Positions 1-64,000 of a DNA stretch of 64,000 nucleotides are shown piece by piece. The notes under the pieces are model-generated. The model searched no databases. It saw only the letters and a program-made list of their open reading frames with translations, and was not told where the DNA came from. Source of the DNA: Desulfobulbaceae bacterium (GTDB lineage Bacteria > Desulfobacterota > Desulfobulbia > Desulfobulbales > SURF-16); NCBI GenBank assembly GCA_020444175.1, contig JAHLLM010000031.1, positions 1-64,000 on the forward strand. The letters are read 5' to 3'. Numbering within the stretch: the first letter of the stretch is position 1; every line of letters starts with the position of its first letter. The position numbers and the translations under genes were made by a program.

Positions 1-73
1 TGAATAGTTACGGCCTGGAGTTGAGGCCCATTGCGAGCCCTCGCTGAATAAATACAAGCAAAGTAACTATTCA
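1..73. repeat. small inverted-repeat element at window edge
   Basis: The first 11 bases (TGAATAGTTAC) return as their exact reverse complement at 63-73, enclosing about 50 bases with no coding potential. This looks like a short palindromic intergenic element. It sits at the window edge, so its left border cannot be fixed, and no second copy was seen in the window. Confidence 0.5.
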
Positions 74-126
74 CAAGGTCGCTTATCTGTGTTAGGCCAG
101 TCTCGTGAAGATTGATAGACTATCTC

Positions 127-267
127 GTGCCTGTCCATAAATGGCCCTTTTGACCGATATCTGCGTTATGCTTAAAAAATTATCCTCGGGATATCGTATA
201 TATGCCTCCGGTAATTTTTTGCGCAATCCTTGATCTCGAACAAAATGACCTATTTCTGGACAGACAC
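127..267 (-). repeat. MITE-like repeat, family A, copy 1
   Basis: A 141-bp element with imperfect terminal inverted repeats. One end reads GTGCCTGTCCATAAATGG and the other, on the opposite strand, GTGTCTGTCCAGAAATAGG. The same sequence occurs in the other orientation at 2888-3078, 30417-30557 and 36933-37073. No transposase is present, so it would be a non-autonomous element. This copy is not flanked by TA, unlike two of the others. Confidence 0.85.
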
Positions 268-312
268 CAGTTAAAAATTGTCGCTTTCCTGTCGCCAAGT
301 TTCCAATACTGG

Positions 313-373
313 ATTCCCGCCTCCGCGGGAATGACATAACCAAGCCCATCGTCACTCCCGCGGAGGCGGGAGT
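313..373. repeat. inverted repeat with GC-rich palindromic arms
   Basis: Two 23-base arms at 313-335 and 351-373 are complementary at 21 of 23 positions. Each arm is itself a palindrome of the ATTCCCGCCTCCGCGGGAAT type, resembling the short dispersed repeats of many proteobacteria. It lies between family A copy 1 and the element starting at 378. Confidence 0.7.
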
Positions 374-377
374 CTAG

Positions 378-584
378 CAGGCTGTTGAGAAATGTAGCGA
401 GCGTAGCGGAGACAAGGATTTATGCCCTTTAGGGTAAAAATGAGGCGAAAAAGCACAGTTTACATGGAGTAAATGAGCATTTCGGAGTCTCACTCTGTTC
501 GCTTACCTGAGCCGAATTTTGACGCAGTATCAGCAGATAGCGAACAAAGTGAGACTTCGAGCGCAGTAGTTTTTCAACAGCCTG
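378..584. repeat. MITE-like repeat, family B, with inner palindromic arms
   Basis: A 207-bp element bounded by CAGGCTGTTGAGAAA and its near-complement TTTTTCAACAGCCTG. Inside it a second pair of arms (486-503 and 539-556) is complementary at 17 of 18 positions. The inner arm sequence (AGTCTCACTCTGTTCGCT) resembles the extra arms found in the enlarged family A copy at 2888-3078. No open frame of interest is inside. Confidence 0.75.
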
Positions 585-656
585 TTAGGCTTTCTGTGAA
601 GCTCTGAGAGAGCTGAACATCAACAACTTAAAATGAAACAGCAAGGGATTTTTTTA

Positions 657-2861
657 ATGAAAATGACAGTTGGTAGAAAACTGATCTCCAGCTTTTTAGG
701 TGTAGCTTTTATAGTTCTTCTGTCGGGGCTTGTGGGCATATTTCAATTAAACAAGGTGTCAAGCTCGACAAATATAATTGCCAACGAAAAAGTCCCTTTC
801 CAATTTGCTGTTATGAATGCGGCTCTCTCCCTGGAAGAGACCCAGAAAAAAATGGTCGAGTATATTAACGCCAGTTCTGATCTGGAGAAGATTGAAAATC
901 TTCTTATTCAGCATCTTGACAAATTCGACATGTGGATTTCCATGTTGAAAAACGGAACAGATTCAAACGAATTCAAGCAAAGCAACGCTGAAAAAATATA
1001 TACCGCTATGCAGTTGAATATTTCCGTTCCAAAAGGATCAAAGGATATGCTTGCCCAGATCGATCAAGTTGCCAAGCAGAGCACGAACTTAAGAAAAGAC
1101 ATTAATCACCTGGTAGAGTCGCACAAAAAATTTGTCCATTACTCCGTAACCGTTGCCAATAGAAACTATCCCCTGCCCGCATTTCTCAACCTTGCCCAAC
1201 GCCATCACCTTGACTGGTACAAACAATTAAAAGACACAATAAACACGGAAACAACTTTTACCGGGGAAACAGAACAAACTCAAGGGCTCATTGGCACATG
1301 GCTATCTCATTACCAAGTTGACAACAAAGAATTAATGGAAACTGTCAACAAACTGAAAAAACAGCACGCAAAACTCATGGCACTTGCCATCAAAATCAAT
1401 AAAACACCGACTTATAAACAAAAGGAAAAACTCCTGCGCCGCGGCATAGGATCAATTGTAAAAATTGAGAGATATTTTGCAGAGTTACACGAATTAAGTG
1501 ACGTCCTCTACAAAGATATTGAAAGTGTACAAGAAAGCAAATTATCAAATCTTTCCGTTTCGGTAAACGCCATAAATTCTGAACTGGACAATTTGGTTGA
1601 CAAGGTCGCAAAAGAGCTGACTGATGCAGTGAAAAAAAGCGAGAATGCAAAAAAAACAGGTTCAAATTCTCTGATTTTATTAACTTTTGCTGCAGTCGTA
1701 ATCGCCTCACTACTCGGAACTTTTATTTCAAAAAATATCTTTAAAACCCTTGGCGGTGAACCAGACGACATGTCAGATCTTGCCCATCAAATTGCTAATG
1801 GCAACCTGACGAGCAACAGAAATACTCAAGAGCAAAACTCAACGGGACTTTATAAGTCCTTATTAAAGATGTCTGACAATATCCGCAACATTCTCCTTAC
1901 GATCTCAGAAAACAGCAACCAGGTTGCGGCATCATCTGAAAAACTACTAGAAACATCCAGTCAGATGGCAACCGGTGCGGAAGAGCTTACAGCTCAGTCA
2001 GGTACAGCGGCAGTATCTATTGATGAAATAACTGCAAACATGCAAACTATTTCAGGTACAGCAGAACGCGTATCAACAAACTCTGTAGAAATTTCAGCAA
2101 ATTCTGAAGAGATGTCAGGAAACATCAACAGTATTGCCGCAGCGATCGAAGAAATGTCCGCTTCCATTAAAGAGGTAGCAGAAAACTGTGTCATGGCCTC
2201 AGAACAGGCGCAACAATCAAGCAAATCAAGTTCTGAGTCAAGCGAAAAAATTAACCAGCTCTCCCAATCAGCAGATGAGATAAGCAATGTCATTAATATA
2301 ATAACAGAAATCAGTGAGCAAACCAAACTGCTCGCTTTAAATGCAACAATTGAGGCAGCCCGGGCAGGGGAAGCAGGAAAAGGATTCGCCGTAGTAGCAA
2401 ATGAAGTCAAAGACCTGGCCAAACAGACCGCTGAAGCAACAATGCAAATTGCCACACAAATTCAAGAGATCCAGAATCAGACGAAGGAAGTTGTTAAAAA
2501 CATAAACAACACAGTCGACTTTAATCAAAAAGTAAACGAGATAACCGCCACCATTGCCGCCGCAGTTGAGGAGCAATCAGCAACAACGAGTGACATTGCA
2601 CAAACCATGGCGACAAGCGTCAATGTGTCAGAAAAAAACACCAGTGCCATGAAAGAACTTGCCACTAATATTGAAAATGAAATATTAGTCAGTGTCAGGG
2701 ATGCAGCACTTGGAGTGGAAGCGATTTCGTCAAATATCGGTGGAGTAAGCAGTATTGCAAACGAATCTGCACAGGGTGCCAGTGGAATCAAAAATGCGGC
2801 ATCAGAACTCGCCAACATGGCCAGCAAACTTCAAGCTGAGGTTTCGAGATTCACTTTGTAG
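657..2861 (+). CDS. methyl-accepting chemotaxis protein
   Basis: A transmembrane chemoreceptor of 734 residues that should signal through CheA/CheW. A first membrane segment lies at about residues 6-30, then a ligand-binding region of roughly 300 residues with long helices, a second membrane segment at about 337-361, a HAMP linker, and the cytoplasmic coiled coil. The conserved hairpin tip around residues 556-595 carries the sequence [15 protein letters not shown]. The start at 657 is preferred over the in-frame ATG at 633 because AAGGGA lies seven bases before it and the protein then begins directly with the membrane segment. The ligand cannot be told from the sequence. It stands alone with no che genes nearby, and a family A repeat begins 26 bases after the stop. 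Confidence 0.93.
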
Positions 2862-2887
2862 TTTTTTTCTGAATGATGAGGTAGTTA

Positions 2888-3078
2888 GTGTCTGTCCAGA
2901 AATAGGTCATTTTGTTCGAGATCAAGGATTGCGCAAAAAATTACCGGAGGCATATATACGATATCTCGGTGTCTCGCCGAGGCTCGCTTACCGGAGGATA
3001 ATTTTTTAAGCATGACGCAGATATCGGGCAGGTAAGCGAGCCCGCGAGACTCCGAAAGGGCCATTTATGGACAGGCAC
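2888..3078 (+). repeat. MITE-like repeat, family A, copy 2, enlarged
   Basis: This copy is 191 bp rather than 141 bp and is flanked by TA on both sides. The 50 extra bases form two separate blocks, one on each side of the element's central segment, and the blocks are largely complementary (GGCTCGCTTACC against GGTAAGCGAGCC). The internal stem is therefore extended symmetrically while the outer termini are unchanged. Confidence 0.85.
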
Positions 3079-3600
3079 TAGTTAATTTATTGTAGAGAAA
3101 CAAATTTCTACCTTTTTACAGCAAGCGAGAGCTATCATCTCCATATTTCGTATCAAGGACAGAAAAAGCATACATAAAATATACTTTTATCCCGGACGAG
3201 TCTCGGCTCCTTTTTTTGTCAAAGAAAAAAGTTATTTCGCCCCGAGGTGCTAAACCAACACTCCAAGCAGTGCCTTTCCACTTTTTCTTTCATAGCTAAA
3301 AATAAACATTTCCCTGTCTCTTCTTTTGCTTGCTGCCCGCAAAAAATTTGCTCTGTATTTGTCATGGGCTCACCCAAGCCCCTAGAACTTAAGCAGCTGG
3401 TTAAATGCCCCAACATCTGCCATATTTCCAAAAAAAATGGTCAAATGCCCCACACCCCCAAACAAAGCAAAAGTGTGACACAAAGTATACACGACAACCA
3501 CCTGAAATCACAAAGAAAAAAATATCAAAAAAAATACTTCCTGGCACACTTGATGCAGCACACTAAGTGCAAACACAAACATTTCCCATGCCCATGAAAA
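3079..3600. other. gene-free leader region
   Basis: About 520 bases between the repeat and the riboswitch. An open frame at 3247-3597 exists but has the composition of non-coding DNA, with no start signal and no recognisable domain. The region presumably contains the promoter of the riboswitch transcript; I could not fix one with confidence. Confidence 0.5.
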
Positions 3601-3666
3601 GACCAAACCTGTTGCGAGGCAGGGACGGAAAACCACGGATTTCATGACGAAAGAGCCGGGTTGCCC
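3601..3666 (+). ncRNA. GEMM-class (cyclic dinucleotide) riboswitch 1
   Basis: The sequence contains the hallmarks of the GEMM-I aptamer in order: an A-rich joint (ACCAAACC), a stem closed by a GNRA tetraloop (CCTGTT-GCGA-GGCAGG), the segment GGGACGGAAA, a second stem starting CCACGGAT, and the closing GAGCCGGGTTGCC. The same series of elements occurs on the other strand at 28226-28295, which supports the call internally. Members of this class bind c-di-GMP, and some variants bind 3',3'-cGAMP; the ligand here cannot be settled by eye. A small hairpin (GGGTGCCATGACACCC) follows directly. The RNA leads into the exported-protein gene at 3728. Confidence 0.82.
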
Positions 3667-3727
3667 TGGGTGCCATGACACCCTTCAAAGAGCGACTTCT
3701 CCTAACTGAGAGTTGCGGGAGGTGAAA

Positions 3728-4315
3728 ATGAAAAAAATTCGATTTGCACCAAAACTTCTTGTTCTCTCTTTAGGAATGTTTCTTGCTCCAGCTCTTCTTT
3801 TCAGCCCCTCGGATGCACCGGCAAAAGACGCAGGTGTTGCGGATTTACCTAAAAACCCAAAGAGGTATCTCTCCCAGTTTATCGACAAGCACAAAATGAG
3901 GCTACGTGCCGCACCAAAACCAGTGAGTGACCCAGGCAGCCGAGCCCTTGCCGCCTTCAACAGAGGCGACTTGGAAAAGGCCCACAGCGTTATACTCAAG
4001 GCTACGCTAGGACATTCTTCCAAGCAGGCAACTCAGAATCAGTCCCAGAAAAAGGATGCCCTCATGGACATCAGAGATAATATCAGCTTTCATTACCTGA
4101 AGGATCTGGTAACACACAACAAGCTCCCGAAAAATTTGCTTTCCCCTAGCCTTGCCATGTCCCACTTGGACAAACGCGGATACAGAAGCGACAATCTTGA
4201 CGTCTATTGCTTCCCAACCAGAATAGAGGAGCGAAAAGATAGAAGCAAGCAGTGCTCTGATGCTCTCCCAGTAAATGATGTGCTGCATTATCTGGAAAAA
4301 ATTGAACAGAGATAA
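3728..4315 (+). CDS. unknown exported protein under riboswitch control
   Basis: A 195-residue protein I do not recognise. It starts with Lys-rich residues and a hydrophobic stretch ending near AKDAG, a clear signal peptide, so the mature part is periplasmic or secreted. The body is charged and mostly helical, with two cysteines near the C-terminus (in DVYCFP and KQCSD) that could form a disulfide. ATG at 3728 is chosen because GGAGGTG lies directly upstream; an in-frame ATG 15 bases earlier has no such site. The only clue to function is the GEMM riboswitch 60 bases upstream, which suggests a role in surface attachment, motility or the matrix. Confidence 0.8.
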   Translation: MKKIRFAPKLLVLSLGMFLAPALLFSPSDAPAKDAGVADLPKNPKRYLSQFIDKHKMRLRAAPKPVSDPGSRALAAFNRGDLEKAHSVILKATLGHSSKQATQNQSQKKDALMDIRDNISFHYLKDLVTHNKLPKNLLSPSLAMSHLDKRGYRSDNLDVYCFPTRIEERKDRSKQCSDALPVNDVLHYLEKIEQR

Positions 4316-4356
4316 TCATGCAAGAGGAAGCAAAGCGACTCGATTATTCTGATTTG

Positions 4357-4401
4357 CCATAGAGACTTTCCCCTCACTCAAAAGGGCAAAGTCCTCTATG
4401 G
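4357..4401 (+). terminator. possible terminator hairpin
   Basis: CCATAGAG and CTCTATGG form the outer stem, extended by ACTTT and AAAGT, about 40 bases after the stop of the exported-protein gene. There is no T-run after it, so it may be a transcript-stabilising hairpin instead. Confidence 0.4.
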
Positions 4402-4502
4402 TTCATGATGCCAGAGAACTCTTACCTTTATTTATGGGAAATTAAGCCTCTCACATCTGTTAGACTTCAGAAATAAGCCACCTGCAGATTTTGATGTAAA
4501 AA

Positions 4503-4748
4503 TTAAACCTGCCCAGCTTGTTCTGCATTGTTTTCAGGAGTTAAACAATTCAACTTTAACTTTTTATGAGAATTTGCACAGTCGCGAAGGTAAAGGCTAA
4601 TTAAGTTTTTATAAGGAACCCCTGTCTCTTCAGCAACTCCTTTGAAATAATCAATAACATCGATGCCAAGATAAAGAGTTTCTCGCTTTTTGAGATGCTT
4701 TGTATAGGGGTTTTTGACAGATTCTGAAAAATCGTATTCTATTCTCAT
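4503..4748 (-). CDS. brnA: BrnA-like ribbon-helix-helix antitoxin
   Basis: An 81-residue protein. The opening (EYDFSESVKNPYTKHLKK) and the central segment (VIDYFKGVAEETGVPYKNL) match the BrnA family, whose members bind DNA as ribbon-helix-helix dimers and neutralise the RNase toxin BrnT while repressing their own operon. A strong AGGAGG lies eight bases before the ATG. It is downstream of, and overlaps by ATGA, the remains of a brnT gene, which is the usual order. With the toxin broken, this is an orphan antitoxin; its frame is intact. Confidence 0.85.
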   Translation of the reverse strand: MRIEYDFSESVKNPYTKHLKKRETLYLGIDVIDYFKGVAEETGVPYKNLISLYLRDCANSHKKLKLNCLTPENNAEQAGQV

Positions 4749-5023
4749 GGCAAAAACCTCCTATATTGATTTTTCTCTTTTTTGTTTGCCTTCCTTGCTG
4801 AAATAATTCTTACAACTTCTTCATTTTCGTCACTATTTCTGGTGCAGTATCAAACAACCAGTGGGCGTAATACAGCTTTCAAACGAAGAAGGACAAATTT
4901 TTCTTCCTCTTTTGAGTGATTTGGACCAAAAAAGACTGATTTAGCTTCCTCAAAAGAGATTTTGTGTTTAGCCAAATTTGCCTCAGTTTTTTAATTGTCC
5001 AATTCGGGAAATATTTCCCCCAT
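4745..5023 (-). pseudogene. brnT: decayed BrnT-like toxin gene
   Basis: Reading the minus strand upstream of brnA gives recognisable BrnT blocks: NLAKHKISFEEAKSVF near the N-terminus and RIISARKANKKEKNQY at the C-terminus. They are separated by a short deletion after the first block and an in-frame TGA in the middle. The N-terminal piece from the ATG at 5023 is in another frame, so at least one frameshift and one stop disrupt the gene. The 3' end overlaps brnA by ATGA as in intact brnTA operons. No functional RNase should be made. Confidence 0.75.
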
Positions 5024-5236
5024 AAAGAAAAAATAATTATTATATAATTACAGATCAAGTTATTTTGCCTCCAATGAGAATTGAACTCGCATGGGATATT
5101 GATATATAAGGAAACATAATAATTTTGCTCTGCAAAATATGAAGAATTTTATAATGCATCACAGGAGCAGCAAAGAGACACAGGGCAAAAAAAAGCTACA
5201 CCACGATAAGCGATGCAACTTTTTAAAAGAAATATA

Positions 5237-5312
<76 letters not shown>

Positions 5313-5520
5313 ATCTTTTTATTTTGAAACTGCAAAATTTGACCACATATAATCTTTTTGAATTATGACTGTCAAGCATTTTCTCTTTCTGCCCTGTCCT
5401 TGTTTTCCATCAGAGTTTAATTCTTCAAACAGAGCCATTTCTCTTGCTAACACTTTTTTTGTTTGATAAAGTATTTTGTTTACAAATTTTGGGCATTAAC
5501 GTGATTCTATTGAAATTTAA

Positions 5521-6576
<1,056 letters not shown>

Positions 6577-6732
6577 CGCCATTTCCGGAACAACAAGAAC
6601 AAAATCCCCTCTGGCCGGGCATTGGAAATCGACTCAAAACGATTCACGCAGGATACTTATTTCTTGGTATTTCTTGTAATTTCGTCAATCGCTTTTGCTT
6701 ACCGTTTGCCATAGCAGTACCATCACAGCAAG

Positions 6733-7593
6733 ATGAGAAAATCAAAAAAAAAAACGAAGCATATAAAGGTTTATCTCCTCTTTGGCACCATAATCACCTT
6801 TATACTCATCCTCATTGCCTCGACACTGGGGCGTCAGGAGCTGAACGGCCCCCAGAGGCTCGCTCTTGAGATCATTGGCAAGGGCCAGTATGTAATCACG
6901 CGAATAACCACCGGCATTTCCAATGTATGGTATGGCTATATCAACCTGCTCGATGTGCGGGATGAAAACGAACGGCTCCGACAGGAGCTGGACAAATTCA
7001 AAACCACAAATATCGCCTATCGGGAAGCGGTTGCAACCAACGTCCGACTCAGTAAACTTCTGCAGGTGAAAGACACCCTGCCACCGCCTACTCTTACGGC
7101 ACAAATAGTGGGCCGAGATCCCTCTCTCTGGTTCCGGACTATTATTATTGATCGGGGCAGCAGCGAAGGAGTCGAAAAAGGCATGCCCGTTGTAACAGTG
7201 GAAGGAGTAGTGGGGCAGATACTCGACGCCTCTCCTAACTACTCAAAAGTCCTGCTGGCAAACGACCCGAACAGCGCCATTGACGTGCTTGTCCAAAAAA
7301 ACAGGGTCCAGGGAATTATCAAGGGCAAAGGCAGCAGCGGCTTACATCTCCTTTATGTCCTTAAAAATGCCGATGTTGAAGAAGGAGACCGGATTGTCAC
7401 ATCAGGATTGGGAGATATTTTCCCTAAAGGACTGCCTGTAGGCAGCGTGGCACGCGTCACAAAGAGCAAACGTGGCATGTTTCAAAAAATCGAAGTGGAA
7501 CCGGCGGTTGACTTTACCCAGTTGGAATATCTCATTATTATTATGCGCGAAAGCTCTCTGGCCGAGCAAAATTTTGAAAAAAACAACCATTAA
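6733..7593 (+). CDS. mreC: rod-shape-determining protein MreC
   Basis: A 286-residue bitopic protein linking MreB to the periplasmic cell-wall enzymes. A lysine-rich start is followed by one membrane segment (about residues 12-30), a coiled coil around residues 75-105 (DENERLRQELDKFK), and the beta-rich periplasmic domain, including the family motif IIDRGSSEGVEKGMPV. It lies 156 bases after mreB and two bases before mreD. Confidence 0.95.
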   Translation: MRKSKKKTKHIKVYLLFGTIITFILILIASTLGRQELNGPQRLALEIIGKGQYVITRITTGISNVWYGYINLLDVRDENERLRQELDKFKTTNIAYREAVATNVRLSKLLQVKDTLPPPTLTAQIVGRDPSLWFRTIIIDRGSSEGVEKGMPVVTVEGVVGQILDASPNYSKVLLANDPNSAIDVLVQKNRVQGIIKGKGSSGLHLLYVLKNADVEEGDRIVTSGLGDIFPKGLPVGSVARVTKSKRGMFQKIEVEPAVDFTQLEYLIIIMRESSLAEQNFEKNNH

Positions 7594-7595
7594 CA

Positions 7596-8132
7596 ATGCC
7601 CGTATTTTTTTATTTCTTTCTTGCTGTCTGCCTGCTTATCCTGCAGACATCATTTTTGACCAGCCTGCCGGACTGGCTCGGCAGGCCGGACCCGCTTTTT
7701 ATACTGATTGTCTTTATAGCAGTGAGGCTGCAACCACCCCATGCCCCCGTGCTTCTTCTGCTGCTTGGATTGATCATGGATATTTTTTCAGGTATTTTTC
7801 TCGGCATTTATCCCATTGCATATCTGCTTCTCTTTTTTATATTGTACGCCCTTTCCAGAAGACTTATCATCCATGAACAAGTGCACCAGATACCACTGGT
7901 CCTTTCCTGCTACCTCTTTGTCAATGGACTGCTCTTTGGCATAGCGAGTTTTCTTGCCCCTGAAAACTCCTTGGTCTGGAACTGGAAAAAAGTGCTGCTG
8001 CAAATGCTTCTTCTGGGAATCATGACACTCCCCCTTTTTGCATTTTTTGATTTCCTTGATTCCTGGCTGACCCCGAAAAAGGCATACATGTTTTTTCAGC
8101 GGAAAAGACAGAAAAACACATTCAGAGACTAA
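7596..8132 (+). CDS. mreD: rod-shape-determining membrane protein MreD
   Basis: A 178-residue polytopic inner-membrane protein with about five hydrophobic segments, beginning immediately after mreC (stop and start two bases apart). MreD proteins are poorly conserved; the call rests on size, hydrophobicity, the family-like stretch LLLGLIMDIFSGIFLGIYP and its position between mreC and mrdA. It ends in a basic tail (FFQRKRQK). Confidence 0.92.
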   Translation: MPVFFYFFLAVCLLILQTSFLTSLPDWLGRPDPLFILIVFIAVRLQPPHAPVLLLLLGLIMDIFSGIFLGIYPIAYLLLFFILYALSRRLIIHEQVHQIPLVLSCYLFVNGLLFGIASFLAPENSLVWNWKKVLLQMLLLGIMTLPLFAFFDFLDSWLTPKKAYMFFQRKRQKNTFRD

Positions 8133-8150
8133 CGACACCTCCAGAGTATC

Positions 8151-10019
8151 ATGCCAAAAATTCGGAGACCACTTGAACAAATAAACAAGATCGACGAGGA
8201 AGAACTTCTTATCCTTAAAAAGAGGGTTGATATTGCCACGGCAATTATCATTATCTTTGTCGCTTTTCTCATTGCTCGTCTCTGGTTTCTGCAGATACAC
8301 AAAGGGGAGGAATACGGCAGACTTTCGGAAAACAATCGCATCCGCATTCAGGAAACCCAGGCTCCACGGGGAAACATCCTTGATCGCCACGGACGAATCA
8401 TTATTACCAATCGTCCTTATTTCAATCTCGTCTGGACCAAGGAAGATGCGCCTGACCCGGATTATGTGATTAAACGACTTTCACGTATCCTGAATGAAGA
8501 TATATCCACCCTGCTTTCCCGCATCCGAGAGGCAAGCGGACGCCCGCGTTACGTCCCCATACTCCTGAAAGAGGACATTGACTGGAAAACGCTGGTCTAC
8601 ATCGAGAACCACCATTTCGAACTGCCTGGTGTTCGAGTAGAAGCTGTTCCCAGCAGGGATTATCTTTACCAGAATCTTGCTTCGCATCTCATAGGTTACC
8701 TGGGAGAAATCAGCAAGGAAGAACTCAAAAAGAAAGAATATAGTAATTATCAGGGGGGCGATCCCATTGGTAAAATGGGGATAGAGAAAGTTTTTGAAAA
8801 AGAACTTCGCGGCGAAAAGGGGCACCGTTATCTTGAGGTCGATGTTCACGGCTTTGAGCAGCAGGAACTGGAGCAACAGGACCCATTGCCGGGCAGGGAT
8901 CTGCAGCTCACCCTGGACATTGACATACAGCGTACTGCTGAAAAAGCCCTGGAAGGATTAGGAGGCGCAGTTGTGGCAATGGAGGTGAATACCGGCAATC
9001 TCCTTGCCCTGGCCAGTTCTCCTCCTCTGCAACTCGAAGAGTTCGTTGGTGGCATTTCATCAAAGGCCTGGAAAAAACTCCTGGAGAATCCGCTGCATCC
9101 ACTCTTCGACAAAACAATACAGGGGCAGTATCCTCCCGGCTCCACCTACAAAATTGTCACGGCTCTAGCAGGACTTGCCGAAGGGGTTATTACCCCGGAG
9201 ACCATTCTTTACTGTCCCGGTTCCATGAGATTGCATGGCCGCCGCTACGGCTGCTGGAAGGCATCCGGCCATGGAGCAGTCAGCCTTACCCAGGCCTTGG
9301 CTGAATCATGTGATGTCTATTTTTACCAGGTTGGTTTAAAAGTAGGTGTCGACAAGCTGGCAACGTATGCCGAAAGCCTGGGACTGGGTCAAAAAACAGG
9401 CATAATCCTTGAGAACGAAAAAGAAGGACTTGTACCCACGTCAGACTGGAAAAAAAGGAGAAAAAACGAGTCGTGGCAGGAAGGAGAGACTCTTTCGGTC
9501 TCCATCGGACAGGGCTTTAATCTGACAACTCCACTGCAGGTCTGCAGAATGACAGCCGCCATTGTGAACGGAGGCAAAATATTACGACCGCATATTATTG
9601 CAGAAATCAAAGATCCGGACGGCTCTACCATTCAAAAAACAGAGCCGGAAGTCGTTGGAGAGGCATTCGGCAACGCACAACAGAGAAATTCCATCATTAA
9701 AGGCCTTGTCGCTGCTGTTAACAACAGACACGGCACTTCAGGCAATGCAAAACTCGCCAACATAACAGTGGGAGGTAAAACCGGTACGGCCCAGGTGGTT
9801 CGCATGAAAAAATTTAAAAGCATGCCCGAGGCCGAACTACCCAGAAAGTACAGGGACCATGCCTGGTTTACCTGTTTTGCCCCGGCAGAAAATCCTGAAA
9901 TCGCCATAACCGTCCTTATTGAACATGGCGGACATGGGGGGTCAGCCGCAGCCCCCATTGCAAAAAAAATCCTGGAAGAATATTTTAAAGATAGATTGAA
10001 ACAGGATGTTGAACCTTGA
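8151..10019 (+). CDS. mrdA: penicillin-binding protein 2 (elongation transpeptidase)
   Basis: A 622-residue class B penicillin-binding protein that cross-links peptidoglycan in the elongasome with RodA. One membrane segment lies near residues 25-45, then the dimerisation/pedestal domain (APRGNILDRHGR) and the transpeptidase domain. The catalytic serine is Ser331 in STYK, the second motif is SCD at about 386-388, and the third is KTGT at 543-546. The stop codon falls inside a 7-bp tandem repeat that continues into the spacer before rodA. Confidence 0.96.
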   Translation: MPKIRRPLEQINKIDEEELLILKKRVDIATAIIIIFVAFLIARLWFLQIHKGEEYGRLSENNRIRIQETQAPRGNILDRHGRIIITNRPYFNLVWTKEDAPDPDYVIKRLSRILNEDISTLLSRIREASGRPRYVPILLKEDIDWKTLVYIENHHFELPGVRVEAVPSRDYLYQNLASHLIGYLGEISKEELKKKEYSNYQGGDPIGKMGIEKVFEKELRGEKGHRYLEVDVHGFEQQELEQQDPLPGRDLQLTLDIDIQRTAEKALEGLGGAVVAMEVNTGNLLALASSPPLQLEEFVGGISSKAWKKLLENPLHPLFDKTIQGQYPPGSTYKIVTALAGLAEGVITPETILYCPGSMRLHGRRYGCWKASGHGAVSLTQALAESCDVYFYQVGLKVGVDKLATYAESLGLGQKTGIILENEKEGLVPTSDWKKRRKNESWQEGETLSVSIGQGFNLTTPLQVCRMTAAIVNGGKILRPHIIAEIKDPDGSTIQKTEPEVVGEAFGNAQQRNSIIKGLVAAVNNRHGTSGNAKLANITVGGKTGTAQVVRMKKFKSMPEAELPRKYRDHAWFTCFAPAENPEIAITVLIEHGGHGGSAAAPIAKKILEEYFKDRLKQDVEP

Positions 10020-10035
10020 ACCTTGAACCTTGAAC
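10009..10035 (+). repeat. 7-bp tandem repeat (GAACCTT)
   Basis: Nearly four copies of the heptamer GAACCTT run through the last codons and stop of mrdA into the short gap before rodA. Length change here would alter the last residues of PBP2 and its spacing to rodA. Confidence 0.8.
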
Positions 10036-10046
10036 TAGTGTAAACA

Positions 10047-11159
10047 ATGTTTCGTTTTGACAGAAGACTTTTACAACATTTTGATTGGATCATCATGCTC
10101 TGGATTATGCTCATTGCAACTATGTGCCTGATGAATCTCTACAGTGCCATTTATCCGTCAAAACCCCTAAGCACACCGGTTTACATAAAGCAGCTCTACT
10201 TCTTTATCATGGGTATGGGAATTATTCTGGCCATTATCAGTGTTGATTACCGTATTTTTATGTCCTGGAATTACCCCATATACGGAGCAGTCTGCCTGCT
10301 TCTTCTCTACGCCCTGTTGCTGGGGAAATCCCAGGCAGGTACCCAACGCTGGATCAACCTCGGTTTTTTTAACCTGCAGCCCTCGGAACCGGCTAAACTG
10401 ATGCTTGTCATAACCCTGGCGAGTTTTTATTCCCGGAAGGATACCGGAAAAGGATTCACCCTGAAAGAGCTGGGCGTCCCTATTCTGCTGACAGCCGTGC
10501 CCTTCCTGCTCATATTAAAACAACCGGACCTGGGCACGGCCCTCATGCTCGGCTTTATTTTTGTCTCCATGACATTGTTTGTGAAGTTGAAGTGGCAAAC
10601 CCTGAGCATCTTGCTGGGGGTCTGCTCCTCGATGATTCCTATTGCCTGGAAGTTTCTTCTCAAACCCTACCAGCGCCAGAGGATCGAAACATTCCTCAAT
10701 CCTGAATCAGATCCATTACGGACGGGCTATCACATTATGCAGTCCAAGATCGCTGTGGGCAGTGGGTTGACATTCGGTAAAGGATATCTGCAGGGCACCC
10801 AGGGACATCTGGACTTTCTTCCGGAACGCCATACAGACTTTGCCTTTTCAATCTGGGCCGAAGAATTCGGCTTTTTCGGATCGGTAATTTTTTTATCCGT
10901 TTATTTTTTCCTGGTGCTCTGGGGCTTGAACAGCGCTGTTTCCTCAAGAGACAAATTCGGCACGCTGCTCTGTATCGGCGTGGTTTCGCTCCTCTTCTGG
11001 CAGGCGTTTATCAACCTTGCCATGGTCATGGGCATGCTGCCGGTAGTTGGAATGCCTCTGCCGCTTTTCAGTTACGGCGGTTCATCACTCATGACCTCCA
11101 TGGCAGGCATAGGCATTCTGATAAGTGTGCGAATGAGACGATATCAGGTACCGAGCTGA
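10047..11159 (+). CDS. rodA: SEDS peptidoglycan glycosyltransferase RodA
   Basis: A 370-residue polytopic protein with about ten membrane segments, a SEDS-family glycosyltransferase that polymerises lipid II together with PBP2. Family signatures include NLGFFNLQPSEPAKL, KQPDLGTALML, the long loop with LPERHTDFAFSIWAEEFG, and the C-terminal GMPLPLFSYGGSS. It closes the mreBCD-mrdA-rodA operon. The segment DFAFSIWAEE matches the conserved extracytoplasmic region thought to be catalytic in the family. Confidence 0.96.
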   Translation: MFRFDRRLLQHFDWIIMLWIMLIATMCLMNLYSAIYPSKPLSTPVYIKQLYFFIMGMGIILAIISVDYRIFMSWNYPIYGAVCLLLLYALLLGKSQAGTQRWINLGFFNLQPSEPAKLMLVITLASFYSRKDTGKGFTLKELGVPILLTAVPFLLILKQPDLGTALMLGFIFVSMTLFVKLKWQTLSILLGVCSSMIPIAWKFLLKPYQRQRIETFLNPESDPLRTGYHIMQSKIAVGSGLTFGKGYLQGTQGHLDFLPERHTDFAFSIWAEEFGFFGSVIFLSVYFFLVLWGLNSAVSSRDKFGTLLCIGVVSLLFWQAFINLAMVMGMLPVVGMPLPLFSYGGSSLMTSMAGIGILISVRMRRYQVPS

Positions 11160-11204
11160 TTGGCGGGACTGTTTGCGGGGGAGGTTTGAAGACAGGTGAA
11201 AACC

Positions 11205-11341
11205 GTAGGTTGGCGTTGAGTGGATCTTGGCAACTCATTATGTTGGGTTTCGCCGGGAGCTCTTTCCCCCCGCAATGTTGAGAGGAAAGCAGTTAAACGA
11301 AACCCAACATAACCTTCTGGTGGCGCTCAACCACAACCTAC
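11205..11341. repeat. palindromic repeat, family C, copy 1
   Basis: A 137-bp imperfect palindrome starting GTAGGTTGGCGTTGAG and ending CTCAACCACAACCTAC, with inner complementary blocks (TGTTGGGTTTCG and CGAAACCCAACA). Related elements lie at 38758-38896, 39209-39230 and 56688-56815. It sits between the convergent rodA and icd genes and could act as a bidirectional terminator. Confidence 0.8.
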
Positions 11342-11424
11342 AGGGAAGTGGTCGACAGAGAATGATCGGGAAAATTCACGACTGGTTCCCACGGAGCACC
11401 GTGGGAACCAGAAAAAAACAATAA

Positions 11425-14197
<2,773 letters not shown>

Positions 14198-14232
14198 CAG
14201 ATCGGAACGCACAGAACTCCGATCTGTCTTGG
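14198..14232 (-). terminator. terminator hairpin after the exported-protein cluster
   Basis: A perfect 12-base stem (AGACAGATCGGA with TCCGATCTGTCT) encloses an 11-base loop, ten bases beyond the stop of the NosL-barrel gene. On the minus strand a short TTTC follows. It plausibly ends the long minus-strand cluster. Confidence 0.65.
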
Positions 14233-14242
14233 TAAACAGTCA

Positions 14243-15583
14243 TTAATTTGACGCAAAACGGCGTTTGAAACTCAGAGACACGCTGCCGAACCAGCCGCCC
14301 CCAAGCTGTACGGACTCCATTCCCATCTGGGTGGTATGATTGAGATCCTCATACAGTGGAAGGCCTGCTGTCAGGCGAAGATTAAAATTCCCGCCAAGGG
14401 CTGTAAGAAACCTCCAGGAGGCAACACCGGTGAGCATACTTCTCGAACCTCCACTGTTGCCTACATCATCACCATCCAGCTCATTCCTGTCATAATGAAC
14501 CGTATCAGCCTCAACACCGACCATTACATCATAATTTGGCGTGTAATGCAGAGCGACCCCCAAACGGGCCTCATCGCCGAACTTGAAGTTGTCGCTATTT
14601 TCCAGTTTATGTGTATAGCCGGCCATGCTATGCAGCCAAAAATCCTTATAGCGATAGGTATAAAGCAGCCCTCCACCGAAGGTGAAATCCCCGGTGCCCA
14701 TCTGCAGTCCCGGCTTGGCAATATACTCCTCTTCAAAATCACCTGTTGGCAGGCTGACTTCAGCAAGCAGTGTTGTAAAATGATTATAATAAATGCTTTT
14801 CAGAAAATTGTAGCGCAGGGAAATCGAGACATCACTGAGGCCGCTGTTTTTGTCGGTAACTGTTCTGTTGCCGCCCATGGTGTACATTTCCATCTCTTTG
14901 TCCAGATATGATGCATTGGCATCCAGCGTCAACGTATCCGTGACTCCGTAGGTCCCCATGAGCATGGTGCCATCTGCTTTCATTTCTTTGGGGCCCATCA
15001 TCTGACCCGGTCGCTCTATGAAATCACCTGGTTCCACAGAATCAGAGCCGACCTTAACAGTGTCCATTTTCATTTGCATAACGCCAAGGCCAATACCAGA
15101 TGACCCTTTCGCGGGCAGCACGGCGGTCTTTATCCGAGCCGGCATGGTCATGGCTGTGGGAGAAATAGTCAAAAGGGCCTGGGAGAAGGTAACAAGCTCT
15201 CCACCATATGCATCCTTGAAATGCTGCGCCTCCGCGCGGTCCTGAAAGGCAATAATGCTGGGCAGCATATCAGGAATGATTTTACTTGAAAGCACATAAA
15301 TCGCCTCCTGAGCCTGCAGTGTCTTTTCAGACAGAAAATCTTTAACAAGAAGAGATTTAAAGGCATCCGGTCCTCCTTCATCCACCACTAAACGAAGCAA
15401 ACAGGCCAGACCGCAGGACTGAACGAGCTTACCATCATTATATTCCAGCTTCCCGGCTGTTTTCTGATACTCATCAATATACATGCCGCAAACCTGACAA
15501 GCCGGACGGTCCTCCTGCCCTGCTGCGGCAAACGCCGCAGGGATACAGAACAACATTAGAAAAACAACAATCATTTTTTTCAT
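14243..15583 (-). CDS. NosL-like copper domain fused to outer-membrane beta-barrel
   Basis: A 446-residue exported protein with two parts. After a signal peptide (about residues 1-22), residues 25-165 resemble NosL, the copper-binding accessory protein of nitrous oxide reductase, with the motif CQVCGMYID and a second cysteine pair in SCGLAC. From about residue 175 to the C-terminal Asn, alternating aromatic/hydrophobic strands (for example LGGGWFGSVSLSFKRRF at the end) indicate an outer-membrane barrel. NosL proteins are normally small lipoproteins without a barrel. ATG at 15583 is used because MKKMIVVF starts the signal peptide. It is the last gene of the copper-oxidase-like cluster, so copper handling for those proteins is a reasonable guess. 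Confidence 0.8.
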   Translation of the reverse strand: MKKMIVVFLMLFCIPAAFAAAGQEDRPACQVCGMYIDEYQKTAGKLEYNDGKLVQSCGLACLLRLVVDEGGPDAFKSLLVKDFLSEKTLQAQEAIYVLSSKIIPDMLPSIIAFQDRAEAQHFKDAYGGELVTFSQALLTISPTAMTMPARIKTAVLPAKGSSGIGLGVMQMKMDTVKVGSDSVEPGDFIERPGQMMGPKEMKADGTMLMGTYGVTDTLTLDANASYLDKEMEMYTMGGNRTVTDKNSGLSDVSISLRYNFLKSIYYNHFTTLLAEVSLPTGDFEEEYIAKPGLQMGTGDFTFGGGLLYTYRYKDFWLHSMAGYTHKLENSDNFKFGDEARLGVALHYTPNYDVMVGVEADTVHYDRNELDGDDVGNSGGSRSMLTGVASWRFLTALGGNFNLRLTAGLPLYEDLNHTTQMGMESVQLGGGWFGSVSLSFKRRFASN

Positions 15584-15845
15584 ACATTTTCTCCTCACAG
15601 TAAAGACTTGTTTAACTGAGTTTGAATAACTCAGAATAATAACCATTCAACTACTTGATAATCTTTCTCAACTATTTAATCACATTCAGCAGAAAATTAT
15701 AACATTTTTTTGCCGCAGCAATTTACTTCAGTCAAACAGAGAAGATAAAAAAAGTCTATGAGGAAATTTCAAGTCAGGAATGAGAGGGAAAAACCAGCGG
15801 AACACAACAAAAAATTCAAATATACATACTGGAAGGGAGAGGTGT

Positions 15846-17426
15846 TTAGGGAACAGGACTTGTAAAACAATCACTTCGCCCCATATCATCGAGAAGAAGT
15901 GACAGGTCAGAGCTGTCAACTGCGCCGTCATTGGTGAGGTCGGCCAGGCAAGGGGTTGTTTCCGAACAATCAAAACGACCGGTTTCAGCAGCAAATACGA
16001 AGACATCACTGCCATCAACATCACCGTCGACATCCAGGTCTGATATACAAAGATTGATTCCCGGGATAAGCGCCAGGGCTCCCGGCAGGCTGACAAAACC
16101 AGACCCGTAATCATTATCAGGGCCAGTTAGCCCCTGATCCCAGGCTGATTGCCGCACAATATTTTCAAGGTCTGTCACTGTCAATGTTGGCGCAGCGCTG
16201 AGCAGCAACGCCATTGCCCCTGCAACCTGAGGAGCGGCAAAGGAGGTTCCGGTCACGGAGGTATACGGATTGACGTTCGGAATGCCGTAAATCGTGGTCA
16301 GGTCAGCTGTTTTAATACTGACCCCCGGGGCGACGACATCAGGAAAAACTCCATCAGGATCACAGGGAGATGGTCCCCGGCTGCTGAAATCGGAAAGAGT
16401 ATCAGTAAAATCAGTTGCTCCCACGGCAAATGACTCTGAGTAATTGGCCGGACTGACACTGGTATAGGGCAGAGGCCCCTTGTTGCCGGCAGAAAAAACC
16501 ACTGCTATTTCAGCAGCCTTGAGCATTTGAATATCAGTCAGGAACTCTTGATAGCATTGGTTGAGCTGCTCAGGAAATCCCCAGGAATTATTAACAATGT
16601 CCGGGGAATCATCGGTAAGCGGATCGCCATCGGGATCAAGCAGCCACTGATAACCAAGATGAATGGCACTCAAAGATGCCTCTCCCTGGTCATTAAAAAT
16701 CTTAACGCCAATCCACTGTGCTCCGGGAGCGACACCTATGGCAGAGCCACCGGCATCGCCCCCCACCATGAGACCCATAACCTGCGTTCCATGGCCATCC
16801 GAGTCATGCGGGAGGGCATATTCATTATTCGGATCATACCAACTATTGCTGCCGCCCCGCCAGCTATTCATCAGATCAGGATGATCAAAGTCTACTCCAG
16901 TATCCATATTGGCAACCACGACCCCCTGCCCGGTGTAACCGAGATTCCATAAATCAGGGACGCCGATGGCGTCAATATTCCATTCTGGAAGAGAAGAACT
17001 GTTCATGGTTTGCGGGGAAAGAGTGACAACGGCATCGAGTTTGACCGAGGCAACTGCAGGATGATTCGCGAGTCTTTTAATGAGTCGCGGCTTGGCAGTA
17101 AATGCTATGGAGTTGACCAGCCAGAGCGAACGAAATTTTCTGCCCTGAAAAAGGCTTATTAAATTTTTCAGGGGCTTTTGTGATCTGTTTGCCTTTTCTC
17201 GCAGATCGGTGATCAGTTTTTTCTGACGAAGCCTTTTAGAAAGCTTTCTATATGCTTGAGGATTAACCTGATCGCGAAGAGTTACAATAACAGGTATTTC
17301 GTCGCTCTGACTCATGACATCAAGGCGACTCTGAAGCTCAGGGCGGATTTGTGCAGACAATGCGGCCTGCCCTGCAAAAAGGGCAAGAAACAGACAAATT
17401 ATAAATATTTTGACTTGTTTCAGCAT
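15846..17426 (-). CDS. subtilisin-like serine protease with C-terminal dockerin
   Basis: A 526-residue secreted peptidase of family S8. A signal peptide (1-25) is followed by an I9-type propeptide (about 28-135) and the catalytic domain with Asp175 (NMDTGVDFDHP), His212 (DGHGTQ) and Ser395 (GTSFAAP), so the triad is complete. Residues about 460-520 form a dockerin: two calcium-loop repeats (DLDVDGDVDGSD and DLTNDGAVDSSD), each followed by a helix ending in a Gly-Arg-Asp/Phe-Asp-Cys type sequence. Dockerins bind cohesins; related dockerins occur in two neighbouring proteins, which suggests they join the same assembly. Processing of those proteins is a possible role. Confidence 0.92.
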   Translation of the reverse strand: MLKQVKIFIICLFLALFAGQAALSAQIRPELQSRLDVMSQSDEIPVIVTLRDQVNPQAYRKLSKRLRQKKLITDLREKANRSQKPLKNLISLFQGRKFRSLWLVNSIAFTAKPRLIKRLANHPAVASVKLDAVVTLSPQTMNSSSLPEWNIDAIGVPDLWNLGYTGQGVVVANMDTGVDFDHPDLMNSWRGGSNSWYDPNNEYALPHDSDGHGTQVMGLMVGGDAGGSAIGVAPGAQWIGVKIFNDQGEASLSAIHLGYQWLLDPDGDPLTDDSPDIVNNSWGFPEQLNQCYQEFLTDIQMLKAAEIAVVFSAGNKGPLPYTSVSPANYSESFAVGATDFTDTLSDFSSRGPSPCDPDGVFPDVVAPGVSIKTADLTTIYGIPNVNPYTSVTGTSFAAPQVAGAMALLLSAAPTLTVTDLENIVRQSAWDQGLTGPDNDYGSGFVSLPGALALIPGINLCISDLDVDGDVDGSDVFVFAAETGRFDCSETTPCLADLTNDGAVDSSDLSLLLDDMGRSDCFTSPVP

Positions 17427-17482
17427 GTCTCTTCCTCTTACTCATATAATAACTCAGCCCTGCAGCAAAATTGACAAAAAAA

Positions 17483-17971
17483 CTACTCAACAACGAGGTC
17501 CTCTGCCTTGAACTCTCCCATAACCACTGTTACCTTGTTGCCTACTTTAACAAATCCGTTAGGATTCGAAAAAAGAGAAAAATAAATGCGTCCGGCATCG
17601 GGCTCCATGTCCGTTTGCCGGAGCGAACCTATTTTCGGGGTACTCGGTACTGCCAGCTTCAGTCCGCTGGCCTGATCCATGAGGTACGTTTTCAATTTCG
17701 GATCATGCATGATCTTCACGGCTTTTTTAGGGTCAGTCACTTTGTAGCGAAAATCAAGGATATGTCCGGCAGCGGAAAGCCTGAGGCTTTCCGGCCGGAT
17801 ACCCCATTCCTCTTCAAGGTGTGCATAGTTCTTTTCCGGCTTGGCTGTTTCCTGAGTAACGCTCTCAGTTTTGGAGGAACACCCCTGCAAAGCAAAGAAC
17901 CCTCCAAGGAAGCAGATCAGAAAGAAGAAATATCTGATTTTAATTTTATAAATACCATAAAGATCTTTCAT
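17483..17971 (-). CDS. lipoprotein of the oxidase cluster, unknown function
   Basis: A 162-residue lipoprotein: basic N-terminus, hydrophobic segment, and lipobox LQGC followed by SSK. The mature part contains FRYKVTDPKKA, LAVPSTPKIGSLRQ and YFSLFSNPNGFVKVGNKVTV, which look like a small beta-rich domain; I do not recognise a named family. ATG at 17971 is preferred over an in-frame ATG 33 bases upstream because AGAGGAAGTGGAG is directly in front. It lies 17 bases after the dockerin-bearing cupredoxin gene and 56 bases before the protease, so it is probably co-transcribed. Confidence 0.82.
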   Translation of the reverse strand: MKDLYGIYKIKIRYFFFLICFLGGFFALQGCSSKTESVTQETAKPEKNYAHLEEEWGIRPESLRLSAAGHILDFRYKVTDPKKAVKIMHDPKLKTYLMDQASGLKLAVPSTPKIGSLRQTDMEPDAGRIYFSLFSNPNGFVKVGNKVTVVMGEFKAEDLVVE

Positions 17972-17988
17972 CTCCACTTCCTCTTCTA

Positions 17989-19179
17989 TCATGGGGTAAG
18001 ACAATCCAACCTTCCAAAATCAACACGCAGAATGCCAAAATCCTGGAGATCAACGCTTCCGTCACCATTTATATCTGCGGAACACGGATTGTCAACAGTG
18101 CATATCTGCCCCCATTGTGAGCGCAGGATACCAAAATCCTGAAGATCAACCATCCCATCACCATCAATATCGCCGTTGCAGGCGTTAATAGTAACTCTGG
18201 TCTGCATGCCGCCGTCACTGTCCATGGCGTTTGTCAGATCAAGACTTCTGTCATAAATGCTGTAAATCCCCTGTAAAGGCGATGCCATTACAGCATCAAT
18301 AGTCTTGCCAGCCGTAAGAAGTACGGAATACTGTTCACGAGCATAGGGATACAGATTGCCATCTTCAGCAACAACGTCCATATTCGGCCCAACCAGTGTT
18401 GGGATATGGGTCTGCAGACCGGCACTCATAAAACGCAGAAGAACCGTTTCGCCTGGAACAGGTTTGTGATCATACAGAGGCATGGCATCGGGATACGGGG
18501 CTCCGTTTATCAAAAAATACCTGGGCTCATAGTTGATGGTGCTTGGATAATCAACTGTCCCATAGGTTCCGCCGACAACGGCCTCATGAAGCGCGGGATC
18601 AATTTCGCTGTGCAGAAGGACAGCATCATTGTCATAAGATACACCATCATATGCCATGCCTGCAGCAAAATCCTTTGTAACGGCACCATACAGGCCCATC
18701 TGAACCTGAACGGCCGGATGGGTACCACTCTGATATACGTAACTACCCGGTCTCATCGCGTTCCAGCTATAGGTCTCAATGCCTCCCGGAGCTGTTTCAT
18801 GAGTAAATGAACGAACCCTGCTTCTCCCAGTACTGTCTGTAAACATGACAGGAGACATGCCGGCTGTCTGCCCAGGGATCACAAGGGACATCGGTTCGGC
18901 AAGATCATTCCGCACATGAATATTCAACACGGAGTCGCCTGGGGCCACTGTAATCATGGGGCCTGGAGCTGACGCCATTTCCCCGCCGTCGGTTGACAGG
19001 TCAGCATCAGCATCTTCAGCAAAACCCCACATCGATACGCTCAAGCCGTCCGGCATGGTTGTGTTAAACTGTTTTGCAACCAAATAGACATCCGCTGCCT
19101 GACAGGTGCCGGCAATGGCAACAAAGCCAAGGGCACCCAAGAAACTCTTCAGTCCTAAAGGTATATAATTATTTTTCAT
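17989..19179 (-). CDS. cupredoxin/multicopper-oxidase-like protein without copper ligands, with dockerin
   Basis: A 396-residue exported protein, third of three tandem paralogues. Two cupredoxin-like domains are recognisable by alignment with its neighbours, but the copper positions are replaced: VIPGQ instead of HxHG, VYQSGTHPAVQVQMG instead of YHCH, and THIPTLVG instead of HPFHHHG. The C-terminal 63 residues are a dockerin with two DxDGDGxVDLQDFGILR-type repeats. It is therefore more likely a structural or docking subunit than an enzyme. ATG at 19179 is chosen because GGAGG lies eight bases ahead; an ATG six bases earlier is too close to it. Confidence 0.85.
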   Translation of the reverse strand: MKNNYIPLGLKSFLGALGFVAIAGTCQAADVYLVAKQFNTTMPDGLSVSMWGFAEDADADLSTDGGEMASAPGPMITVAPGDSVLNIHVRNDLAEPMSLVIPGQTAGMSPVMFTDSTGRSRVRSFTHETAPGGIETYSWNAMRPGSYVYQSGTHPAVQVQMGLYGAVTKDFAAGMAYDGVSYDNDAVLLHSEIDPALHEAVVGGTYGTVDYPSTINYEPRYFLINGAPYPDAMPLYDHKPVPGETVLLRFMSAGLQTHIPTLVGPNMDVVAEDGNLYPYAREQYSVLLTAGKTIDAVMASPLQGIYSIYDRSLDLTNAMDSDGGMQTRVTINACNGDIDGDGMVDLQDFGILRSQWGQICTVDNPCSADINGDGSVDLQDFGILRVDFGRLDCLTP

Positions 19180-19198
19180 AGTCATTTCCTCCCGCCCT

Positions 19199-20503
19199 TT
19201 AAGGAATAATAATATGCGGTGGTTCAACAACCATCATGGTCATCATTCCGCCGGGAAAGATGTCAAAGTTTGTCAGTTCTTTCTCGGTGTGGGAATGCCA
19301 CATGAAGAAATAGCCGCCATTAATGTTCAGTCCGCCTTCACCGGGAGGAAGTGCTTCTGCGCTGCCCATATAAGGACTACCGCCCCACCAGCCTCCAAAC
19401 CCCAGATCCTGTTTTTCCGGTAAAACAACCGGCAGAGGCTTACCGTGGTCCGGACAATATTCATGGGTCACATCATCAAAATCATCGCCATTGCCATCAA
19501 CACAATCATGTTCATAGCCTACACCGGTTCCGTACATATCCCAGCCCAGCTTCTCTCCTGTCCATTCAAAGATCGCGTCAACCGTCTCTTCAGGAATGGC
19601 CTGGATGGTAAACTCGGAGGTTGCCAGATCAGGATCAACACCGTTCGTACTGAGGAGTCTTCCATCCTTGGCAATGACAGTCGAGTTGTTGCCATGATGG
19701 TGGAAAGGATGCAGGTCCCTTCCTGCACTGACAATGCGCATCAGGAGTTTGCCGCCGGGATTCATCCTTGGCAGACAGTTGTATGGCTGATGCGGCAGAA
19801 GGGGTGTATAGGCAGGAGCCAGGGTATCCGGTGCCGCCCTGCCGTTTATCATCCAGATAACAGGTGCTCGCTTTGCATTATCAACTTCATCCTGCTGGCC
19901 GAACTCTACCAGTTCATGGATAATCGGATCCATATCGGTGAGCAGAAAGAGATACTCATAGTCATAGGCCGTGGAGCTTGAACCGTATGCCGTCCTGTTG
20001 AGATCAGTATAGCCCGCCGGTCTTACAACAATTGCCCCGACAAGGCCCATTTCTATCTGCAGGTCCGGCTGCGTGCCGCTGTGATAGACGTAGGTTCCGG
20101 GATGGCTTGCCGTAAAGGTATAGGTTACTGTGTCAGCCGGAGAATTTGACTCTCTGGTCAACAGCCCCTGGCTGCCTCCGGAAGCCGCAACATCCTGCCC
20201 CGGGAAAAGAATAGAGACAGCATTGCCAAGGGGAAGTTCATTTGTGAGGGTAATGGTTATCACATCATTCTGATCGACAATAAGGGTTGGCCCGGGATAT
20301 TGCATGACATTGTTTCCGTTAGCATATCCCCACATCAGAATACTGTTGCCGTCCGGCGTACTGATGTGCCCTTCTTTTGCCGTAAAATGAAAAGTGGTGC
20401 CGGTAACACCGTCAATGATTGCCTGTGCCTGGGCAGCAAACAACATCAGGAGCATGATAACCAGCGGAATCAGAATACCTTGTTTTCTATTTATTCTATT
20501 CAT
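19199..20503 (-). CDS. multicopper-oxidase-like subunit carrying HPFHHHG and HSH motifs
   Basis: A 434-residue exported protein with two cupredoxin-like domains. The first has lost its ligands (ILFPGQ near residue 98; VYHSGTQ near 139). The second has two copper motifs of multicopper oxidases: HPFHHHG at 265-271 and WHSHTEKE at 402-409. Neither the HxHG nor the HCH motif is present, so this chain alone cannot complete a trinuclear site. The missing pair is found in the upstream neighbour. The start at 20503 has GAGGAGAG in front, and the signal peptide runs to about AQAQA. A calcium-loop-like stretch (DCVDGNGDDFDD) lies at about 333-344. Confidence 0.88.
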   Translation of the reverse strand: MNRINRKQGILIPLVIMLLMLFAAQAQAIIDGVTGTTFHFTAKEGHISTPDGNSILMWGYANGNNVMQYPGPTLIVDQNDVITITLTNELPLGNAVSILFPGQDVAASGGSQGLLTRESNSPADTVTYTFTASHPGTYVYHSGTQPDLQIEMGLVGAIVVRPAGYTDLNRTAYGSSSTAYDYEYLFLLTDMDPIIHELVEFGQQDEVDNAKRAPVIWMINGRAAPDTLAPAYTPLLPHQPYNCLPRMNPGGKLLMRIVSAGRDLHPFHHHGNNSTVIAKDGRLLSTNGVDPDLATSEFTIQAIPEETVDAIFEWTGEKLGWDMYGTGVGYEHDCVDGNGDDFDDVTHEYCPDHGKPLPVVLPEKQDLGFGGWWGGSPYMGSAEALPPGEGGLNINGGYFFMWHSHTEKELTNFDIFPGGMMTMMVVEPPHIIIP

Positions 20504-20518
20504 GGAATCTCTCCTCAT

Positions 20519-21787
20519 TTAGTTAATATGGATTTCGGTCATCATGCCCCCGAAATCCTCTTTGTCATTAGAAAGATAATTCAGGTTGGTCGTATAAAGA
20601 AAATACGTCCCCGGCGCAATTCCGGTGGTATCGAGAATGACATCTACCGCTTCTCCACCGCCCAGGTTCACTGAATTTGTGTTGTAGTATAGGTTCTCGC
20701 CAAGGAGCGGTCCTGCACCATCGGGATCAGTGCTTCTCAGCAGCTTTGTATCCTTGCCCACAACGGTCATCGGGATGCTGGGGCTGGCCAGGGTATAAAA
20801 GCGCGTCACGTTCAGGTTGGAAATACGAAGCAGAATTTTATCTCCAGCGGTTCCCTCGATCAGGGAATCTTCGAACTGCGACACCTTGCCGCCGTTTTCA
20901 ACAGGCGCCGGCAGGGGATTATTCTCGATGGTATCGGGGTATCCTCTGCCGTTCAGCATTGCATAGTTGTCATTCATATTGGCAAAAGGCAAAGGCTGCA
21001 CGGAAATACTGGCATCATGAAAAGCGCCATCAAAAGAACCTATCTGCAGAGGGTAATCGCTGTCAAAATAGGTTGATCCGTCTCCGTCATTGTAGGCATA
21101 CTTGAAACCTGTTTGATGAATAAAACCGTTCAACGATGTGCCGTCAGCAAGCAGATTCTGGTCCGGCTCCACGTAAAGATTGCCTAGCATGCCCATCTGC
21201 ATATGCTCTGCAGCCTCAACATGACAGTGATACATGAATGTGCCCGGCTCAACGACATTATAATAATAAGTCAGGGTCGAACCCATTTTAATGGAGATTG
21301 AGGCATCCGGCACCCCGTCAAAAACAGAGGAGGCATTGGGAAATCCGTGCCAGTGGACGGTATGCGGATCAAATAGATCGGGCCGCATCATCATACCCAC
21401 ATTGGTCAGGCTCAGATAAAACTCATCTCCTTGCCGTAAAAGAATAGGTGGCGCAGGAAATGCCGCTGCCAGTATCCCTTCGGACAATACCTGATCATCA
21501 GGCAGGCCGGTTACATTTGAAAAACCGAAAATATACGTTTCCTTGCCATCAGCCATTGTTACAAAACCATCTCCACCGGTCAGATGCATACACACCTGAT
21601 TGGACCCGAGAGGGTTACTTATCTCACCGTCGTCGGCACGCAACATGCCATCCCCGTTATGGTCGCCATCAACGCCAGGGTCATATCCGGGACACTGGAA
21701 CGAAACAGCGCCCCAGGAGGCAGATGCTCCCAGAAAAAGAAAAGACGCAGTGAGAAGTGTCAAAAGGCGGTATCTCTTTGTTTTCAT
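20519..21787 (-). CDS. multicopper-oxidase-like subunit carrying HWHG and HCH motifs
   Basis: A 422-residue exported protein with a signal peptide ending near SWGA. A calcium-loop-like sequence (DGDHNGDGMLRADDGE) lies at about 40-55. The first cupredoxin domain has HWHG at 145-148 and the type-1/type-3 signature HCHVEAAEHMQMGM at 187-200, including Cys188, His195 and methionines. The second domain lacks ligands. Proteins with these motifs oxidise metals or phenols, or act as laccases, using one type-1 copper and a trinuclear cluster. The cluster here would need the second-domain motifs of the next gene, whose start follows 15 bases after this stop. Confidence 0.9.
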   Translation of the reverse strand: MKTKRYRLLTLLTASFLFLGASASWGAVSFQCPGYDPGVDGDHNGDGMLRADDGEISNPLGSNQVCMHLTGGDGFVTMADGKETYIFGFSNVTGLPDDQVLSEGILAAAFPAPPILLRQGDEFYLSLTNVGMMMRPDLFDPHTVHWHGFPNASSVFDGVPDASISIKMGSTLTYYYNVVEPGTFMYHCHVEAAEHMQMGMLGNLYVEPDQNLLADGTSLNGFIHQTGFKYAYNDGDGSTYFDSDYPLQIGSFDGAFHDASISVQPLPFANMNDNYAMLNGRGYPDTIENNPLPAPVENGGKVSQFEDSLIEGTAGDKILLRISNLNVTRFYTLASPSIPMTVVGKDTKLLRSTDPDGAGPLLGENLYYNTNSVNLGGGEAVDVILDTTGIAPGTYFLYTTNLNYLSNDKEDFGGMMTEIHIN

Positions 21788-21830
21788 ATCTTTATTCCTC
21801 TCACCTCTTGTATTTGCAGGTAATGTGGAG

Positions 21831-21863
21831 CCATCCTCCGCAAGAATCGGCGGATGGCTCTTT
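21831..21863. terminator. hairpin between the giant protein gene and the oxidase genes
   Basis: GAGCCATCC and GGATGGCTC form a strong stem, extended by partial pairing of CCG and CGG, in the 84-base gap after the 1768-residue protein gene. There is no clear T-run on the minus strand. It may be a partial terminator or a stabilising hairpin that sets different expression levels within the cluster. Confidence 0.5.
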
Positions 21864-21871
21864 GGGTCAAA

Positions 21872-24800
21872 TTAATTCAAACAGTCAGTGCGCCCGAATT
21901 CGGAACGAAGGATGCCGAAGTCACTCAGGTCGACGCTGTTGTCACCATTCAAGTCCGCACTGCACGGTGCCGCCTCGCTACAGACTGTGCCGAACTGCGC
22001 TCGCAGGATGCCGAAATCTTGGAGATCTACAGCACCATCGTTGTTAATGTCCGCTACGCATGTATTCTGCGGATCAGTTGCCTGAACTTCATCAGCACCA
22101 ACATCCGGGGCAACACCGCTGGGTCTTGCCTCACTGTCAACATCGGCAGACAAGGCGGCTGCACTGCTTAAAATCACACTGTCTCCCGCGTCAATTGCAG
22201 GTGAATTGTTGACAATATGGTAATCACCAAACAAGGCTCCAGAGACTGGATTCCACAGAGTAAGCGGGCCGAACCTGACATCAATGAAGTTTCCACCTTC
22301 GTCCAGAGCAGGTGCTGCCTGAATACCCGTGGTGACCTCAGGCAATACCAGCCATCCCCGGTCTCCATTGACATACTCACTGACAAAGAGAGGATCAAAC
22401 ATGTAATTGCTTGCATCATACCCTGTTACATCAGTCAGTATGGAGTACATCGGGTCAAGCATTGCCGCGATGCCGACAACTGCCAGATCATTATAAACCG
22501 GGGCCTGGCCTGCACTGATATCCGGAACAAGTCCGAAACCGGTATCGGAAAGGAGCCAGTAAAATGACCGATTGTGCCAGATTGTGTTGTTAAAAAGGAT
22601 CGGATTTGAATAATTCGCCATAAACGGCAGTCCTACACCGAGTCCGATTGCATCAGCAAGCTGCGTACTGTGCGGCCTTGAAACCACACCGGCCGGCTGC
22701 GGGTTGGACTGGGTCGGCACACCTGGAGTAAAAGCTTCTCCGGCGGTTGCCGTACTGTCGTTATTGGCAATAGTGTTATGAATAATCTTGACAGAAGCAG
22801 CGTCCTGCAGGGAAATACCGCCACCGGCCAGTCCTGCCCCGTTGTTGGCAATAATGTTATTTAAGATATCAACACTATGCCATGCCTCGGTGTTGTCTGG
22901 AGCATTTGCAACATCCTGACCGTTCACACTGGAGAGACGAATACCACCGCCATCTCCGGCTCCGGCAAGGTTGCCCTGGATCAGATTTGAAATAATCTGT
23001 ACAGAACCACTGCCATCGCTCAGAGCCGCACCGCCTAACGGAGCAAGTCCTGAAATCAGAACACCGCCGCCATTGACCGTCTGGCCCTGGTTGAATGACT
23101 GGTTGAAGATAATGGTATTGTCCTTAATAAGGCCATTGCTGCTCAGGCCACGATGAGCAATACCAGCTCCTTCGCCAAGGGTAAAATTACCGCAGATCAG
23201 GTTATCGGTTACAGAGTAATTATCCGAACCGGTTGCCAGGGTAATACCTCCGCCGGCGTTGCCGTCACTCATTCCTGCGTTTCTGGTTATTTCATTGTTA
23301 TGAATATTCAGGAAATCATTACCGCTGTCTACGTATGAAGCATCAAGGGCAAGGGTCTGGTGGCCGGATCTGATAGCGCCGCCGAAAACACCCTGGTTGC
23401 CGAAGATATTATTATTGCTGATCTCCAGATACTGCGCTCGTCCGTTGACCATAACCGCGCCGCCGAAATCTGCGCCGGTAATGGTAAAGCCGTCGATTCG
23501 CGCTCTCTGATTCTCGTTAAATTCACCCGCGCGGGCAAGTACCAGAACGCCTGCCGCCTCTTCAGTGAAGAGAGTATCCGGTTCCGGTCCTGCAAAACCA
23601 ATTTCCTGTCCTGGCAAGAGGTAACTTGCGTCACCGCCAACCGCCGGATCAACCAGACTCTGCAGAAGTTCTCGCCAGGCAACCAATGCCTCGGCAGGAT
23701 CTTTCACAGCGTTGATTGTTGTTGATCCCGGACCCCAACCCTGAAGCTTAACCGGTTTCCACATGATAACCGACTCTTCATAGGTTCCCGGAGGAATAAG
23801 GATAAGGCTACCGGGAGCCGCGCCGTTTACAGCGGCCTGGATAGAGCCGCCGGGAGCCACGTGAACAGGCGGCAGGGCTTCATTCACAGAAAGGGTCACA
23901 CCAACAAGGCTTGATTTATTGTTGTCGTTTCTTGTGACAACAAGCTCACCGGTTGTCGTTCCGGCAGCAACCCTGCCCATAATGACATCAGGTGACCAGG
24001 CATCGACAATCAAATCAGTGCCGCCAATGCTGACAGTCCCTGCATTGCCAAATCCGTAATCCCTTGTAATGTTGACCGGGCTTGCCGGATCATTTGGGTT
24101 ATAGGCAGGATTCGGAATCTCTACAGCACTTCCCGCAGAGACGATGGTAATTGAATAGGTGCCGTTTGCTGCAGGCACATAAGGACCACCATCAGGACCG
24201 CTGACGGAATAAATCTTCGGAGTGCCGTTTTCGAGTTCACAGTCAAGTGAATCCTGACCTGGGCCGGCAAAAGCTGCCACAGGAACAACCGGCGTATCCA
24301 GATAGGTGGTTGAGCCCGGCATGAAATCGAAAGTATAGCAAAACTGACTGTATTTTCGATTAAAGAAGGGATCGATGATCGTCTGGCCAGGGTTGGCCGG
24401 ATCAGGAATCGGTCCAGGGCTGTTCATGCACAGAGTCAGCATGTTCGGAGACATACCGCTCGGATTAGGTATATTTGTTGTAAAGGTTGAAGGAACAAGG
24501 GCATTATAGTTTCCCCACTGATCAGAGTAAATTCGATGAATTTCCCGACCTGTCCAGTCCCGAATGGAAATCGGCAGGAAAGGAAGAGCATATTTTTCGC
24601 CGAAAGTTATAGCTGTCGGATCAAACTCATTACTGGCATCATCGAGGATAAAGCCTATGGCATGCCCGGCTATAGGAACTTCGGTAAACATAAAAAAATC
24701 TACCGCTGCATTCTTGCCGTCAGTAAGCGAGATCTGTTTTCTATCGCACATTTTAAGAGTTTGCCCGGCCAATGGCGCAGCCACTCCGGGGAACAAAGCC

Positions 24801-27178
24801 AGCTCGTCCGGGACGACATATTCTTCACCCACACAAACCGGGGGAAGCAGCTCCGGATTTGCGACATACTCTTCACCAAAATCGACCGCCTTGTCCTGGG
24901 ATTTAAATGTCTCATAACCAACAGGGGGCACGGACTCAACGATATACATGGCTTCCGGAAGACCTTCCACCTCAGTATTTCCAGACTCAATGCCGCCGGG
25001 GATGTATGAGGCAAATGCATAGCCACCGTCAAACACACCGGGTCGGACCTGATTCCAGTTCCTCAAGCCATCGTAACACTTGGCATCCATGTAGAAGGTA
25101 TCAGTCGGATCACCGGGGCAGCCGGCAGGCTTGCTGTCATCCCAGCTGTCGGTGGTGGTGGTCTGAATGGCATCCGCGCGGGTGATAACGCCATCGTTGT
25201 TGATGTCATCAATCACACCGTCCGAACCGTCAAATACCCCGTTGCCGTTCCAGTCCACATCCTCGGCTCCAGGGAAATTACCCATAGGGCCATGATCATG
25301 GTCACCGTCTGCATACAGATTAACTTCAACCCGGGGAATACCAGGTTCCCATGGCTCAGCAGCAGACAGCTCAGGATCATCTTCTGCACGTGTAATGTTA
25401 TAAAAAACAATACCTGAGATACCACCGTTCTCGCCGGGGCCGTAGGCTGTCTTTCCCCATTCAATTCTACTTGTCTGCCCGAGAAAACCTTGGAAAGCCT
25501 GGGTCAGAACGGGTCCTGTTTCAGTACGGAAAGGCAAAGGCTCCGTAGCCTGTACCCCTGTCCTGGGATCGATTAATGGTTCGCCTGTCGCCAGATCGAC
25601 AACCGGCTGCAGTTGAGGGTTGAGCTGTGCGTCAAAGGTCCAGGGATCATTGGGGTCAATGGCTCCACCGGCATCAACAATAATGGTGGCTCCAGTTGCC
25701 TTGAAGCGGGCAAAATCAATTTCAGCCACCAGCCAGTTGAAAAACGGAAAAACCTGGTCATAGGGAGCATTCCCTGTACTGTCTGTGGGAAACGACTGAT
25801 AAACAGTGCCGTCTCTCCAACGGATATTTGACCCTACTTCCAAAAGACCTACTTCATCACCTGCGACCAAGTCGTCGCAGGCCTCGGTAACGCATTCACG
25901 GAATCCGTTTTCATTGGCATCATAAAAGGCCATCTGCTCCAATCGTGCAAACCACTGAAAAACCGGCACTTCCCCAAGATCACAGGACACGCCGGCATTA
26001 CAGGTACCGTCTGCATTAACGATGACATCGTAGAAGGCAAATATCTGATCCAGGTTATCATCCCATACTACAAGCTGGTATGGGCCCGGAGGGACATCAG
26101 GAATGGTAAATGTTCCGTCATCATTTGCTCTCTCGGCATAAACTCCAACACCGATACCGGTTGCCATGTCATTGAGACCGATCCATGCCGTGGTATGGCC
26201 AAGTGGCCCGCCGTTAAAAAAGAACTGCTGAGTTGCATCGGAAGGCCTGGCCAGATGATTATTAACCACCTGCCCGCTGATTGAAGTCCCACCTGGAGCA
26301 GAAATGACATTCTGTGGCTGTATAAAGCCAATCGCAACATGGGGACCTGGTGTACCGAATTCACGGAAAAATGATGGCTCATTAGCTTTTGGCCAGGCAT
26401 CAATAACTTTTGTCCCTTCAATAGTGGCTGTCTGCACCCAGCTCTGTCCTGCCGGAGGTACAGCCATAATACCGTATTTGCCTGGAGCAAGATTTTTTAT
26501 CAAAGCCCTGCCCTCAGCATCGGTAAGAATGACGCCATTTCCCATGACGAGAACGTTACCTGCGGCATCGTATGTCGTGCCAAGGGGATTCCCGAAAACA
26601 TCCGTCATCTGCTGACCAGCTGAAATACCATAGCGGCCACCGGCGTCTTCTAACTGAATGGTAAACCCTTCTAGCCCGCTTTCCTCAGGAGTGTCAAAGG
26701 CATTGTTGATCGGCTGGTTATCCTGATAGACAACAATGCTGATCTGGGCCGTCGGCAGTGGCAGGGTATTGACAACCACTGTAACGTCTGCCTGTCCTGG
26801 TTTCACCTGAGCGCCGCCAAGTGCATAACCTGAATCCGGCAGCACGGTTACAAAATACCGTTTCTGCAGATCAGGAACCGCTATGTCCGCACTTGAGGAT
26901 AGGGAAGCTCCATTTGCCACAACCGGCATATAGCTCTGGTGGAGATTTTGCCCGAGAGGTTCAGGACTGCTCACACCAGGAGTCACGGCATAAGTGGCAT
27001 CCTCTTCAACAAGCCATCGAAACCCAGAAACTCCGACTCCATTACTGTCAACGACATTCACATTGAATGCCCAGGCCTGTGTGCCGGGAATCCCCATACA
27101 CAGTAATGCCAGAAATGACAGGAACACAGTAAACCAGTCTCTGGTTGTGTCCTTATATATATGCTGTTTTCTGTTCAT
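21872..27178 (-). CDS. giant secreted beta-helix protein with Ig-like/SdrD-B-like repeats and dockerin
   Basis: A 1768-residue exported protein. A long signal peptide ends near TQAWA. The first 1100 residues contain several carboxypeptidase-regulatory/SdrD-B-like beta-sandwich domains (for example LTDAEGRALIKNLAPGKYGI and FTIPDVPPGPYQLVVWDD) and a calcium-loop segment (DINNDGVITRADA). About residues 1120-1680 form a right-handed parallel beta-helix with repeated NNxIxxN turns. The last 65 residues are a dockerin with two DLQDFGILR/DLSDFGILR repeats, nearly identical to that of the third oxidase-like protein. ATG at 27178 is chosen because GGAGGG lies seven bases upstream. It is most likely a surface scaffold or adhesin; a polysaccharide-binding or lyase function of the helix cannot be excluded. 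Confidence 0.9.
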   Translation of the reverse strand: MNRKQHIYKDTTRDWFTVFLSFLALLCMGIPGTQAWAFNVNVVDSNGVGVSGFRWLVEEDATYAVTPGVSSPEPLGQNLHQSYMPVVANGASLSSSADIAVPDLQKRYFVTVLPDSGYALGGAQVKPGQADVTVVVNTLPLPTAQISIVVYQDNQPINNAFDTPEESGLEGFTIQLEDAGGRYGISAGQQMTDVFGNPLGTTYDAAGNVLVMGNGVILTDAEGRALIKNLAPGKYGIMAVPPAGQSWVQTATIEGTKVIDAWPKANEPSFFREFGTPGPHVAIGFIQPQNVISAPGGTSISGQVVNNHLARPSDATQQFFFNGGPLGHTTAWIGLNDMATGIGVGVYAERANDDGTFTIPDVPPGPYQLVVWDDNLDQIFAFYDVIVNADGTCNAGVSCDLGEVPVFQWFARLEQMAFYDANENGFRECVTEACDDLVAGDEVGLLEVGSNIRWRDGTVYQSFPTDSTGNAPYDQVFPFFNWLVAEIDFARFKATGATIIVDAGGAIDPNDPWTFDAQLNPQLQPVVDLATGEPLIDPRTGVQATEPLPFRTETGPVLTQAFQGFLGQTSRIEWGKTAYGPGENGGISGIVFYNITRAEDDPELSAAEPWEPGIPRVEVNLYADGDHDHGPMGNFPGAEDVDWNGNGVFDGSDGVIDDINNDGVITRADAIQTTTTDSWDDSKPAGCPGDPTDTFYMDAKCYDGLRNWNQVRPGVFDGGYAFASYIPGGIESGNTEVEGLPEAMYIVESVPPVGYETFKSQDKAVDFGEEYVANPELLPPVCVGEEYVVPDELALFPGVAAPLAGQTLKMCDRKQISLTDGKNAAVDFFMFTEVPIAGHAIGFILDDASNEFDPTAITFGEKYALPFLPISIRDWTGREIHRIYSDQWGNYNALVPSTFTTNIPNPSGMSPNMLTLCMNSPGPIPDPANPGQTIIDPFFNRKYSQFCYTFDFMPGSTTYLDTPVVPVAAFAGPGQDSLDCELENGTPKIYSVSGPDGGPYVPAANGTYSITIVSAGSAVEIPNPAYNPNDPASPVNITRDYGFGNAGTVSIGGTDLIVDAWSPDVIMGRVAAGTTTGELVVTRNDNNKSSLVGVTLSVNEALPPVHVAPGGSIQAAVNGAAPGSLILIPPGTYEESVIMWKPVKLQGWGPGSTTINAVKDPAEALVAWRELLQSLVDPAVGGDASYLLPGQEIGFAGPEPDTLFTEEAAGVLVLARAGEFNENQRARIDGFTITGADFGGAVMVNGRAQYLEISNNNIFGNQGVFGGAIRSGHQTLALDASYVDSGNDFLNIHNNEITRNAGMSDGNAGGGITLATGSDNYSVTDNLICGNFTLGEGAGIAHRGLSSNGLIKDNTIIFNQSFNQGQTVNGGGVLISGLAPLGGAALSDGSGSVQIISNLIQGNLAGAGDGGGIRLSSVNGQDVANAPDNTEAWHSVDILNNIIANNGAGLAGGGISLQDAASVKIIHNTIANNDSTATAGEAFTPGVPTQSNPQPAGVVSRPHSTQLADAIGLGVGLPFMANYSNPILFNNTIWHNRSFYWLLSDTGFGLVPDISAGQAPVYNDLAVVGIAAMLDPMYSILTDVTGYDASNYMFDPLFVSEYVNGDRGWLVLPEVTTGIQAAPALDEGGNFIDVRFGPLTLWNPVSGALFGDYHIVNNSPAIDAGDSVILSSAAALSADVDSEARPSGVAPDVGADEVQATDPQNTCVADINNDGAVDLQDFGILRAQFGTVCSEAAPCSADLNGDNSVDLSDFGILRSEFGRTDCLN

Positions 27179-27302
27179 TTGTATCCCTCCATTGCCGGCA
27201 TCTGTGAAAGCATCATTCTGTAACGAGGACGTTCCCTCTGTTGATGTTTTCATGTGCCAACCCCTTATTTTCTTTCGTCAGCATGCCCTTAACTGTATTT
27301 CG

Positions 27303-27923
27303 TTATAAAGCACTTTTCTTTCTTCGGGAACGCAAGCCAAGAAGACTGGTCAAACCTGCGCCCAACAGCCAGACTGCACCTGGGAGAGGAACAGCTGCCA
27401 CACTCACCTGCGCCCCCTGAAAATCGATCAAGGGATCAAAAATAAATAAATCATCCGCCAGATAATCCACTGCCGCGGCATCGTAATCCAGCAGAGCCAA
27501 GTCAAACAGACCCACATCGCTGCTTGTTAGATTAATTGATCCAAGCAAGAGTGGGTTTACGGCATCAAGGGCGCCGAAAGAAAGACCCTGCAAACTGAGG
27601 CTGCCGGGGGAATCGTTAAGTACAATTGGAATCCAGGCTGGAGCCATTGAGGAGGAAATCGAGGAAATTTGTGGCGAAGCCCCAACATAGTTAAGCTCCA
27701 CACCAAAACCAATGAGCCCTCCATGGGCTCCACCCAGTGCATCAACAAAATCCCGGGCATAAATGTCTGCAGTGAAAGAATTCCCAAGATTAACGGACCA
27801 AACAGTTTCAGCTGTAGAAGCATCACCGTCAAAGTCCAGATAGACAAGCGGTGCAGCACGAGCAATTTGACCAAAAATCAACAAAAAGCATGCAGCACCG
27901 AGTAAAAAAATCGATTTTTTCAT
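27303..27923 (-). CDS. PEP-CTERM-type protein with cohesin-like body
   Basis: A 206-residue exported protein. After the signal peptide (ending ARAAP), the body of about 150 residues has the pattern of a cohesin-type beta-sandwich: an early stretch around NSFTADIYARD, the core LIGFGVELNYVG and a late strand GSINLTSSDVGLFDLALL. The C-terminus (VPLPGAVWLLGAGL, then a basic RSRRKK tail) is a PEP-CTERM-type sorting signal, which in this family directs anchoring by an exosortase. The cohesin assignment is by pattern only. It fits the context: the next gene and two others in the cluster end in dockerins. ATG at 27923 is preceded by AAGGAGA. Confidence 0.78.
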   Translation of the reverse strand: MKKSIFLLGAACFLLIFGQIARAAPLVYLDFDGDASTAETVWSVNLGNSFTADIYARDFVDALGGAHGGLIGFGVELNYVGASPQISSISSSMAPAWIPIVLNDSPGSLSLQGLSFGALDAVNPLLLGSINLTSSDVGLFDLALLDYDAAAVDYLADDLFIFDPLIDFQGAQVSVAAVPLPGAVWLLGAGLTSLLGLRSRRKKSAL

Positions 27924-27964
27924 GGCGACTCTCCTTTTCATTTTGCGTTAGTTTTTTTCCAGCT

Positions 27965-28171
27965 CTAATTTATTTCTTTATCATCAATGCTCAGTTTCCT
28001 GGCTTCAAGCCGCAACTTATAAGCATTATCAAGAACAATACCCAGAAACCTGAGACTTCTTTCGTCATCAGCGGTTAAGGCATAACTTTGAGCCAGCTTG
28101 ACGAGCATCTCAGATAGGTTGATAAGCTGTCGGATGTTATTGGCATTTATAGTTTCAGTTCTTTTTTCCAA
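27965..28171 (-). CDS. small helical protein, first frame after the riboswitch
   Basis: A 68-residue, highly charged, probably all-helical protein without signal peptide or membrane segment. I do not recognise it. The only start available is TTG at 28171, because a TAA lies 15 bases upstream in frame; GTGGGG before it may serve as a weak ribosome-binding site. It begins about 30 bases after the riboswitch terminator and ends 41 bases before the cohesin-like gene, so its position supports a real gene, but the evidence is modest. Confidence 0.45.
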   Translation of the reverse strand: MEKRTETINANNIRQLINLSEMLVKLAQSYALTADDERSLRFLGIVLDNAYKLRLEARKLSIDDKEIN

Positions 28172-28201
28172 ACCAGCTGCCCCACTTTAATGATTGCCCA
28201 T

Positions 28202-28235
28202 AAAAAAAGCCGGATTGCACCTTTTGCAACCCGGC
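28202..28235 (-). terminator. intrinsic terminator of riboswitch 2
   Basis: On the minus strand GCCGGGTTGC pairs with GCAATCCGGC (one G-T pair) around a seven-base loop, followed by seven T. The 5' arm is also the last conserved block of the GEMM aptamer, so ligand binding and terminator formation should exclude each other. This predicts that ligand turns expression on. Confidence 0.85.
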
Positions 28236-28295
28236 CGTCTCTTTCGAGATCCGTTGGCTTTCCGTCTCCACCTCGCGATGAATTTGGCTTTAAGG
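28226..28295 (-). ncRNA. GEMM-class (cyclic dinucleotide) riboswitch 2
   Basis: The minus strand shows the same elements as the copy at 3601: AAAGCCAAA, a stem TTCATC-GCGA-GGTGGA with a GNRA loop, GACGGAAAGCC, then ACGGATCTC-GAAA-GAGACGG and the closing GCCGGGTTGC. The tetraloop, the purine-rich joint and the GACGGAAAGCC core are the conserved parts of the GEMM-I family, which senses c-di-GMP or, in some variants, 3',3'-cGAMP. It directly precedes the exported-protein cluster that runs to 14243, and its last block overlaps an intrinsic terminator. Confidence 0.85.
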
Positions 28296-28681
28296 ATTAA
28301 ACATACTGCGGTTCAAATAATACAGAGTGGTATTTCACAATGCGTGCCAGTAATTTTTCTTTCTTTCATTACGCACACAACATATTGATATCGTGGGAAT
28401 TTAAAAAAATCACGCCTTCATATACATAACCAGCAGCTTGGGTAATGGATCCTGCAAACCAGGACATACAATATAAAGGACAAGGACCTTTCATAAAGAG
28501 CCAAAGTCTTAAAACAGCAGAACTTTTCCTCTGGAGAAATATTGATAAAAAGGGGTGGGATTCAGAAAACGATGACTGTCTCAGTCAGATGAGACAATGA
28601 GACACTGCGAGACAACTCTGAAACACTTCTGATACAATAAATCAGCAGCCAATATATGCTCAAAAACTAGCGCGATTTATT
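28296..28681. other. intergenic region upstream of the riboswitch
   Basis: About 385 bases between the riboswitch and the end of the sigma-54 activator gene. No gene, repeat or clear hairpin was found. The promoter of the minus-strand cluster should be here. A TGGCAC at about 28345 (minus) lacks the matching TTGC element. Confidence 0.5.
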
Positions 28682-30085
28682 TCATTTTAAAGGTAGATTT
28701 TTTTGCAAAAAACGATACAGGGTTGCCCGGCCGACACCAAGCAACTTTGCAGCAGCGGTTTTGTTGCCATCTGTTTTTTCAAGAGCTGACATTACTGCAA
28801 CCTGATCAAGTTTTTTCCCAGATGTATTCTTGTGAAGAAATGTGGCAAGGGCAGAGTTGTTGCTGACGGGGTAATTGCTCTGGGTTTGAATGTAATGGGG
28901 CAAATGATAAGGTTCAATTGTCTCTGTTTCGCATTTCATTATTGAAAACTGAATGACATTCTGCAGCTCCCTGACATTCCCCGGCCAATCGTGCATTACC
29001 AGCAGCTCAAGTGATTCGGGAGACAATATTTTTTTCGTTTTTCCGAAGTTGTGTGCTGTCTGTTCAAGAAAATGTTCCGCAAGAAGAGGAATATCAGTCT
29101 CGCGCTCCTGCAGGGACGGGACATTAATGGGAACAACGCAAAGCCTGTAATAGAGATCGAGACGAAATCGCCCGGCGGCAACCTCATCCTCCAGCTTCCT
29201 GTTTGTGGCGCTGATTACCCGGGCATCAACCTTAAGAGTCTTGGTGCCGCCGATTCTCTCAAATGTTCCTTCCTGCAGAACCCTGAGGATTTTAGCCTGT
29301 ATTGAGAAATCAAGTTCTCCGATTTCATCCAAAAAAATGGTTCCTTCGTTGGCCAGTTCGAATCTGCCTTTTTTACTGTGAACTGCGCCGGTAAAAGCGC
29401 CTTTCTCGTGGCCGAACAGCTCACTCTCCAAAAGGCCATGGGGAAGAGCCCCGCAATTGACTGTAACAAAAGGCATATCGCGACGCGGACCGGCATCATG
29501 TATAGCGTGGGCCACAAGCTCTTTTCCGGTACCGCTTGCCCCTTGAACCAAAACAGGCAGATCAACACGTGAAGTTTCATAAATAAGATCATAAATCTCT
29601 TCAAGGGATCCGTGATTTCCTATTATTTTCTTGGCGAATGCATCCTTTTCAAGCTTGTTGATAACGTCAAGCTTTGAGATATTATCAATAATAACGACGG
29701 CGTAATTCCCATCTTTGTAAAAAAACGGGGCAGCGCTGACAAAGAGTTCCACCAAACGAGGCTTGCCATTGATCAACAGCTGAAAATTCCCCCTTGCCCG
29801 ATACTTCCGGTTGTGTTCAAGGGACTCTATTGCTGCACGCCGGGCGGCACATTTTTCACAGTAAACAGTGGAACCGCAACCTGTAGCAGACTGAATTGCA
29901 TTAATACAGTTCAGCATGTCTCCTGCGCATTTGCCCACAAGATCGTCACTTTCCTGGCCAACGATCTTTTCCACAACATTGTTTATCTGCCTGATTTTCC
30001 TATCCTTATCCAGGACAAATACACCACAGGGAATTTCTGCCAAAAGTGTTTTGATAAATTCATTATTTAATTCATAAAATTCCAA
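28682..30085 (-). CDS. sigma-54-dependent activator with PAS sensor
   Basis: A 467-residue enhancer-binding protein. Residues about 1-130 form a PAS domain with a cysteine cluster (CGSTVYCEKC), suggesting a redox, heme or metal input. The AAA+ domain has Walker A (GASGTGKE), the sigma-54-contacting GAFTGA loop, Walker B (GTIFLDEIGEL) and arginine fingers. The C-terminus is a Fis-type helix-turn-helix (KTAAAKLLGVGRATLYRFL). There is no receiver domain, so it is not a classical response regulator. It lies between the minus-strand oxidase cluster and the divergent ABC/Sco operon and may regulate either; no convincing sigma-54 promoter was found by eye. Confidence 0.93.
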   Translation of the reverse strand: MEFYELNNEFIKTLLAEIPCGVFVLDKDRKIRQINNVVEKIVGQESDDLVGKCAGDMLNCINAIQSATGCGSTVYCEKCAARRAAIESLEHNRKYRARGNFQLLINGKPRLVELFVSAAPFFYKDGNYAVVIIDNISKLDVINKLEKDAFAKKIIGNHGSLEEIYDLIYETSRVDLPVLVQGASGTGKELVAHAIHDAGPRRDMPFVTVNCGALPHGLLESELFGHEKGAFTGAVHSKKGRFELANEGTIFLDEIGELDFSIQAKILRVLQEGTFERIGGTKTLKVDARVISATNRKLEDEVAAGRFRLDLYYRLCVVPINVPSLQERETDIPLLAEHFLEQTAHNFGKTKKILSPESLELLVMHDWPGNVRELQNVIQFSIMKCETETIEPYHLPHYIQTQSNYPVSNNSALATFLHKNTSGKKLDQVAVMSALEKTDGNKTAAAKLLGVGRATLYRFLQKNLPLK

Positions 30086-30608
30086 AACGCCTCCTCCGAG
30101 TTACAGAGTATCTAAATAAAAAAGCAAGCTTCGCGCGACTCCTTTTCAATACTGCGCCCTTGCTATCAATACCATATATCTTATCCTAACTGCATTCAAT
30201 CCCTTAAAAGTGATCAGAACTTTTCTCCATTTTTACGCACTCGGCAATTGTCTCTGCGCCATTCAGCTGCTATTATACAGGGAAACTGATTCTCCAGGAA
30301 CAATACATTCCTAGAAATACGGAAGACCTGTTCCTTTTTTTGACAAGCAGCACCGCATGCAGCAGAAACGACATGTTTGTTTCGGCATTGCCGGCATTCA
30401 ATTTTTTTCTTAGTTCGTGCCTGTCCATAAATAGGGCATTTTGTTCGAGATCAAGGATTGCGCAAAAAATTACCACAGGCATATATTTGATATTCCGAGG
30501 ATAATTTTTTAAGCATGACGCAGATATCGGGCAAAAGGGCCATTTATGGACGGACACAAGTTCATTCTTTTCTTCAACACCACCAAGGCAAGACTCCTTA
30601 ATGTCTAC
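30086..30608. other. divergent intergenic region containing a family A repeat
   Basis: About 520 bases between the sigma-54 activator and the plus-strand ABC/Sco operon. Apart from the MITE-like copy at 30417-30557 nothing was recognised. Promoters for both directions should lie here. The repeat ends about 50 bases before the first operon start, so it is in the leader of that operon. Confidence 0.55.
30417..30557 (+). repeat. MITE-like repeat, family A, copy 3
   Basis: A 141-bp copy running GTGCCTGTCCATAAATAGG to GGACGGACAC. It is the most diverged copy in the window, and its flanks (TAGTTC and AAGTTC) are not TA. Its right end supplies an in-frame ATG that would lengthen the next protein; I regard that as accidental. 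Confidence 0.8.
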
Positions 30609-30941
30609 ATGGGAAAATATAAAATCTTTATCACCATAACCGCTCTGCAGCTTACTCTGCTTACTGCTTTTTTATTGTCGGGCTATCAGTCCGCACAAAA
30701 GGCCCGTCTGCAGCAACTCAGAGACAAACGGCAGATTGTCCGTTATCTCGGCCTGACAGATCTTTCTATCTGGACAGAAGCCCGCTATACCAGACATCCG
30801 TCACAAAGCGATTTTTTTACACCTTTTCAGGATTTCCCCTGTTCTTTGGAACATTTTCCAGCCGGTTCCATTGTTACACCTCTTCAACCTGACCATGAGA
30901 TTACAATGGAACAAACACCCTTAAAAGGGAGGGAGAAATGA
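30609..30941 (+). CDS. small membrane-anchored protein, first gene of the ABC/Sco operon
   Basis: A 110-residue protein with one N-terminal membrane segment (about residues 3-25, TALQLTLLTAFLLSGYQ), a short basic coiled stretch and a hydrophilic domain; a single Cys is present in DFPCSLEH. I do not recognise the family. ATG at 30609 is preferred to an in-frame ATG at 30546 that lies inside a transposon-like repeat. Its stop overlaps the permease start (ATGA), indicating translational coupling. It could be an accessory periplasmic subunit of the transporter. Confidence 0.7.
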   Translation: MGKYKIFITITALQLTLLTAFLLSGYQSAQKARLQQLRDKRQIVRYLGLTDLSIWTEARYTRHPSQSDFFTPFQDFPCSLEHFPAGSIVTPLQPDHEITMEQTPLKGREK

Positions 30942-32095
30942 TTCGGCGACTAAAAATTCTTGAGCATGCCCTGTCATCACTTTTACGCCGGAAATACAAG
31001 AATCTGGCTATAATTGTTGTCTATTCATTTACAATCATGCTTCTGGCTTCGATCCTTTTTCTAACCCATTCTCTGAAAATAGAGGCAGGCAATATCCTGC
31101 TTGACGCTCCCGAACTGATTATCCAGAAAACAATGGCCGGCCGCCACGATCTGATTCCGGTGGAATATGCCGACGTTATAAGAAAAAACTGGGGTATCGG
31201 CAAAATTACGCCACGATACTGGGGCTATTACTATGATGCTTTCACCCATTCGAATTTCACTGTGCTGGGCAGCGACACTCCATTACCGATATTGAAGATG
31301 CTGGAAGGAACTGCTCCTTCCAGGCCGGGAGAATGTCTCATCGGAGAAGGGGTGGCCGCTGTGCGGCAGATAGGTATTGGCGACGAACTGATACTTATTA
31401 ACAGCGAAGGTCTAGGCGTCATTTTTGACGTGGTTGGTAAATTTACAGCGTCTTCGGACATCTTGACCAATGACCTCATTGTGCTGGGAGAAGCTGACAC
31501 CATGGACTTTCTTGGATTTCCGCCCGGAAAAGCGACTGACATTACCGTCGAGGTTCTTAATCCCAAGGAGGTCCAGAATATTGCCGGAAAAATAAAACGG
31601 GACCTGCCCGACACCAGGCCGATCACAAAACAGGAGATCATCCGCACCTATGATGCGGTTTTCAACTGGCGCAGCGGTATGATGCTTACCATCTTCTCCT
31701 CTGCCCTGGTTGCTTTCTGTATCCTTGCCTGGGACAAAGCCACCGGCATCAGCGGTGAAGAAAAAAATGAAATCGGCATTCTCAAAGCCATTGGTTGGGA
31801 TACTTCGGACATCCTGGAACTCAAATTCTGGGAGGGAATAGTCATTTCATTAACCGCATTTCTGACTGGCCTGCTTGCTGCATATGTACATGTTTTTTAT
31901 TTTGGGGCAACAATACTTGCCCCGGTTATCAAGGGCTGGTCAGTGCTTTTTCCTCCATTCAAACTCATTCCTTTTGTCAATCTCTACCAGGTTTTTATAA
32001 TCGGTTTTCTGACAGTGGTTCCCTATGTGGCCTCGACAATCATTCCATCATGGAAGGCGGCCATTACCGATCCGGAAAGCGTGATGAGGGGCTGA
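30938..32095 (+). CDS. FtsX/MacB-type ABC transporter permease
   Basis: A 385-residue permease of the MacB/LolE/FtsX type: one N-terminal membrane segment (about 22-44), a large periplasmic domain (about 45-245), then three membrane segments toward the C-terminus, ending PSWKAAITDPESVMRG, the usual family ending. Such proteins work by mechanotransmission on periplasmic substrates rather than by classic import. The partner ATPase gene starts two bases downstream. Substrates cannot be told from the sequence; the Sco and cytochrome genes downstream point to cofactor or protein maturation in the periplasm. Confidence 0.9.
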   Translation: MIRRLKILEHALSSLLRRKYKNLAIIVVYSFTIMLLASILFLTHSLKIEAGNILLDAPELIIQKTMAGRHDLIPVEYADVIRKNWGIGKITPRYWGYYYDAFTHSNFTVLGSDTPLPILKMLEGTAPSRPGECLIGEGVAAVRQIGIGDELILINSEGLGVIFDVVGKFTASSDILTNDLIVLGEADTMDFLGFPPGKATDITVEVLNPKEVQNIAGKIKRDLPDTRPITKQEIIRTYDAVFNWRSGMMLTIFSSALVAFCILAWDKATGISGEEKNEIGILKAIGWDTSDILELKFWEGIVISLTAFLTGLLAAYVHVFYFGATILAPVIKGWSVLFPPFKLIPFVNLYQVFIIGFLTVVPYVASTIIPSWKAAITDPESVMRG

Positions 32096-32096
32096 T

Positions 32097-32798
32097 ATGA
32101 CTCAGGACACAATAATACGCACGCAAGGCGCCACCAAAATCTACAACCCAACCCTGCCCGACGAAATGGTGGCGCTCGACAATGTAAGCGTCACCATTCA
32201 TCAGGGCCAGGCTACCGTGCTCAAGGGCCCAAGCGGCTCCGGAAAAACCTCTCTTCTCAGTATTATCGGCTGCATGTCCCGCCCCACGGCGGGAAAGGTG
32301 ATAGTGAAAGACAGGGATGTGGCAAAATTACCGGAAAGATACCTTACCCACATCAGAAGAAAAATTTTTGGTTTTATTTTTCAGCAATTTAACCTGATAC
32401 GAGACATCAGCGTGCAGGAGAATGTGGCCCTTCCCCTTTATCCGGCTGACGCGGGCTTTGCGGAAATCAGAAAACGGGTGCACACCATGCTTGACAGTTT
32501 CGGCATCCTTTCCAAAAGAAAGCTCAAGGTAAAAAAACTCTCCGGGGGTGAACAGCAGAGAGTGGCTATTGCCAGGGCGCTTATCAATGAACCGGAAATC
32601 ATCATTGCAGACGAACCAACCGCCCACCTGGACAGAGAGCTTGCCGCTGATCTCTTGAACATTCTCGCAGGACTTGTCCGTGAGGGAAAAACCGTCATTA
32701 TCGCCACCCATGACCCCTTGATATTTGAGCATCCTTTTGTGGATAGCACAATTGCCATGCGCAATGGGAAAATTGAACCGCAGCCAGAGGAGCAATGA
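32097..32798 (+). CDS. LolD/MacB-type ABC transporter ATPase
   Basis: A 233-residue nucleotide-binding subunit. Walker A is GPSGSGKTS (about residues 45-53), the Q-loop is in FIFQQFN, the signature is LSGGEQQRVAIARAL, and Walker B is IIIADEPTAHLD. It belongs to the LolD/MacB/FtsE group, matching the upstream permease. The stop overlaps the next start by ATGA. Confidence 0.94.
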   Translation: MTQDTIIRTQGATKIYNPTLPDEMVALDNVSVTIHQGQATVLKGPSGSGKTSLLSIIGCMSRPTAGKVIVKDRDVAKLPERYLTHIRRKIFGFIFQQFNLIRDISVQENVALPLYPADAGFAEIRKRVHTMLDSFGILSKRKLKVKKLSGGEQQRVAIARALINEPEIIIADEPTAHLDRELAADLLNILAGLVREGKTVIIATHDPLIFEHPFVDSTIAMRNGKIEPQPEEQ

Positions 32799-33805
32799 TA
32801 CTTCATCCCGGCATACTGGCGCTGCTTCTCGGCTCGACCTTTGTATTACTTATGCTGCTTTATGCCTCGGCAATCGGCATAAAAATCCTGGCAAAATGGG
32901 ATTTTGAGAGCAGTTCCGCAACCCAGCTTTCCCTTGAAAGACAGACGTATCTCGTTTCAACACTGACAAGCTATGCCTTTGGTTTCGTTCTCCTCTCGCT
33001 TTTTTTCTTTGTTTACACAGTGGATGATATTCACAAACTGTTCGTCGGCGCCATGTGTGCAGTGGGTTCCCTTAACGCAAATCCAGTGGGCTGGAACGTG
33101 CTGTGGGCGAAGATGCTTTGTTTTTTCCTGGCCGCAATCTGGCTTGCGGCCAATTATTTTGACCAACGAGCTGAAGATTTCCCCCTAATTAGGATCAAGT
33201 ACTCTTTCCTGCTCCTCCTGGTGCCGATCATCTGTTTCGATATATATTTCCAGTCACGATATTTTTTAGGCCTGGAACCTGAAATTATTACCTCCTGTTG
33301 CGGTTCTCTTTTTTCCAGCAAAGATTCTTCTGTTGGCAGCGGTATGGCCGGGCTTCCTGTAAAGCCTATGATGTGGTTCTTTTATCTGTCTCTGGCTCTC
33401 CATCTGGGGACAACCCTTGTCTGCTGCTACACAGAAAAAGGTTTCTTCCGCTATCTGCTGACCATTGAATCCATTCTCCTTTTCTTTGTGGCCATCACGT
33501 CCATAGTTTCTTTTATTTCTCTTTATATTTATGAGCTTCCCACCCACCATTGTCCTTTTGATATCGTGCAGAAAGAATACAATTTTATCGGCTACCCTCT
33601 CTACATAAGCCTGTTTTGCGGTGTCCTTTTCGGTTTGCTTCCCGGTATTTTTCATCCTTTAAAAAAATACCCCTCTCTAGGTGCGGAAGTGAGGAGGGTA
33701 GAAAAAAAATGGTTCATCTGGTCCATTTTGTGCATTATCTGTTTCACAGTTGTGGCAACCTGGCCTATCTTATTCGGAAATTTGACAATGCAGGGATATT
33801 TATAA
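32795..33805 (+). CDS. polytopic membrane protein with conserved-looking Cys/His sites
   Basis: A 336-residue inner-membrane protein with about eight hydrophobic segments. I do not recognise a named family. Outstanding stretches are GAMCAVGSLNANPVGW, ITSCCGSLFSS and PTHHCPFDIVQKEYNFIGYP; the cysteine and histidine residues lie near predicted membrane borders and could bind a metal or heme or form a thiol pair. It overlaps the ATPase gene by four bases, so it is likely part of the same complex or pathway. The Sco gene follows after 156 bases. Confidence 0.8.
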   Translation: MILHPGILALLLGSTFVLLMLLYASAIGIKILAKWDFESSSATQLSLERQTYLVSTLTSYAFGFVLLSLFFFVYTVDDIHKLFVGAMCAVGSLNANPVGWNVLWAKMLCFFLAAIWLAANYFDQRAEDFPLIRIKYSFLLLLVPIICFDIYFQSRYFLGLEPEIITSCCGSLFSSKDSSVGSGMAGLPVKPMMWFFYLSLALHLGTTLVCCYTEKGFFRYLLTIESILLFFVAITSIVSFISLYIYELPTHHCPFDIVQKEYNFIGYPLYISLFCGVLFGLLPGIFHPLKKYPSLGAEVRRVEKKWFIWSILCIICFTVVATWPILFGNLTMQGYL

Positions 33806-33961
33806 ACATGAATCATCCCTCTTTGATGAAAGAATAAAAAATAGAACTTCACCAGGTTCAGGCTTTTTAACTTGCGGATTTAGCGTGTTGCTCAGGCTCG
33901 TTTTGAGACTTTTCACGCGACCATCATTCCATTCAGACGAAATTTTCCTAAGGAGAATTTT

Positions 33962-34561
33962 ATGACTCTATCCAAGCTTCTCATTTTTTTCTACTGTTTC
34001 GGTATAACGCTGACAGCCTTCTCTCTGAACCCTCCGGAACTCATGGCAGGGAAAAAACGCTATGATCGTTCAGAAATACAATACTCACTTCCTGATGTTA
34101 CCCTGATCAATCAGAACAGGGAGAACTTGAAGCTGCAGGAAATCTTAAAGGCAGACAAAGTCATTATGCTCAATTTTATTTGGGCCGACTGTACAACAAT
34201 CTGCCCTGTCATGTCGGCCGGTTTTTCTCATCTGCAGAAAAAGCTTGGCCCTGATGCAGAAAACATATGGTTTATCTCCATATCCATTGATCCTGAATAT
34301 GATACACCGGAGGTCATGAATGACTACTTAAATAAATACCGCGCCCTGCCGGGATGGGATTTTTTTACCGGCACCCGTAAAGATATTGATAGTGTCATGC
34401 GTGCCTTTGATGCCTATGTGGCAAACAAAATGAATCACTACCCTCTCACATTCCTCTGGGCACCGGGTCATGAAAAATGGGTCCGGATTAACGGCATGGT
34501 CGGAACCTCTGATTTGATTTCAGAGTACGAGTTACTGCTGGATAAAAAACCAAAACCATAA
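33962..34561 (+). CDS. Sco1/SenC-family copper chaperone or thiol protein
   Basis: A 199-residue protein with an N-terminal signal or anchor segment and a thioredoxin fold. The Sco copper-binding set is complete: Cys77 and Cys81 in DCTTICP, and His159 in MNHYPLTFLW. Sco proteins deliver copper to, or reduce the thiols of, CuA sites in cytochrome oxidases and related enzymes. No oxidase subunit is in the window, so its client is unknown. AAGGAG lies six bases before the ATG. Confidence 0.93.
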   Translation: MTLSKLLIFFYCFGITLTAFSLNPPELMAGKKRYDRSEIQYSLPDVTLINQNRENLKLQEILKADKVIMLNFIWADCTTICPVMSAGFSHLQKKLGPDAENIWFISISIDPEYDTPEVMNDYLNKYRALPGWDFFTGTRKDIDSVMRAFDAYVANKMNHYPLTFLWAPGHEKWVRINGMVGTSDLISEYELLLDKKPKP

Positions 34562-34573
34562 CAGGTCGTGACT

Positions 34574-36265
34574 ATGCTGAGAATTTTTACCTGCTTTGCT
34601 TTGCTTTTCTTTTCGTCTTTTATGTGCACGTATGCAGCAGAAGACTCCCGGACCGTGGGCGGGTATGGTGTTGAAAAAGCACTTCGCCTAGGGGAACGGA
34701 TGTACAGACAGGGACTTTTACCATCCGGTGAACCAATGGAAGCCATCGTACAGGGCGATATTCCGGTGGACGGCTCCATGTTCACCTGTGAATCGTGCCA
34801 CCTCAGAAGCGGACTGGGCTCGGTTGAAGGCACAGTGATCACCTTGCCGACCAACGGTTCCGACCTTTACAGGGATTACCCAAGAGGCTCGGAAGTCATT
34901 CGTCCCATGCGAAAAATGTTTGCAGATGAATTCCAGAAAGACTATCTGCGGCCCGCCTACACGGATGAATCCCTTGCAGAAGCACTGGCTTTGGGAGTTG
35001 ACTCCTCCGGTCGTGATCTTGACCCGATCATGCCGCGTTATGCCCTTGAAGACCCGGATATGGAAATCCTGATCTTCTATCTCAAAAGACTTTCCACCGA
35101 ATTTTCCCCGGGCGTGGATGAGGAAACCATCCATTTCGCCACGGTTATTACCGATGATGTGCCAAAAGACAAGCAGGATGCCATGCTCCGCGTTCTCGAA
35201 ACCTACATTCGAGACAAAAACACGCAATCCAGACAACAGGAAAGACGCGCCAAAGAAGGAATTTTCTACAGGCTTGAATTCTATACAGCCTACCGCAAAA
35301 TCGATTTAAAAAAATGGCTACTCCACGGAGAACCGGAAACCTGGCAGTCTCAACTTGAGCAGTACTATAAGAAAGAGCCTGTCTTTGCACTGATCGGCGG
35401 CATTTCAACTAAGGAATGGAAACCAATTCACTCTTTCTGCGAAAAAGAAAAAATCCCCTGTCTCTTTCCCATGACAGATTTTCCGGTTATCTCCGATTCA
35501 GATTGGTATACCTTCTATTTTTCAAAAGGATACTTCCAGGAAGGCGAAGCGGCAGCCCGTTACCTCCGTAGAAATGAAACCAAAAAGCATTCCACCGTGC
35601 TGCAGGTATTCCGTGACAACCAGGAAGGACGCTCTCTTGCAAATGGCTACCAGCAAACCCGAAAACTTTTGAAACAGCCTGCTCCGCAAAACAAAATTCT
35701 GCAACCCGGGGAAATAATCAATGCCACATTCTGGGCCGGTCTTCTTGCCGAATTTCAACCCGACATCCTCTTTTTGTGGCTGCCGGCTGAAGATTTACAG
35801 ACTCTAGAGGTACTGGCGTCATCAGCTCACCGCCCGCAACAAATTTTCGTCTCCTACGGCCAGCTGGATGAATCCGTGTACGCATTGCCGGAATCGGTTC
35901 GCGACTTCACCTATATTACTTATCCTTATGCCCTGCCCCAAAAAAGCAAACGGGAGAGACTTGCTCTTAAATCCTGGTTAAAAGTCAAAAAAATCCCCCT
36001 CACCGACCCTATGCTCCAGGGCAAGGTTTTTTTTCTCGGCAGGATGCTGACGGCCTCTTTGATGGATATGCGACGTGATTTTTACAGGGATCGTTTTTTT
36101 GAGGGTATTGATATGATGGTGGACCAGGACTATACCATTCCGACTTACCCTAAACTGAGCTTTGGTCCGTCCCAGCGTTATGCCTCAAAAGGCTGTTATA
36201 TCGTTCAACTGACAAAAGGCCCGGAACCCCGACTCGAAACGAAAAGCAACTGGGTAAACCATTAG
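34574..36265 (+). CDS. cytochrome c fused to a type-1 periplasmic binding protein
   Basis: A 563-residue exported protein. After a signal peptide (ending TYAA) comes a monoheme cytochrome c domain, about residues 25-170, with CESCH at 72-76 and a plausible axial methionine in DPIMPRYAL near 154. From about residue 180 to the end it resembles the ligand-binding domain of leucine/branched-chain-type binding proteins (FALIGGISTKEWKPIHSFC, VLQVFRDNQEGRSLANGYQ). No transporter for such ligands is adjacent. The combination suggests ligand-gated electron transfer or redox sensing. ATG at 34574 is used; a GTG six bases earlier is possible. It starts 12 bases after the sco stop. Confidence 0.88.
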   Translation: MLRIFTCFALLFFSSFMCTYAAEDSRTVGGYGVEKALRLGERMYRQGLLPSGEPMEAIVQGDIPVDGSMFTCESCHLRSGLGSVEGTVITLPTNGSDLYRDYPRGSEVIRPMRKMFADEFQKDYLRPAYTDESLAEALALGVDSSGRDLDPIMPRYALEDPDMEILIFYLKRLSTEFSPGVDEETIHFATVITDDVPKDKQDAMLRVLETYIRDKNTQSRQQERRAKEGIFYRLEFYTAYRKIDLKKWLLHGEPETWQSQLEQYYKKEPVFALIGGISTKEWKPIHSFCEKEKIPCLFPMTDFPVISDSDWYTFYFSKGYFQEGEAAARYLRRNETKKHSTVLQVFRDNQEGRSLANGYQQTRKLLKQPAPQNKILQPGEIINATFWAGLLAEFQPDILFLWLPAEDLQTLEVLASSAHRPQQIFVSYGQLDESVYALPESVRDFTYITYPYALPQKSKRERLALKSWLKVKKIPLTDPMLQGKVFFLGRMLTASLMDMRRDFYRDRFFEGIDMMVDQDYTIPTYPKLSFGPSQRYASKGCYIVQLTKGPEPRLETKSNWVNH

Positions 36266-36471
36266 TGCCTTTCTCCAGAAAAACTGTCACTTTTTTCAGT
36301 ACCCACTTGAGGGGTATGAAAAACAAGAAACAGGGAAGCCAATTCCTCATTATTCGGATGAACCATATTTCCCTGTTTAGGTTGATGTAACCTTATTTTG
36401 CAAGGCGTCCTGCCTTAACGGGCAACGGGTACGATCCGACAGGACTTGGCAAATAAAAAGTATTCAATTAA

Positions 36472-36581
36472 AATTGATGGTCTCGCAAAAAGCTCTCAAG
36501 CTGACCATCCGCCAACGCAATATCAACAAGTTACATACTTGTCGGCGGCGGTTGAGGGGGTTTTTACGAAACCGTCAAAAT
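36472..36581 (+). repeat. palindromic repeat, family D, copy 1
   Basis: A 110-bp element with ends TTGATGGTCTCGCAAAAAG and, in complement, TTGACGGTTTCGTAAAAA. Inner text GCTGACCATCCGCCAACG recurs, in either orientation, at 44535-44655 and 52881-52992, with fragments at 52795-52880 and 58107-58150. It has no coding content. Confidence 0.75.
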
Positions 36582-36932
36582 TAAAACTCCCGAACTCAAC
36601 GAAAGAGAAGAACTTTCTGGAGAATTTTCCCCTCTTCAGTAATAAGACAAAGCCTGAAAGCTTTACTGTATTTGTTTTGTGTCCGATTTTATGTAGTGTG
36701 ATAAATGAACATGCTGTTGTGTCTTTGATAAATTCGCATTTAATATTTTCCATGCAAGGAAAAATCCTGCTGTTCACCATCCGGCCACCTTATATTATGA
36801 ATATTACATGGGGCGGCAATGTTTGAACATTTTTCGAGAAGCATCAATTTTGCGACAACTCGTTGATTTACCCTGGTTTTTCAAAAAGATATACAAAACA
36901 AATTCATTTTTTTATAATATATTCGTTAGGTA

Positions 36933-37073
36933 GTGTCTGTCCAGAAATAGGTCATTTTGTTCGAGATCAAGGATTGCGCAAAAAATTACCGGAGGCATAT
37001 AGGCGATATTCCGAGGATAATTTTTTAAGCATGACGCAGATATCGGGCAAAAGGGCCATTTGTGGACAGGCAC
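36933..37073 (+). repeat. MITE-like repeat, family A, copy 4
   Basis: A 141-bp copy flanked by TA on both sides, with the best-preserved short form of the family. It lies 60 bases before the thioredoxin-like gene, in its leader region. TA flanks match the target preference of IS630/Tc1-type transposases, none of which is encoded in the window. Confidence 0.85.
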
Positions 37074-37132
37074 TAGGTATAAATCCTCAAGTCAATACAT
37101 AGAATACTTCTATTACAAAGCGAGGTTATGTT

Positions 37133-37531
37133 ATGGCTGCTGTTTCAAGGAAAAAAACACAAAGAGTCTTGCTTTCTTTCATTTTTGCATTGTCGCTGAT
37201 CTTTGGAGGGGCACCCTTGAGCTGGTGCAGCGATTCTCCGAGCGTTCCAGTGCCAGACACAGTTACATTGGCGGATTTTGGAAGTCATTCCTGCGTTCCA
37301 TGCATTATGATGGCGCCTATACTGAAAGAACTGAAAACAGAATATAAAGGCAAAGCGGAAATACTTTTTATAGATGTCTGGGAAGACCGGGATCTTGCCG
37401 GTGATTTCAACATCCGAACCATCCCTACCCAGATTTTTTTTGACTCCAAAGGCAATGAAATTACCCGGCACCAAGGATTTATGTCCAGAGAAGCAATGGT
37501 GTCGGAACTTGACAAACTTTTATCCAGGTGA
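37133..37531 (+). CDS. exported thioredoxin-like protein
   Basis: A 132-residue protein with a signal peptide (about 1-31, ending SWCS) and a thioredoxin fold with the active site SCVPC (about residues 51-55) and the cis-proline region IRTIPTQIFF. Periplasmic thioredoxins of this size reduce cytochrome c apoproteins or other exported thiol proteins. The CcdA-like electron donor is encoded directly downstream with overlapping stop and start regions, so the two form a reductive relay. Confidence 0.92.
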   Translation: MAAVSRKKTQRVLLSFIFALSLIFGGAPLSWCSDSPSVPVPDTVTLADFGSHSCVPCIMMAPILKELKTEYKGKAEILFIDVWEDRDLAGDFNIRTIPTQIFFDSKGNEITRHQGFMSREAMVSELDKLLSR

Positions 37532-37536
37532 CCCCA

Positions 37537-38238
37537 ATGCTTGATCAAATATTTTTATCAGTCAATTCCTGGATGAGTGGAGGATTTTTTTTAGCAGCTC
37601 TTGGCTGTTTTATCTGGGGAATGATCAGTGTTCTTTTCAGTCCCTGCCACCTGGCGTCCATCCCCTTGATCATCGGCTATGTCGGAGGCCAGAACAAAAC
37701 GCTCCAAGGACGCCAGGCCGTGCAATTTGCCTTGCTTTTTACCGGTGGCCTTTTTTTAACCATTTCCATTGTTGGAGTAATCTGTTCTTTACTTGGACGT
37801 ATGCTTGGTGATGTTGGCCCATATTGGACACTTCTTCTCGGTGCTCTTCTCCTGTGGGTGTCATTCGACATGTTGGGAGTTGCAGCCTGCAGTTTACCCA
37901 GAACAAATTTTGGAAAACTTAAATTACAGGGTAAACTGGGCGCTTTTCTCTTGGGACTTGTCTATGGCGTCTTGTCAGGCACCTGTACATTCGGCTTCAT
38001 TGCCCCAATTCTTGCCATCATTACCGTACAAAAAAAAATTATCACCGGCATAATTCTTATTACCCTTTTTGCCCTGGGCCATTGCCTTCCCATAGCCATT
38101 GCCGGAAGCTCTACAGCCACGGTTAAACGATTTCTGGAAAACTCATCCATGCAGCAGAGTGTCCCCTGGTTCAGAAAGGGTGCAGGTCTATTGATCGGCA
38201 GCCTGGGCATTTATTTTTTAAGCTACCCTTTTCTGTGA
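37537..38238 (+). CDS. CcdA/DsbD-type membrane thiol transporter
   Basis: A 233-residue polytopic protein with about six membrane segments. The family motif FSPCHLASIPLIIGY is in the first segment, and a second cysteine-containing segment has GVLSGTCTFGF, giving the two membrane cysteines that carry reducing equivalents from cytoplasmic thioredoxin. ATG at 37537 has AGGTGA five bases upstream; an overlapping GTG at 37528 is possible. It pairs with the exported thioredoxin-like protein. Confidence 0.92.
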   Translation: MLDQIFLSVNSWMSGGFFLAALGCFIWGMISVLFSPCHLASIPLIIGYVGGQNKTLQGRQAVQFALLFTGGLFLTISIVGVICSLLGRMLGDVGPYWTLLLGALLLWVSFDMLGVAACSLPRTNFGKLKLQGKLGAFLLGLVYGVLSGTCTFGFIAPILAIITVQKKIITGIILITLFALGHCLPIAIAGSSTATVKRFLENSSMQQSVPWFRKGAGLLIGSLGIYFLSYPFL

Positions 38239-38556
38239 GACGCTGTGAGACATTGATTCAATTATCTTTCCAACCATTTCCCCTGAGTTAGTCTTGTAGC
38301 TCTCACTCATTATCTCGCCCCAAGCAAGATTCGCCTCCCCAGAACACCACAACACAACCATCTGAATTTACAGAATAAAACAATCAATCTGCGGGTTTCT
38401 CACCTTTTTTTACAATTAACAATGGTTACCAAACGCCTATTTGTGTTCCTTTTAGTTCGTTTTTTTACTGTTTCCTGTGGAAGAAAATAAGGTAAAGTTC
38501 ACGGAAATATTTTACTCTAAATGAGAGCTTGTAAGAGCTACCCCCTCTCCTCTTTA
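38239..38556. other. intergenic region, nothing recognised
   Basis: About 320 bases after the ccdA-like gene, AT-rich, without a convincing gene, repeat or terminator. Confidence 0.5.
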
Positions 38557-38727
38557 ATGATGCGTATCATCTTGAAACTGACCAAAAAACAAAAAACAGC
38601 CCTGGGCTGTTTCACCATGCTGGCCATTGGCACTGGCCCCACGCTTTTCAGTAATCCCCTGGAATACTTCTTAGGACTGGGATTCTGCCTGTTCGCCTCC
38701 ATTGCTATTGCCCATATCCTGCTTTAA
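38557..38727 (+). CDS. possible small membrane protein
   Basis: A frame of 56 codons from ATG 38557 (or 68 from 38521) encodes a basic start and two hydrophobic segments (FTMLAIGTGPTLF and YFLGLGFCLFASIAIAHILL). No family is recognised and no good ribosome-binding site is visible. The membrane-like composition makes it plausible but unproven. Confidence 0.35.
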   Translation: MMRIILKLTKKQKTALGCFTMLAIGTGPTLFSNPLEYFLGLGFCLFASIAIAHILL

Positions 38728-38757
38728 TCAACACCCGTGGATATAAAAAATCTTTCA

Positions 38758-38896
38758 GTAGGTTGGGTAGAGCGGTTCGGGCCACCACGTCTTGTTGGGT
38801 TTCGCTCTTGACCATGCCACTCCATCATCTCAGCGTGATAAGAAAAAAGCGAAACCAAACAATTTCTAAGCGACAAATCCGCTCTACCCAACCTAC
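38758..38896. repeat. palindromic repeat, family C, copy 2
   Basis: A 139-bp imperfect palindrome from GTAGGTTGGGTAGAGCGG to CCGCTCTACCCAACCTAC, with the inner block TTGTTGGGTTTCGCT and its partner AGCGAAACCAAACAA. Its right end touches the 3' end of the GIY-YIG gene (last codons at 38893-38896). Confidence 0.82.
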
Positions 38897-39279
38897 GGCT
38901 GAGCAGTCCTCGGGGGAACAGCGCAGACACCTTTCCCGGAATCCGCCTCAAAACTCTGGACCAGTTTACGTTTGGCTTTTGTGGTTAATTTTTTTATCTG
39001 AAATTCGCGGCTCGCGGCACTGGAACGGGTTGGCAACTCCTCAAAATAAACCAGAGAAACGGGACGGCGGGATTTTGTATATTTGGCAGCAGCTTTGCCG
39101 CTGTTGTGGGTCTGGATACGCTTGACAAGGTCATTGGTCATACCGGTATACATGGAACCGTCATTGCAGCGAACGATATATACGTACCAGGAGGAATGAT
39201 TTTCAACCGTAGATTGGGTAGAGCGGTTCGAGGCACCTTTTCCTGTTTGGCATTCATCACTCCTGCACGTTTTTAACAT
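38893..39279 (-). CDS. GIY-YIG nuclease-domain protein
   Basis: A 128-residue protein with a GIY-YIG domain of the YhbQ/UPF0213 type: WYVYIVRCNDGSMYTGMTND, then RIQTHNSGKAAAKYTKSRRP and the helix SRKFEIKKL-like SREFQIKKLT. The expected active-site tyrosines and arginine are present. The ATG at 39279 overlaps the hemH stop (TGATG), indicating coupling. About 15 residues before the domain are encoded by a half copy of the family C palindrome (39209-39230), and the gene's 3' end meets a full copy, so the gene sits between two family C ends. Confidence 0.85.
   Translation of the reverse strand: MLKTCRSDECQTGKGASNRSTQSTVENHSSWYVYIVRCNDGSMYTGMTNDLVKRIQTHNSGKAAAKYTKSRRPVSLVYFEELPTRSSAASREFQIKKLTTKAKRKLVQSFEADSGKGVCAVPPRTAQP
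39209..39230. repeat. palindromic repeat, family C, half copy
   Basis: GTAGATTGGGTAGAGCGG, one terminus of the family C palindrome, lies inside the 5' coding part of the GIY-YIG gene. The complementary terminus is the full copy at 38758-38896 on the other side of the gene. Confidence 0.7.
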
Positions 39280-40253
39280 CAAAGCCAGTTCTTTTGCTCC
39301 GCGGCAGCTACAACAAGCTTTTTAAGACCCTGGATAAAACGGGGCATGACATTCAGCGACTCTGTACGCCGCAGGACAAGCCCCAACTCTTCAGCCAGCT
39401 CCTTGTACTGAATATCTATTTCATAGAGAGTCTCAACGTGGTCGGAAACAAAACTGATCGGCACCATGAGGATATTCTTTCCGCCCTGGCCGGCAATTTC
39501 TTGCATCATTTCCGGAGTGGATGGAGTGAGCCACTCAACTGGCCCGCTCCTGCTCTGGAAACAGAGTCTGCCTTTGATGCCGGTCAGCTTTTCAAGGGCA
39601 CGAATCGTCTTGTCCATGTCCTTCAGGTAGGGATCACCTTCTTCAATGAATTTGACAGGGAGACTGTGGGCACTGTAAACGAGCTGCACGTCTTCATCCT
39701 TAAACAACTTCATTCCCTCCAGGACTGTATCAGCAAGGGTGGCAATATAATCTTCCTGGTCAGGCCAGGCGGCGACCTCTGCAATATCAAATCCAGGCTT
39801 GAATGTGGCGGCAACCTCATGCAGGTCATCAAGCGACGAACCGGTGGTGGCTTTTGAATAGTGGGGATACAGAGTCAGGGCGACAACACGCGAGATATTA
39901 TTGTCGGCGAGCTCCTGCAAGGTTTCCCGGGCAAAAGGCTTCCAGTAGCGCATGGCCATTGTTACTGAAAAAGAACCTGTTGCACCGAGCTCTTTCTCCA
40001 GCGCCCCCCCCTGTTGCCGCGTCAAACTGAGCAAAGGAGAGCCTCCGCCGATAAGCCTGTAGCCTTGTTGACTCTTTGGCGCCCGACGCCAGGCAATAAA
40101 CCGGGCAATGGGTTTCTGCAGAAACTTCGGCCCCAGGCGTATAATTTTCCGGTCGGAGAAAAGGTTATAGAGAAAGGGCTCCACATCCTGGAGGCGCTCA
40201 GGCCCTCCCAGGTTGAGCAATATGACGGCGATTTTTTTCTGCGGGTCCGCCAT
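39279..40253 (-). CDS. hemH: ferrochelatase
   Basis: A 324-residue enzyme that inserts ferrous iron into protoporphyrin (or coproporphyrin) in the last or next-to-last step of heme synthesis. Typical sequences are VILLNLGGPERLQDVEPFL at the start, the catalytic YSAHSLPVKFIEEGDPY, and FVSDHVETLYEIDI near the end. ATG at 40253 is chosen because a run to the upstream ATG would add a hydrophobic tail foreign to the family, and GGAGCG lies nine bases before. It starts one base after the stop of the HD phosphohydrolase gene. Confidence 0.96.
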   Translation of the reverse strand: MADPQKKIAVILLNLGGPERLQDVEPFLYNLFSDRKIIRLGPKFLQKPIARFIAWRRAPKSQQGYRLIGGGSPLLSLTRQQGGALEKELGATGSFSVTMAMRYWKPFARETLQELADNNISRVVALTLYPHYSKATTGSSLDDLHEVAATFKPGFDIAEVAAWPDQEDYIATLADTVLEGMKLFKDEDVQLVYSAHSLPVKFIEEGDPYLKDMDKTIRALEKLTGIKGRLCFQSRSGPVEWLTPSTPEMMQEIAGQGGKNILMVPISFVSDHVETLYEIDIQYKELAEELGLVLRRTESLNVMPRFIQGLKKLVVAAAEQKNWL

Positions 40254-40254
40254 A

Positions 40255-40815
40255 TCAAGCGCTCCAGCCTTTTTGAGACAGAATAAGAGCGCCAACATCA
40301 GGAGGGGCAAACTCAAGACCTGTAAAAATCCGTTTCTCCATCTGCTGACACTTCTTGAAGTTCTCCATTATGGACTCATAGCGGTATTTACTGCTGCTCC
40401 CATATCTTTCCAGGATATACGCCAAACGGTCATCAAGACTGACAACCTTATCATGGTTCACCCTTTTATCTGCATAATAGACAATTTCTTTTTCCGTAAT
40501 ATCTCCGCGGCCGTTACTTTTAATCAATACGTGTTCAGCCACGATATCGGCCACTTCATCAAATTCATGTTTGCGACAGATCTCTTCACCAACAGAGGCA
40601 TGGTCGCAGCCCCCGTTCAGACACGGCGTCTTGGCAATATCATGGAGCAAGGAAGAGGCTATGACCAGATCAAGATTCAAGGGGTCACCTCTCTGGATAT
40701 AAGCCTGGGAAATTAACTCTGCAACCCGGCAGACAATAATGGAGTGGGCCTTTATATTGTCCAGCATCCGGTACTGGTCCATAAGCTGGTAACAGGTTTC
40801 AACGTTTGGGATCAT
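40255..40815 (-). CDS. HD-domain phosphohydrolase
   Basis: A 186-residue protein with an HD metal site: His in DNIKAHSIIVC, the HD pair in SSLLHDIAKTPC, His in CDHASVGEEI and Asp in SLDDRLAYI. Substrates of such small HD proteins are often nucleotides, but nothing in the sequence shows which. It lies between hemE and hemH and is likely co-transcribed with them. Confidence 0.88.
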   Translation of the reverse strand: MIPNVETCYQLMDQYRMLDNIKAHSIIVCRVAELISQAYIQRGDPLNLDLVIASSLLHDIAKTPCLNGGCDHASVGEEICRKHEFDEVADIVAEHVLIKSNGRGDITEKEIVYYADKRVNHDKVVSLDDRLAYILERYGSSSKYRYESIMENFKKCQQMEKRIFTGLEFAPPDVGALILSQKGWSA

Positions 40816-40908
40816 CGCCTTCCATAAGCTGCAAAACCCACGAAAAGTCAGAAGGAAACTCGGCTCTTTGTGGGTTTTGAAGTGTGCAATTTTTACTATT
40901 TTACTTAA

Positions 40909-41937
40909 TTATTTCGCAGTTAACCGATGTACGGTATCAACGACAAACTTGGCTTTTTCCGGCGGAGTTTCCGGCAGAATGCCATGGCCGAGATTAAAGA
41001 TATGGCCTTTAGCCCCCTTGGCGCCATCAAGAATGCGCTGGATACGTTTTTCCAGCTTGTCCTCAGGCAGGAGCAATGCGCAAGGATCAAGGTTTCCCTG
41101 TACAGCGATATCCGGACCGATAATTTTCACAGCCTCCTCAATCTGAACACGCCAGTCCAGGCCGAGCACGTCCGCACCGCAGGTCTTGGTCTTTTCAAGC
41201 AGGGTGGCGCCATTGTTGGCAAAGTAGATAAGCGGTACCCCTGCAGGCTTTAAGGCGTTGATAATTCTCTTCACATAAGGCAGAGCAAATTCTTCAAAAT
41301 CACAGAGCGCCAGTGCCCCGGCCCATGAGTCAAATACCTGCAGAGCCTGTGCTCCGGCCTCGGCCTGGGCCTGCAAGTAGGAAATGACCGAATCCGTTAC
41401 CTTATCCATCATGTTTGCATAAATTTCCGGGGCAGCATACATCATCTTCTTGGTCTCAAAAAAACTTTTCGAAGAACCGCCTTCTATCATATAGGTGGCC
41501 AGGGTAAAAGGCGCTCCGCAGAATCCGATCAGAGGCACCTTCTGAGCCAGTTCCTTCCGGAGAAGGCGGATGGTGTCCATGACATAGCCGAGTTTATCCG
41601 TCGGATCCGGCACAATCAGCTTATCAACGTCAGCCTGGCTGCGCACAGGATGAGGCAGTACCGGCCCCCGTTTTTCCTGGAACTCCAGATCCATTCCCAT
41701 TGCCTCGGGGGTGACGAGAATATCGGAGAAAAGGATTGCCGCATCAACCCCAAGGATATCAACGGGCTGCAATGTTACCTCACAGGCAAGTTCCGGTGTT
41801 TTACACAATTCCAGGAATGTTACCTTGCCGCGCACCTTATGATAATCAGGCAGATAACGTCCGGCCTGTCGCATAATCCATATGGGGGTATGGTCAACTG
41901 CTTCTCCCTTGCATGCCCTGAGAAAATTTGTATTCAT
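40909..41937 (-). CDS. hemE: uroporphyrinogen decarboxylase
   Basis: A 342-residue enzyme converting uroporphyrinogen III to coproporphyrinogen III. The signature PIWIMRQAGRYLPDYHKVR at the N-terminus and ILFSDILVTPEAMG are both present, as is the C-terminal FNLGHGILPETPPEKA. AAAGGAATAACG precedes the ATG. Upstream lies a palindrome-flanked run of GGTTTGGTT repeats. Together with hemH it marks the protoporphyrin or coproporphyrin route of heme synthesis. Confidence 0.97.
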   Translation of the reverse strand: MNTNFLRACKGEAVDHTPIWIMRQAGRYLPDYHKVRGKVTFLELCKTPELACEVTLQPVDILGVDAAILFSDILVTPEAMGMDLEFQEKRGPVLPHPVRSQADVDKLIVPDPTDKLGYVMDTIRLLRKELAQKVPLIGFCGAPFTLATYMIEGGSSKSFFETKKMMYAAPEIYANMMDKVTDSVISYLQAQAEAGAQALQVFDSWAGALALCDFEEFALPYVKRIINALKPAGVPLIYFANNGATLLEKTKTCGADVLGLDWRVQIEEAVKIIGPDIAVQGNLDPCALLLPEDKLEKRIQRILDGAKGAKGHIFNLGHGILPETPPEKAKFVVDTVHRLTAK

Positions 41938-41948
41938 TCGTTATTCCT

Positions 41949-42069
41949 TTTAATTCGTTCGATTGGTTTGGTTGGTTCCATTGGCTCGATTGGTTTGGTT
42001 GGTTTGGTTGGTTTGGTTGGTTCGATCAGGCAACCAAATAACCAATCAAACCAGTTCAACGAATCGACC
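41949..42069. repeat. tandem/inverted repeat upstream of hemE
   Basis: Three to four direct copies of the 9-mer GGTTTGGTT (about 41990-42023) are flanked by AATTCGTTCGATTGGTTTGG and its near-complement CCAATCAAACCAGTTCAACG. The whole tract is thus an imperfect palindrome with a repetitive middle. It separates hemE from the radical SAM gene. Confidence 0.75.
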
Positions 42070-42076
42070 CGTTACG

Positions 42077-43138
42077 TTATTTCTGCAATTTCATGGGCAC
42101 ATGCGAACAGAATGGCTCTTCCGCCATATAATCGCCGTGAATAGCGTAAGCCCGGGCTCGACAGCCGCCGCAGACATTCACATACTCACAGGCTCCACAC
42201 CGTCCTTTATAGCTTTTGAAATCACGCATATCATGAAAAAGCTTGGAATTTTCCCAGATATCCTGAAATGATTTCTCACGGATATTGCCTGCGCTTTTCG
42301 GAAAATAGCTGCAGGGAAGGACATTGCCATCAACATCGATCAGACAGATAAGCTGCCCGGCAAGGCAGCCCTTGGAGCCACCGGTAGAAAACTTCAGGCT
42401 GCGCCGTTTAAAGTCATCGCCGCTCTCCTTGTTTTTCTGAAGCACTATACGATAGTAGCTGGGTGCGCATGTCGGTCTGACCAACATGTCCTCTTCCTCT
42501 TTTTCCATGTCGTAATGCCACTCGAGCACATCTTCATAATCTTCCATGGAGACGAGTTCTTCCATTATATCCTCACCCCGGCCGGTGGGAACAATCATGA
42601 ACATATACCAGGCCGTTGCGCCAAGCTCTTTGGCCAGCTTGTAGATTTTCGGGATTTCTTTCTGATTTCTCTTGGTAAACGAAGAGTTAATTAAAAAGGA
42701 AATGCCATGTTTTTTAAAAAGTTTTGCAGCATTAATGGTACCGTCAAATGCCCCCTCCTGATTCCGGAAATCATCGTGGATCTCGGGGGATGCACCGTCG
42801 AGGCTCAGGGATACCATTTTAATGCCGGCGTCCTTGATCTTAACGCAAATTTCTTCTGTGACCAAGGTGCCGTTGGTGGCAAGGCACATGCGCAGACCTT
42901 TGTCTGCTCCATAGGTGGCAATATCAAATACATCTTTGCGCAACAGAGGCTCACCGCCCGAGAGAACCATGACCGGATTGGCATATGAGGAAATATCATC
43001 AAGCACCCTTTTGGCTTCTTCAAGTGAAAAATCCGGGTGCCCCTGAATCTCAAGCTCTGAAGAGGAACGGCAGTGTACGCATTTCAAGTTGCAGCGTCGG
43101 GTAATTTCCCAGGCTATCCATTTTGCTTCAAATTTCAT
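42077..43138 (-). CDS. radical SAM/SPASM protein, AhbD/NirJ-like
   Basis: A 353-residue radical SAM enzyme. The [4Fe-4S]-SAM site is CNLKCVHC (residues about 15-22), followed by [12 protein letters not shown]. The C-terminal SPASM-type cluster region has [19 protein letters not shown] plus further cysteines (GCLAGQ, PCSYF, FCSH). The overall pattern resembles the heme-synthesis enzymes AhbC/AhbD and the heme d1 enzyme NirJ, which modify porphyrin side chains. Position directly upstream of hemE on the same strand supports a tetrapyrrole role. Which reaction it performs is open, since hemE and hemH imply a different route from the siroheme-based Ahb pathway. Confidence 0.85.
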
Positions 43139-43168
43139 GTCGTTTCCTTATTTAACTGGTATTTGAAC

Positions 43169-44488
43169 TTACAAATAATCCGCCGCCACTCCGGCCAGAG
43201 GGCTTCTTTCACTTTTTCTCAGAGTAATATGACCGTGGATGGGCAATTGCTTTAAGCGCTCCACAGTATAAGTCAAACCGTTACTGCTGGAATCAAGATA
43301 GGGATTATCGATCTGGTAGGGATCACCGGTGAGCACCATCTTCGTCCCTTCCCCGGCCCTGCTTATTATAGTCTTTATCTCATGGGGGGTCAAATTCTGA
43401 GCCTCATCAACAATAACAAACTGACCAGAAATCGACCGCCCGCGAATATAGGTCAGAGCCTCCATTTCAACAATATGATCTTTCAGCAACTGCTCGGTCT
43501 TCTGCCGCAAGGATTTATCGTCTTCGCGATTTTTTGGCAGCTTGCCGCTTCCCATGAGAAAAGCCAGGTTATCAAATATCGGTTGCATCCAATGGGCCAG
43601 TTTTTCTTCTTTATCACCGGGCATATATCCCAAATCCTTGCCAAGAGGGATGATCGGTCTTGAGACAAGTATTTTTTCATAACGCTTATTAATAACCACC
43701 TCTTCAAGGCCAGCGGCCAGGGCAAGCAGCGTCTTGCCGGTACCCGCCTGCCCGACGATTGTTACAATTTGGACATCCGGGTCGAGTAAAAGTTCCATAC
43801 ACATGCGCTGTTCTTTGCTGCGGCTGCGAATCTGCCAGGCCGTATCATATTGGGGAATAAGCTTGACCAACTTTTCTTCACTTACCGCACGGGCCAGGGC
43901 CGTATGTTTGGGATCAGCCTCATCCTGAAGCAGGACAAACTCATTGGGGGTAAAATCAAGTCCTTCCGCCTGCACTTCACGATTTTTATAAAACGTGTCT
44001 ATCAGGTCTCCCGGCACTTCAATTTCGCGGTATCCGGAAAAAAGTTCATCAAAATTCACTTTCTGCTTTTCAAAGTCCATGACCTCAAGGCCAAAGGCAT
44101 CCGCTTTGAGACGCGCATTGATATCCTTGGATACAAAAATAACCTTTTCACCCTGCTTGAAAATAGTATAGGCAACGGCCAGAATTCGATTATCGGCAAC
44201 TTTCAGATCAATTCCGGGATTTTCAATATTCTTTCCTTCAATGGCAATCTTCAGAATTCCGCCATTTTCCATCTCAACCCCTTCGGATAACTTGCCCCGA
44301 CACCGGAGGTGATCAAGCTCTCTGATAACCCGGCGGGCATTTCTTCCCAACTCATCGCTTCTTGACTTAAACTTGTCCAGCTCTTCAATAACCGACATGG
44401 GCAAAACGACATAATTATCGGAAAAAGAGCCTATTGAATCGGCATTATGAAGCAGAACATTGGTATCAAGAACAAAATATTTTCTCAT
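43169..44488 (-). CDS. PIN-domain/PhoH-family ATPase
   Basis: A 439-residue protein with an N-terminal PIN ribonuclease domain (about 1-140; LDTNVLLHN, with acidic residues in VIEELDKFK and KVADNRILAVA) and a C-terminal PhoH ATPase domain (Walker A GQAGTGKTLLALAAG, Walker B VIVDEAQNLTP). This two-domain architecture is known as PhoH2/YlaK and has RNA-unwinding and RNase activity in studied members. It is the most upstream gene of the minus-strand heme gene string and lies 30 bases before the radical SAM gene. Confidence 0.95.
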   Translation of the reverse strand: MRKYFVLDTNVLLHNADSIGSFSDNYVVLPMSVIEELDKFKSRSDELGRNARRVIRELDHLRCRGKLSEGVEMENGGILKIAIEGKNIENPGIDLKVADNRILAVAYTIFKQGEKVIFVSKDINARLKADAFGLEVMDFEKQKVNFDELFSGYREIEVPGDLIDTFYKNREVQAEGLDFTPNEFVLLQDEADPKHTALARAVSEEKLVKLIPQYDTAWQIRSRSKEQRMCMELLLDPDVQIVTIVGQAGTGKTLLALAAGLEEVVINKRYEKILVSRPIIPLGKDLGYMPGDKEEKLAHWMQPIFDNLAFLMGSGKLPKNREDDKSLRQKTEQLLKDHIVEMEALTYIRGRSISGQFVIVDEAQNLTPHEIKTIISRAGEGTKMVLTGDPYQIDNPYLDSSSNGLTYTVERLKQLPIHGHITLRKSERSPLAGVAADYL

Positions 44489-44818
44489 CGTTTGGTTATC
44501 TCTTTATTTATGAAAAAGGTTAAAAAATGCCCCAAGGAAAGCTTGGGGAACTCGCAAAAAACTCTGAAGCTGACCATTCGCAACGGCTCATCAAGACCTG
44601 CTGCGCGACAGGCGTTTCAGATGGTGGTCGAGCGGTTTATTGCGAGACCCTCGGAACCTTGAGGCTTTATAAGCGGCTACAAATTAGTATGAAACAGAGC
44701 AAAACCGCAAGTAAAAGTTACCACAAAGGACCACCTTTACCCTTTCCAAACCTAAAGATGCACTCAAACTCTGAATTGATGCAGCATACGTAACCCGATT
44801 ATGCTATAAAGAGCAGTC
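44489..44818. other. divergent intergenic region with family D repeat
   Basis: About 330 bases between the PIN-PhoH gene and nadE. A family D element fills its middle (44535-44655). Short frames crossing the repeat are not credible genes. Confidence 0.55.
44535..44655 (+). repeat. palindromic repeat, family D, copy 2 (diverged)
   Basis: Starts near AACTCGCAAAAAACTCTGAAG with GCTGACCATTCGCAACGG, and ends near GTCGAGCGGTTTATTGCGAG. These match the outer and inner blocks of the family D copies at 36472 and 52881 with many changes. Confidence 0.6.
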
Positions 44819-46456
44819 ATGAAGCTTGCACTTGTTCAGATAAATCCCGTTATCGGGGATTTCACTCAAAATATTAAACGCATCACCGAGTGCCTCGATG
44901 CGGCACGAAGAAACGGATGCGATCTGGCAGTTTTCCCGGAACTGGCCGTTAGCGGCTATCCGCCTCAGGATTACCTGGAACACGAAGCATTCCTCAAACG
45001 CCAGGACGAAGCCTTGCTGTCTCTTAAAAAAGAGTCATCGGGCATTGGTCTGCTCTGCGGGGCAATCACCCGCCACACCGGTGCGACCGGGAAACCTCTG
45101 CACAACAGCGCCCTGCTCTTTGAAAACGGCAAGCTTATTTTCAGTACCCATAAACGCCTTCTGCCCACCTATGACGTCTTTGACGAATCCCGCTATTTTG
45201 AAGCAAGCAGCTCTAATCTTGTCTGTGCATACAAAGGGCTCAATTTAGGCATTACCATCTGCGAGGATATTTTTAACGACGAAGACAGCTTTCCACATCC
45301 ACTCTATCAAGCCAACCCGGTAGCGGACTTAAAACAAGCCGGCATGGACCTGCTGATTAACATAGCCGCCTCTCCCTACAACATGGGAAAACAGCAGATA
45401 CGCCTGAGCATTTTTTCTGATCTTTGCCGGAAATACCAGACCCCCTTGCTCTATATAAACCAGGTCGGCGGCCAGGATTCCGTGCTCTTTGACGGAGCCA
45501 GCCTTGTCCTGGACAAAAATGGAGCTCTATGCATGCAGGCCAGGTCATTTCAGGAAGACATGCTCATCGTTGACACGGAAAAACTCCGTCCTGACGCGAC
45601 AATAAAAGAAAATAATGAAACAGCACTGGTGCACCAGGCTCTTGCCATGGGCTGCCGGGATTACATCAAAAAATGCGGCTTCTCCAAGGTACTGCTTGGC
45701 CTGAGCGGCGGCATTGACTCAGCCCTGACATGCGCCATCGCCTGTGAGGCCCTGGGGCCGGAAAATGTCATGGGTGTAGCCCTGCCCTCGCCCTACACTT
45801 CCAACGAAAGCATTGAGGATGCCGGAAGCCTTGCCCAGAACCTGGGTATTCGATTTGAAATCATGCCCATCTCAGACACCTTTGCCTCATTTCGAACCAG
45901 CCTGTCGCCCCTTTTTACAGGACTTGCCGAAGATGTGACGGAGCAGAATATACAGGCCCGCATCCGGGGCACCCTGCTCATGGCCATGGCCAACAAATTT
46001 AACGCTCTCCTGCTTTCAACAGGCAACAAATCGGAAATGGCCGTGGGCTACTGCACCCTGTATGGCGATATGTGCGGGGCCCTCTCCGTGCTTTCGGATG
46101 TGCCCAAACAACTGGTCTACGACCTTTCCCGTTACGTGAACCGGCATGTCGAAATTATCCCCGTCAGAACCATTGAAAAACCTCCCAGCGCCGAACTGGC
46201 CCCGGACCAGAAAGACCAGGACGACCTGCCGCCCTATGAAGTTCTTGATCCAATTCTGCAGGCCTATCTTGAAGAACATCTTGCCATTGATGCTATTGTG
46301 GACATGGGCTTTGACAGAAATATTGTTGAAGATACGGTGCGGCGCATTAAACGGAATGAATATAAAAGACAACAGGCCGCCATGGGGCTCAAGGTTACCT
46401 CCAAGGCCTTTGGTTTTGGCCGCCGCTACCCCATAGCCCAGAGGTTCATGGAGTAA
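44819..46456 (+). CDS. nadE: glutamine-dependent NAD synthetase
   Basis: A 545-residue two-domain enzyme making NAD from deamido-NAD with glutamine. The N-terminal nitrilase-like glutaminase has its Glu (AVFPELAVSGYPP), Lys (STHKRLLPTYDVFDE) and Cys (GITICEDIFND). The C-terminal synthetase has the pyrophosphatase loop GLSGGIDSALT and LSTGNKSEMAVGY. Length fits the family. Its stop TAA shares a base with the ATG of the multiheme cytochrome gene. Confidence 0.97.
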   Translation: MKLALVQINPVIGDFTQNIKRITECLDAARRNGCDLAVFPELAVSGYPPQDYLEHEAFLKRQDEALLSLKKESSGIGLLCGAITRHTGATGKPLHNSALLFENGKLIFSTHKRLLPTYDVFDESRYFEASSSNLVCAYKGLNLGITICEDIFNDEDSFPHPLYQANPVADLKQAGMDLLINIAASPYNMGKQQIRLSIFSDLCRKYQTPLLYINQVGGQDSVLFDGASLVLDKNGALCMQARSFQEDMLIVDTEKLRPDATIKENNETALVHQALAMGCRDYIKKCGFSKVLLGLSGGIDSALTCAIACEALGPENVMGVALPSPYTSNESIEDAGSLAQNLGIRFEIMPISDTFASFRTSLSPLFTGLAEDVTEQNIQARIRGTLLMAMANKFNALLLSTGNKSEMAVGYCTLYGDMCGALSVLSDVPKQLVYDLSRYVNRHVEIIPVRTIEKPPSAELAPDQKDQDDLPPYEVLDPILQAYLEEHLAIDAIVDMGFDRNIVEDTVRRIKRNEYKRQQAAMGLKVTSKAFGFGRRYPIAQRFME

Positions 46457-48177
46457 TGTCTAAACGACTGGCCCTTTTCTTCATCCTTGTCTGCGTCCTT
46501 TTTCTTGTTATCCGGGAAAACATGACAAAGCGGCCGGAACGGCTTGAGCAGACCACTTCAGGGCAGGTGGAGATGTGCCTTTCCTGCCATAAAACTGAGA
46601 AACTTGACCGGGCCCACGACCGCCTTGTGGTGGGGTGTTCGCCATGTCATCTTGGCGACCCGCTGGCCATAGATAAGGAAAAGGCCCATCAGGGCATGCC
46701 GAAAAACCCCGGCGACCTGCGGGTTGTTGAACAGACCTGCGGCATCGAGGGCTGCCATGCCCCGGACGTTAAAAAAGTAAAGAATTCTCTCATGGCCACC
46801 AACAGGGGCATCCTGTCCACCCTTCTTTACTATTGGGGAGAAGCGCCGAACCAGAACGGTGATTATTCGGTGGAGCAACTCATCAACAGCGGACAGACAT
46901 CGCTTGCCATCGACTATTACCGCAAACTGTGCGGCACCTGCCATCTCTGGAAGCAACGGGGCGACCTGCCCGGATTTTTCGGTGAAAAAGGAGGAGGATG
47001 CACGGCCTGTCACTTTATTAAGGACGACAGTCTTTCCGAAGAAGAAGCCAAAAAAGTCCACCCGCAGATCATAAAAAAAGTGCCTGTTAAAAACTGTGTG
47101 CGCTGCCATAACAGGAGCGGCCGCATCGGCATCTCCTACACAGGCGTCTATGAATCGGAAAACTACGGCACCCCATATAAAAAAGGGGAAATGTCCGAAA
47201 AAAGGCTGCCAGGTCAGCGCTTTTATCTTGATCTTCCCCCGGACATTCATCATCAGAAAGGCATGGTATGTATTGATTGCCATACCAGAAACGAGATAAT
47301 GGGAGACGGCACCAATTACGCCCATTACGAGCAGCAGCTTGAAATAAGCTGCCAGGATTGCCATTATCAGGAAAATGCTGAAACTGAAGAACATCGTGAA
47401 AGAGGAGTGACCCGTAAAGGCAACAAACTCACCAACATCGGACACGATGAAAAGGGCTGGTTCCTGACCAACAAAATAACAGACAAAAGGCATCCGCTTC
47501 ACGCCGCTAAAAAGGGAGTATGCGATTACAGCGGACACAAGAGAGTGGGCTGCGAGGCCTGCCACTCAAGCTGGGTGCCGCAATGTTATGGCTGCCACGT
47601 CAAAAGGGACATGACCGACACCCATCTTGACAAGCTCACCCTGGAGGAAACCCCGGGCTGGTGGAACGAGGGCCGCTCCTACATCCGTTATGAACGCCCC
47701 ATGCTTGCTGTCTGGGATAATGAGGTGGTTATCGTCACGCCCGGCTGCCAGGATATCATTACCCTGATAGACGAAAAGGGCCAACCGGAACGCCAGTTCA
47801 ACAGTCTGACCATGGCAGCCCTTAACCCGCATACCACCCAGGCAAAGGGACGAACCTGCGCTGAATGCCATACATCCACCAAGGTCATGGGCCTTGGGGA
47901 AGGAACAGCCTGGAAGGAAAACGGCACCTGGCATTTTAAGGGACTTGACCAGGGTCTCAAAACGGAACCTGGGCTGACGCCTCCCCTTGATGCTTACGTC
48001 ACCATAGAGGGCGAGCCCCTGCAGAAGAGCTCCAGGCCAAATCTGCGGCCCTTTAACAAGGAGGAGCTGACCCGGATTCTGCGGATTGGCCAATGCATAG
48101 AATGCCACAAGGAATACAGCGATCCGGCCTATAAAAATTTCGGCCCGGAAACAAAATGTCCTGTTTTTAAGGAATAG
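46456..48177 (+). CDS. membrane-anchored multiheme cytochrome c (12 heme motifs)
   Basis: A 573-residue protein with an N-terminal membrane anchor or uncleaved signal (about 4-22) and a periplasmic body. I count eleven CxxCH motifs (CLSCH, CSPCH, CGTCH, CTACH, CVRCH, CIDCH, CQDCH, CEACH, CYGCH, CAECH, CIECH) and one CX4CH (CGIEGCH) near residue 95. It thus may carry 12 hemes. The spacing is irregular and I do not recognise a catalytic family such as nitrite reductase or octaheme reductases. Overlap with nadE suggests coupled translation. A role in periplasmic electron transfer is likely; the partner is unknown. Confidence 0.92.
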   Translation: MSKRLALFFILVCVLFLVIRENMTKRPERLEQTTSGQVEMCLSCHKTEKLDRAHDRLVVGCSPCHLGDPLAIDKEKAHQGMPKNPGDLRVVEQTCGIEGCHAPDVKKVKNSLMATNRGILSTLLYYWGEAPNQNGDYSVEQLINSGQTSLAIDYYRKLCGTCHLWKQRGDLPGFFGEKGGGCTACHFIKDDSLSEEEAKKVHPQIIKKVPVKNCVRCHNRSGRIGISYTGVYESENYGTPYKKGEMSEKRLPGQRFYLDLPPDIHHQKGMVCIDCHTRNEIMGDGTNYAHYEQQLEISCQDCHYQENAETEEHRERGVTRKGNKLTNIGHDEKGWFLTNKITDKRHPLHAAKKGVCDYSGHKRVGCEACHSSWVPQCYGCHVKRDMTDTHLDKLTLEETPGWWNEGRSYIRYERPMLAVWDNEVVIVTPGCQDIITLIDEKGQPERQFNSLTMAALNPHTTQAKGRTCAECHTSTKVMGLGEGTAWKENGTWHFKGLDQGLKTEPGLTPPLDAYVTIEGEPLQKSSRPNLRPFNKEELTRILRIGQCIECHKEYSDPAYKNFGPETKCPVFKE

Positions 48178-48189
48178 GAGAAAAAATAT

Positions 48190-48242
48190 AAATCAAAAAT
48201 CAAAAGGCAAAAATCAAAAGTTAAAAGTTAAAAGTTAAAAAG
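48190..48242 (+). repeat. AT-rich repeat with 7-bp unit (AAAAGTT)
   Basis: Direct repeats of AAAAGTT, preceded by looser AAATCAAAAG copies, occupy the start of the gap between the multiheme cytochrome gene and hisD. The remainder of the gap is AT-rich and gene-free. Confidence 0.7.
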
Positions 48243-48323
48243 AAGGTGCCATCTCGTAAGTTTTCCTTTATTTTTGCATTTTGCATTTTGAATTCAGATC
48301 TTTTTTTTTAACGAGGTTTAGCA

Positions 48324-49634
48324 ATGATAATAAATCCACTACAAGTTTCCTCCCCTGAGGGCAAAGAACGCCTTATTTCTCTGCTCGACCGCTTTCAACT
48401 GGCAGACACCTCCTGCCGGGAGACAGTGGCGGACATCTTAAATGATATCAGAACACGGGGAGATGAAGCGCTTCTTGAATACACCCGCAAATTTGATTCA
48501 CCGGACATGACTATCGTTCAGCTTAAAGCAACTCCCGAAGAGCTGGCCAATGCCTATAATCAGGTGGATGACGGCCTTATGGAGAGTCTCGAGCTTGCCC
48601 GAAAACGAATTCAGGACTTCCATGAACGGGAAATGGAACAATCATGGATTGTAACCAGGGATGACGGCACAATCACAGGAAGGCTTGTCCGGCCAGTGTC
48701 CTCCGCCGGACTCTATGTGCCGGGTGGACAGGGAGGCAAAACCCCCCTTGTTTCCTCTGTGCTGATGAACGGCATACCGGCTGGTATTGCCGGGGTGAAA
48801 CGCCGGGTCATGGTAACGCCGCCAAATGCAGAAGGTGCGGTCAATCCGGCCCTTCTTGTGGCTGCCCAGGAAATAGGAATCACTGAAATATATAAAACAG
48901 GCAGCGCCTGGGCCATTGCAGCTTTGGCCTTTGGCACGGCGACAATTCCGGCCGTAGACGTCATAGTCGGCCCTGGAAACCAGTTTGTCACCGAAGCAAA
49001 ACGTCAGATTTCAGGACGGGTGGGCATTGATATGATTGCCGGTCCAAGCGAGGTCCTTATCGTGGCCGACGACCAGGCCACACCTGCTTTTATTGCCGCC
49101 GACATGCTGGCCCAGGCAGAACATGACCCTCAGGCCCTGGCAATTCTGGTCACAACCAGTTCGGAAATTGCCGCACAAACCGATGCGGAACTTGAGCGGC
49201 AACTCAAACTGCTGAGCAGGGAAGATATAGCCAGAAAATCACTCACCGACAGAGGCACCATCCTGGTCTGCGACACCCTTGGCGAGGCGGTTTCCATAGC
49301 CAATGATATTGCCATCGAGCATCTTGAAATGATGGTCTCCGACCCCTTTTCCTGGCTGCCTAAAATCCAGCATGCCGGAGCCATTTTCCTGGGAGACTAC
49401 TCTCCGGAAGCATGCGGTGATTACGTGGCCGGCCCCAACCATGTGCTGCCCACCATGGGCACGGCCCGTATTTCCTCGGCTCTCGGCGTAGAGACCTTTC
49501 TCAAAAAAAGCAGCCTGATTTCCTGCTCCAAAGATGCCTTCCTGGCAGATGCCGACCATATCCAGGCCCTGGCTCAGCTTGAGGGACTCACCGCCCATGC
49601 CCGCTCCGTGGCTGTGAGGATGGATAAAAAATAA
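48324..49634 (+). CDS. hisD: histidinol dehydrogenase
   Basis: A 436-residue zinc enzyme that oxidises L-histidinol to histidine with two NAD. The family signature is visible (IDMIAGPSEVLIVADD), along with AEHDPQALAILVT and the catalytic Glu-His pair in IAIEHLEMMV. AACGAGG lies nine bases before the ATG. It is separated from any other his gene in this window, and it ends one base before the convergent cyclase gene. Confidence 0.97.
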   Translation: MIINPLQVSSPEGKERLISLLDRFQLADTSCRETVADILNDIRTRGDEALLEYTRKFDSPDMTIVQLKATPEELANAYNQVDDGLMESLELARKRIQDFHEREMEQSWIVTRDDGTITGRLVRPVSSAGLYVPGGQGGKTPLVSSVLMNGIPAGIAGVKRRVMVTPPNAEGAVNPALLVAAQEIGITEIYKTGSAWAIAALAFGTATIPAVDVIVGPGNQFVTEAKRQISGRVGIDMIAGPSEVLIVADDQATPAFIAADMLAQAEHDPQALAILVTTSSEIAAQTDAELERQLKLLSREDIARKSLTDRGTILVCDTLGEAVSIANDIAIEHLEMMVSDPFSWLPKIQHAGAIFLGDYSPEACGDYVAGPNHVLPTMGTARISSALGVETFLKKSSLISCSKDAFLADADHIQALAQLEGLTAHARSVAVRMDKK

Positions 49635-51794
49635 CTAAGATGAGGTTGCAGCCTTCCCCTGCATACTTTCTGAGTAAGAACGCACCTGATTTTTGCCATG
49701 CTCCTTGGCAAAATACATGGCTGCATCGGCATTTTTGATCAATGCATCACTATCGCTGCCATCATCCGGATAAAAGGCCAGACCGATACTGCCGCCTATA
49801 AAGACGTTTTCCCCTTTAACTTGAAATGGACTGGTAAAGGATTTCAGAATCCGCTGGGCAATATTCAAAGCAAAATCAGAAGAATCCAAATCACCGATTA
49901 TGGCAATAAACTCATCTCCCCCCACCCTGCACACAGTATCTTCAGGGCGAAAAATTGTTTTGAGCCTCTGGGCAACGCCCTTGAGAACCTGATCTCCAGC
50001 CCCATGGCCAAAGGTATCGTTAATGGGTTTAAAATTATCCAGATCCATGAAAAGAAGTGCCATCTTCTTCCCTCTGCGTTTGGAGTGGGCGATGGCAATT
50101 TGAATCTGATCCCCGAGCAGCAGGCGATTTGGCAGACCGGTGAGAGAATCGTGCATAGCCTGATGGCGAATCAACATCTCCTGCTTCTTGTGTTCACTGA
50201 TATCCCGGAAGGAACCGATGTAATAAACTCTCTTTTCAGTCTCTTCTTCCATCCTGCTTATGGAAAGCCAGAGAGGAATGACCTCGTCATCCCGGCAACG
50301 GCAGTACACCTCTCCATCCCAGAGCCCGTTTTCACGCAGACTCTTTAAGACCAGATCAAGAAACTCCGGCTCATAGCGCTTGGAATCAAACACAGCAACG
50401 GACTGGCCGACCATCTCATCATCGCCACAGCGGACGATTTTGGCGGCAGCTGGATTTACCTTGACAATGCAGCCATTCTCATCAATAACCACGATGCCCT
50501 CCAGCGAATGAGCAAAGGCATTGCCCATGAGCTGCAGCGCAGCATTTGCAGAGGCAAGATCGGCTGTCCTTTCCTCAACGCGAAGCTCCAGCTCGTCATG
50601 GGATTTTTTGAGCAGCTTCTCGCTTGTCTCCAACAGTTCAAAACTGTCACGCAGCTCCCGCTCCTTGGAACTTACGGTATCAGCCATTACATTGAAAGAT
50701 CGGGCAATGTCCCCCAAGGCATCCCTGGTGTTGAGGGATAAGCGGAAATCCATCTCCCCTTTGGCAAATTTTTCCGTTCCAAGAAGGAGTTGCGCAAGCC
50801 TTGCGGAAAGCACACGGTTGATGAAAAAGGCAAAGAAAACCGCAAAAAGAACGCTGCCGACCGACAGAAGAAGAAGCAGATTGCGCTTTGTCTTGCTATA
50901 AAGTTCAATGGCATTCTGCTCGACGATGACATATTCTTTTTCCGATTCAATCAGTTTTCTTTTCAGCAAATCCAACTCCTGCCAGGTCCGACCGACCATC
51001 TCAACCTCTTCCGGGAGTGTTGACATGTTACGGTCGGTTTGCCAGAAATCATAAATGCGCGGCAGGTTGATGCGAAGTTTATGCACCAGGAGAGAGAACC
51101 GGCTTATTTCATTGATGTGATGTTTTTCGTCACCGTTATGATGCTGTTCAATTTCAGGGTCTGTTTCAAGATCGGCAATACCGTTACTTGCCAGATTGAG
51201 CAACTCCATGATTGCCTCGATTTTATATGTGTCTCCCTGGACATACGCAACAATTGTCTTTTCAAGCTTGGCAAGTTCATGAAACACCTCGCGGCTCATG
51301 CACGAAAGCACGGCCTGCTCCTCAGCCGATGCCGCTTGTGTCCCATAGGCCAGCTCCATGAGTTGCAGATGAATCTTCTCAAGATGGTTTTCAATCTGCG
51401 GGAACAGACTTTGCTTAAAGTCTACCGGATCATGCTCCAACTCAACATAGCTGACAAGCCCCTGGCGCACGGCAAAAAGGTGAGGGTCAAAATTAATATC
51501 CTCCAGGCCCACTACCCCGCGGGCAATGTAAACTTGTTCAAGCTTTTTAATTTTCCGGGAAAAGGCATTATAAGCAGCAAAAACATCCTGTTTCTGAACC
51601 GGTTCAATTTTTGTGTCATGCTGGATGGAATTCTCGATGCGGTTTACATTATCAAGACGGCTAATCAGAGAGGAAGTATTCTTCCGAACCTGTTCCATGG
51701 TCCTGTCCGACACCTTCACGGACAGGAATGCCAGCAGGCACAGCATGACAACCAGCAGAAAGAAACCAAGATTGCGGAGAAAATGATAGGGCAT
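49635..51794 (-). CDS. membrane diguanylate cyclase with HAMP and PAS domains
   Basis: A 719-residue sensor cyclase. A first membrane segment (about 8-28), a helical periplasmic sensor of about 275 residues, a second membrane segment near 305-325, a HAMP domain, a coiled coil, a PAS domain (about 425-540) and a GGDEF domain follow in order. The active site is GGDEF and the inhibitory site RxxD (RPED) lies five residues before it, so it should synthesise c-di-GMP with product feedback. No EAL domain is present. The gene begins six bases after the stop of the heme-domain protein gene, which may supply its input. Confidence 0.95.
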   Translation of the reverse strand: MPYHFLRNLGFFLLVVMLCLLAFLSVKVSDRTMEQVRKNTSSLISRLDNVNRIENSIQHDTKIEPVQKQDVFAAYNAFSRKIKKLEQVYIARGVVGLEDINFDPHLFAVRQGLVSYVELEHDPVDFKQSLFPQIENHLEKIHLQLMELAYGTQAASAEEQAVLSCMSREVFHELAKLEKTIVAYVQGDTYKIEAIMELLNLASNGIADLETDPEIEQHHNGDEKHHINEISRFSLLVHKLRINLPRIYDFWQTDRNMSTLPEEVEMVGRTWQELDLLKRKLIESEKEYVIVEQNAIELYSKTKRNLLLLLSVGSVLFAVFFAFFINRVLSARLAQLLLGTEKFAKGEMDFRLSLNTRDALGDIARSFNVMADTVSSKERELRDSFELLETSEKLLKKSHDELELRVEERTADLASANAALQLMGNAFAHSLEGIVVIDENGCIVKVNPAAAKIVRCGDDEMVGQSVAVFDSKRYEPEFLDLVLKSLRENGLWDGEVYCRCRDDEVIPLWLSISRMEEETEKRVYYIGSFRDISEHKKQEMLIRHQAMHDSLTGLPNRLLLGDQIQIAIAHSKRRGKKMALLFMDLDNFKPINDTFGHGAGDQVLKGVAQRLKTIFRPEDTVCRVGGDEFIAIIGDLDSSDFALNIAQRILKSFTSPFQVKGENVFIGGSIGLAFYPDDGSDSDALIKNADAAMYFAKEHGKNQVRSYSESMQGKAATSS

Positions 51795-51800
51795 GGTTGC

Positions 51801-52670
51801 TTAAGGAACCAGGTTCAGGAAAAGAAGCTCTCCAACCTCTCCGCTGCCATACAGCGGCTGATCAGAATCCTTTTCAGGCTTGCGTCCGGCAACTTCATAT
51901 CTTGAAACGGCAAAAGGATATTTTTCCCCCTCTTTTAATATGATGTCGTCGTCATGGCCAGTATCAAGCAATCTGGAAAACTCAATGGTCCACCGACCGC
52001 TTGACCATTGCCCTTTGGCCATGATGTCCGCCCGGCTTCCGGTTGGCTCCTGATTAGTGTATTTGGGTACTCTTTCACCTTTGTACTCAGTATAAAGTAT
52101 GGTGCTGTAGGCGGCGTCTCCATCATCGCCCTTGCGTGACAGATAAAAGATATTGCCTTTTTTCGAGGTCAGCATTTTCGAATCAGACATTTTCATTGTC
52201 CGGTAAAAATGCATCTTGTCGTCGGCATAACCAACCGGATTAGTGCGGTCAGCCTTCCAGAACCAGATATCGGCCTGATAAGGAACATCTTCATGCAGGG
52301 TGAGTGCCGTGGCATAGGAAACCATGCTCCACTTGACAACAAACACATCTTCCCTCTCCGGACCATTTCTATAGGCCTGCATTTCAGTATCCCATACCAG
52401 GGTCCTGTGCTTCCTGCTTTCAGTTGCATCCGGAAAACCGGCCAGTATAAAAATCTTTTCGCCATTGTGGACAGCCTTGAGGGTTATATCGATATCAGCC
52501 ACCCGGTCGCGGACGATGACGGCCTTTGCCTGCTGCCAGACGACATCGTCTCCTATGCCATCGATAAGGGGTAGGTCCTGGACCCGAGGCGCTGTCACCT
52601 CCTGAGATGCAGATACTATGGTTGCAAACAAAAACAAGAACACCATGCTGCTGCAGATTTTCTGAACCAT
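51801..52670 (-). CDS. ethylbenzene dehydrogenase-type heme b domain protein
   Basis: A 289-residue exported protein with a signal peptide (about 1-21, ending VSAS). The rest matches the periplasmic heme-binding domain of the EB_dh/DMSO-reductase gamma-like family, with PRVQDLPLIDGIGDDVVWQQA at the start and FAVSRYEVAGRKPE near the end. Such domains bind heme b or c and act as electron carriers or sensors. Met and Lys residues in KWSMVSYATA and DDKMHFYRTMKMS are candidate ligands. The start at 52670 is preferred because AAAGGTG precedes it. It forms a two-gene unit with the diguanylate cyclase. Confidence 0.85.
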   Translation of the reverse strand: MVQKICSSMVFLFLFATIVSASQEVTAPRVQDLPLIDGIGDDVVWQQAKAVIVRDRVADIDITLKAVHNGEKIFILAGFPDATESRKHRTLVWDTEMQAYRNGPEREDVFVVKWSMVSYATALTLHEDVPYQADIWFWKADRTNPVGYADDKMHFYRTMKMSDSKMLTSKKGNIFYLSRKGDDGDAAYSTILYTEYKGERVPKYTNQEPTGSRADIMAKGQWSSGRWTIEFSRLLDTGHDDDIILKEGEKYPFAVSRYEVAGRKPEKDSDQPLYGSGEVGELLFLNLVP

Positions 52671-53405
52671 CACCTTTCCATTCCCTCCTGTTTGCTTTGC
52701 CAAAACAATCCAGTTCCCTGAAAACGCTCCGAGTCGTAAGATCAGCTCTTTTCAAATTTGCCGGTTTCGTAATTATGCCCTTAAGGGTAAAAAAACATTC
52801 ACCCGCTGCCGACACCTATGCAATCCATTGATATCACGTTGTCCAATGGTCAGCTTCAGAGCTTTTTTAAGAATCCACCAAATTTGACGGTCTCGTAAAA
52901 ACCCTCTCGACCGCCGCCGGAACGTGTGTAACTTGTTGATATTTCGTTGGCGGATGGTCAGCCTCAGGACTTTTTGCGACTTCATCAAATTTCAGTCAAA
53001 AAAAATAACAATTACTGCAAACAACAAAAAAAATCAACAAACACAGGCAACCTAACCCACTGTTACACCTTCAACATCACAACGTTCCACAAACTTGAGA
53101 CAAAACTTGCATTGCCGGCAGCGAGATAAGCGGATCCTGTTCATTATAGTGGTTGCCTTGCAATTTTACTAAACCCCTTTCCGATTTATGGGCTTCACCG
53201 ACTTGAAAAGTCCCTCCCAACAGAAAAGTCTGGTTGAGAACTTCGCTTATTTACTGTACTTATCTTTTGCTGTTTACACTCATCCGGAATCAGCATGAGA
53301 CGAAATATCCGCACAGAAACCAGTGCCCTTTCCTTAAATAAATTGACGTCACTGACACTACAATTTTTACCGCCGTTTGTTGCCTTGAAACGAAAAACAA
53401 AGAAT
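52671..53405. other. divergent intergenic region with family D repeats
   Basis: About 735 bases between the heme-domain gene and rsmG. It contains a full family D element, a truncated copy directly before it, and AT-rich DNA. The frame upstream of the rsmG start adds residues foreign to the family, so it is not counted as coding. Confidence 0.6.
52795..52992 (-). repeat. palindromic repeat, family D, tandem truncated and full copies
   Basis: A full copy (52881-52992; ends TTTGACGGTCTCGTAAAAA and TTTTTGCGACTTCATCAAA) is preceded by a partial copy (about 52795-52880) that repeats its second half: TTGATATCACGTTG and GGTCAGCTTCAGAGC correspond to TTGATATTTCGTTGG and GGTCAGCCTCAGGAC. Confidence 0.75.
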
Positions 53406-54116
53406 ATGACCAGCAGAGACATTTTGGAAAACGGCTGTAATGCCATGGGAATAAACGTAACAGAAAAAATCTGTGAAGACCTGGACGTTTATTTCAGGGA
53501 GCTTGCCAAGTGGAATAAAAAGATGAACCTGGTGGCAAAGGCGGATAGACGGGAGACAATTGAAAGCCATTTTCTGGACTCACTTGTCCCGCTGCCGCGT
53601 ATTGCCTCACTGCAGAATCCGACTTTACTCGATGTGGGTACAGGGGCCGGGTTTCCCGGCCTGGTCCTGAAAACTGCCTGCCGCAGTCTGAAACTCTGTC
53701 TCATAGAGCCGCGGGTAAAAAGAGTGACCTTTCTCCGCCACATGGTCAGAACCCTTCGCCTGGAAGATGTTGTCATCCAGGCAAGAAGGCTCGAACAACA
53801 TCCACAAGGAAATCCGCAGCAACACCCCTGCATCACAAGCCGCGCCGTAACGACAATCAACGAATTTCTGCAGCTTGTGGAAGCCTCTTCTCCACCGGGA
53901 GGCATTGTCATATGCATGAAAGGCCCGAAAGCACAGCAAGAGATACGTGACTGGCAGCGAAAAAGCCCCAACAGTCCGTTTTTACTTGAGGAGCGCCAGG
54001 AATGGTCACTGCCCTTTTCCGGGGCAAAGAGGGAGCTTGTCATTTTCAAAAAAAACGAATGCCGCGTGCGACGCAACAGACACGAAACGGTCTTTCACTC
54101 CGGCGTAACTCGATGA
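53406..54116 (+). CDS. rsmG: 16S rRNA (guanine-N7) methyltransferase RsmG
   Basis: A 236-residue methyltransferase (formerly GidB) that methylates a guanine in the 530 loop of 16S rRNA. Seen are WNKKMNLVAKADRRETIESHFLDSL-like N-terminal features (only partly quoted here: HFLDSLVPLP), the SAM site LDVGTGAGFPGLVL, LIEPRVKRVTFL and SRAVTTINEFL. ATG at 53406 fits the family N-terminus, although an open frame extends 111 bases further up. The C-terminal tail after KRELVIFKK is extended by about 20 residues. Confidence 0.93.
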   Translation: MTSRDILENGCNAMGINVTEKICEDLDVYFRELAKWNKKMNLVAKADRRETIESHFLDSLVPLPRIASLQNPTLLDVGTGAGFPGLVLKTACRSLKLCLIEPRVKRVTFLRHMVRTLRLEDVVIQARRLEQHPQGNPQQHPCITSRAVTTINEFLQLVEASSPPGGIVICMKGPKAQQEIRDWQRKSPNSPFLLEERQEWSLPFSGAKRELVIFKKNECRVRRNRHETVFHSGVTR

Positions 54117-54164
54117 ACGCCTGTTTTTCGTTGTCTCTTTAAACCCTAATGATTACTTTGCCAT

Positions 54165-55685
54165 ATGTTTAACGATCTTCAAAAAATCTTTCAAAAAACA
54201 ACAGCAACAACAACTCCCTCATTGATGTTCCAGGGAACCTGCTCAAATGCCGGCAAGTCCATCCTCACGACTGCCCTTTGCCGGATACTCCTGCAAGACG
54301 GCCTTTCCGTTGCCCCCTTTAAATCTCAGAATATGTCGCTTAACTCCTATGTCACCAGAAACGGTGAAGAGATGGGAAGGGCGCAGGTCGTCCAGGCCCA
54401 GGCGGCAAGGCTTGACCCGGATGTACGCATGAATCCCATTCTTCTTAAGCCCAACAGCGACACCGGCAGCCAGATCATTGTCATGGGCAAGCCTGTGGGC
54501 AACATGAATGTCGAATCGTACATGGACTACAAGCCCACGGCTTTTCTGCAGGCCATGGAGGCCTATGACTCCCTGGCAGCGGAACATGATGTTATCGTCA
54601 TGGAGGGTGCGGGAAGCCCGGCCGAGGTCAATTTGAAGCACCACGACATCGTCAATATGCCCATGGCCCGCTATGCCGGTGCCAATGTCCTTCTTATCGG
54701 CGACATCGACAGGGGTGGGGTTTTTGCCTCCTTTCTGGGAACAATGGAAATTCTTGACGAGTGGGAACGCGAACTTGTAGCCGGCTTTATCATCAACCGC
54801 TTCCGGGGACGAAAATCCCTGCTTGACGATGCTCTGGATTTTACCTTGACCCGAACCGGCAAACCGGTCCTTGGCGTTGTCGATTATCTGGCCAATCTGG
54901 GACTACCGGAAGAAGATTCCGTTGGCTTTAAAAACGGCATTTATGACGGTCGCAGGGATTCGGATAAAGAAATTGAGCTGGCAATTATTGACCTGCCCCA
55001 TATCTCAAACTTCACGGACCTTGAACCTTTCCTGGCCGAGCCGGATGTCAACCTGCGCATTGTCCGCAGCCCGGATGACCTCAAGTGCCCTGCCGCTGTT
55101 ATTTTACCGGGCAGTAAAAACGTGGTAAAAGATCTGATCTGGTTGCGAGACAGCGGACTTGCTGCCAGGATTGCCGATTTTGCAGGAAACAACGTACCGG
55201 TTGTCGGTGTCTGCGGCGGATTTCAGATGCTTGGCAGCCTTATCCGCGACCCCCATGGTCTTGAGTCCAATGAGGGGGAAATCCAAGGGCTTGCCCTGCT
55301 CAAAATGGAAACCGTTCTGGAAAAAGACAAAACCCTCACCAGAAAAAAGGGGAATCACCTGGCTTCAGGACTTGCCGTGCACGGCTATGAGATCCATCAC
55401 GGCCAGACCGTGTCAAAACACCAGCCTCTTCTTGATTTCAGGGATGGTCAAATGGCAGGGGCATCATCGGAAAATGGCCGCATATGGGGTTCTTACCTGC
55501 ATGGCATTTTTGATGATGATACTTTTCGCCGCTGGTTTCTAGACGGACTTCGCGCTGATCGAAATCTTGCAAAGATGGGCAAAGTCGTTGCCCCCTATGA
55601 TCTGGAGCCGGCCTTTGACCGACTGGCTGACGCTGTTCGCTCCCAGATTGACATGACTCAGGTTTATCACCTTCTTGGTTTATAA
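54165..55685 (+). CDS. cobQ: cobyric acid synthase
   Basis: A 506-residue enzyme amidating adenosylcobyrinic acid diamide to cobyric acid. The N-terminal dethiobiotin-synthetase-like domain has the P-loop [11 protein letters not shown] and [11 protein letters not shown]. The C-terminal glutaminase has the nucleophile Cys in VCGGFQMLG and the His in YLHGIFDDD. Stop and the next start share a base (TAATG), so it is coupled with cbiB. No cobalamin riboswitch was seen upstream. Confidence 0.97.
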
Positions 55686-56701
55686 TGCTTTCTGCTCTGC
55701 AAATTTTTATTGCCGTTCTCCTTGATCACTTGCTGGGAGATCCGCGCTGGCTGCCCCATCCTGTCCGCTTTATAGGCAAAAGCGGCGCTCGGCTTGAAAA
55801 CTTTTTCAGAAAAACCCCTCTCCCTCTTCGGCTTTGCGGTGTTTTTACCGTCGCCCTTATGCTAACCGGCACGGGATGCACGGTATGGGGTCTTCTTTTT
55901 CTTGCCAATCGCCTCCACCCATCTCTTTCCGCTGTTACTGCTGTTGTTCTTTTATACACCACCATAGCAGCCCGGGATCTTTATCGACACAGCACAGCGG
56001 TTTATGCAGCTTTACAGGAAAAGAACCTTGCCAAGGCCCGAAAAAAGGTAGCAATGATTGTGGGCCGGGACACCAGCGGACTTGACCAAGAGGGAGTTGC
56101 CAGGGCAGCGGTGGAGAGTGTGGCGGAAAGCCTTGTTGACGGCGTTTGCGCCCCGCTTTTTTATGCTTTTCTGGGAGGACCGATTGCGGCAATGTGCTAT
56201 AAGGCCATTAATACAGCGGACTCCATGTTCGGCTACAAAAACGAGAGATACAAAGATTTCGGCTGGGCAGGAGCCCGGCTGGACGACCTGGCAAATTTCA
56301 TCCCGGCCAGACTCACCGGGCTCATCATCCCCCTGGCCGCCTTCCTGCTCCGTCTTGACTACAAGGCTTCCTGGCGCATCTTCCTAAGAGACAGACTGAA
56401 TCATGCCAGCCCAAACTCAGCCCACTCAGAGGCCGCTGTTGCCGGAGCGCTCAATATTCAGCTCGGCGGAACAAATATCTATTTTGGCAGGGAAGTGAAA
56501 AAACCGACCATCGGCGACAGTACACAGCATATTACAGCAGCACATATACTCCGTACCAACCGCCTGATGCTGGTCGGCATGATACTCTTTTTCTGCTTGA
56601 TGGCAACTGCGAGTACGGCTGTTGGAATCGTTTTACAAAAGCTCAACTTTCCGACTTCATGTATTGACTTAATTTATGGTGTTATTTGTAGGTTGGGTTA
56701 A
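55685..56701 (+). CDS. cbiB: adenosylcobinamide-phosphate synthase
   Basis: A 338-residue membrane enzyme (CbiB/CobD) that attaches aminopropanol to cobyric acid. Seen are LLDHLLGDPRWLPHPVR-type N-terminal sequence, VGRDTSGLDQEGVARAAVES, NTADSMFGYKNERY and PNSAHSEAAVAGALN. The last residues (from about LNFPTS, ending CRLG) are encoded within a long palindrome whose core is a family C repeat, and the stop codon belongs to that repeat; the original C-terminus may have been different. Confidence 0.95.
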   Translation: MLSALQIFIAVLLDHLLGDPRWLPHPVRFIGKSGARLENFFRKTPLPLRLCGVFTVALMLTGTGCTVWGLLFLANRLHPSLSAVTAVVLLYTTIAARDLYRHSTAVYAALQEKNLAKARKKVAMIVGRDTSGLDQEGVARAAVESVAESLVDGVCAPLFYAFLGGPIAAMCYKAINTADSMFGYKNERYKDFGWAGARLDDLANFIPARLTGLIIPLAAFLLRLDYKASWRIFLRDRLNHASPNSAHSEAAVAGALNIQLGGTNIYFGREVKKPTIGDSTQHITAAHILRTNRLMLVGMILFFCLMATASTAVGIVLQKLNFPTSCIDLIYGVICRLG

Positions 56702-56855
56702 TTTCCAATAACCTCTGTTCTTGTTGGGTTATAGGTCTTTCAACTTTTTTACTTATTGCTTGCTACCGAAAACCCAACAATTCTGGTAGCATGAAACGAA
56801 TTTAACCCAACCTACAATGTAATAACAACGAGTTATGTCAAGTCGGAAAGTTGAG
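56642..56855. repeat. long palindrome with family C core at the end of cbiB
   Basis: A family C element (56688-56815, GTAGGTTGGGTTAA to TTAACCCAACCTAC) is nested in an outer perfect 16-base inverted repeat (56642-56657 CTCAACTTTCCGACTT with 56840-56855), with partial pairing between. The left outer arm is cbiB coding sequence. It may serve as a bidirectional terminator between cbiB and the convergent hemerythrin gene. Confidence 0.85.
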
Positions 56856-56868
56856 TTATCAATTACTT

Positions 56869-57252
56869 TCACAGCTCCTGGAAAAATTTCACATCTGTGC
56901 CAATGATGTGGTTTTTCAGCCAGCTGATGAGAAACTTCAGAACATCAGCGTTTATCCCCTCACCTTTTTCAATGAAATCACCCTGGAGAAGCAATGTTTT
57001 CTTGACAAAATCACTGTGCTCCTTGCGATGCTTTTCAAACTCAGGATGCGCTTTTAATAATTTTTCTTCACTGAAGAAATGATAGTCTATATAGTTGATC
57101 ATCTCCTCCAGCACAGTACGCAGTTTATCCCGGGAATGACCCCCTCCAAAGGTTTCGATAAAATCATTTACCAACTTAAAAAGGTGTTGATGCTGATGAT
57201 CGATTTCCTCAACCCCAACACTATAACCAGCGTCCCACTTAATCAGCTCCAT
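56869..57252 (-). CDS. bacteriohemerythrin
   Basis: A 127-residue four-helix oxygen-binding protein with a di-iron site. The iron ligands are visible in order: His in EIDHQHQHLF, His and Glu in YHFFSEEKLL, two His in FEKHRKEHSDF, and His/Asp in HIIGTDVKF. Soluble, single-domain form. Likely roles are oxygen buffering, sensing or delivery in a mainly anaerobic cell. It is followed upstream by the zinc-ribbon protein gene, 15 bases away on the same strand. Confidence 0.96.
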   Translation of the reverse strand: MELIKWDAGYSVGVEEIDHQHQHLFKLVNDFIETFGGGHSRDKLRTVLEEMINYIDYHFFSEEKLLKAHPEFEKHRKEHSDFVKKTLLLQGDFIEKGEGINADVLKFLISWLKNHIIGTDVKFFQEL

Positions 57253-57267
57253 ACAATGTAGCTCCCT

Positions 57268-58020
57268 TTATTTTTTTCCTGTTGCTTCCAGTGCAGCCAA
57301 ATAAGGCCCGAACAGTTCATCATAGTCTCGAAAGCCTTTTTTGAGAATAAGTGGAAAGGCCGCCATTTCGTTCTCATTGACAACGAGATTGGCACTGTTT
57401 GATAATGCTTCCAGATTATACATGGAATGAAACTCCGGGCCGATCAGCACATAAAATATGTACCGTCGCTTGGTCATGGGCAGTCCCTGCATGTGTTCAT
57501 GAAATGAAGACTCAGCCAGACTTCCTTCATAATCTGAATGAAAGACAACAGCAGAAAAGCTGGAAAAACGCATCGATTCAATGGCCTCTGCTGCGGTATG
57601 GGGCAACACCGCCTTGTACCCCATGTCTTCAAAAAGCTGCACAACGTCTGTTTGAATCGCCTCATCCCTTATGAGGATCATGACCAGGGGTATATCTTCT
57701 ATTATTTCTCCCTGCCCCAGATCACCCTTTTCAAGCCAGCCCAGATCAGGTGGAGCCGGCGGCTGCAGCACTCCCGGAGGAGCGGCAGGAGCCTCCTGTC
57801 TTGTCTTGGCTTTTACTTCAGATTCCGGGGCTGCCGCCGCCACCGGCTCCTGAACCTGTTCCTGCTGCTCCTGCTTGACCTCTATAGGTTTTGCGCACAG
57901 CGGGCAATTAAATTTCAAGGACTTGCCAGGCGCTAAGGCAGCAAGCGCATTTTCAATCTTCTGCTGCTGGGCATCCGTTAAATTTAATGCCTGGCCACAG
58001 TTCGGACATGATGTAACCAT
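57268..58020 (-). CDS. zinc-ribbon protein with degenerate receiver-like domain
   Basis: A 250-residue cytoplasmic protein. Residues 1-50 carry two CxxC pairs (CPNCGQ and CPLCAK), a zinc ribbon. A Pro/Ala/Gln/Glu-rich linker of about 60 residues follows. From about residue 110 the sequence resembles a response-regulator receiver (VMILIRDEAIQTDVVQLFEDMGYKAV), but the phosphoacceptor position reads VVFHSDYEG, without the normal context, so phosphorylation is doubtful. It lies between bacteriohemerythrin and the PilT-type ATPase. Function is unknown; a protein-binding adaptor is possible. Confidence 0.75.
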   Translation of the reverse strand: MVTSCPNCGQALNLTDAQQQKIENALAALAPGKSLKFNCPLCAKPIEVKQEQQEQVQEPVAAAAPESEVKAKTRQEAPAAPPGVLQPPAPPDLGWLEKGDLGQGEIIEDIPLVMILIRDEAIQTDVVQLFEDMGYKAVLPHTAAEAIESMRFSSFSAVVFHSDYEGSLAESSFHEHMQGLPMTKRRYIFYVLIGPEFHSMYNLEALSNSANLVVNENEMAAFPLILKKGFRDYDELFGPYLAALEATGKK

Positions 58021-58106
58021 TTTTCACTCCATCGTATTGCCGGATTATGACGAACTCGCACACGTCTTGATGCTGCCCAGCCGCCAATATAACTGCAACA
58101 CGCTCT

Positions 58107-58150
58107 AGACTTGTCGACGGCGGTTAAGCGTTCTTTGCGAAACCATCACA
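58107..58150. repeat. family D repeat fragment
   Basis: TTGTCGACGGCGGTTAAGCG and TTTGCGAAACCATCA match one end of the family D palindrome. The rest is missing. It lies at the 3' end of the PilT-type ATPase gene. Confidence 0.45.
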
Positions 58151-59332
58151 TTATGAAAACGCATCATACTTTGCGTCTTTTTTCTGCTCTTCCATTCCCA
58201 GGCCGGTGATGCCGGTCGTTGATTCGCCCTTGGCCGACTTAATGCGGTCAAGCCCGCGCCCCATGGCGCTTTTACGTGAACAATACCCCATGGCTGTCTC
58301 CTCGGTAACAAGCCCCTGCTCATAGAGACCAAGAATATACTGATCAAAGGTGGTCATCCCCATGGCTGAGCCGTCATCGATAATTTCATAATAGGTCTTG
58401 CCTTCCGACTCACCATTTAAAATTACCTCGCGGACCCTGAGGTTCATGCCCATGATCTCAAAAGCGGCGACCCGGCCGCCTCCGACTTTGGGAAGCAATC
58501 TCTGACAGATGATCCAGCGAACGGTATCCACCAGCCTGTTTCTGATCTGCGGCTGTTCGTCATGCTCAAACATGCCAAGGCAGCGGTTGATTGTAGATCC
58601 GGCATCAACGGTGTGCAGTGTACTGAGAACAAGATGACCTGTTTCCGAAGCGGTTAGACCGATTTCCATGGTTTCACGGTCACGCATCTCACCAACCAGA
58701 ATAACCTTGGGGGCCTGACGAAGTGCTGCACGCAGCCCATTGGCAAAAGTATCAAAATCATTGCCCTGCTCCCGCTGATTAAAGGTGGATTTGAGATGAG
58801 GGTGAACAAACTCGATGGGATCTTCCAGAGTGACGGTATGCACCGCCCTTTCATGGTTTATTTTATTCAGAAGAGCCGCCAGAGTAGTCGACTTACCAGA
58901 ACCGGTGGCACCGGTGACAAGAATCAGTCCGTTCAGCTCATCGGACATCTTGTTCATAACAGGGGGAAGATTCAGACTGGTAATGGACGGAATTTCCGTG
59001 GGCAGCTTTCGTAATACGGTGGAAATATTATTTTTCTGAGAAAACACATTGACCCTGAAGCGTGCTTTTTTACCCAGCCAATATGAAAGATCGCAGGACC
59101 CGGATGTGGCCAGGTCTTTGAGAAGTCTCTTATTGCCGCCAATCACATTCAGCCCAAACACTTCTGCCTGAAAGGGGGTGATCTCCTTCACTTCCGGATT
59201 GACACCCACCGGGACGAGCTGCCCGGCAGATTCAACCTGAAGCGGTCTCCCCACAGTGATGTTTAAATCCGAAACATTGTTATAGGACTCCAGCATACTG
59301 GCAATCCAGTAATCTATTTCAGGCTGTTTCAT
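58151..59332 (-). CDS. PilT/PilU-type twitching motility ATPase
   Basis: A 393-residue hexameric retraction ATPase of type IV pili. Walker A is GATGSGKSTTLAAL (about residues 140-153), the Asp box is TLEDPIEFVH, Walker B is VILVGEMRDRET and the His box is GHLVLSTLHTVDA. The C-terminus is longer than in PilT and has no typical AIRNLI motif, so PilU or a specialised paralogue is possible. No pilin genes are in the window. Confidence 0.93.
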   Translation of the reverse strand: MKQPEIDYWIASMLESYNNVSDLNITVGRPLQVESAGQLVPVGVNPEVKEITPFQAEVFGLNVIGGNKRLLKDLATSGSCDLSYWLGKKARFRVNVFSQKNNISTVLRKLPTEIPSITSLNLPPVMNKMSDELNGLILVTGATGSGKSTTLAALLNKINHERAVHTVTLEDPIEFVHPHLKSTFNQREQGNDFDTFANGLRAALRQAPKVILVGEMRDRETMEIGLTASETGHLVLSTLHTVDAGSTINRCLGMFEHDEQPQIRNRLVDTVRWIICQRLLPKVGGGRVAAFEIMGMNLRVREVILNGESEGKTYYEIIDDGSAMGMTTFDQYILGLYEQGLVTEETAMGYCSRKSAMGRGLDRIKSAKGESTTGITGLGMEEQKKDAKYDAFS

Positions 59333-59645
59333 ACGCCCTCCACTTTTTTGGAAATTGTGTACCTATCGAGCCGTGCAGCCAGGGACAACCCGCCTTCTAT
59401 AAAAGCCGGTTATGCGGGGTTTCACCTACCTCTTTTCCTCAAAATAGTACGAAAGGAAAGATTTTCCGGCAAAACCAGCGTTATCAGAAGTTGCACGCAT
59501 ACGCTCAACCACAACCTGCACTTAACAACCGTTTGTCTCTTAAGAAAAAACATCAGCTTGTTATGCAGTTTGCATTTTCAATGCATCAATTATATGCTGA
59601 TAGGGAGAAAAAAGTATAGGAAAATTGCCGCGCCGTATTCCAAAA
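59333..59645. other. intergenic region, nothing recognised
   Basis: About 310 bases between the PilT-type gene and mltA. No repeat, terminator or credible gene was seen. It should contain the promoter of the PilT-type gene. Confidence 0.5.
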
Positions 59646-60842
59646 TCAGGACCCTTTCCCGTTCACTGCAGCGTCTTTTCTGAGTATGAAAAAGTACAAG
59701 CTGCCTTTTTGCTTCAAAACGCCGGCAGCCCTTGCCGCATACTGATCACTTCCGCAAAAAAGATCCACTCGCCCGGCTCCTTTTATGGCTGCTCCGCTGT
59801 CCTGATTCATGACAAACCTGCGCAGGGGATGCCAACCGATGACATTTCCCTTATCGTCAAACTCAGGCAAATCGCTCTCAATATAGCCGATAAGAGGCGC
59901 GGGAAAGCATTTTGCATCAAGAGCAAGAGAACGCCCGGCAGTCAGAGATCGTCCCAGACTGCCGACGGGACCGCCATCTGCTTTGCTCTCGGGCTTTTTT
60001 GAAACGGAAAAAAAGATAAACCTGTCATTGCTATTAAGGATTGACTCCCTTTCTTCAGGATGATTATGGAGATAGGCAACAATCTTCGGCATGGTGACCT
60101 CATCAAGAGCCATGATACCGCGCTCTACCATCACTTTTCCGATGCTCCGGTATTTATGGCCGTTGGAACCGGCAAAACGGACATTGCGAAGAGTACCATC
60201 AGGAAGCCTGACTTTGCCGGAACCCTGCACATGAAGGATAAACGCTTCCACCGGATCAGCCAGATAGATCATTTCCTGACCTGCCAGAAGATTCTCTGTT
60301 TCAATTTCCCGCCTTGTCCAGTAAGGACGAAAAATACCTTTTTCTAAACGGCCAACTTCCTTTTTCCCCTTGTCATTTTTCCGGACAACCAGATCGACAG
60401 GAGTCCCATAGAGAGGATAGATATATGGTTTCTTTCTCACCAGGCTCCCGGCAAGTATTGGTTCATAATAGCCGGTTACCAGCATGGAACCTGATTCATC
60501 CTGTCCTGCCGCCTTACAGATACGAAAATTTGCGATAAGAAATTTTTCAAACTTTGCCTGGTCCGCATAGTTGGCAACTCCCTGCAAAAATATCTGCAAA
60601 GAGGATTTGAGCCATTTTGCAGAGTACGTCGCGCCACACAGTTCAAACTGCCGCTCATCCCCAATCTGCTCAAGATAGGAGATACTTCCGGCAAGCCCTT
60701 GTTTTATTCCCTGGAAATCGAGGTCATCGCTAAAAAAAGGAAAACTCTTTTGAGGTACCGGCAGCAGAGCATTCTCGCAGGCCAAACATGGGGCAGACAA
60801 CAGCATCAAGAATAACCAGACAACACAAATCATGCCTTTCAT
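59646..60842 (-). CDS. mltA: membrane-bound lytic murein transglycosylase A
   Basis: A 398-residue exported enzyme cleaving the glycan strands of peptidoglycan to 1,6-anhydro products. Seen are TGYYEPILAGS, LADPVEAFILHVQGSGKVRL and the catalytic-Asp region NQDSGAAIKGAGRVDLFCG with the 3D-domain barrel. The signal sequence ends LSAPCLACEN; a cysteine there may make it a lipoprotein. ATG at 60842 is chosen because GAAGAAG lies ahead; an upstream in-frame ATG would put a charged stretch before the signal. Confidence 0.94.
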   Translation of the reverse strand: MKGMICVVWLFLMLLSAPCLACENALLPVPQKSFPFFSDDLDFQGIKQGLAGSISYLEQIGDERQFELCGATYSAKWLKSSLQIFLQGVANYADQAKFEKFLIANFRICKAAGQDESGSMLVTGYYEPILAGSLVRKKPYIYPLYGTPVDLVVRKNDKGKKEVGRLEKGIFRPYWTRREIETENLLAGQEMIYLADPVEAFILHVQGSGKVRLPDGTLRNVRFAGSNGHKYRSIGKVMVERGIMALDEVTMPKIVAYLHNHPEERESILNSNDRFIFFSVSKKPESKADGGPVGSLGRSLTAGRSLALDAKCFPAPLIGYIESDLPEFDDKGNVIGWHPLRRFVMNQDSGAAIKGAGRVDLFCGSDQYAARAAGVLKQKGSLYFFILRKDAAVNGKGS

Positions 60843-61197
60843 AGATATCTTCTTCCCTTCACTCCTCACTCCTCACTCCTCACTCCTCACTCCTCAAAAA
60901 AGAGTAGAGCACAGATGATGTCATCCCCCTCTTTTCCGGCTTTCAAGCCATTGCAGCCGTTTTTTTCAACATCATGCTGCATTATGTAGTATTATCAGAG
61001 TGATAATTTCATTTCTGACTGTACCACATACTTTGTCAAATGAAAAAATAAACCCATTATTCCATTTTTAGCTTGACCTCTGACAACCCCATTGGTTATC
61101 TATCGGGTTTGTTTTTATAGGTACTACTACCTTCAGTAATTGTACTGTTCTGCAAATTTACAATAATGTTTAATAATAAATTGTTCAGGGAGGGAAA
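60843..61197. other. divergent promoter region of mltA and acs
   Basis: About 355 bases. A 7-bp tandem repeat occupies the mltA side. On the acs side a weak sigma-70-like TTGACC (about 61073) is followed 17 bases on by TTATCT; the match to a -10 box is poor. No gene is present. Confidence 0.45.
60857..60896. repeat. 7-bp tandem repeat (CACTCCT) upstream of mltA
   Basis: Five copies of CACTCCT, perfect to the eye, lie 15 bases upstream of the mltA start. On the mRNA strand the unit is AGGAGTG, which resembles a ribosome-binding site, so copy number could influence expression. Confidence 0.85.
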
Positions 61198-63183
61198 ATG
61201 AGCACTAAAGAAACAAACATTGAAAGCCTAATGACAGAGGACCGAATTTTTACCCCACCCGCTGACGGCCAGGCAAAAGCGTATGTCAAAAGCATGGATG
61301 AATACCAGGCTATTTACAAACGATCCATCGATGATCCCGAAGGATTTTGGGCTGAACGTGCGGAAGAGCTTATCACCTGGGACAAAAAATGGGATACTGT
61401 CCTTGATGCTGACTTGCACAAACCTGAAATCAAATGGTTTGACGGCGGGAAACTGAACGTTTCATACAACTGCCTTGATCGTCACCTTGAAAACGGACGT
61501 AAGGATAAGACAGCCATCATCTTCCAGGGGGAACCTGAAGAAGATGTGAAACGCTTTACTTACGCAGAACTGCACAAAGAAGTATGCCGTTTCGCCAATG
61601 TGCTGAAAAAACATGGCGTCAAAAAAGGCGACCGTGTTTCCGTTTATCTGCCCATGATCCCGGAACTGGCAATTTCACTGCTGGCCTGCACCCGGATAGG
61701 CGCCATCCACTCAGTTGTTTTTGCCGGTTTTTCAGCCCAGAGCCTGCGCAGCCGTGTCCAGGACTGCGAGGCAAAAGTCCTTATTACTGCTGATGCTGTT
61801 CTGCGTGCCGGAAAAACAATTCCTTTAAAACCAAATGCCGATGAGGCCCTGGAAGAATGCGATTCCGTGGAAAAATGCATTGTGGTGAAGCGGGCCGGCA
61901 ATGATGTTGCAATGCAGGAAAGCCGTGACCTCTGGTGGGAAGATGAGATAGTATCCTCAGACATTTCCGATGACTGTAGCCCGGAAAGCATGGATGCCGA
62001 AGACATGCTCTTTATCCTCTACACAAGCGGCAGTACCGGTAAACCAAAAGGTGTTGTCCACACTACGGGCGGCTATCTCACCTATGCAGCTCATACCTGC
62101 CAGTGGGTATTCGATCTGAAAGATGAAGATGTCTACTGGTGTACCGCTGATATCGGCTGGATTACCGGACACAGTTACATCCTTTATGGCCCCCTTGCCC
62201 TGGGCGCCACGTCACTTATGTTTGAAGGTGTTCCTTCCTATCCGGGCCCAGACCGCTTCTGGCAGGTTGTGGATAAATTCAAGGTCAGTATCTTTTACAC
62301 AGCCCCAACAGTAATCAGGGCTCTGATGCGCGAGGGCACCGAACATACCCGGAAACACGACCTTTCATCGCTCCGCATCCTGGGAAGTGTTGGCGAGCCT
62401 ATCAATCCTGAGGCCTGGATGTGGTATCATGCCAATATCGGCGGCAGCAAACTGCCAATCGTTGACACCTGGTGGCAGACCGAGACAGGCGGAATCATGA
62501 TTTCTCCCCTGCCTTACGCCACTCCTTTAAAACCAGGTTCAGCAACACTGCCGCTGCCCGGCATTGATGTCGACATTCTTGATGAAGAAGGGAAACCAAC
62601 AGGTGTCAACGAAGGGGGGCACCTTGTTGTCAAGAAACCATGGCCTGGTATGCTCCGCGGCGTTTTCGGCGATCCTGCCCGCTTCAAGAAGACCTATTTT
62701 GAACGCTATCCAGGCATCTACGATCCTGAAGACGGTGTGCGCCGTGATGCGGATGGTTATTTCTGGATCATGGGACGCCTTGACGACGTTATCAACGTTT
62801 CCGGACACAGAATGGGAACCGCAGAAATTGAGTCAGCGCTTGTTGCCCATGAGTCTGTTGCCGAAGCAGCTGTTGTCGGCGCACCCCATGACATAAAAGG
62901 CCAAACCATTTACTCCTTTGTTTCCCTGAAGGCTGGTGTAACGCCAAGCGATGACCTGGTCAAGGAACTGCGGGCCCATGTCCGTAAAGAGATAGGTCCA
63001 ATCGCCACACCTGAGTTCATCCAATTCTCTGATGGTCTGCCCAAAACAAGGAGCGGCAAAATCATGCGCCGCATCCTCCGTAAAATTGCTGCAGGACAGG
63101 ATGATTTTGGCGATACCTCCACCCTTGCCGACCCATCGGTGGTTGATGCCCTTGTTGGCGGCAACAAGGATTTAAATAAATAA
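61198..63183 (+). CDS. acs: acetyl-CoA synthetase (AMP-forming)
   Basis: A 661-residue adenylate-forming enzyme making acetyl-CoA from acetate, ATP and CoA. The AMP-binding motif [18 protein letters not shown] is at about residues 278-295, [10 protein letters not shown] at about 423-432, and the C-terminal acetylatable lysine lies in TRSGKIMRR near residue 617. Length is typical. GGGAGGG precedes the ATG. A strong terminator follows, so it is monocistronic. Confidence 0.97.
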
Positions 63184-63213
63184 TTTTTAATTGCCGGCTG
63201 GCTGAGTTTCAAA

Positions 63214-63246
63214 ACGGGAGTGCAACTTCAGCACTCCCGTTTTTTT
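63214..63246 (+). terminator. intrinsic terminator of acs
   Basis: A perfect 10-base stem (ACGGGAGTGC with GCACTCCCGT), seven-base loop and a run of seven T, 30 bases after the acs stop. Confidence 0.95.
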
Positions 63247-63372
63247 ATTGCCTTAATTGGGAAATTTTCCTTCTTATATTGCGTTTCCCTTTGTCAGAGC
63301 TATAATGTGGTATCAGGCAAGTAAGCCTTTATGTCTTTATTTAAATTCACTTCCAAGTGGAGGATCATTTGC

Positions 63373-63672
63373 ATGTTTCATCCTGCTCTGTCCCTGGCCT
63401 TGAGCCTGGTAGTTCTCTTCAGTTTCACTCCTGCAAGCGTATCGGCTGCCAGTGATTGCACCACCATAATCACAGAACGATGCGAAACTTGTCATTACAA
63501 GACACGAATCTGCCGAAAATTGGGTGTCAAAAGCAAAGGGCAATGGAAAAGAACGGTTAAAAACATGGTGCATTACGGAGCCGAACTCAATAAAGATGAG
63601 ATGAAAATGCTCGTTACCTGCCTTGATACACAGGACAAATCTATTGTTAATTTATGCGAACAAGACGAATAA
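63373..63672 (+). CDS. small exported cytochrome c-like protein
   Basis: A 99-residue protein. A signal peptide (about 1-28, ending VSAAS) is followed by one heme-attachment motif CETCH (about residues 38-42) and a short helical domain with a possible second ligand in KNMVHYGAELNKDEM. ATG at 63373 puts the signal peptide at the N-terminus; an in-frame ATG at 63331 adds 14 residues. The motif and spacing fit a minimal cytochrome c, with cysteines beyond the heme motif (RICRK, VTCLD, NLCEQ) that might pair. Confidence 0.8.
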   Translation: MFHPALSLALSLVVLFSFTPASVSAASDCTTIITERCETCHYKTRICRKLGVKSKGQWKRTVKNMVHYGAELNKDEMKMLVTCLDTQDKSIVNLCEQDE

Positions 63673-63690
63673 TCAACAGCGGTAAAAACA

Positions 63691-64000
63691 GTGGATGCGA
63701 ATGGGAATAAGAGCACAATATGGAATTTTCTGGCCTTTTCATTGTTCGCCGGGTTGACCATCTTCCCATCACCAATTTTTGCAGCCTGTATTGACGGCAA
63801 TTGTGAAGACGGAACAGGCACGATGGTCTATTCCAGCGGCAGCCGGTATACCGGGCAGTGGAAAAACGGACAACCTCACGGCAAGGGCGCTAAACTCTAT
63901 CCTTCCGGCAACGTATATAAAGGTGAGTGGCATGGCGGCAAACGTCACGGAAAAGGCGTCACAACGCTTCCGGGCGACCGCACCTGCAGCCAGCAGTGGC
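63691..64000 (+). CDS. exported MORN-repeat protein, cut by window end
   Basis: A frame opening with GTG at 63691 encodes a hydrophobic signal peptide ending PIFAACIDG, then MORN repeats: YSSGSRYTGQWKNGQPHGKG and YPSGNVYKGEWHGGKRHGKG. It runs off the window edge with no stop. The closest preceding in-frame stop is at 63670, so GTG 63691 or a nearby codon is the likely start. MORN repeats often act at the membrane or as protein-binding surfaces; the exported form here has no obvious function. Confidence 0.8.
   Translation, partial: MDANGNKSTIWNFLAFSLFAGLTIFPSPIFAACIDGNCEDGTGTMVYSSGSRYTGQWKNGQPHGKGAKLYPSGNVYKGEWHGGKRHGKGVTTLPGDRTCSQQW

Follow-up and report, generated by a model that had tools for sequence, protein, structure and literature searches.

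Putative surface tethering of an extracellular multicopper oxidase by cohesin and dockerin in a Desulfobulbaceae bacterium

The minus-strand operon and its neighbors

The window, i.e., the whole stretch of 64,000 nucleotides analyzed here (positions 1 to 64,000 of contig JAHLLM010000031.1 of a Desulfobulbaceae bacterium), contains a minus-strand gene cluster, P8 to P1, whose content according to gene calls and domain searches is that given by the original prediction. The copper-oxidase-like subunits, the lipoprotein and the NosL-barrel fusion were all confirmed by domain search, with the lipobox read from the sequence, and no glycoside hydrolase was found among the cluster genes, as had been claimed. 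The features of the operon and its neighborhood are as follows:

28682..30085, minus strand: regulator of the PAS and sigma-54 activator type, located upstream of the operon and presumably linked to it
28222..28298, minus strand: GEMM-I class (c-di-GMP-I) riboswitch aptamer at the operon head (Rfam RF01051)
28208..28236, minus strand: intrinsic terminator, a 12-pair stem followed by a T run
27303..27941, minus strand: P8, cohesin-PEP-CTERM anchor protein, first gene of the operon
27390..27854, minus strand: cohesin domain of P8 (A5 family profile against PDB and predicted structure)
27321..27395, minus strand: PEP-CTERM-type sorting tail of P8 (from sequence; PF07589 below cutoff)
21872..27253, minus strand: P7, large exported protein with Ig/SpaA/fn3-like domains, a beta-helix and a C-terminal dockerin
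21905..22054, minus strand: dockerin of P7 (PF00404)
20519..21787, minus strand: P6, two-domain multicopper oxidase subunit with a type 1 site plus one half of the trinuclear site
19199..20518, minus strand: P5, two-domain oxidase subunit with the half of the trinuclear site that P6 lacks (Pfam Cu-oxidase_3 and Cu-oxidase_2)
17989..19230, minus strand: P4, degenerate two-domain oxidase subunit with no copper ligands and a C-terminal dockerin
18028..18174, minus strand: dockerin of P4 (PF00404, 30.5 bits)
17483..18004, minus strand: P3, lipoprotein with lipobox LQGC, whose family is maintained in the cluster
15846..17426, minus strand: P2, S8 (subtilisin-type) protease with a diverged C-terminal dockerin
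15894..16043, minus strand: dockerin-like end of P2 (PF00404 16.9 bits, below cutoff; leave-one-out profile 65 bits)
14243..15646, minus strand: P1, fusion of a NosL copper-binding domain and an outer-membrane-barrel-like domain (PF05573 and PF13557)
33962..34561, plus strand: SCO1/SenC copper chaperone (PF02630) that accompanies the cluster in related loci
34568..36265, plus strand: MofC-like protein with one CxxCH heme motif and a periplasmic-binding domain (PF13458, 28.7 bits, below the cutoff of 31.7)

P7 comprises 1793 residues when counted from the first ATG. P3, to which the Pfam search assigned no family, is kept in related clusters by position and similarity.

The oxidase core and its divided copper site

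The oxidase core consists of three tandem oxidases, with one trinuclear copper site that is predicted to be divided between two subunits. H142, H145, H147, H187, C188, H189, H195 and M200 of P6 are invariant in 52 sequences, as are H270, H273, H275, H358, H408 and H410 of P5 in 63 sequences. The type 1 ligands (His, Cys, His and Met) and the eight trinuclear His are complete only for P6 and P5 together, and the two proteins may assemble one trinuclear copper site. The nearest solved structure to P6 is PDB 3g5w (1.1e-21). P6 aligns with the two-domain oxidases that have type 1 copper in the first domain (3g5w of Nitrosomonas europaea; 2zwn) through HTxHWHG and YHCHV..EH, whereas the second-domain histidines of those enzymes are gone from P6 but present in P5, and P4 has none.

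The core is widespread across many phyla, and most of its relatives do without dockerins, which places tethering outside the catalytic machinery. SCO1 genes are found in 18 related loci and a MofC-like gene accompanies the cluster in 13. A core of this composition has already been noticed in Sideroxydans lithotrophicus ES-1, for which three tandem extracellular multicopper oxidase genes are described together with mofC-like and SCO1 genes (PMC5566968, Figure 4C); the match is one of described gene content, and a Sideroxydans metagenome-assembled genome is also among the related loci. The available part of that description makes no mention of a cohesin, a dockerin, a PEP-CTERM anchor, a divided copper site or a riboswitch. 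According to the same source, OmpB of Geobacter and MofA of Leptothrix are outer-surface multicopper oxidases with MofC-like neighbors, accompanied by SCO1 in Geobacter (PMC5566968). OmpB and MofA are single large chains, whereas three separate two-domain subunits are encoded here.

The NosL and SCO1 neighbors, as well as weak matches of the CopA and CueO models to the oxidase, would suit an enzyme that serves mainly in copper detoxification or homeostasis and is unrelated to electron exchange with metals or partners. Such a role appears rather doubtful to us, given that neither a Cu-export ATPase nor a CopB-type partner was found among the neighbors looked at, that the conserved partners are the MofC-like heme protein and SCO1, as in candidate clusters for extracellular electron transfer listed in PMC5566968, and that the P8 anchor family also appears to serve multiheme cytochromes (see below).

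The cohesin of P8 and its dockerin partners

P8 has a signal peptide, a single cohesin domain and a PEP-CTERM tail; a PEP-CTERM-type protein with a cohesin-like body was thus correctly foreseen. Its gene spans 27303-27941. The Pfam cohesin model PF00963 does not match P8 and, apart from one sub-threshold match in a relative, is also silent on P8's relatives and its own genome. With the A5 family profile, cohesins account for 13 of the 15 matches in PDB (best 9.8e-8), and P8 is also recovered (1.2e-4) by a profile from which it and its two closest relatives had been left out. Profile-profile comparison with locally collected cohesins gave a weak match: a probability of 42% with six sequences, at most 0.3% in 40 shuffles and only 0.4% with P8 and its two nearest relatives alone. 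An AlphaFold model of the P8 body only (pLDDT 73.8) is predicted to form the nine-strand jelly-roll of cohesins. Its best 25 Foldseek matches are all cohesins (E 1.2e-5, probability 1.00), as are the top 28 in VIA (Z 12.4 to 9.8), headed by 2vo8 (Z 12.4, rmsd 3.0 over 127 residues). The first model, which included the signal peptide and the tail, had a pLDDT of 61 and matched viral jelly-rolls alongside cohesins. In its modeled structure P8 carries a cohesin fold, and the assignment, originally made by pattern, is borne out by profile and structure searches in which cohesins, and not another fold, are the best matches.

The dockerins of P7 (23.3 bits) and P4 (30.5 bits) score above the PF00404 cutoff of 22.9 bits and, with two EF-hand-like calcium repeats each, are predicted to be of type I. 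The prediction of three closely related dockerins holds for P4 and P7, which are 68% identical, but not for that of the protease P2, which has diverged (42-45% identical to those of P4 and P7) and in the relative L152 has decayed to about one repeat. The dockerins of P4 and P7 in the window resemble each other more than those of their own orthologues; between the two P4 orthologues compared, the dockerins are 42% identical and the bodies 70%. That P7, P4 and P2 always share one C-terminal module is rejected by counts over related loci, where strong sharing is found for P4/P2 in 10 of 30, for P7/P4 in 8 of 49 and for P7/P2 in 4 of 26.

Among relatives, a dockerin gene is the immediate neighbor of 19 of 29 cohesin-PEP-CTERM genes, compared with 2 of 33 PEP-CTERM genes of other kinds (Fisher p 6e-7); for the remaining 10 of 29, no adjacent dockerin was detected by profile. 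A second pair is present in the same genome, in which a P8 paralogue (42%) adjoins a five-heme cytochrome with a dockerin. In three relatives the dockerin partners are four-heme cytochromes, two of them with MtrC/F-like matches. In a Gammaproteobacterium, a copy of the operon encodes its own dockerins, on P7, P4 and P2, together with a PEP-CTERM cohesin within the cluster. At another related locus (L106), a cohesin in the PEP-CTERM protein of the cluster was not supported. The gene adjacency in relatives, the Gammaproteobacterial parallel and the likeness of the P4 and P7 dockerins together strongly support P8 and the dockerins as cognate partners that would bind each other.

It could also be that the dockerins do not bind P8 and are calcium-stabilized tags at the C-terminus that serve secretion, self-association or another cohesin, with the adjacency of P8 reflecting operon history. 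In other lineages the same proteins bear other C-terminal modules, perhaps sorting or adhesion tags, where the dockerins sit here, and the genome also has dockerin genes without an adjacent cohesin, at C71, C72 and C62. We nevertheless consider this unlikely in view of the many relatives in which cohesin-PEP-CTERM and dockerin genes adjoin, their independent co-occurrence in Gammaproteobacteria and the likeness of the dockerins within the locus.

Cognate binding leaves the question of valency. The original prediction of a cellulosome-like assembly was right in pairing cohesin and dockerin, but a scaffold exceeds the evidence, as P8 offers one cohesin to three dockerin proteins. The genome has no Pfam cohesin and, by the A5 profile, only three single-cohesin proteins of the P8 family; no multi-cohesin scaffoldin was found in it, nor were dockerin-bearing polysaccharide-degrading enzymes found within the cluster. 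A multivalent complex in which P8 or a further scaffoldin gathers several dockerin proteins is improbable: one operon does encode three of them, and an adaptor with a cohesin and a dockerin adjoins the cohesin-PEP-CTERM gene in two distant relatives, but P7, P4 and P2 would here compete for a single site. Because both the anchor and the genome show single-cohesin proteins only, the evidence favors a one-to-one tether over a scaffold. We conclude that the operon encodes not a cellulosome-like scaffold but a monovalent tether, in which the dockerins presumably bind the cohesin of P8 and would thereby hold an extracellular multicopper oxidase at the cell surface. The clostridial cellulosome shares the cohesin fold, the dockerin sequence and dockerin-bearing enzymes with a surface-anchored cohesin; unlike it, this system has a single cohesin, a Gram-negative PEP-CTERM tail and redox enzymes, and neither a cellulose-binding module nor a scaffoldin. 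Elsewhere in the genome, one GH17-like protein has a dockerin-like region.

The PEP-CTERM motif (VPLPGAVWLLGAGL..RSRRKK) is plain at the C-terminus of P8, where it provides the Pro-hydrophobic-basic tail expected of the PEP-CTERM/exosortase system. The tail scores 15.5 bits with Pfam PEP-CTERM (PF07589; cutoff 20.7) and 13.4 bits with NCBIfam VPLPA-CTERM, both below cutoff, while that of a P8 orthologue exceeds the Pfam cutoff with 24.7 bits. PF09721, TIGR04152, TIGR02602, PF11984 and a relative's exosortase as queries recovered no exosortase from the same genome, nor was an EpsI-like partner found in it; a match at C4 (E 0.29) was rejected as not a credible exosortase. The anchoring step is thus without its enzyme here, although exosortases were detected in six relatives. 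As the genome is assembled in 90 contigs, an assembly gap could possibly hide the gene.

Proposed surface display and its regulation

We favor, with fair though not high confidence, the account that the operon makes an extracellular multicopper oxidase that is fastened to the cell surface via a cohesin-dockerin bond. P8 would be exported, its PEP-CTERM tail would keep it at the surface with the single cohesin facing outward, and the calcium-binding dockerins of P7 and P4, and possibly that of P2, would dock on it one at a time. P6, P5 and P4, each a two-domain cupredoxin subunit, may assemble into a heteromeric ring. Its type 1 copper and one half of its trinuclear site would come from P6 and the remaining half from P5, while P4, having lost its copper, would act as the tethering subunit. 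Copper would be delivered by the SCO1 and NosL proteins, and electrons probably reach the oxidase from a donor outside the cell, for example Fe(II), Mn(II) or Cu(I).

The aptamer at the operon head matches RF01051 with 51.6 bits (gathering score 35), and a G occupies what we take to be the equivalent of position 20, a base more in keeping with c-di-GMP than with cGAMP. The 5' arm of the terminator coincides with the 3' end of the aptamer, so the riboswitch is likely an ON switch acting by antitermination; the minimum free energy fold forms the terminator. A bound cyclic-dinucleotide signal would then permit transcription, and the coat would be made in the attached or biofilm state. Genes for extracellular electron transfer in Geobacter are associated with GEMM-Ib (cGAMP) riboswitches (PMC6456294, PMC8835794). 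As there, a GEMM-I aptamer and a terminator precede extracellular redox genes in the window, whose aptamer may differ in ligand class, judged from the G at presumed position 20. The riboswitch is absent from 14 other oxidase-cluster loci, which rules it out as a general feature of such clusters.

Outside cellulosomes, cohesins and dockerins are found throughout the tree of life, mostly with no assigned function. For ANME archaea and syntrophic sulfate reducers, non-cellulosomal cohesin-dockerin systems have been proposed to serve in surface attachment (PMC9012536, PMC5244752, PMC10553843). There, as here, cohesins and dockerins are borne by extracellular proteins, in hosts associated with extracellular electron transfer. 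Those systems comprise adhesins, ABC binding proteins, S-layer fusions and some multi-cohesin proteins, whereas here a PEP-CTERM-tailed single cohesin is encoded in the same operon as copper oxidase subunits. None of the papers searched joins PEP-CTERM, cohesin and dockerin. More tentatively, and with slightly less than even confidence, we propose that single cohesins anchored by PEP-CTERM tails act as surface sockets of general use in Desulfobacterota and in at least one Gammaproteobacterium, into which the relatives of the window plug interchangeable redox enzymes (the divided multicopper oxidase or MtrC-like cytochromes), with this operon under cyclic-dinucleotide control, as a modular display for extracellular electron exchange. 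The pairs, whose named cognate members adjoin in the genome, would give non-cellulosomal cohesins and dockerins a concrete role, the holding of redox enzymes in a surface socket, and suggest a Gram-negative display route via PEP-CTERM tails. They would also link a surface system to cyclic-dinucleotide signaling, a controller of Geobacter extracellular respiration genes, and the analysis describes, across many phyla, a multicopper oxidase whose copper site is predicted to be divided between two proteins.

Matches to a sigma-54 promoter ahead of the operon were no more frequent in the window than expected by chance, and such a promoter was rejected. In the relative L152, the operon is likewise headed by a GEMM-I aptamer (12702-12782, 59 bits) with a terminator, and an orthologue of the PAS/sigma-54 activator is found there in the same place.

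Cohesin of P8 and its probable dockerin partners

The cluster occupies 14243-27941 of the minus strand and is transcribed in the order listed below from P8 to P1, with small gaps between genes (about 50 bases between P8 and P7, about 85 between P7 and P6 and 0 between P6 and P5) and overlaps of P5 with P4 and of P4 with P3.

Genes of the cluster in order of transcription, and the upstream aptamer
27303-27941, minus: P8, PEP-CTERM protein with signal peptide and cohesin
21872-27253, minus: P7, large exported protein (1793 residues), C-terminal dockerin
20519-21787, minus: P6, two-domain oxidase subunit
19199-20518, minus: P5, two-domain oxidase subunit
17989-19230, minus: P4, two-domain oxidase subunit with dockerin
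17483-18004, minus: P3, lipoprotein
15846-17426, minus: P2, S8 protease
14243-15646, minus: P1, NosL plus barrel
28222-28298, minus (operon strand): GEMM-I aptamer (RF01051), 51.6 bits (gathering score 35)

P8 was originally predicted to have a cohesin-like body, and the profile and structure searches against cohesins proposed as a check identify it as a cohesin by profile and by model. The Pfam cohesin model (PF00963) is silent on P8 and has no match at E 0.001 in the whole own genome. P8 has an orthologue in one family relative (50% identity) and a paralogue in its own genome (42% identity), while its more distant relatives resemble ordinary cohesins. With bodies lacking signal peptide and tail as input, a six-body profile hit nine of 177,635 PDB sequences, all nine of them cellulosomal cohesins (best 1.8e-5), and a ten-body profile hit 15, of which the first 13 are cohesins (best 9.8e-8); a profile of three distant relatives alone recovered P8 at 1.2e-4 (search space 5000). 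The AlphaFold model of the P8 body alone has a pLDDT of 73.8, and with this model cohesins take all 25 of the 25 best places in Foldseek (E from 1.2e-5, probability 1.00) and fill the top 28 rows in VIA-align (Z 12.4 to 9.8); an earlier model, which still carried the signal peptide and tail, was of too low quality to decide the fold.

The original prediction also placed closely related dockerins on three exported proteins. This holds for P4 and P7, which score 30.5 and 23.3 bits with the Pfam dockerin model and whose dockerins are 68% identical to each other in the window and 61% in the relative G006, but is weak for P2, whose end scores a sub-threshold 16.9 bits with Pfam and 65 bits with a profile made without P2. 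For a survey of neighbours, P8-type cohesins were collected without reference to dockerins, and a dockerin gene was counted as adjoining if it lay no more than 250 bases away on the same strand. Such a gene adjoins 19 of the 29 PEP-CTERM proteins with a cohesin-profile match, some of which are near relatives of each other, versus 2 of the 33 other PEP-CTERM proteins (Fisher p 6e-7), many of which were represented with 1.5 kb of flank only, where dockerins ending long downstream genes may be missed; one of these two sits by the same dockerin as a cohesin. At C80 of the own genome the P8 paralogue is directly followed by a five-haem cytochrome with a terminal dockerin. Three family relatives have a four-haem protein as partner, recognised in L184 and L187 by Pfam (MtrC/F-like or cytochrome c7 matches) and in L185 by four CxxCH motifs and a near-identical end. 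Proteases, phosphatases and unknown proteins also occur as partners.

Between the window and G006, the bodies of P4 and P7 are 70 and 77% identical and that of P8 48%, and the dockerins of P4 and P7 are 42 and 60% identical. These figures indicate that the dockerins and the anchor evolve faster than the enzymes and jointly at each locus, as would be expected if all of them bound one socket; the three dockerins to one cohesin in the operon are a misfit.

Small proteins with both a cohesin and a dockerin are encoded at L241 (3252-4052) and L242 (9329-10081), each adjoining a cohesin-PEP-CTERM gene, and could possibly form an adaptor plus anchor in a two-step scaffold. At C72 of the own genome, a 12-haem cytochrome (L147, 6571-8586) has a dockerin at its N terminus and, after it, a MopE-like copper-binding motif, with no cohesin gene adjacent to it. 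At C50, the N-terminal part of a GH17-like glycoside hydrolase (L193, 8904-10532) contains a dockerin-like region, and the own genome thus has at least one hydrolase with a dockerin-like domain, outside the P8-P1 cluster.

Oxidase core and predicted copper site

The order P7-P6-P5-P4 is kept in most of the related loci, where P3 and P2 are often present too, and the core is found in Desulfobacterota, Gammaproteobacteria, Nitrospira, Acidobacteria, Planctomycetes, Verrucomicrobia, Myxococcus and others. P7 forms a single protein with P6 in some loci (L073, L081, L083, L096, L101, L104) and with P4 in others (L084, L086, L092, L093), and these fusions suggest that P7 contacts the oxidase subunits. 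H142, H145, H147, H187, C188, H189, H195 and M200 of P6 are invariant in 52 sequences, as are H270, H273, H275, H358, H408 and H410 of P5 in 63 sequences; in the family alignment of P4 no histidine or cysteine is invariant. The alignment of P6 to the Nitrosomonas europaea oxidase 3g5w runs through HTxHWHG and YHCHV..EH. By the established ligand pattern of multicopper oxidases, we take H142, C188, H195 and M200 of P6 to be the type 1 copper ligands, and histidines 145, 147, 187 and 189 of P6 and 273, 275, 408 and 410 of P5 to be the eight trinuclear histidines. From residue conservation we infer that P6 and P5 form one active site at their interface and that P4 is a copper-free third subunit bearing the tether.

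SCO1 and a MofC-like gene are both in the window (33962-36265); among the loci searched, SCO1 was found in 18 and a MofC-like gene in 13. According to PMC5566968, Sideroxydans lithotrophicus ES-1 has extracellular oxidase genes, three in tandem, together with mofC-like and copper-chaperone genes, a set that the core matches in its tandem oxidases, MofC-like gene and SCO1. Based on the MofC/SCO1 context, our best guess is that the substrate would be an extracellular metal ion.

At 30546-33805 (plus strand) are genes for an FtsX-type permease, an ABC ATPase, a membrane protein without known family and a small protein; this set is conserved beside NosL genes in several related clusters and is perhaps a copper-maturation transporter. 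A multihaem cytochrome c with class III and c7 matches is encoded at 46456-48177 (plus strand), about 20 kb from the cluster.

Proposed surface tether and its distribution

We propose that P8 would be held at the cell surface with its single cohesin facing outward, that P4 and P7 would dock on it via calcium-dependent dockerins, that P6 and P5 would be brought by P4 and that copper would be supplied by SCO1 and NosL. P8 has 17 matches, mostly via the tail, in the own genome, whose completeness is rated 100%, but five different searches of that genome found no exosortase, which sits badly with the proposed anchoring; TIGR02602 detected one in six of the seven related genomes searched. PEP-CTERM proteins are present with no recognisable exosortase or EpsI domain in the own genome and G017, and exosortase and EpsI domain are both present in G006, G020 and G029. 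Either the exosortase of the own genome lies in an assembly gap or the P8 tail is processed another way.

A genome scan gave 69 related oxidase loci, and in six of them cluster proteins have dockerin-type ends (L051, which is G006, L052, L064, L066, L106 and L110). PEP-CTERM proteins occur in five of the 69, four of which are dockerin loci (hypergeometric chance about 9e-5, calculated by hand and counting L064 and L066, two copies in one MAG, separately). The in-cluster PEP-CTERM proteins of L064 and L066, from a Gammaproteobacterium, fit the cohesin profile (7.5e-5 and 3.3e-4; search space 5000). That of L106, also considered as a cohesin, did not match the profile. Since in most relatives the oxidase can be held without dockerins, the dockerin tether would be one of several attachment modes of the same enzyme.

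Papers on cohesins and dockerins of ANME and sulfate reducers make the general proposal that these serve in surface attachment or adhesion (PMC9012536, PMC5244752, PMC10553843). Non-cellulosomal cohesin-dockerin pairing is itself already known, and we regard as new its use here on extracellular redox enzymes. A literature search largely without subscription papers, in which an earlier description may have been missed, found no paper that brings PEP-CTERM, cohesin and dockerin together.

Predicted riboswitch control

The GEMM-I aptamer lies about 280 bases 5' of P8, and a strong terminator has the 3' end of the aptamer as its 5' arm. The relative L152 has a GEMM-I aptamer at the equivalent place (59 bits), and a search of 14 further oxidase loci, the Gammaproteobacterial ones with dockerins among them, found none. 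According to PMC6456294, extracellular cytochrome genes of Geobacter are under GEMM-I riboswitches, in which the antiterminator is probably favoured when the ligand binds. A second GEMM-I riboswitch of the window (3592-3668, plus strand, 52.9 bits) is upstream of 3713-4315, which encodes an exported 200-residue protein without known family.
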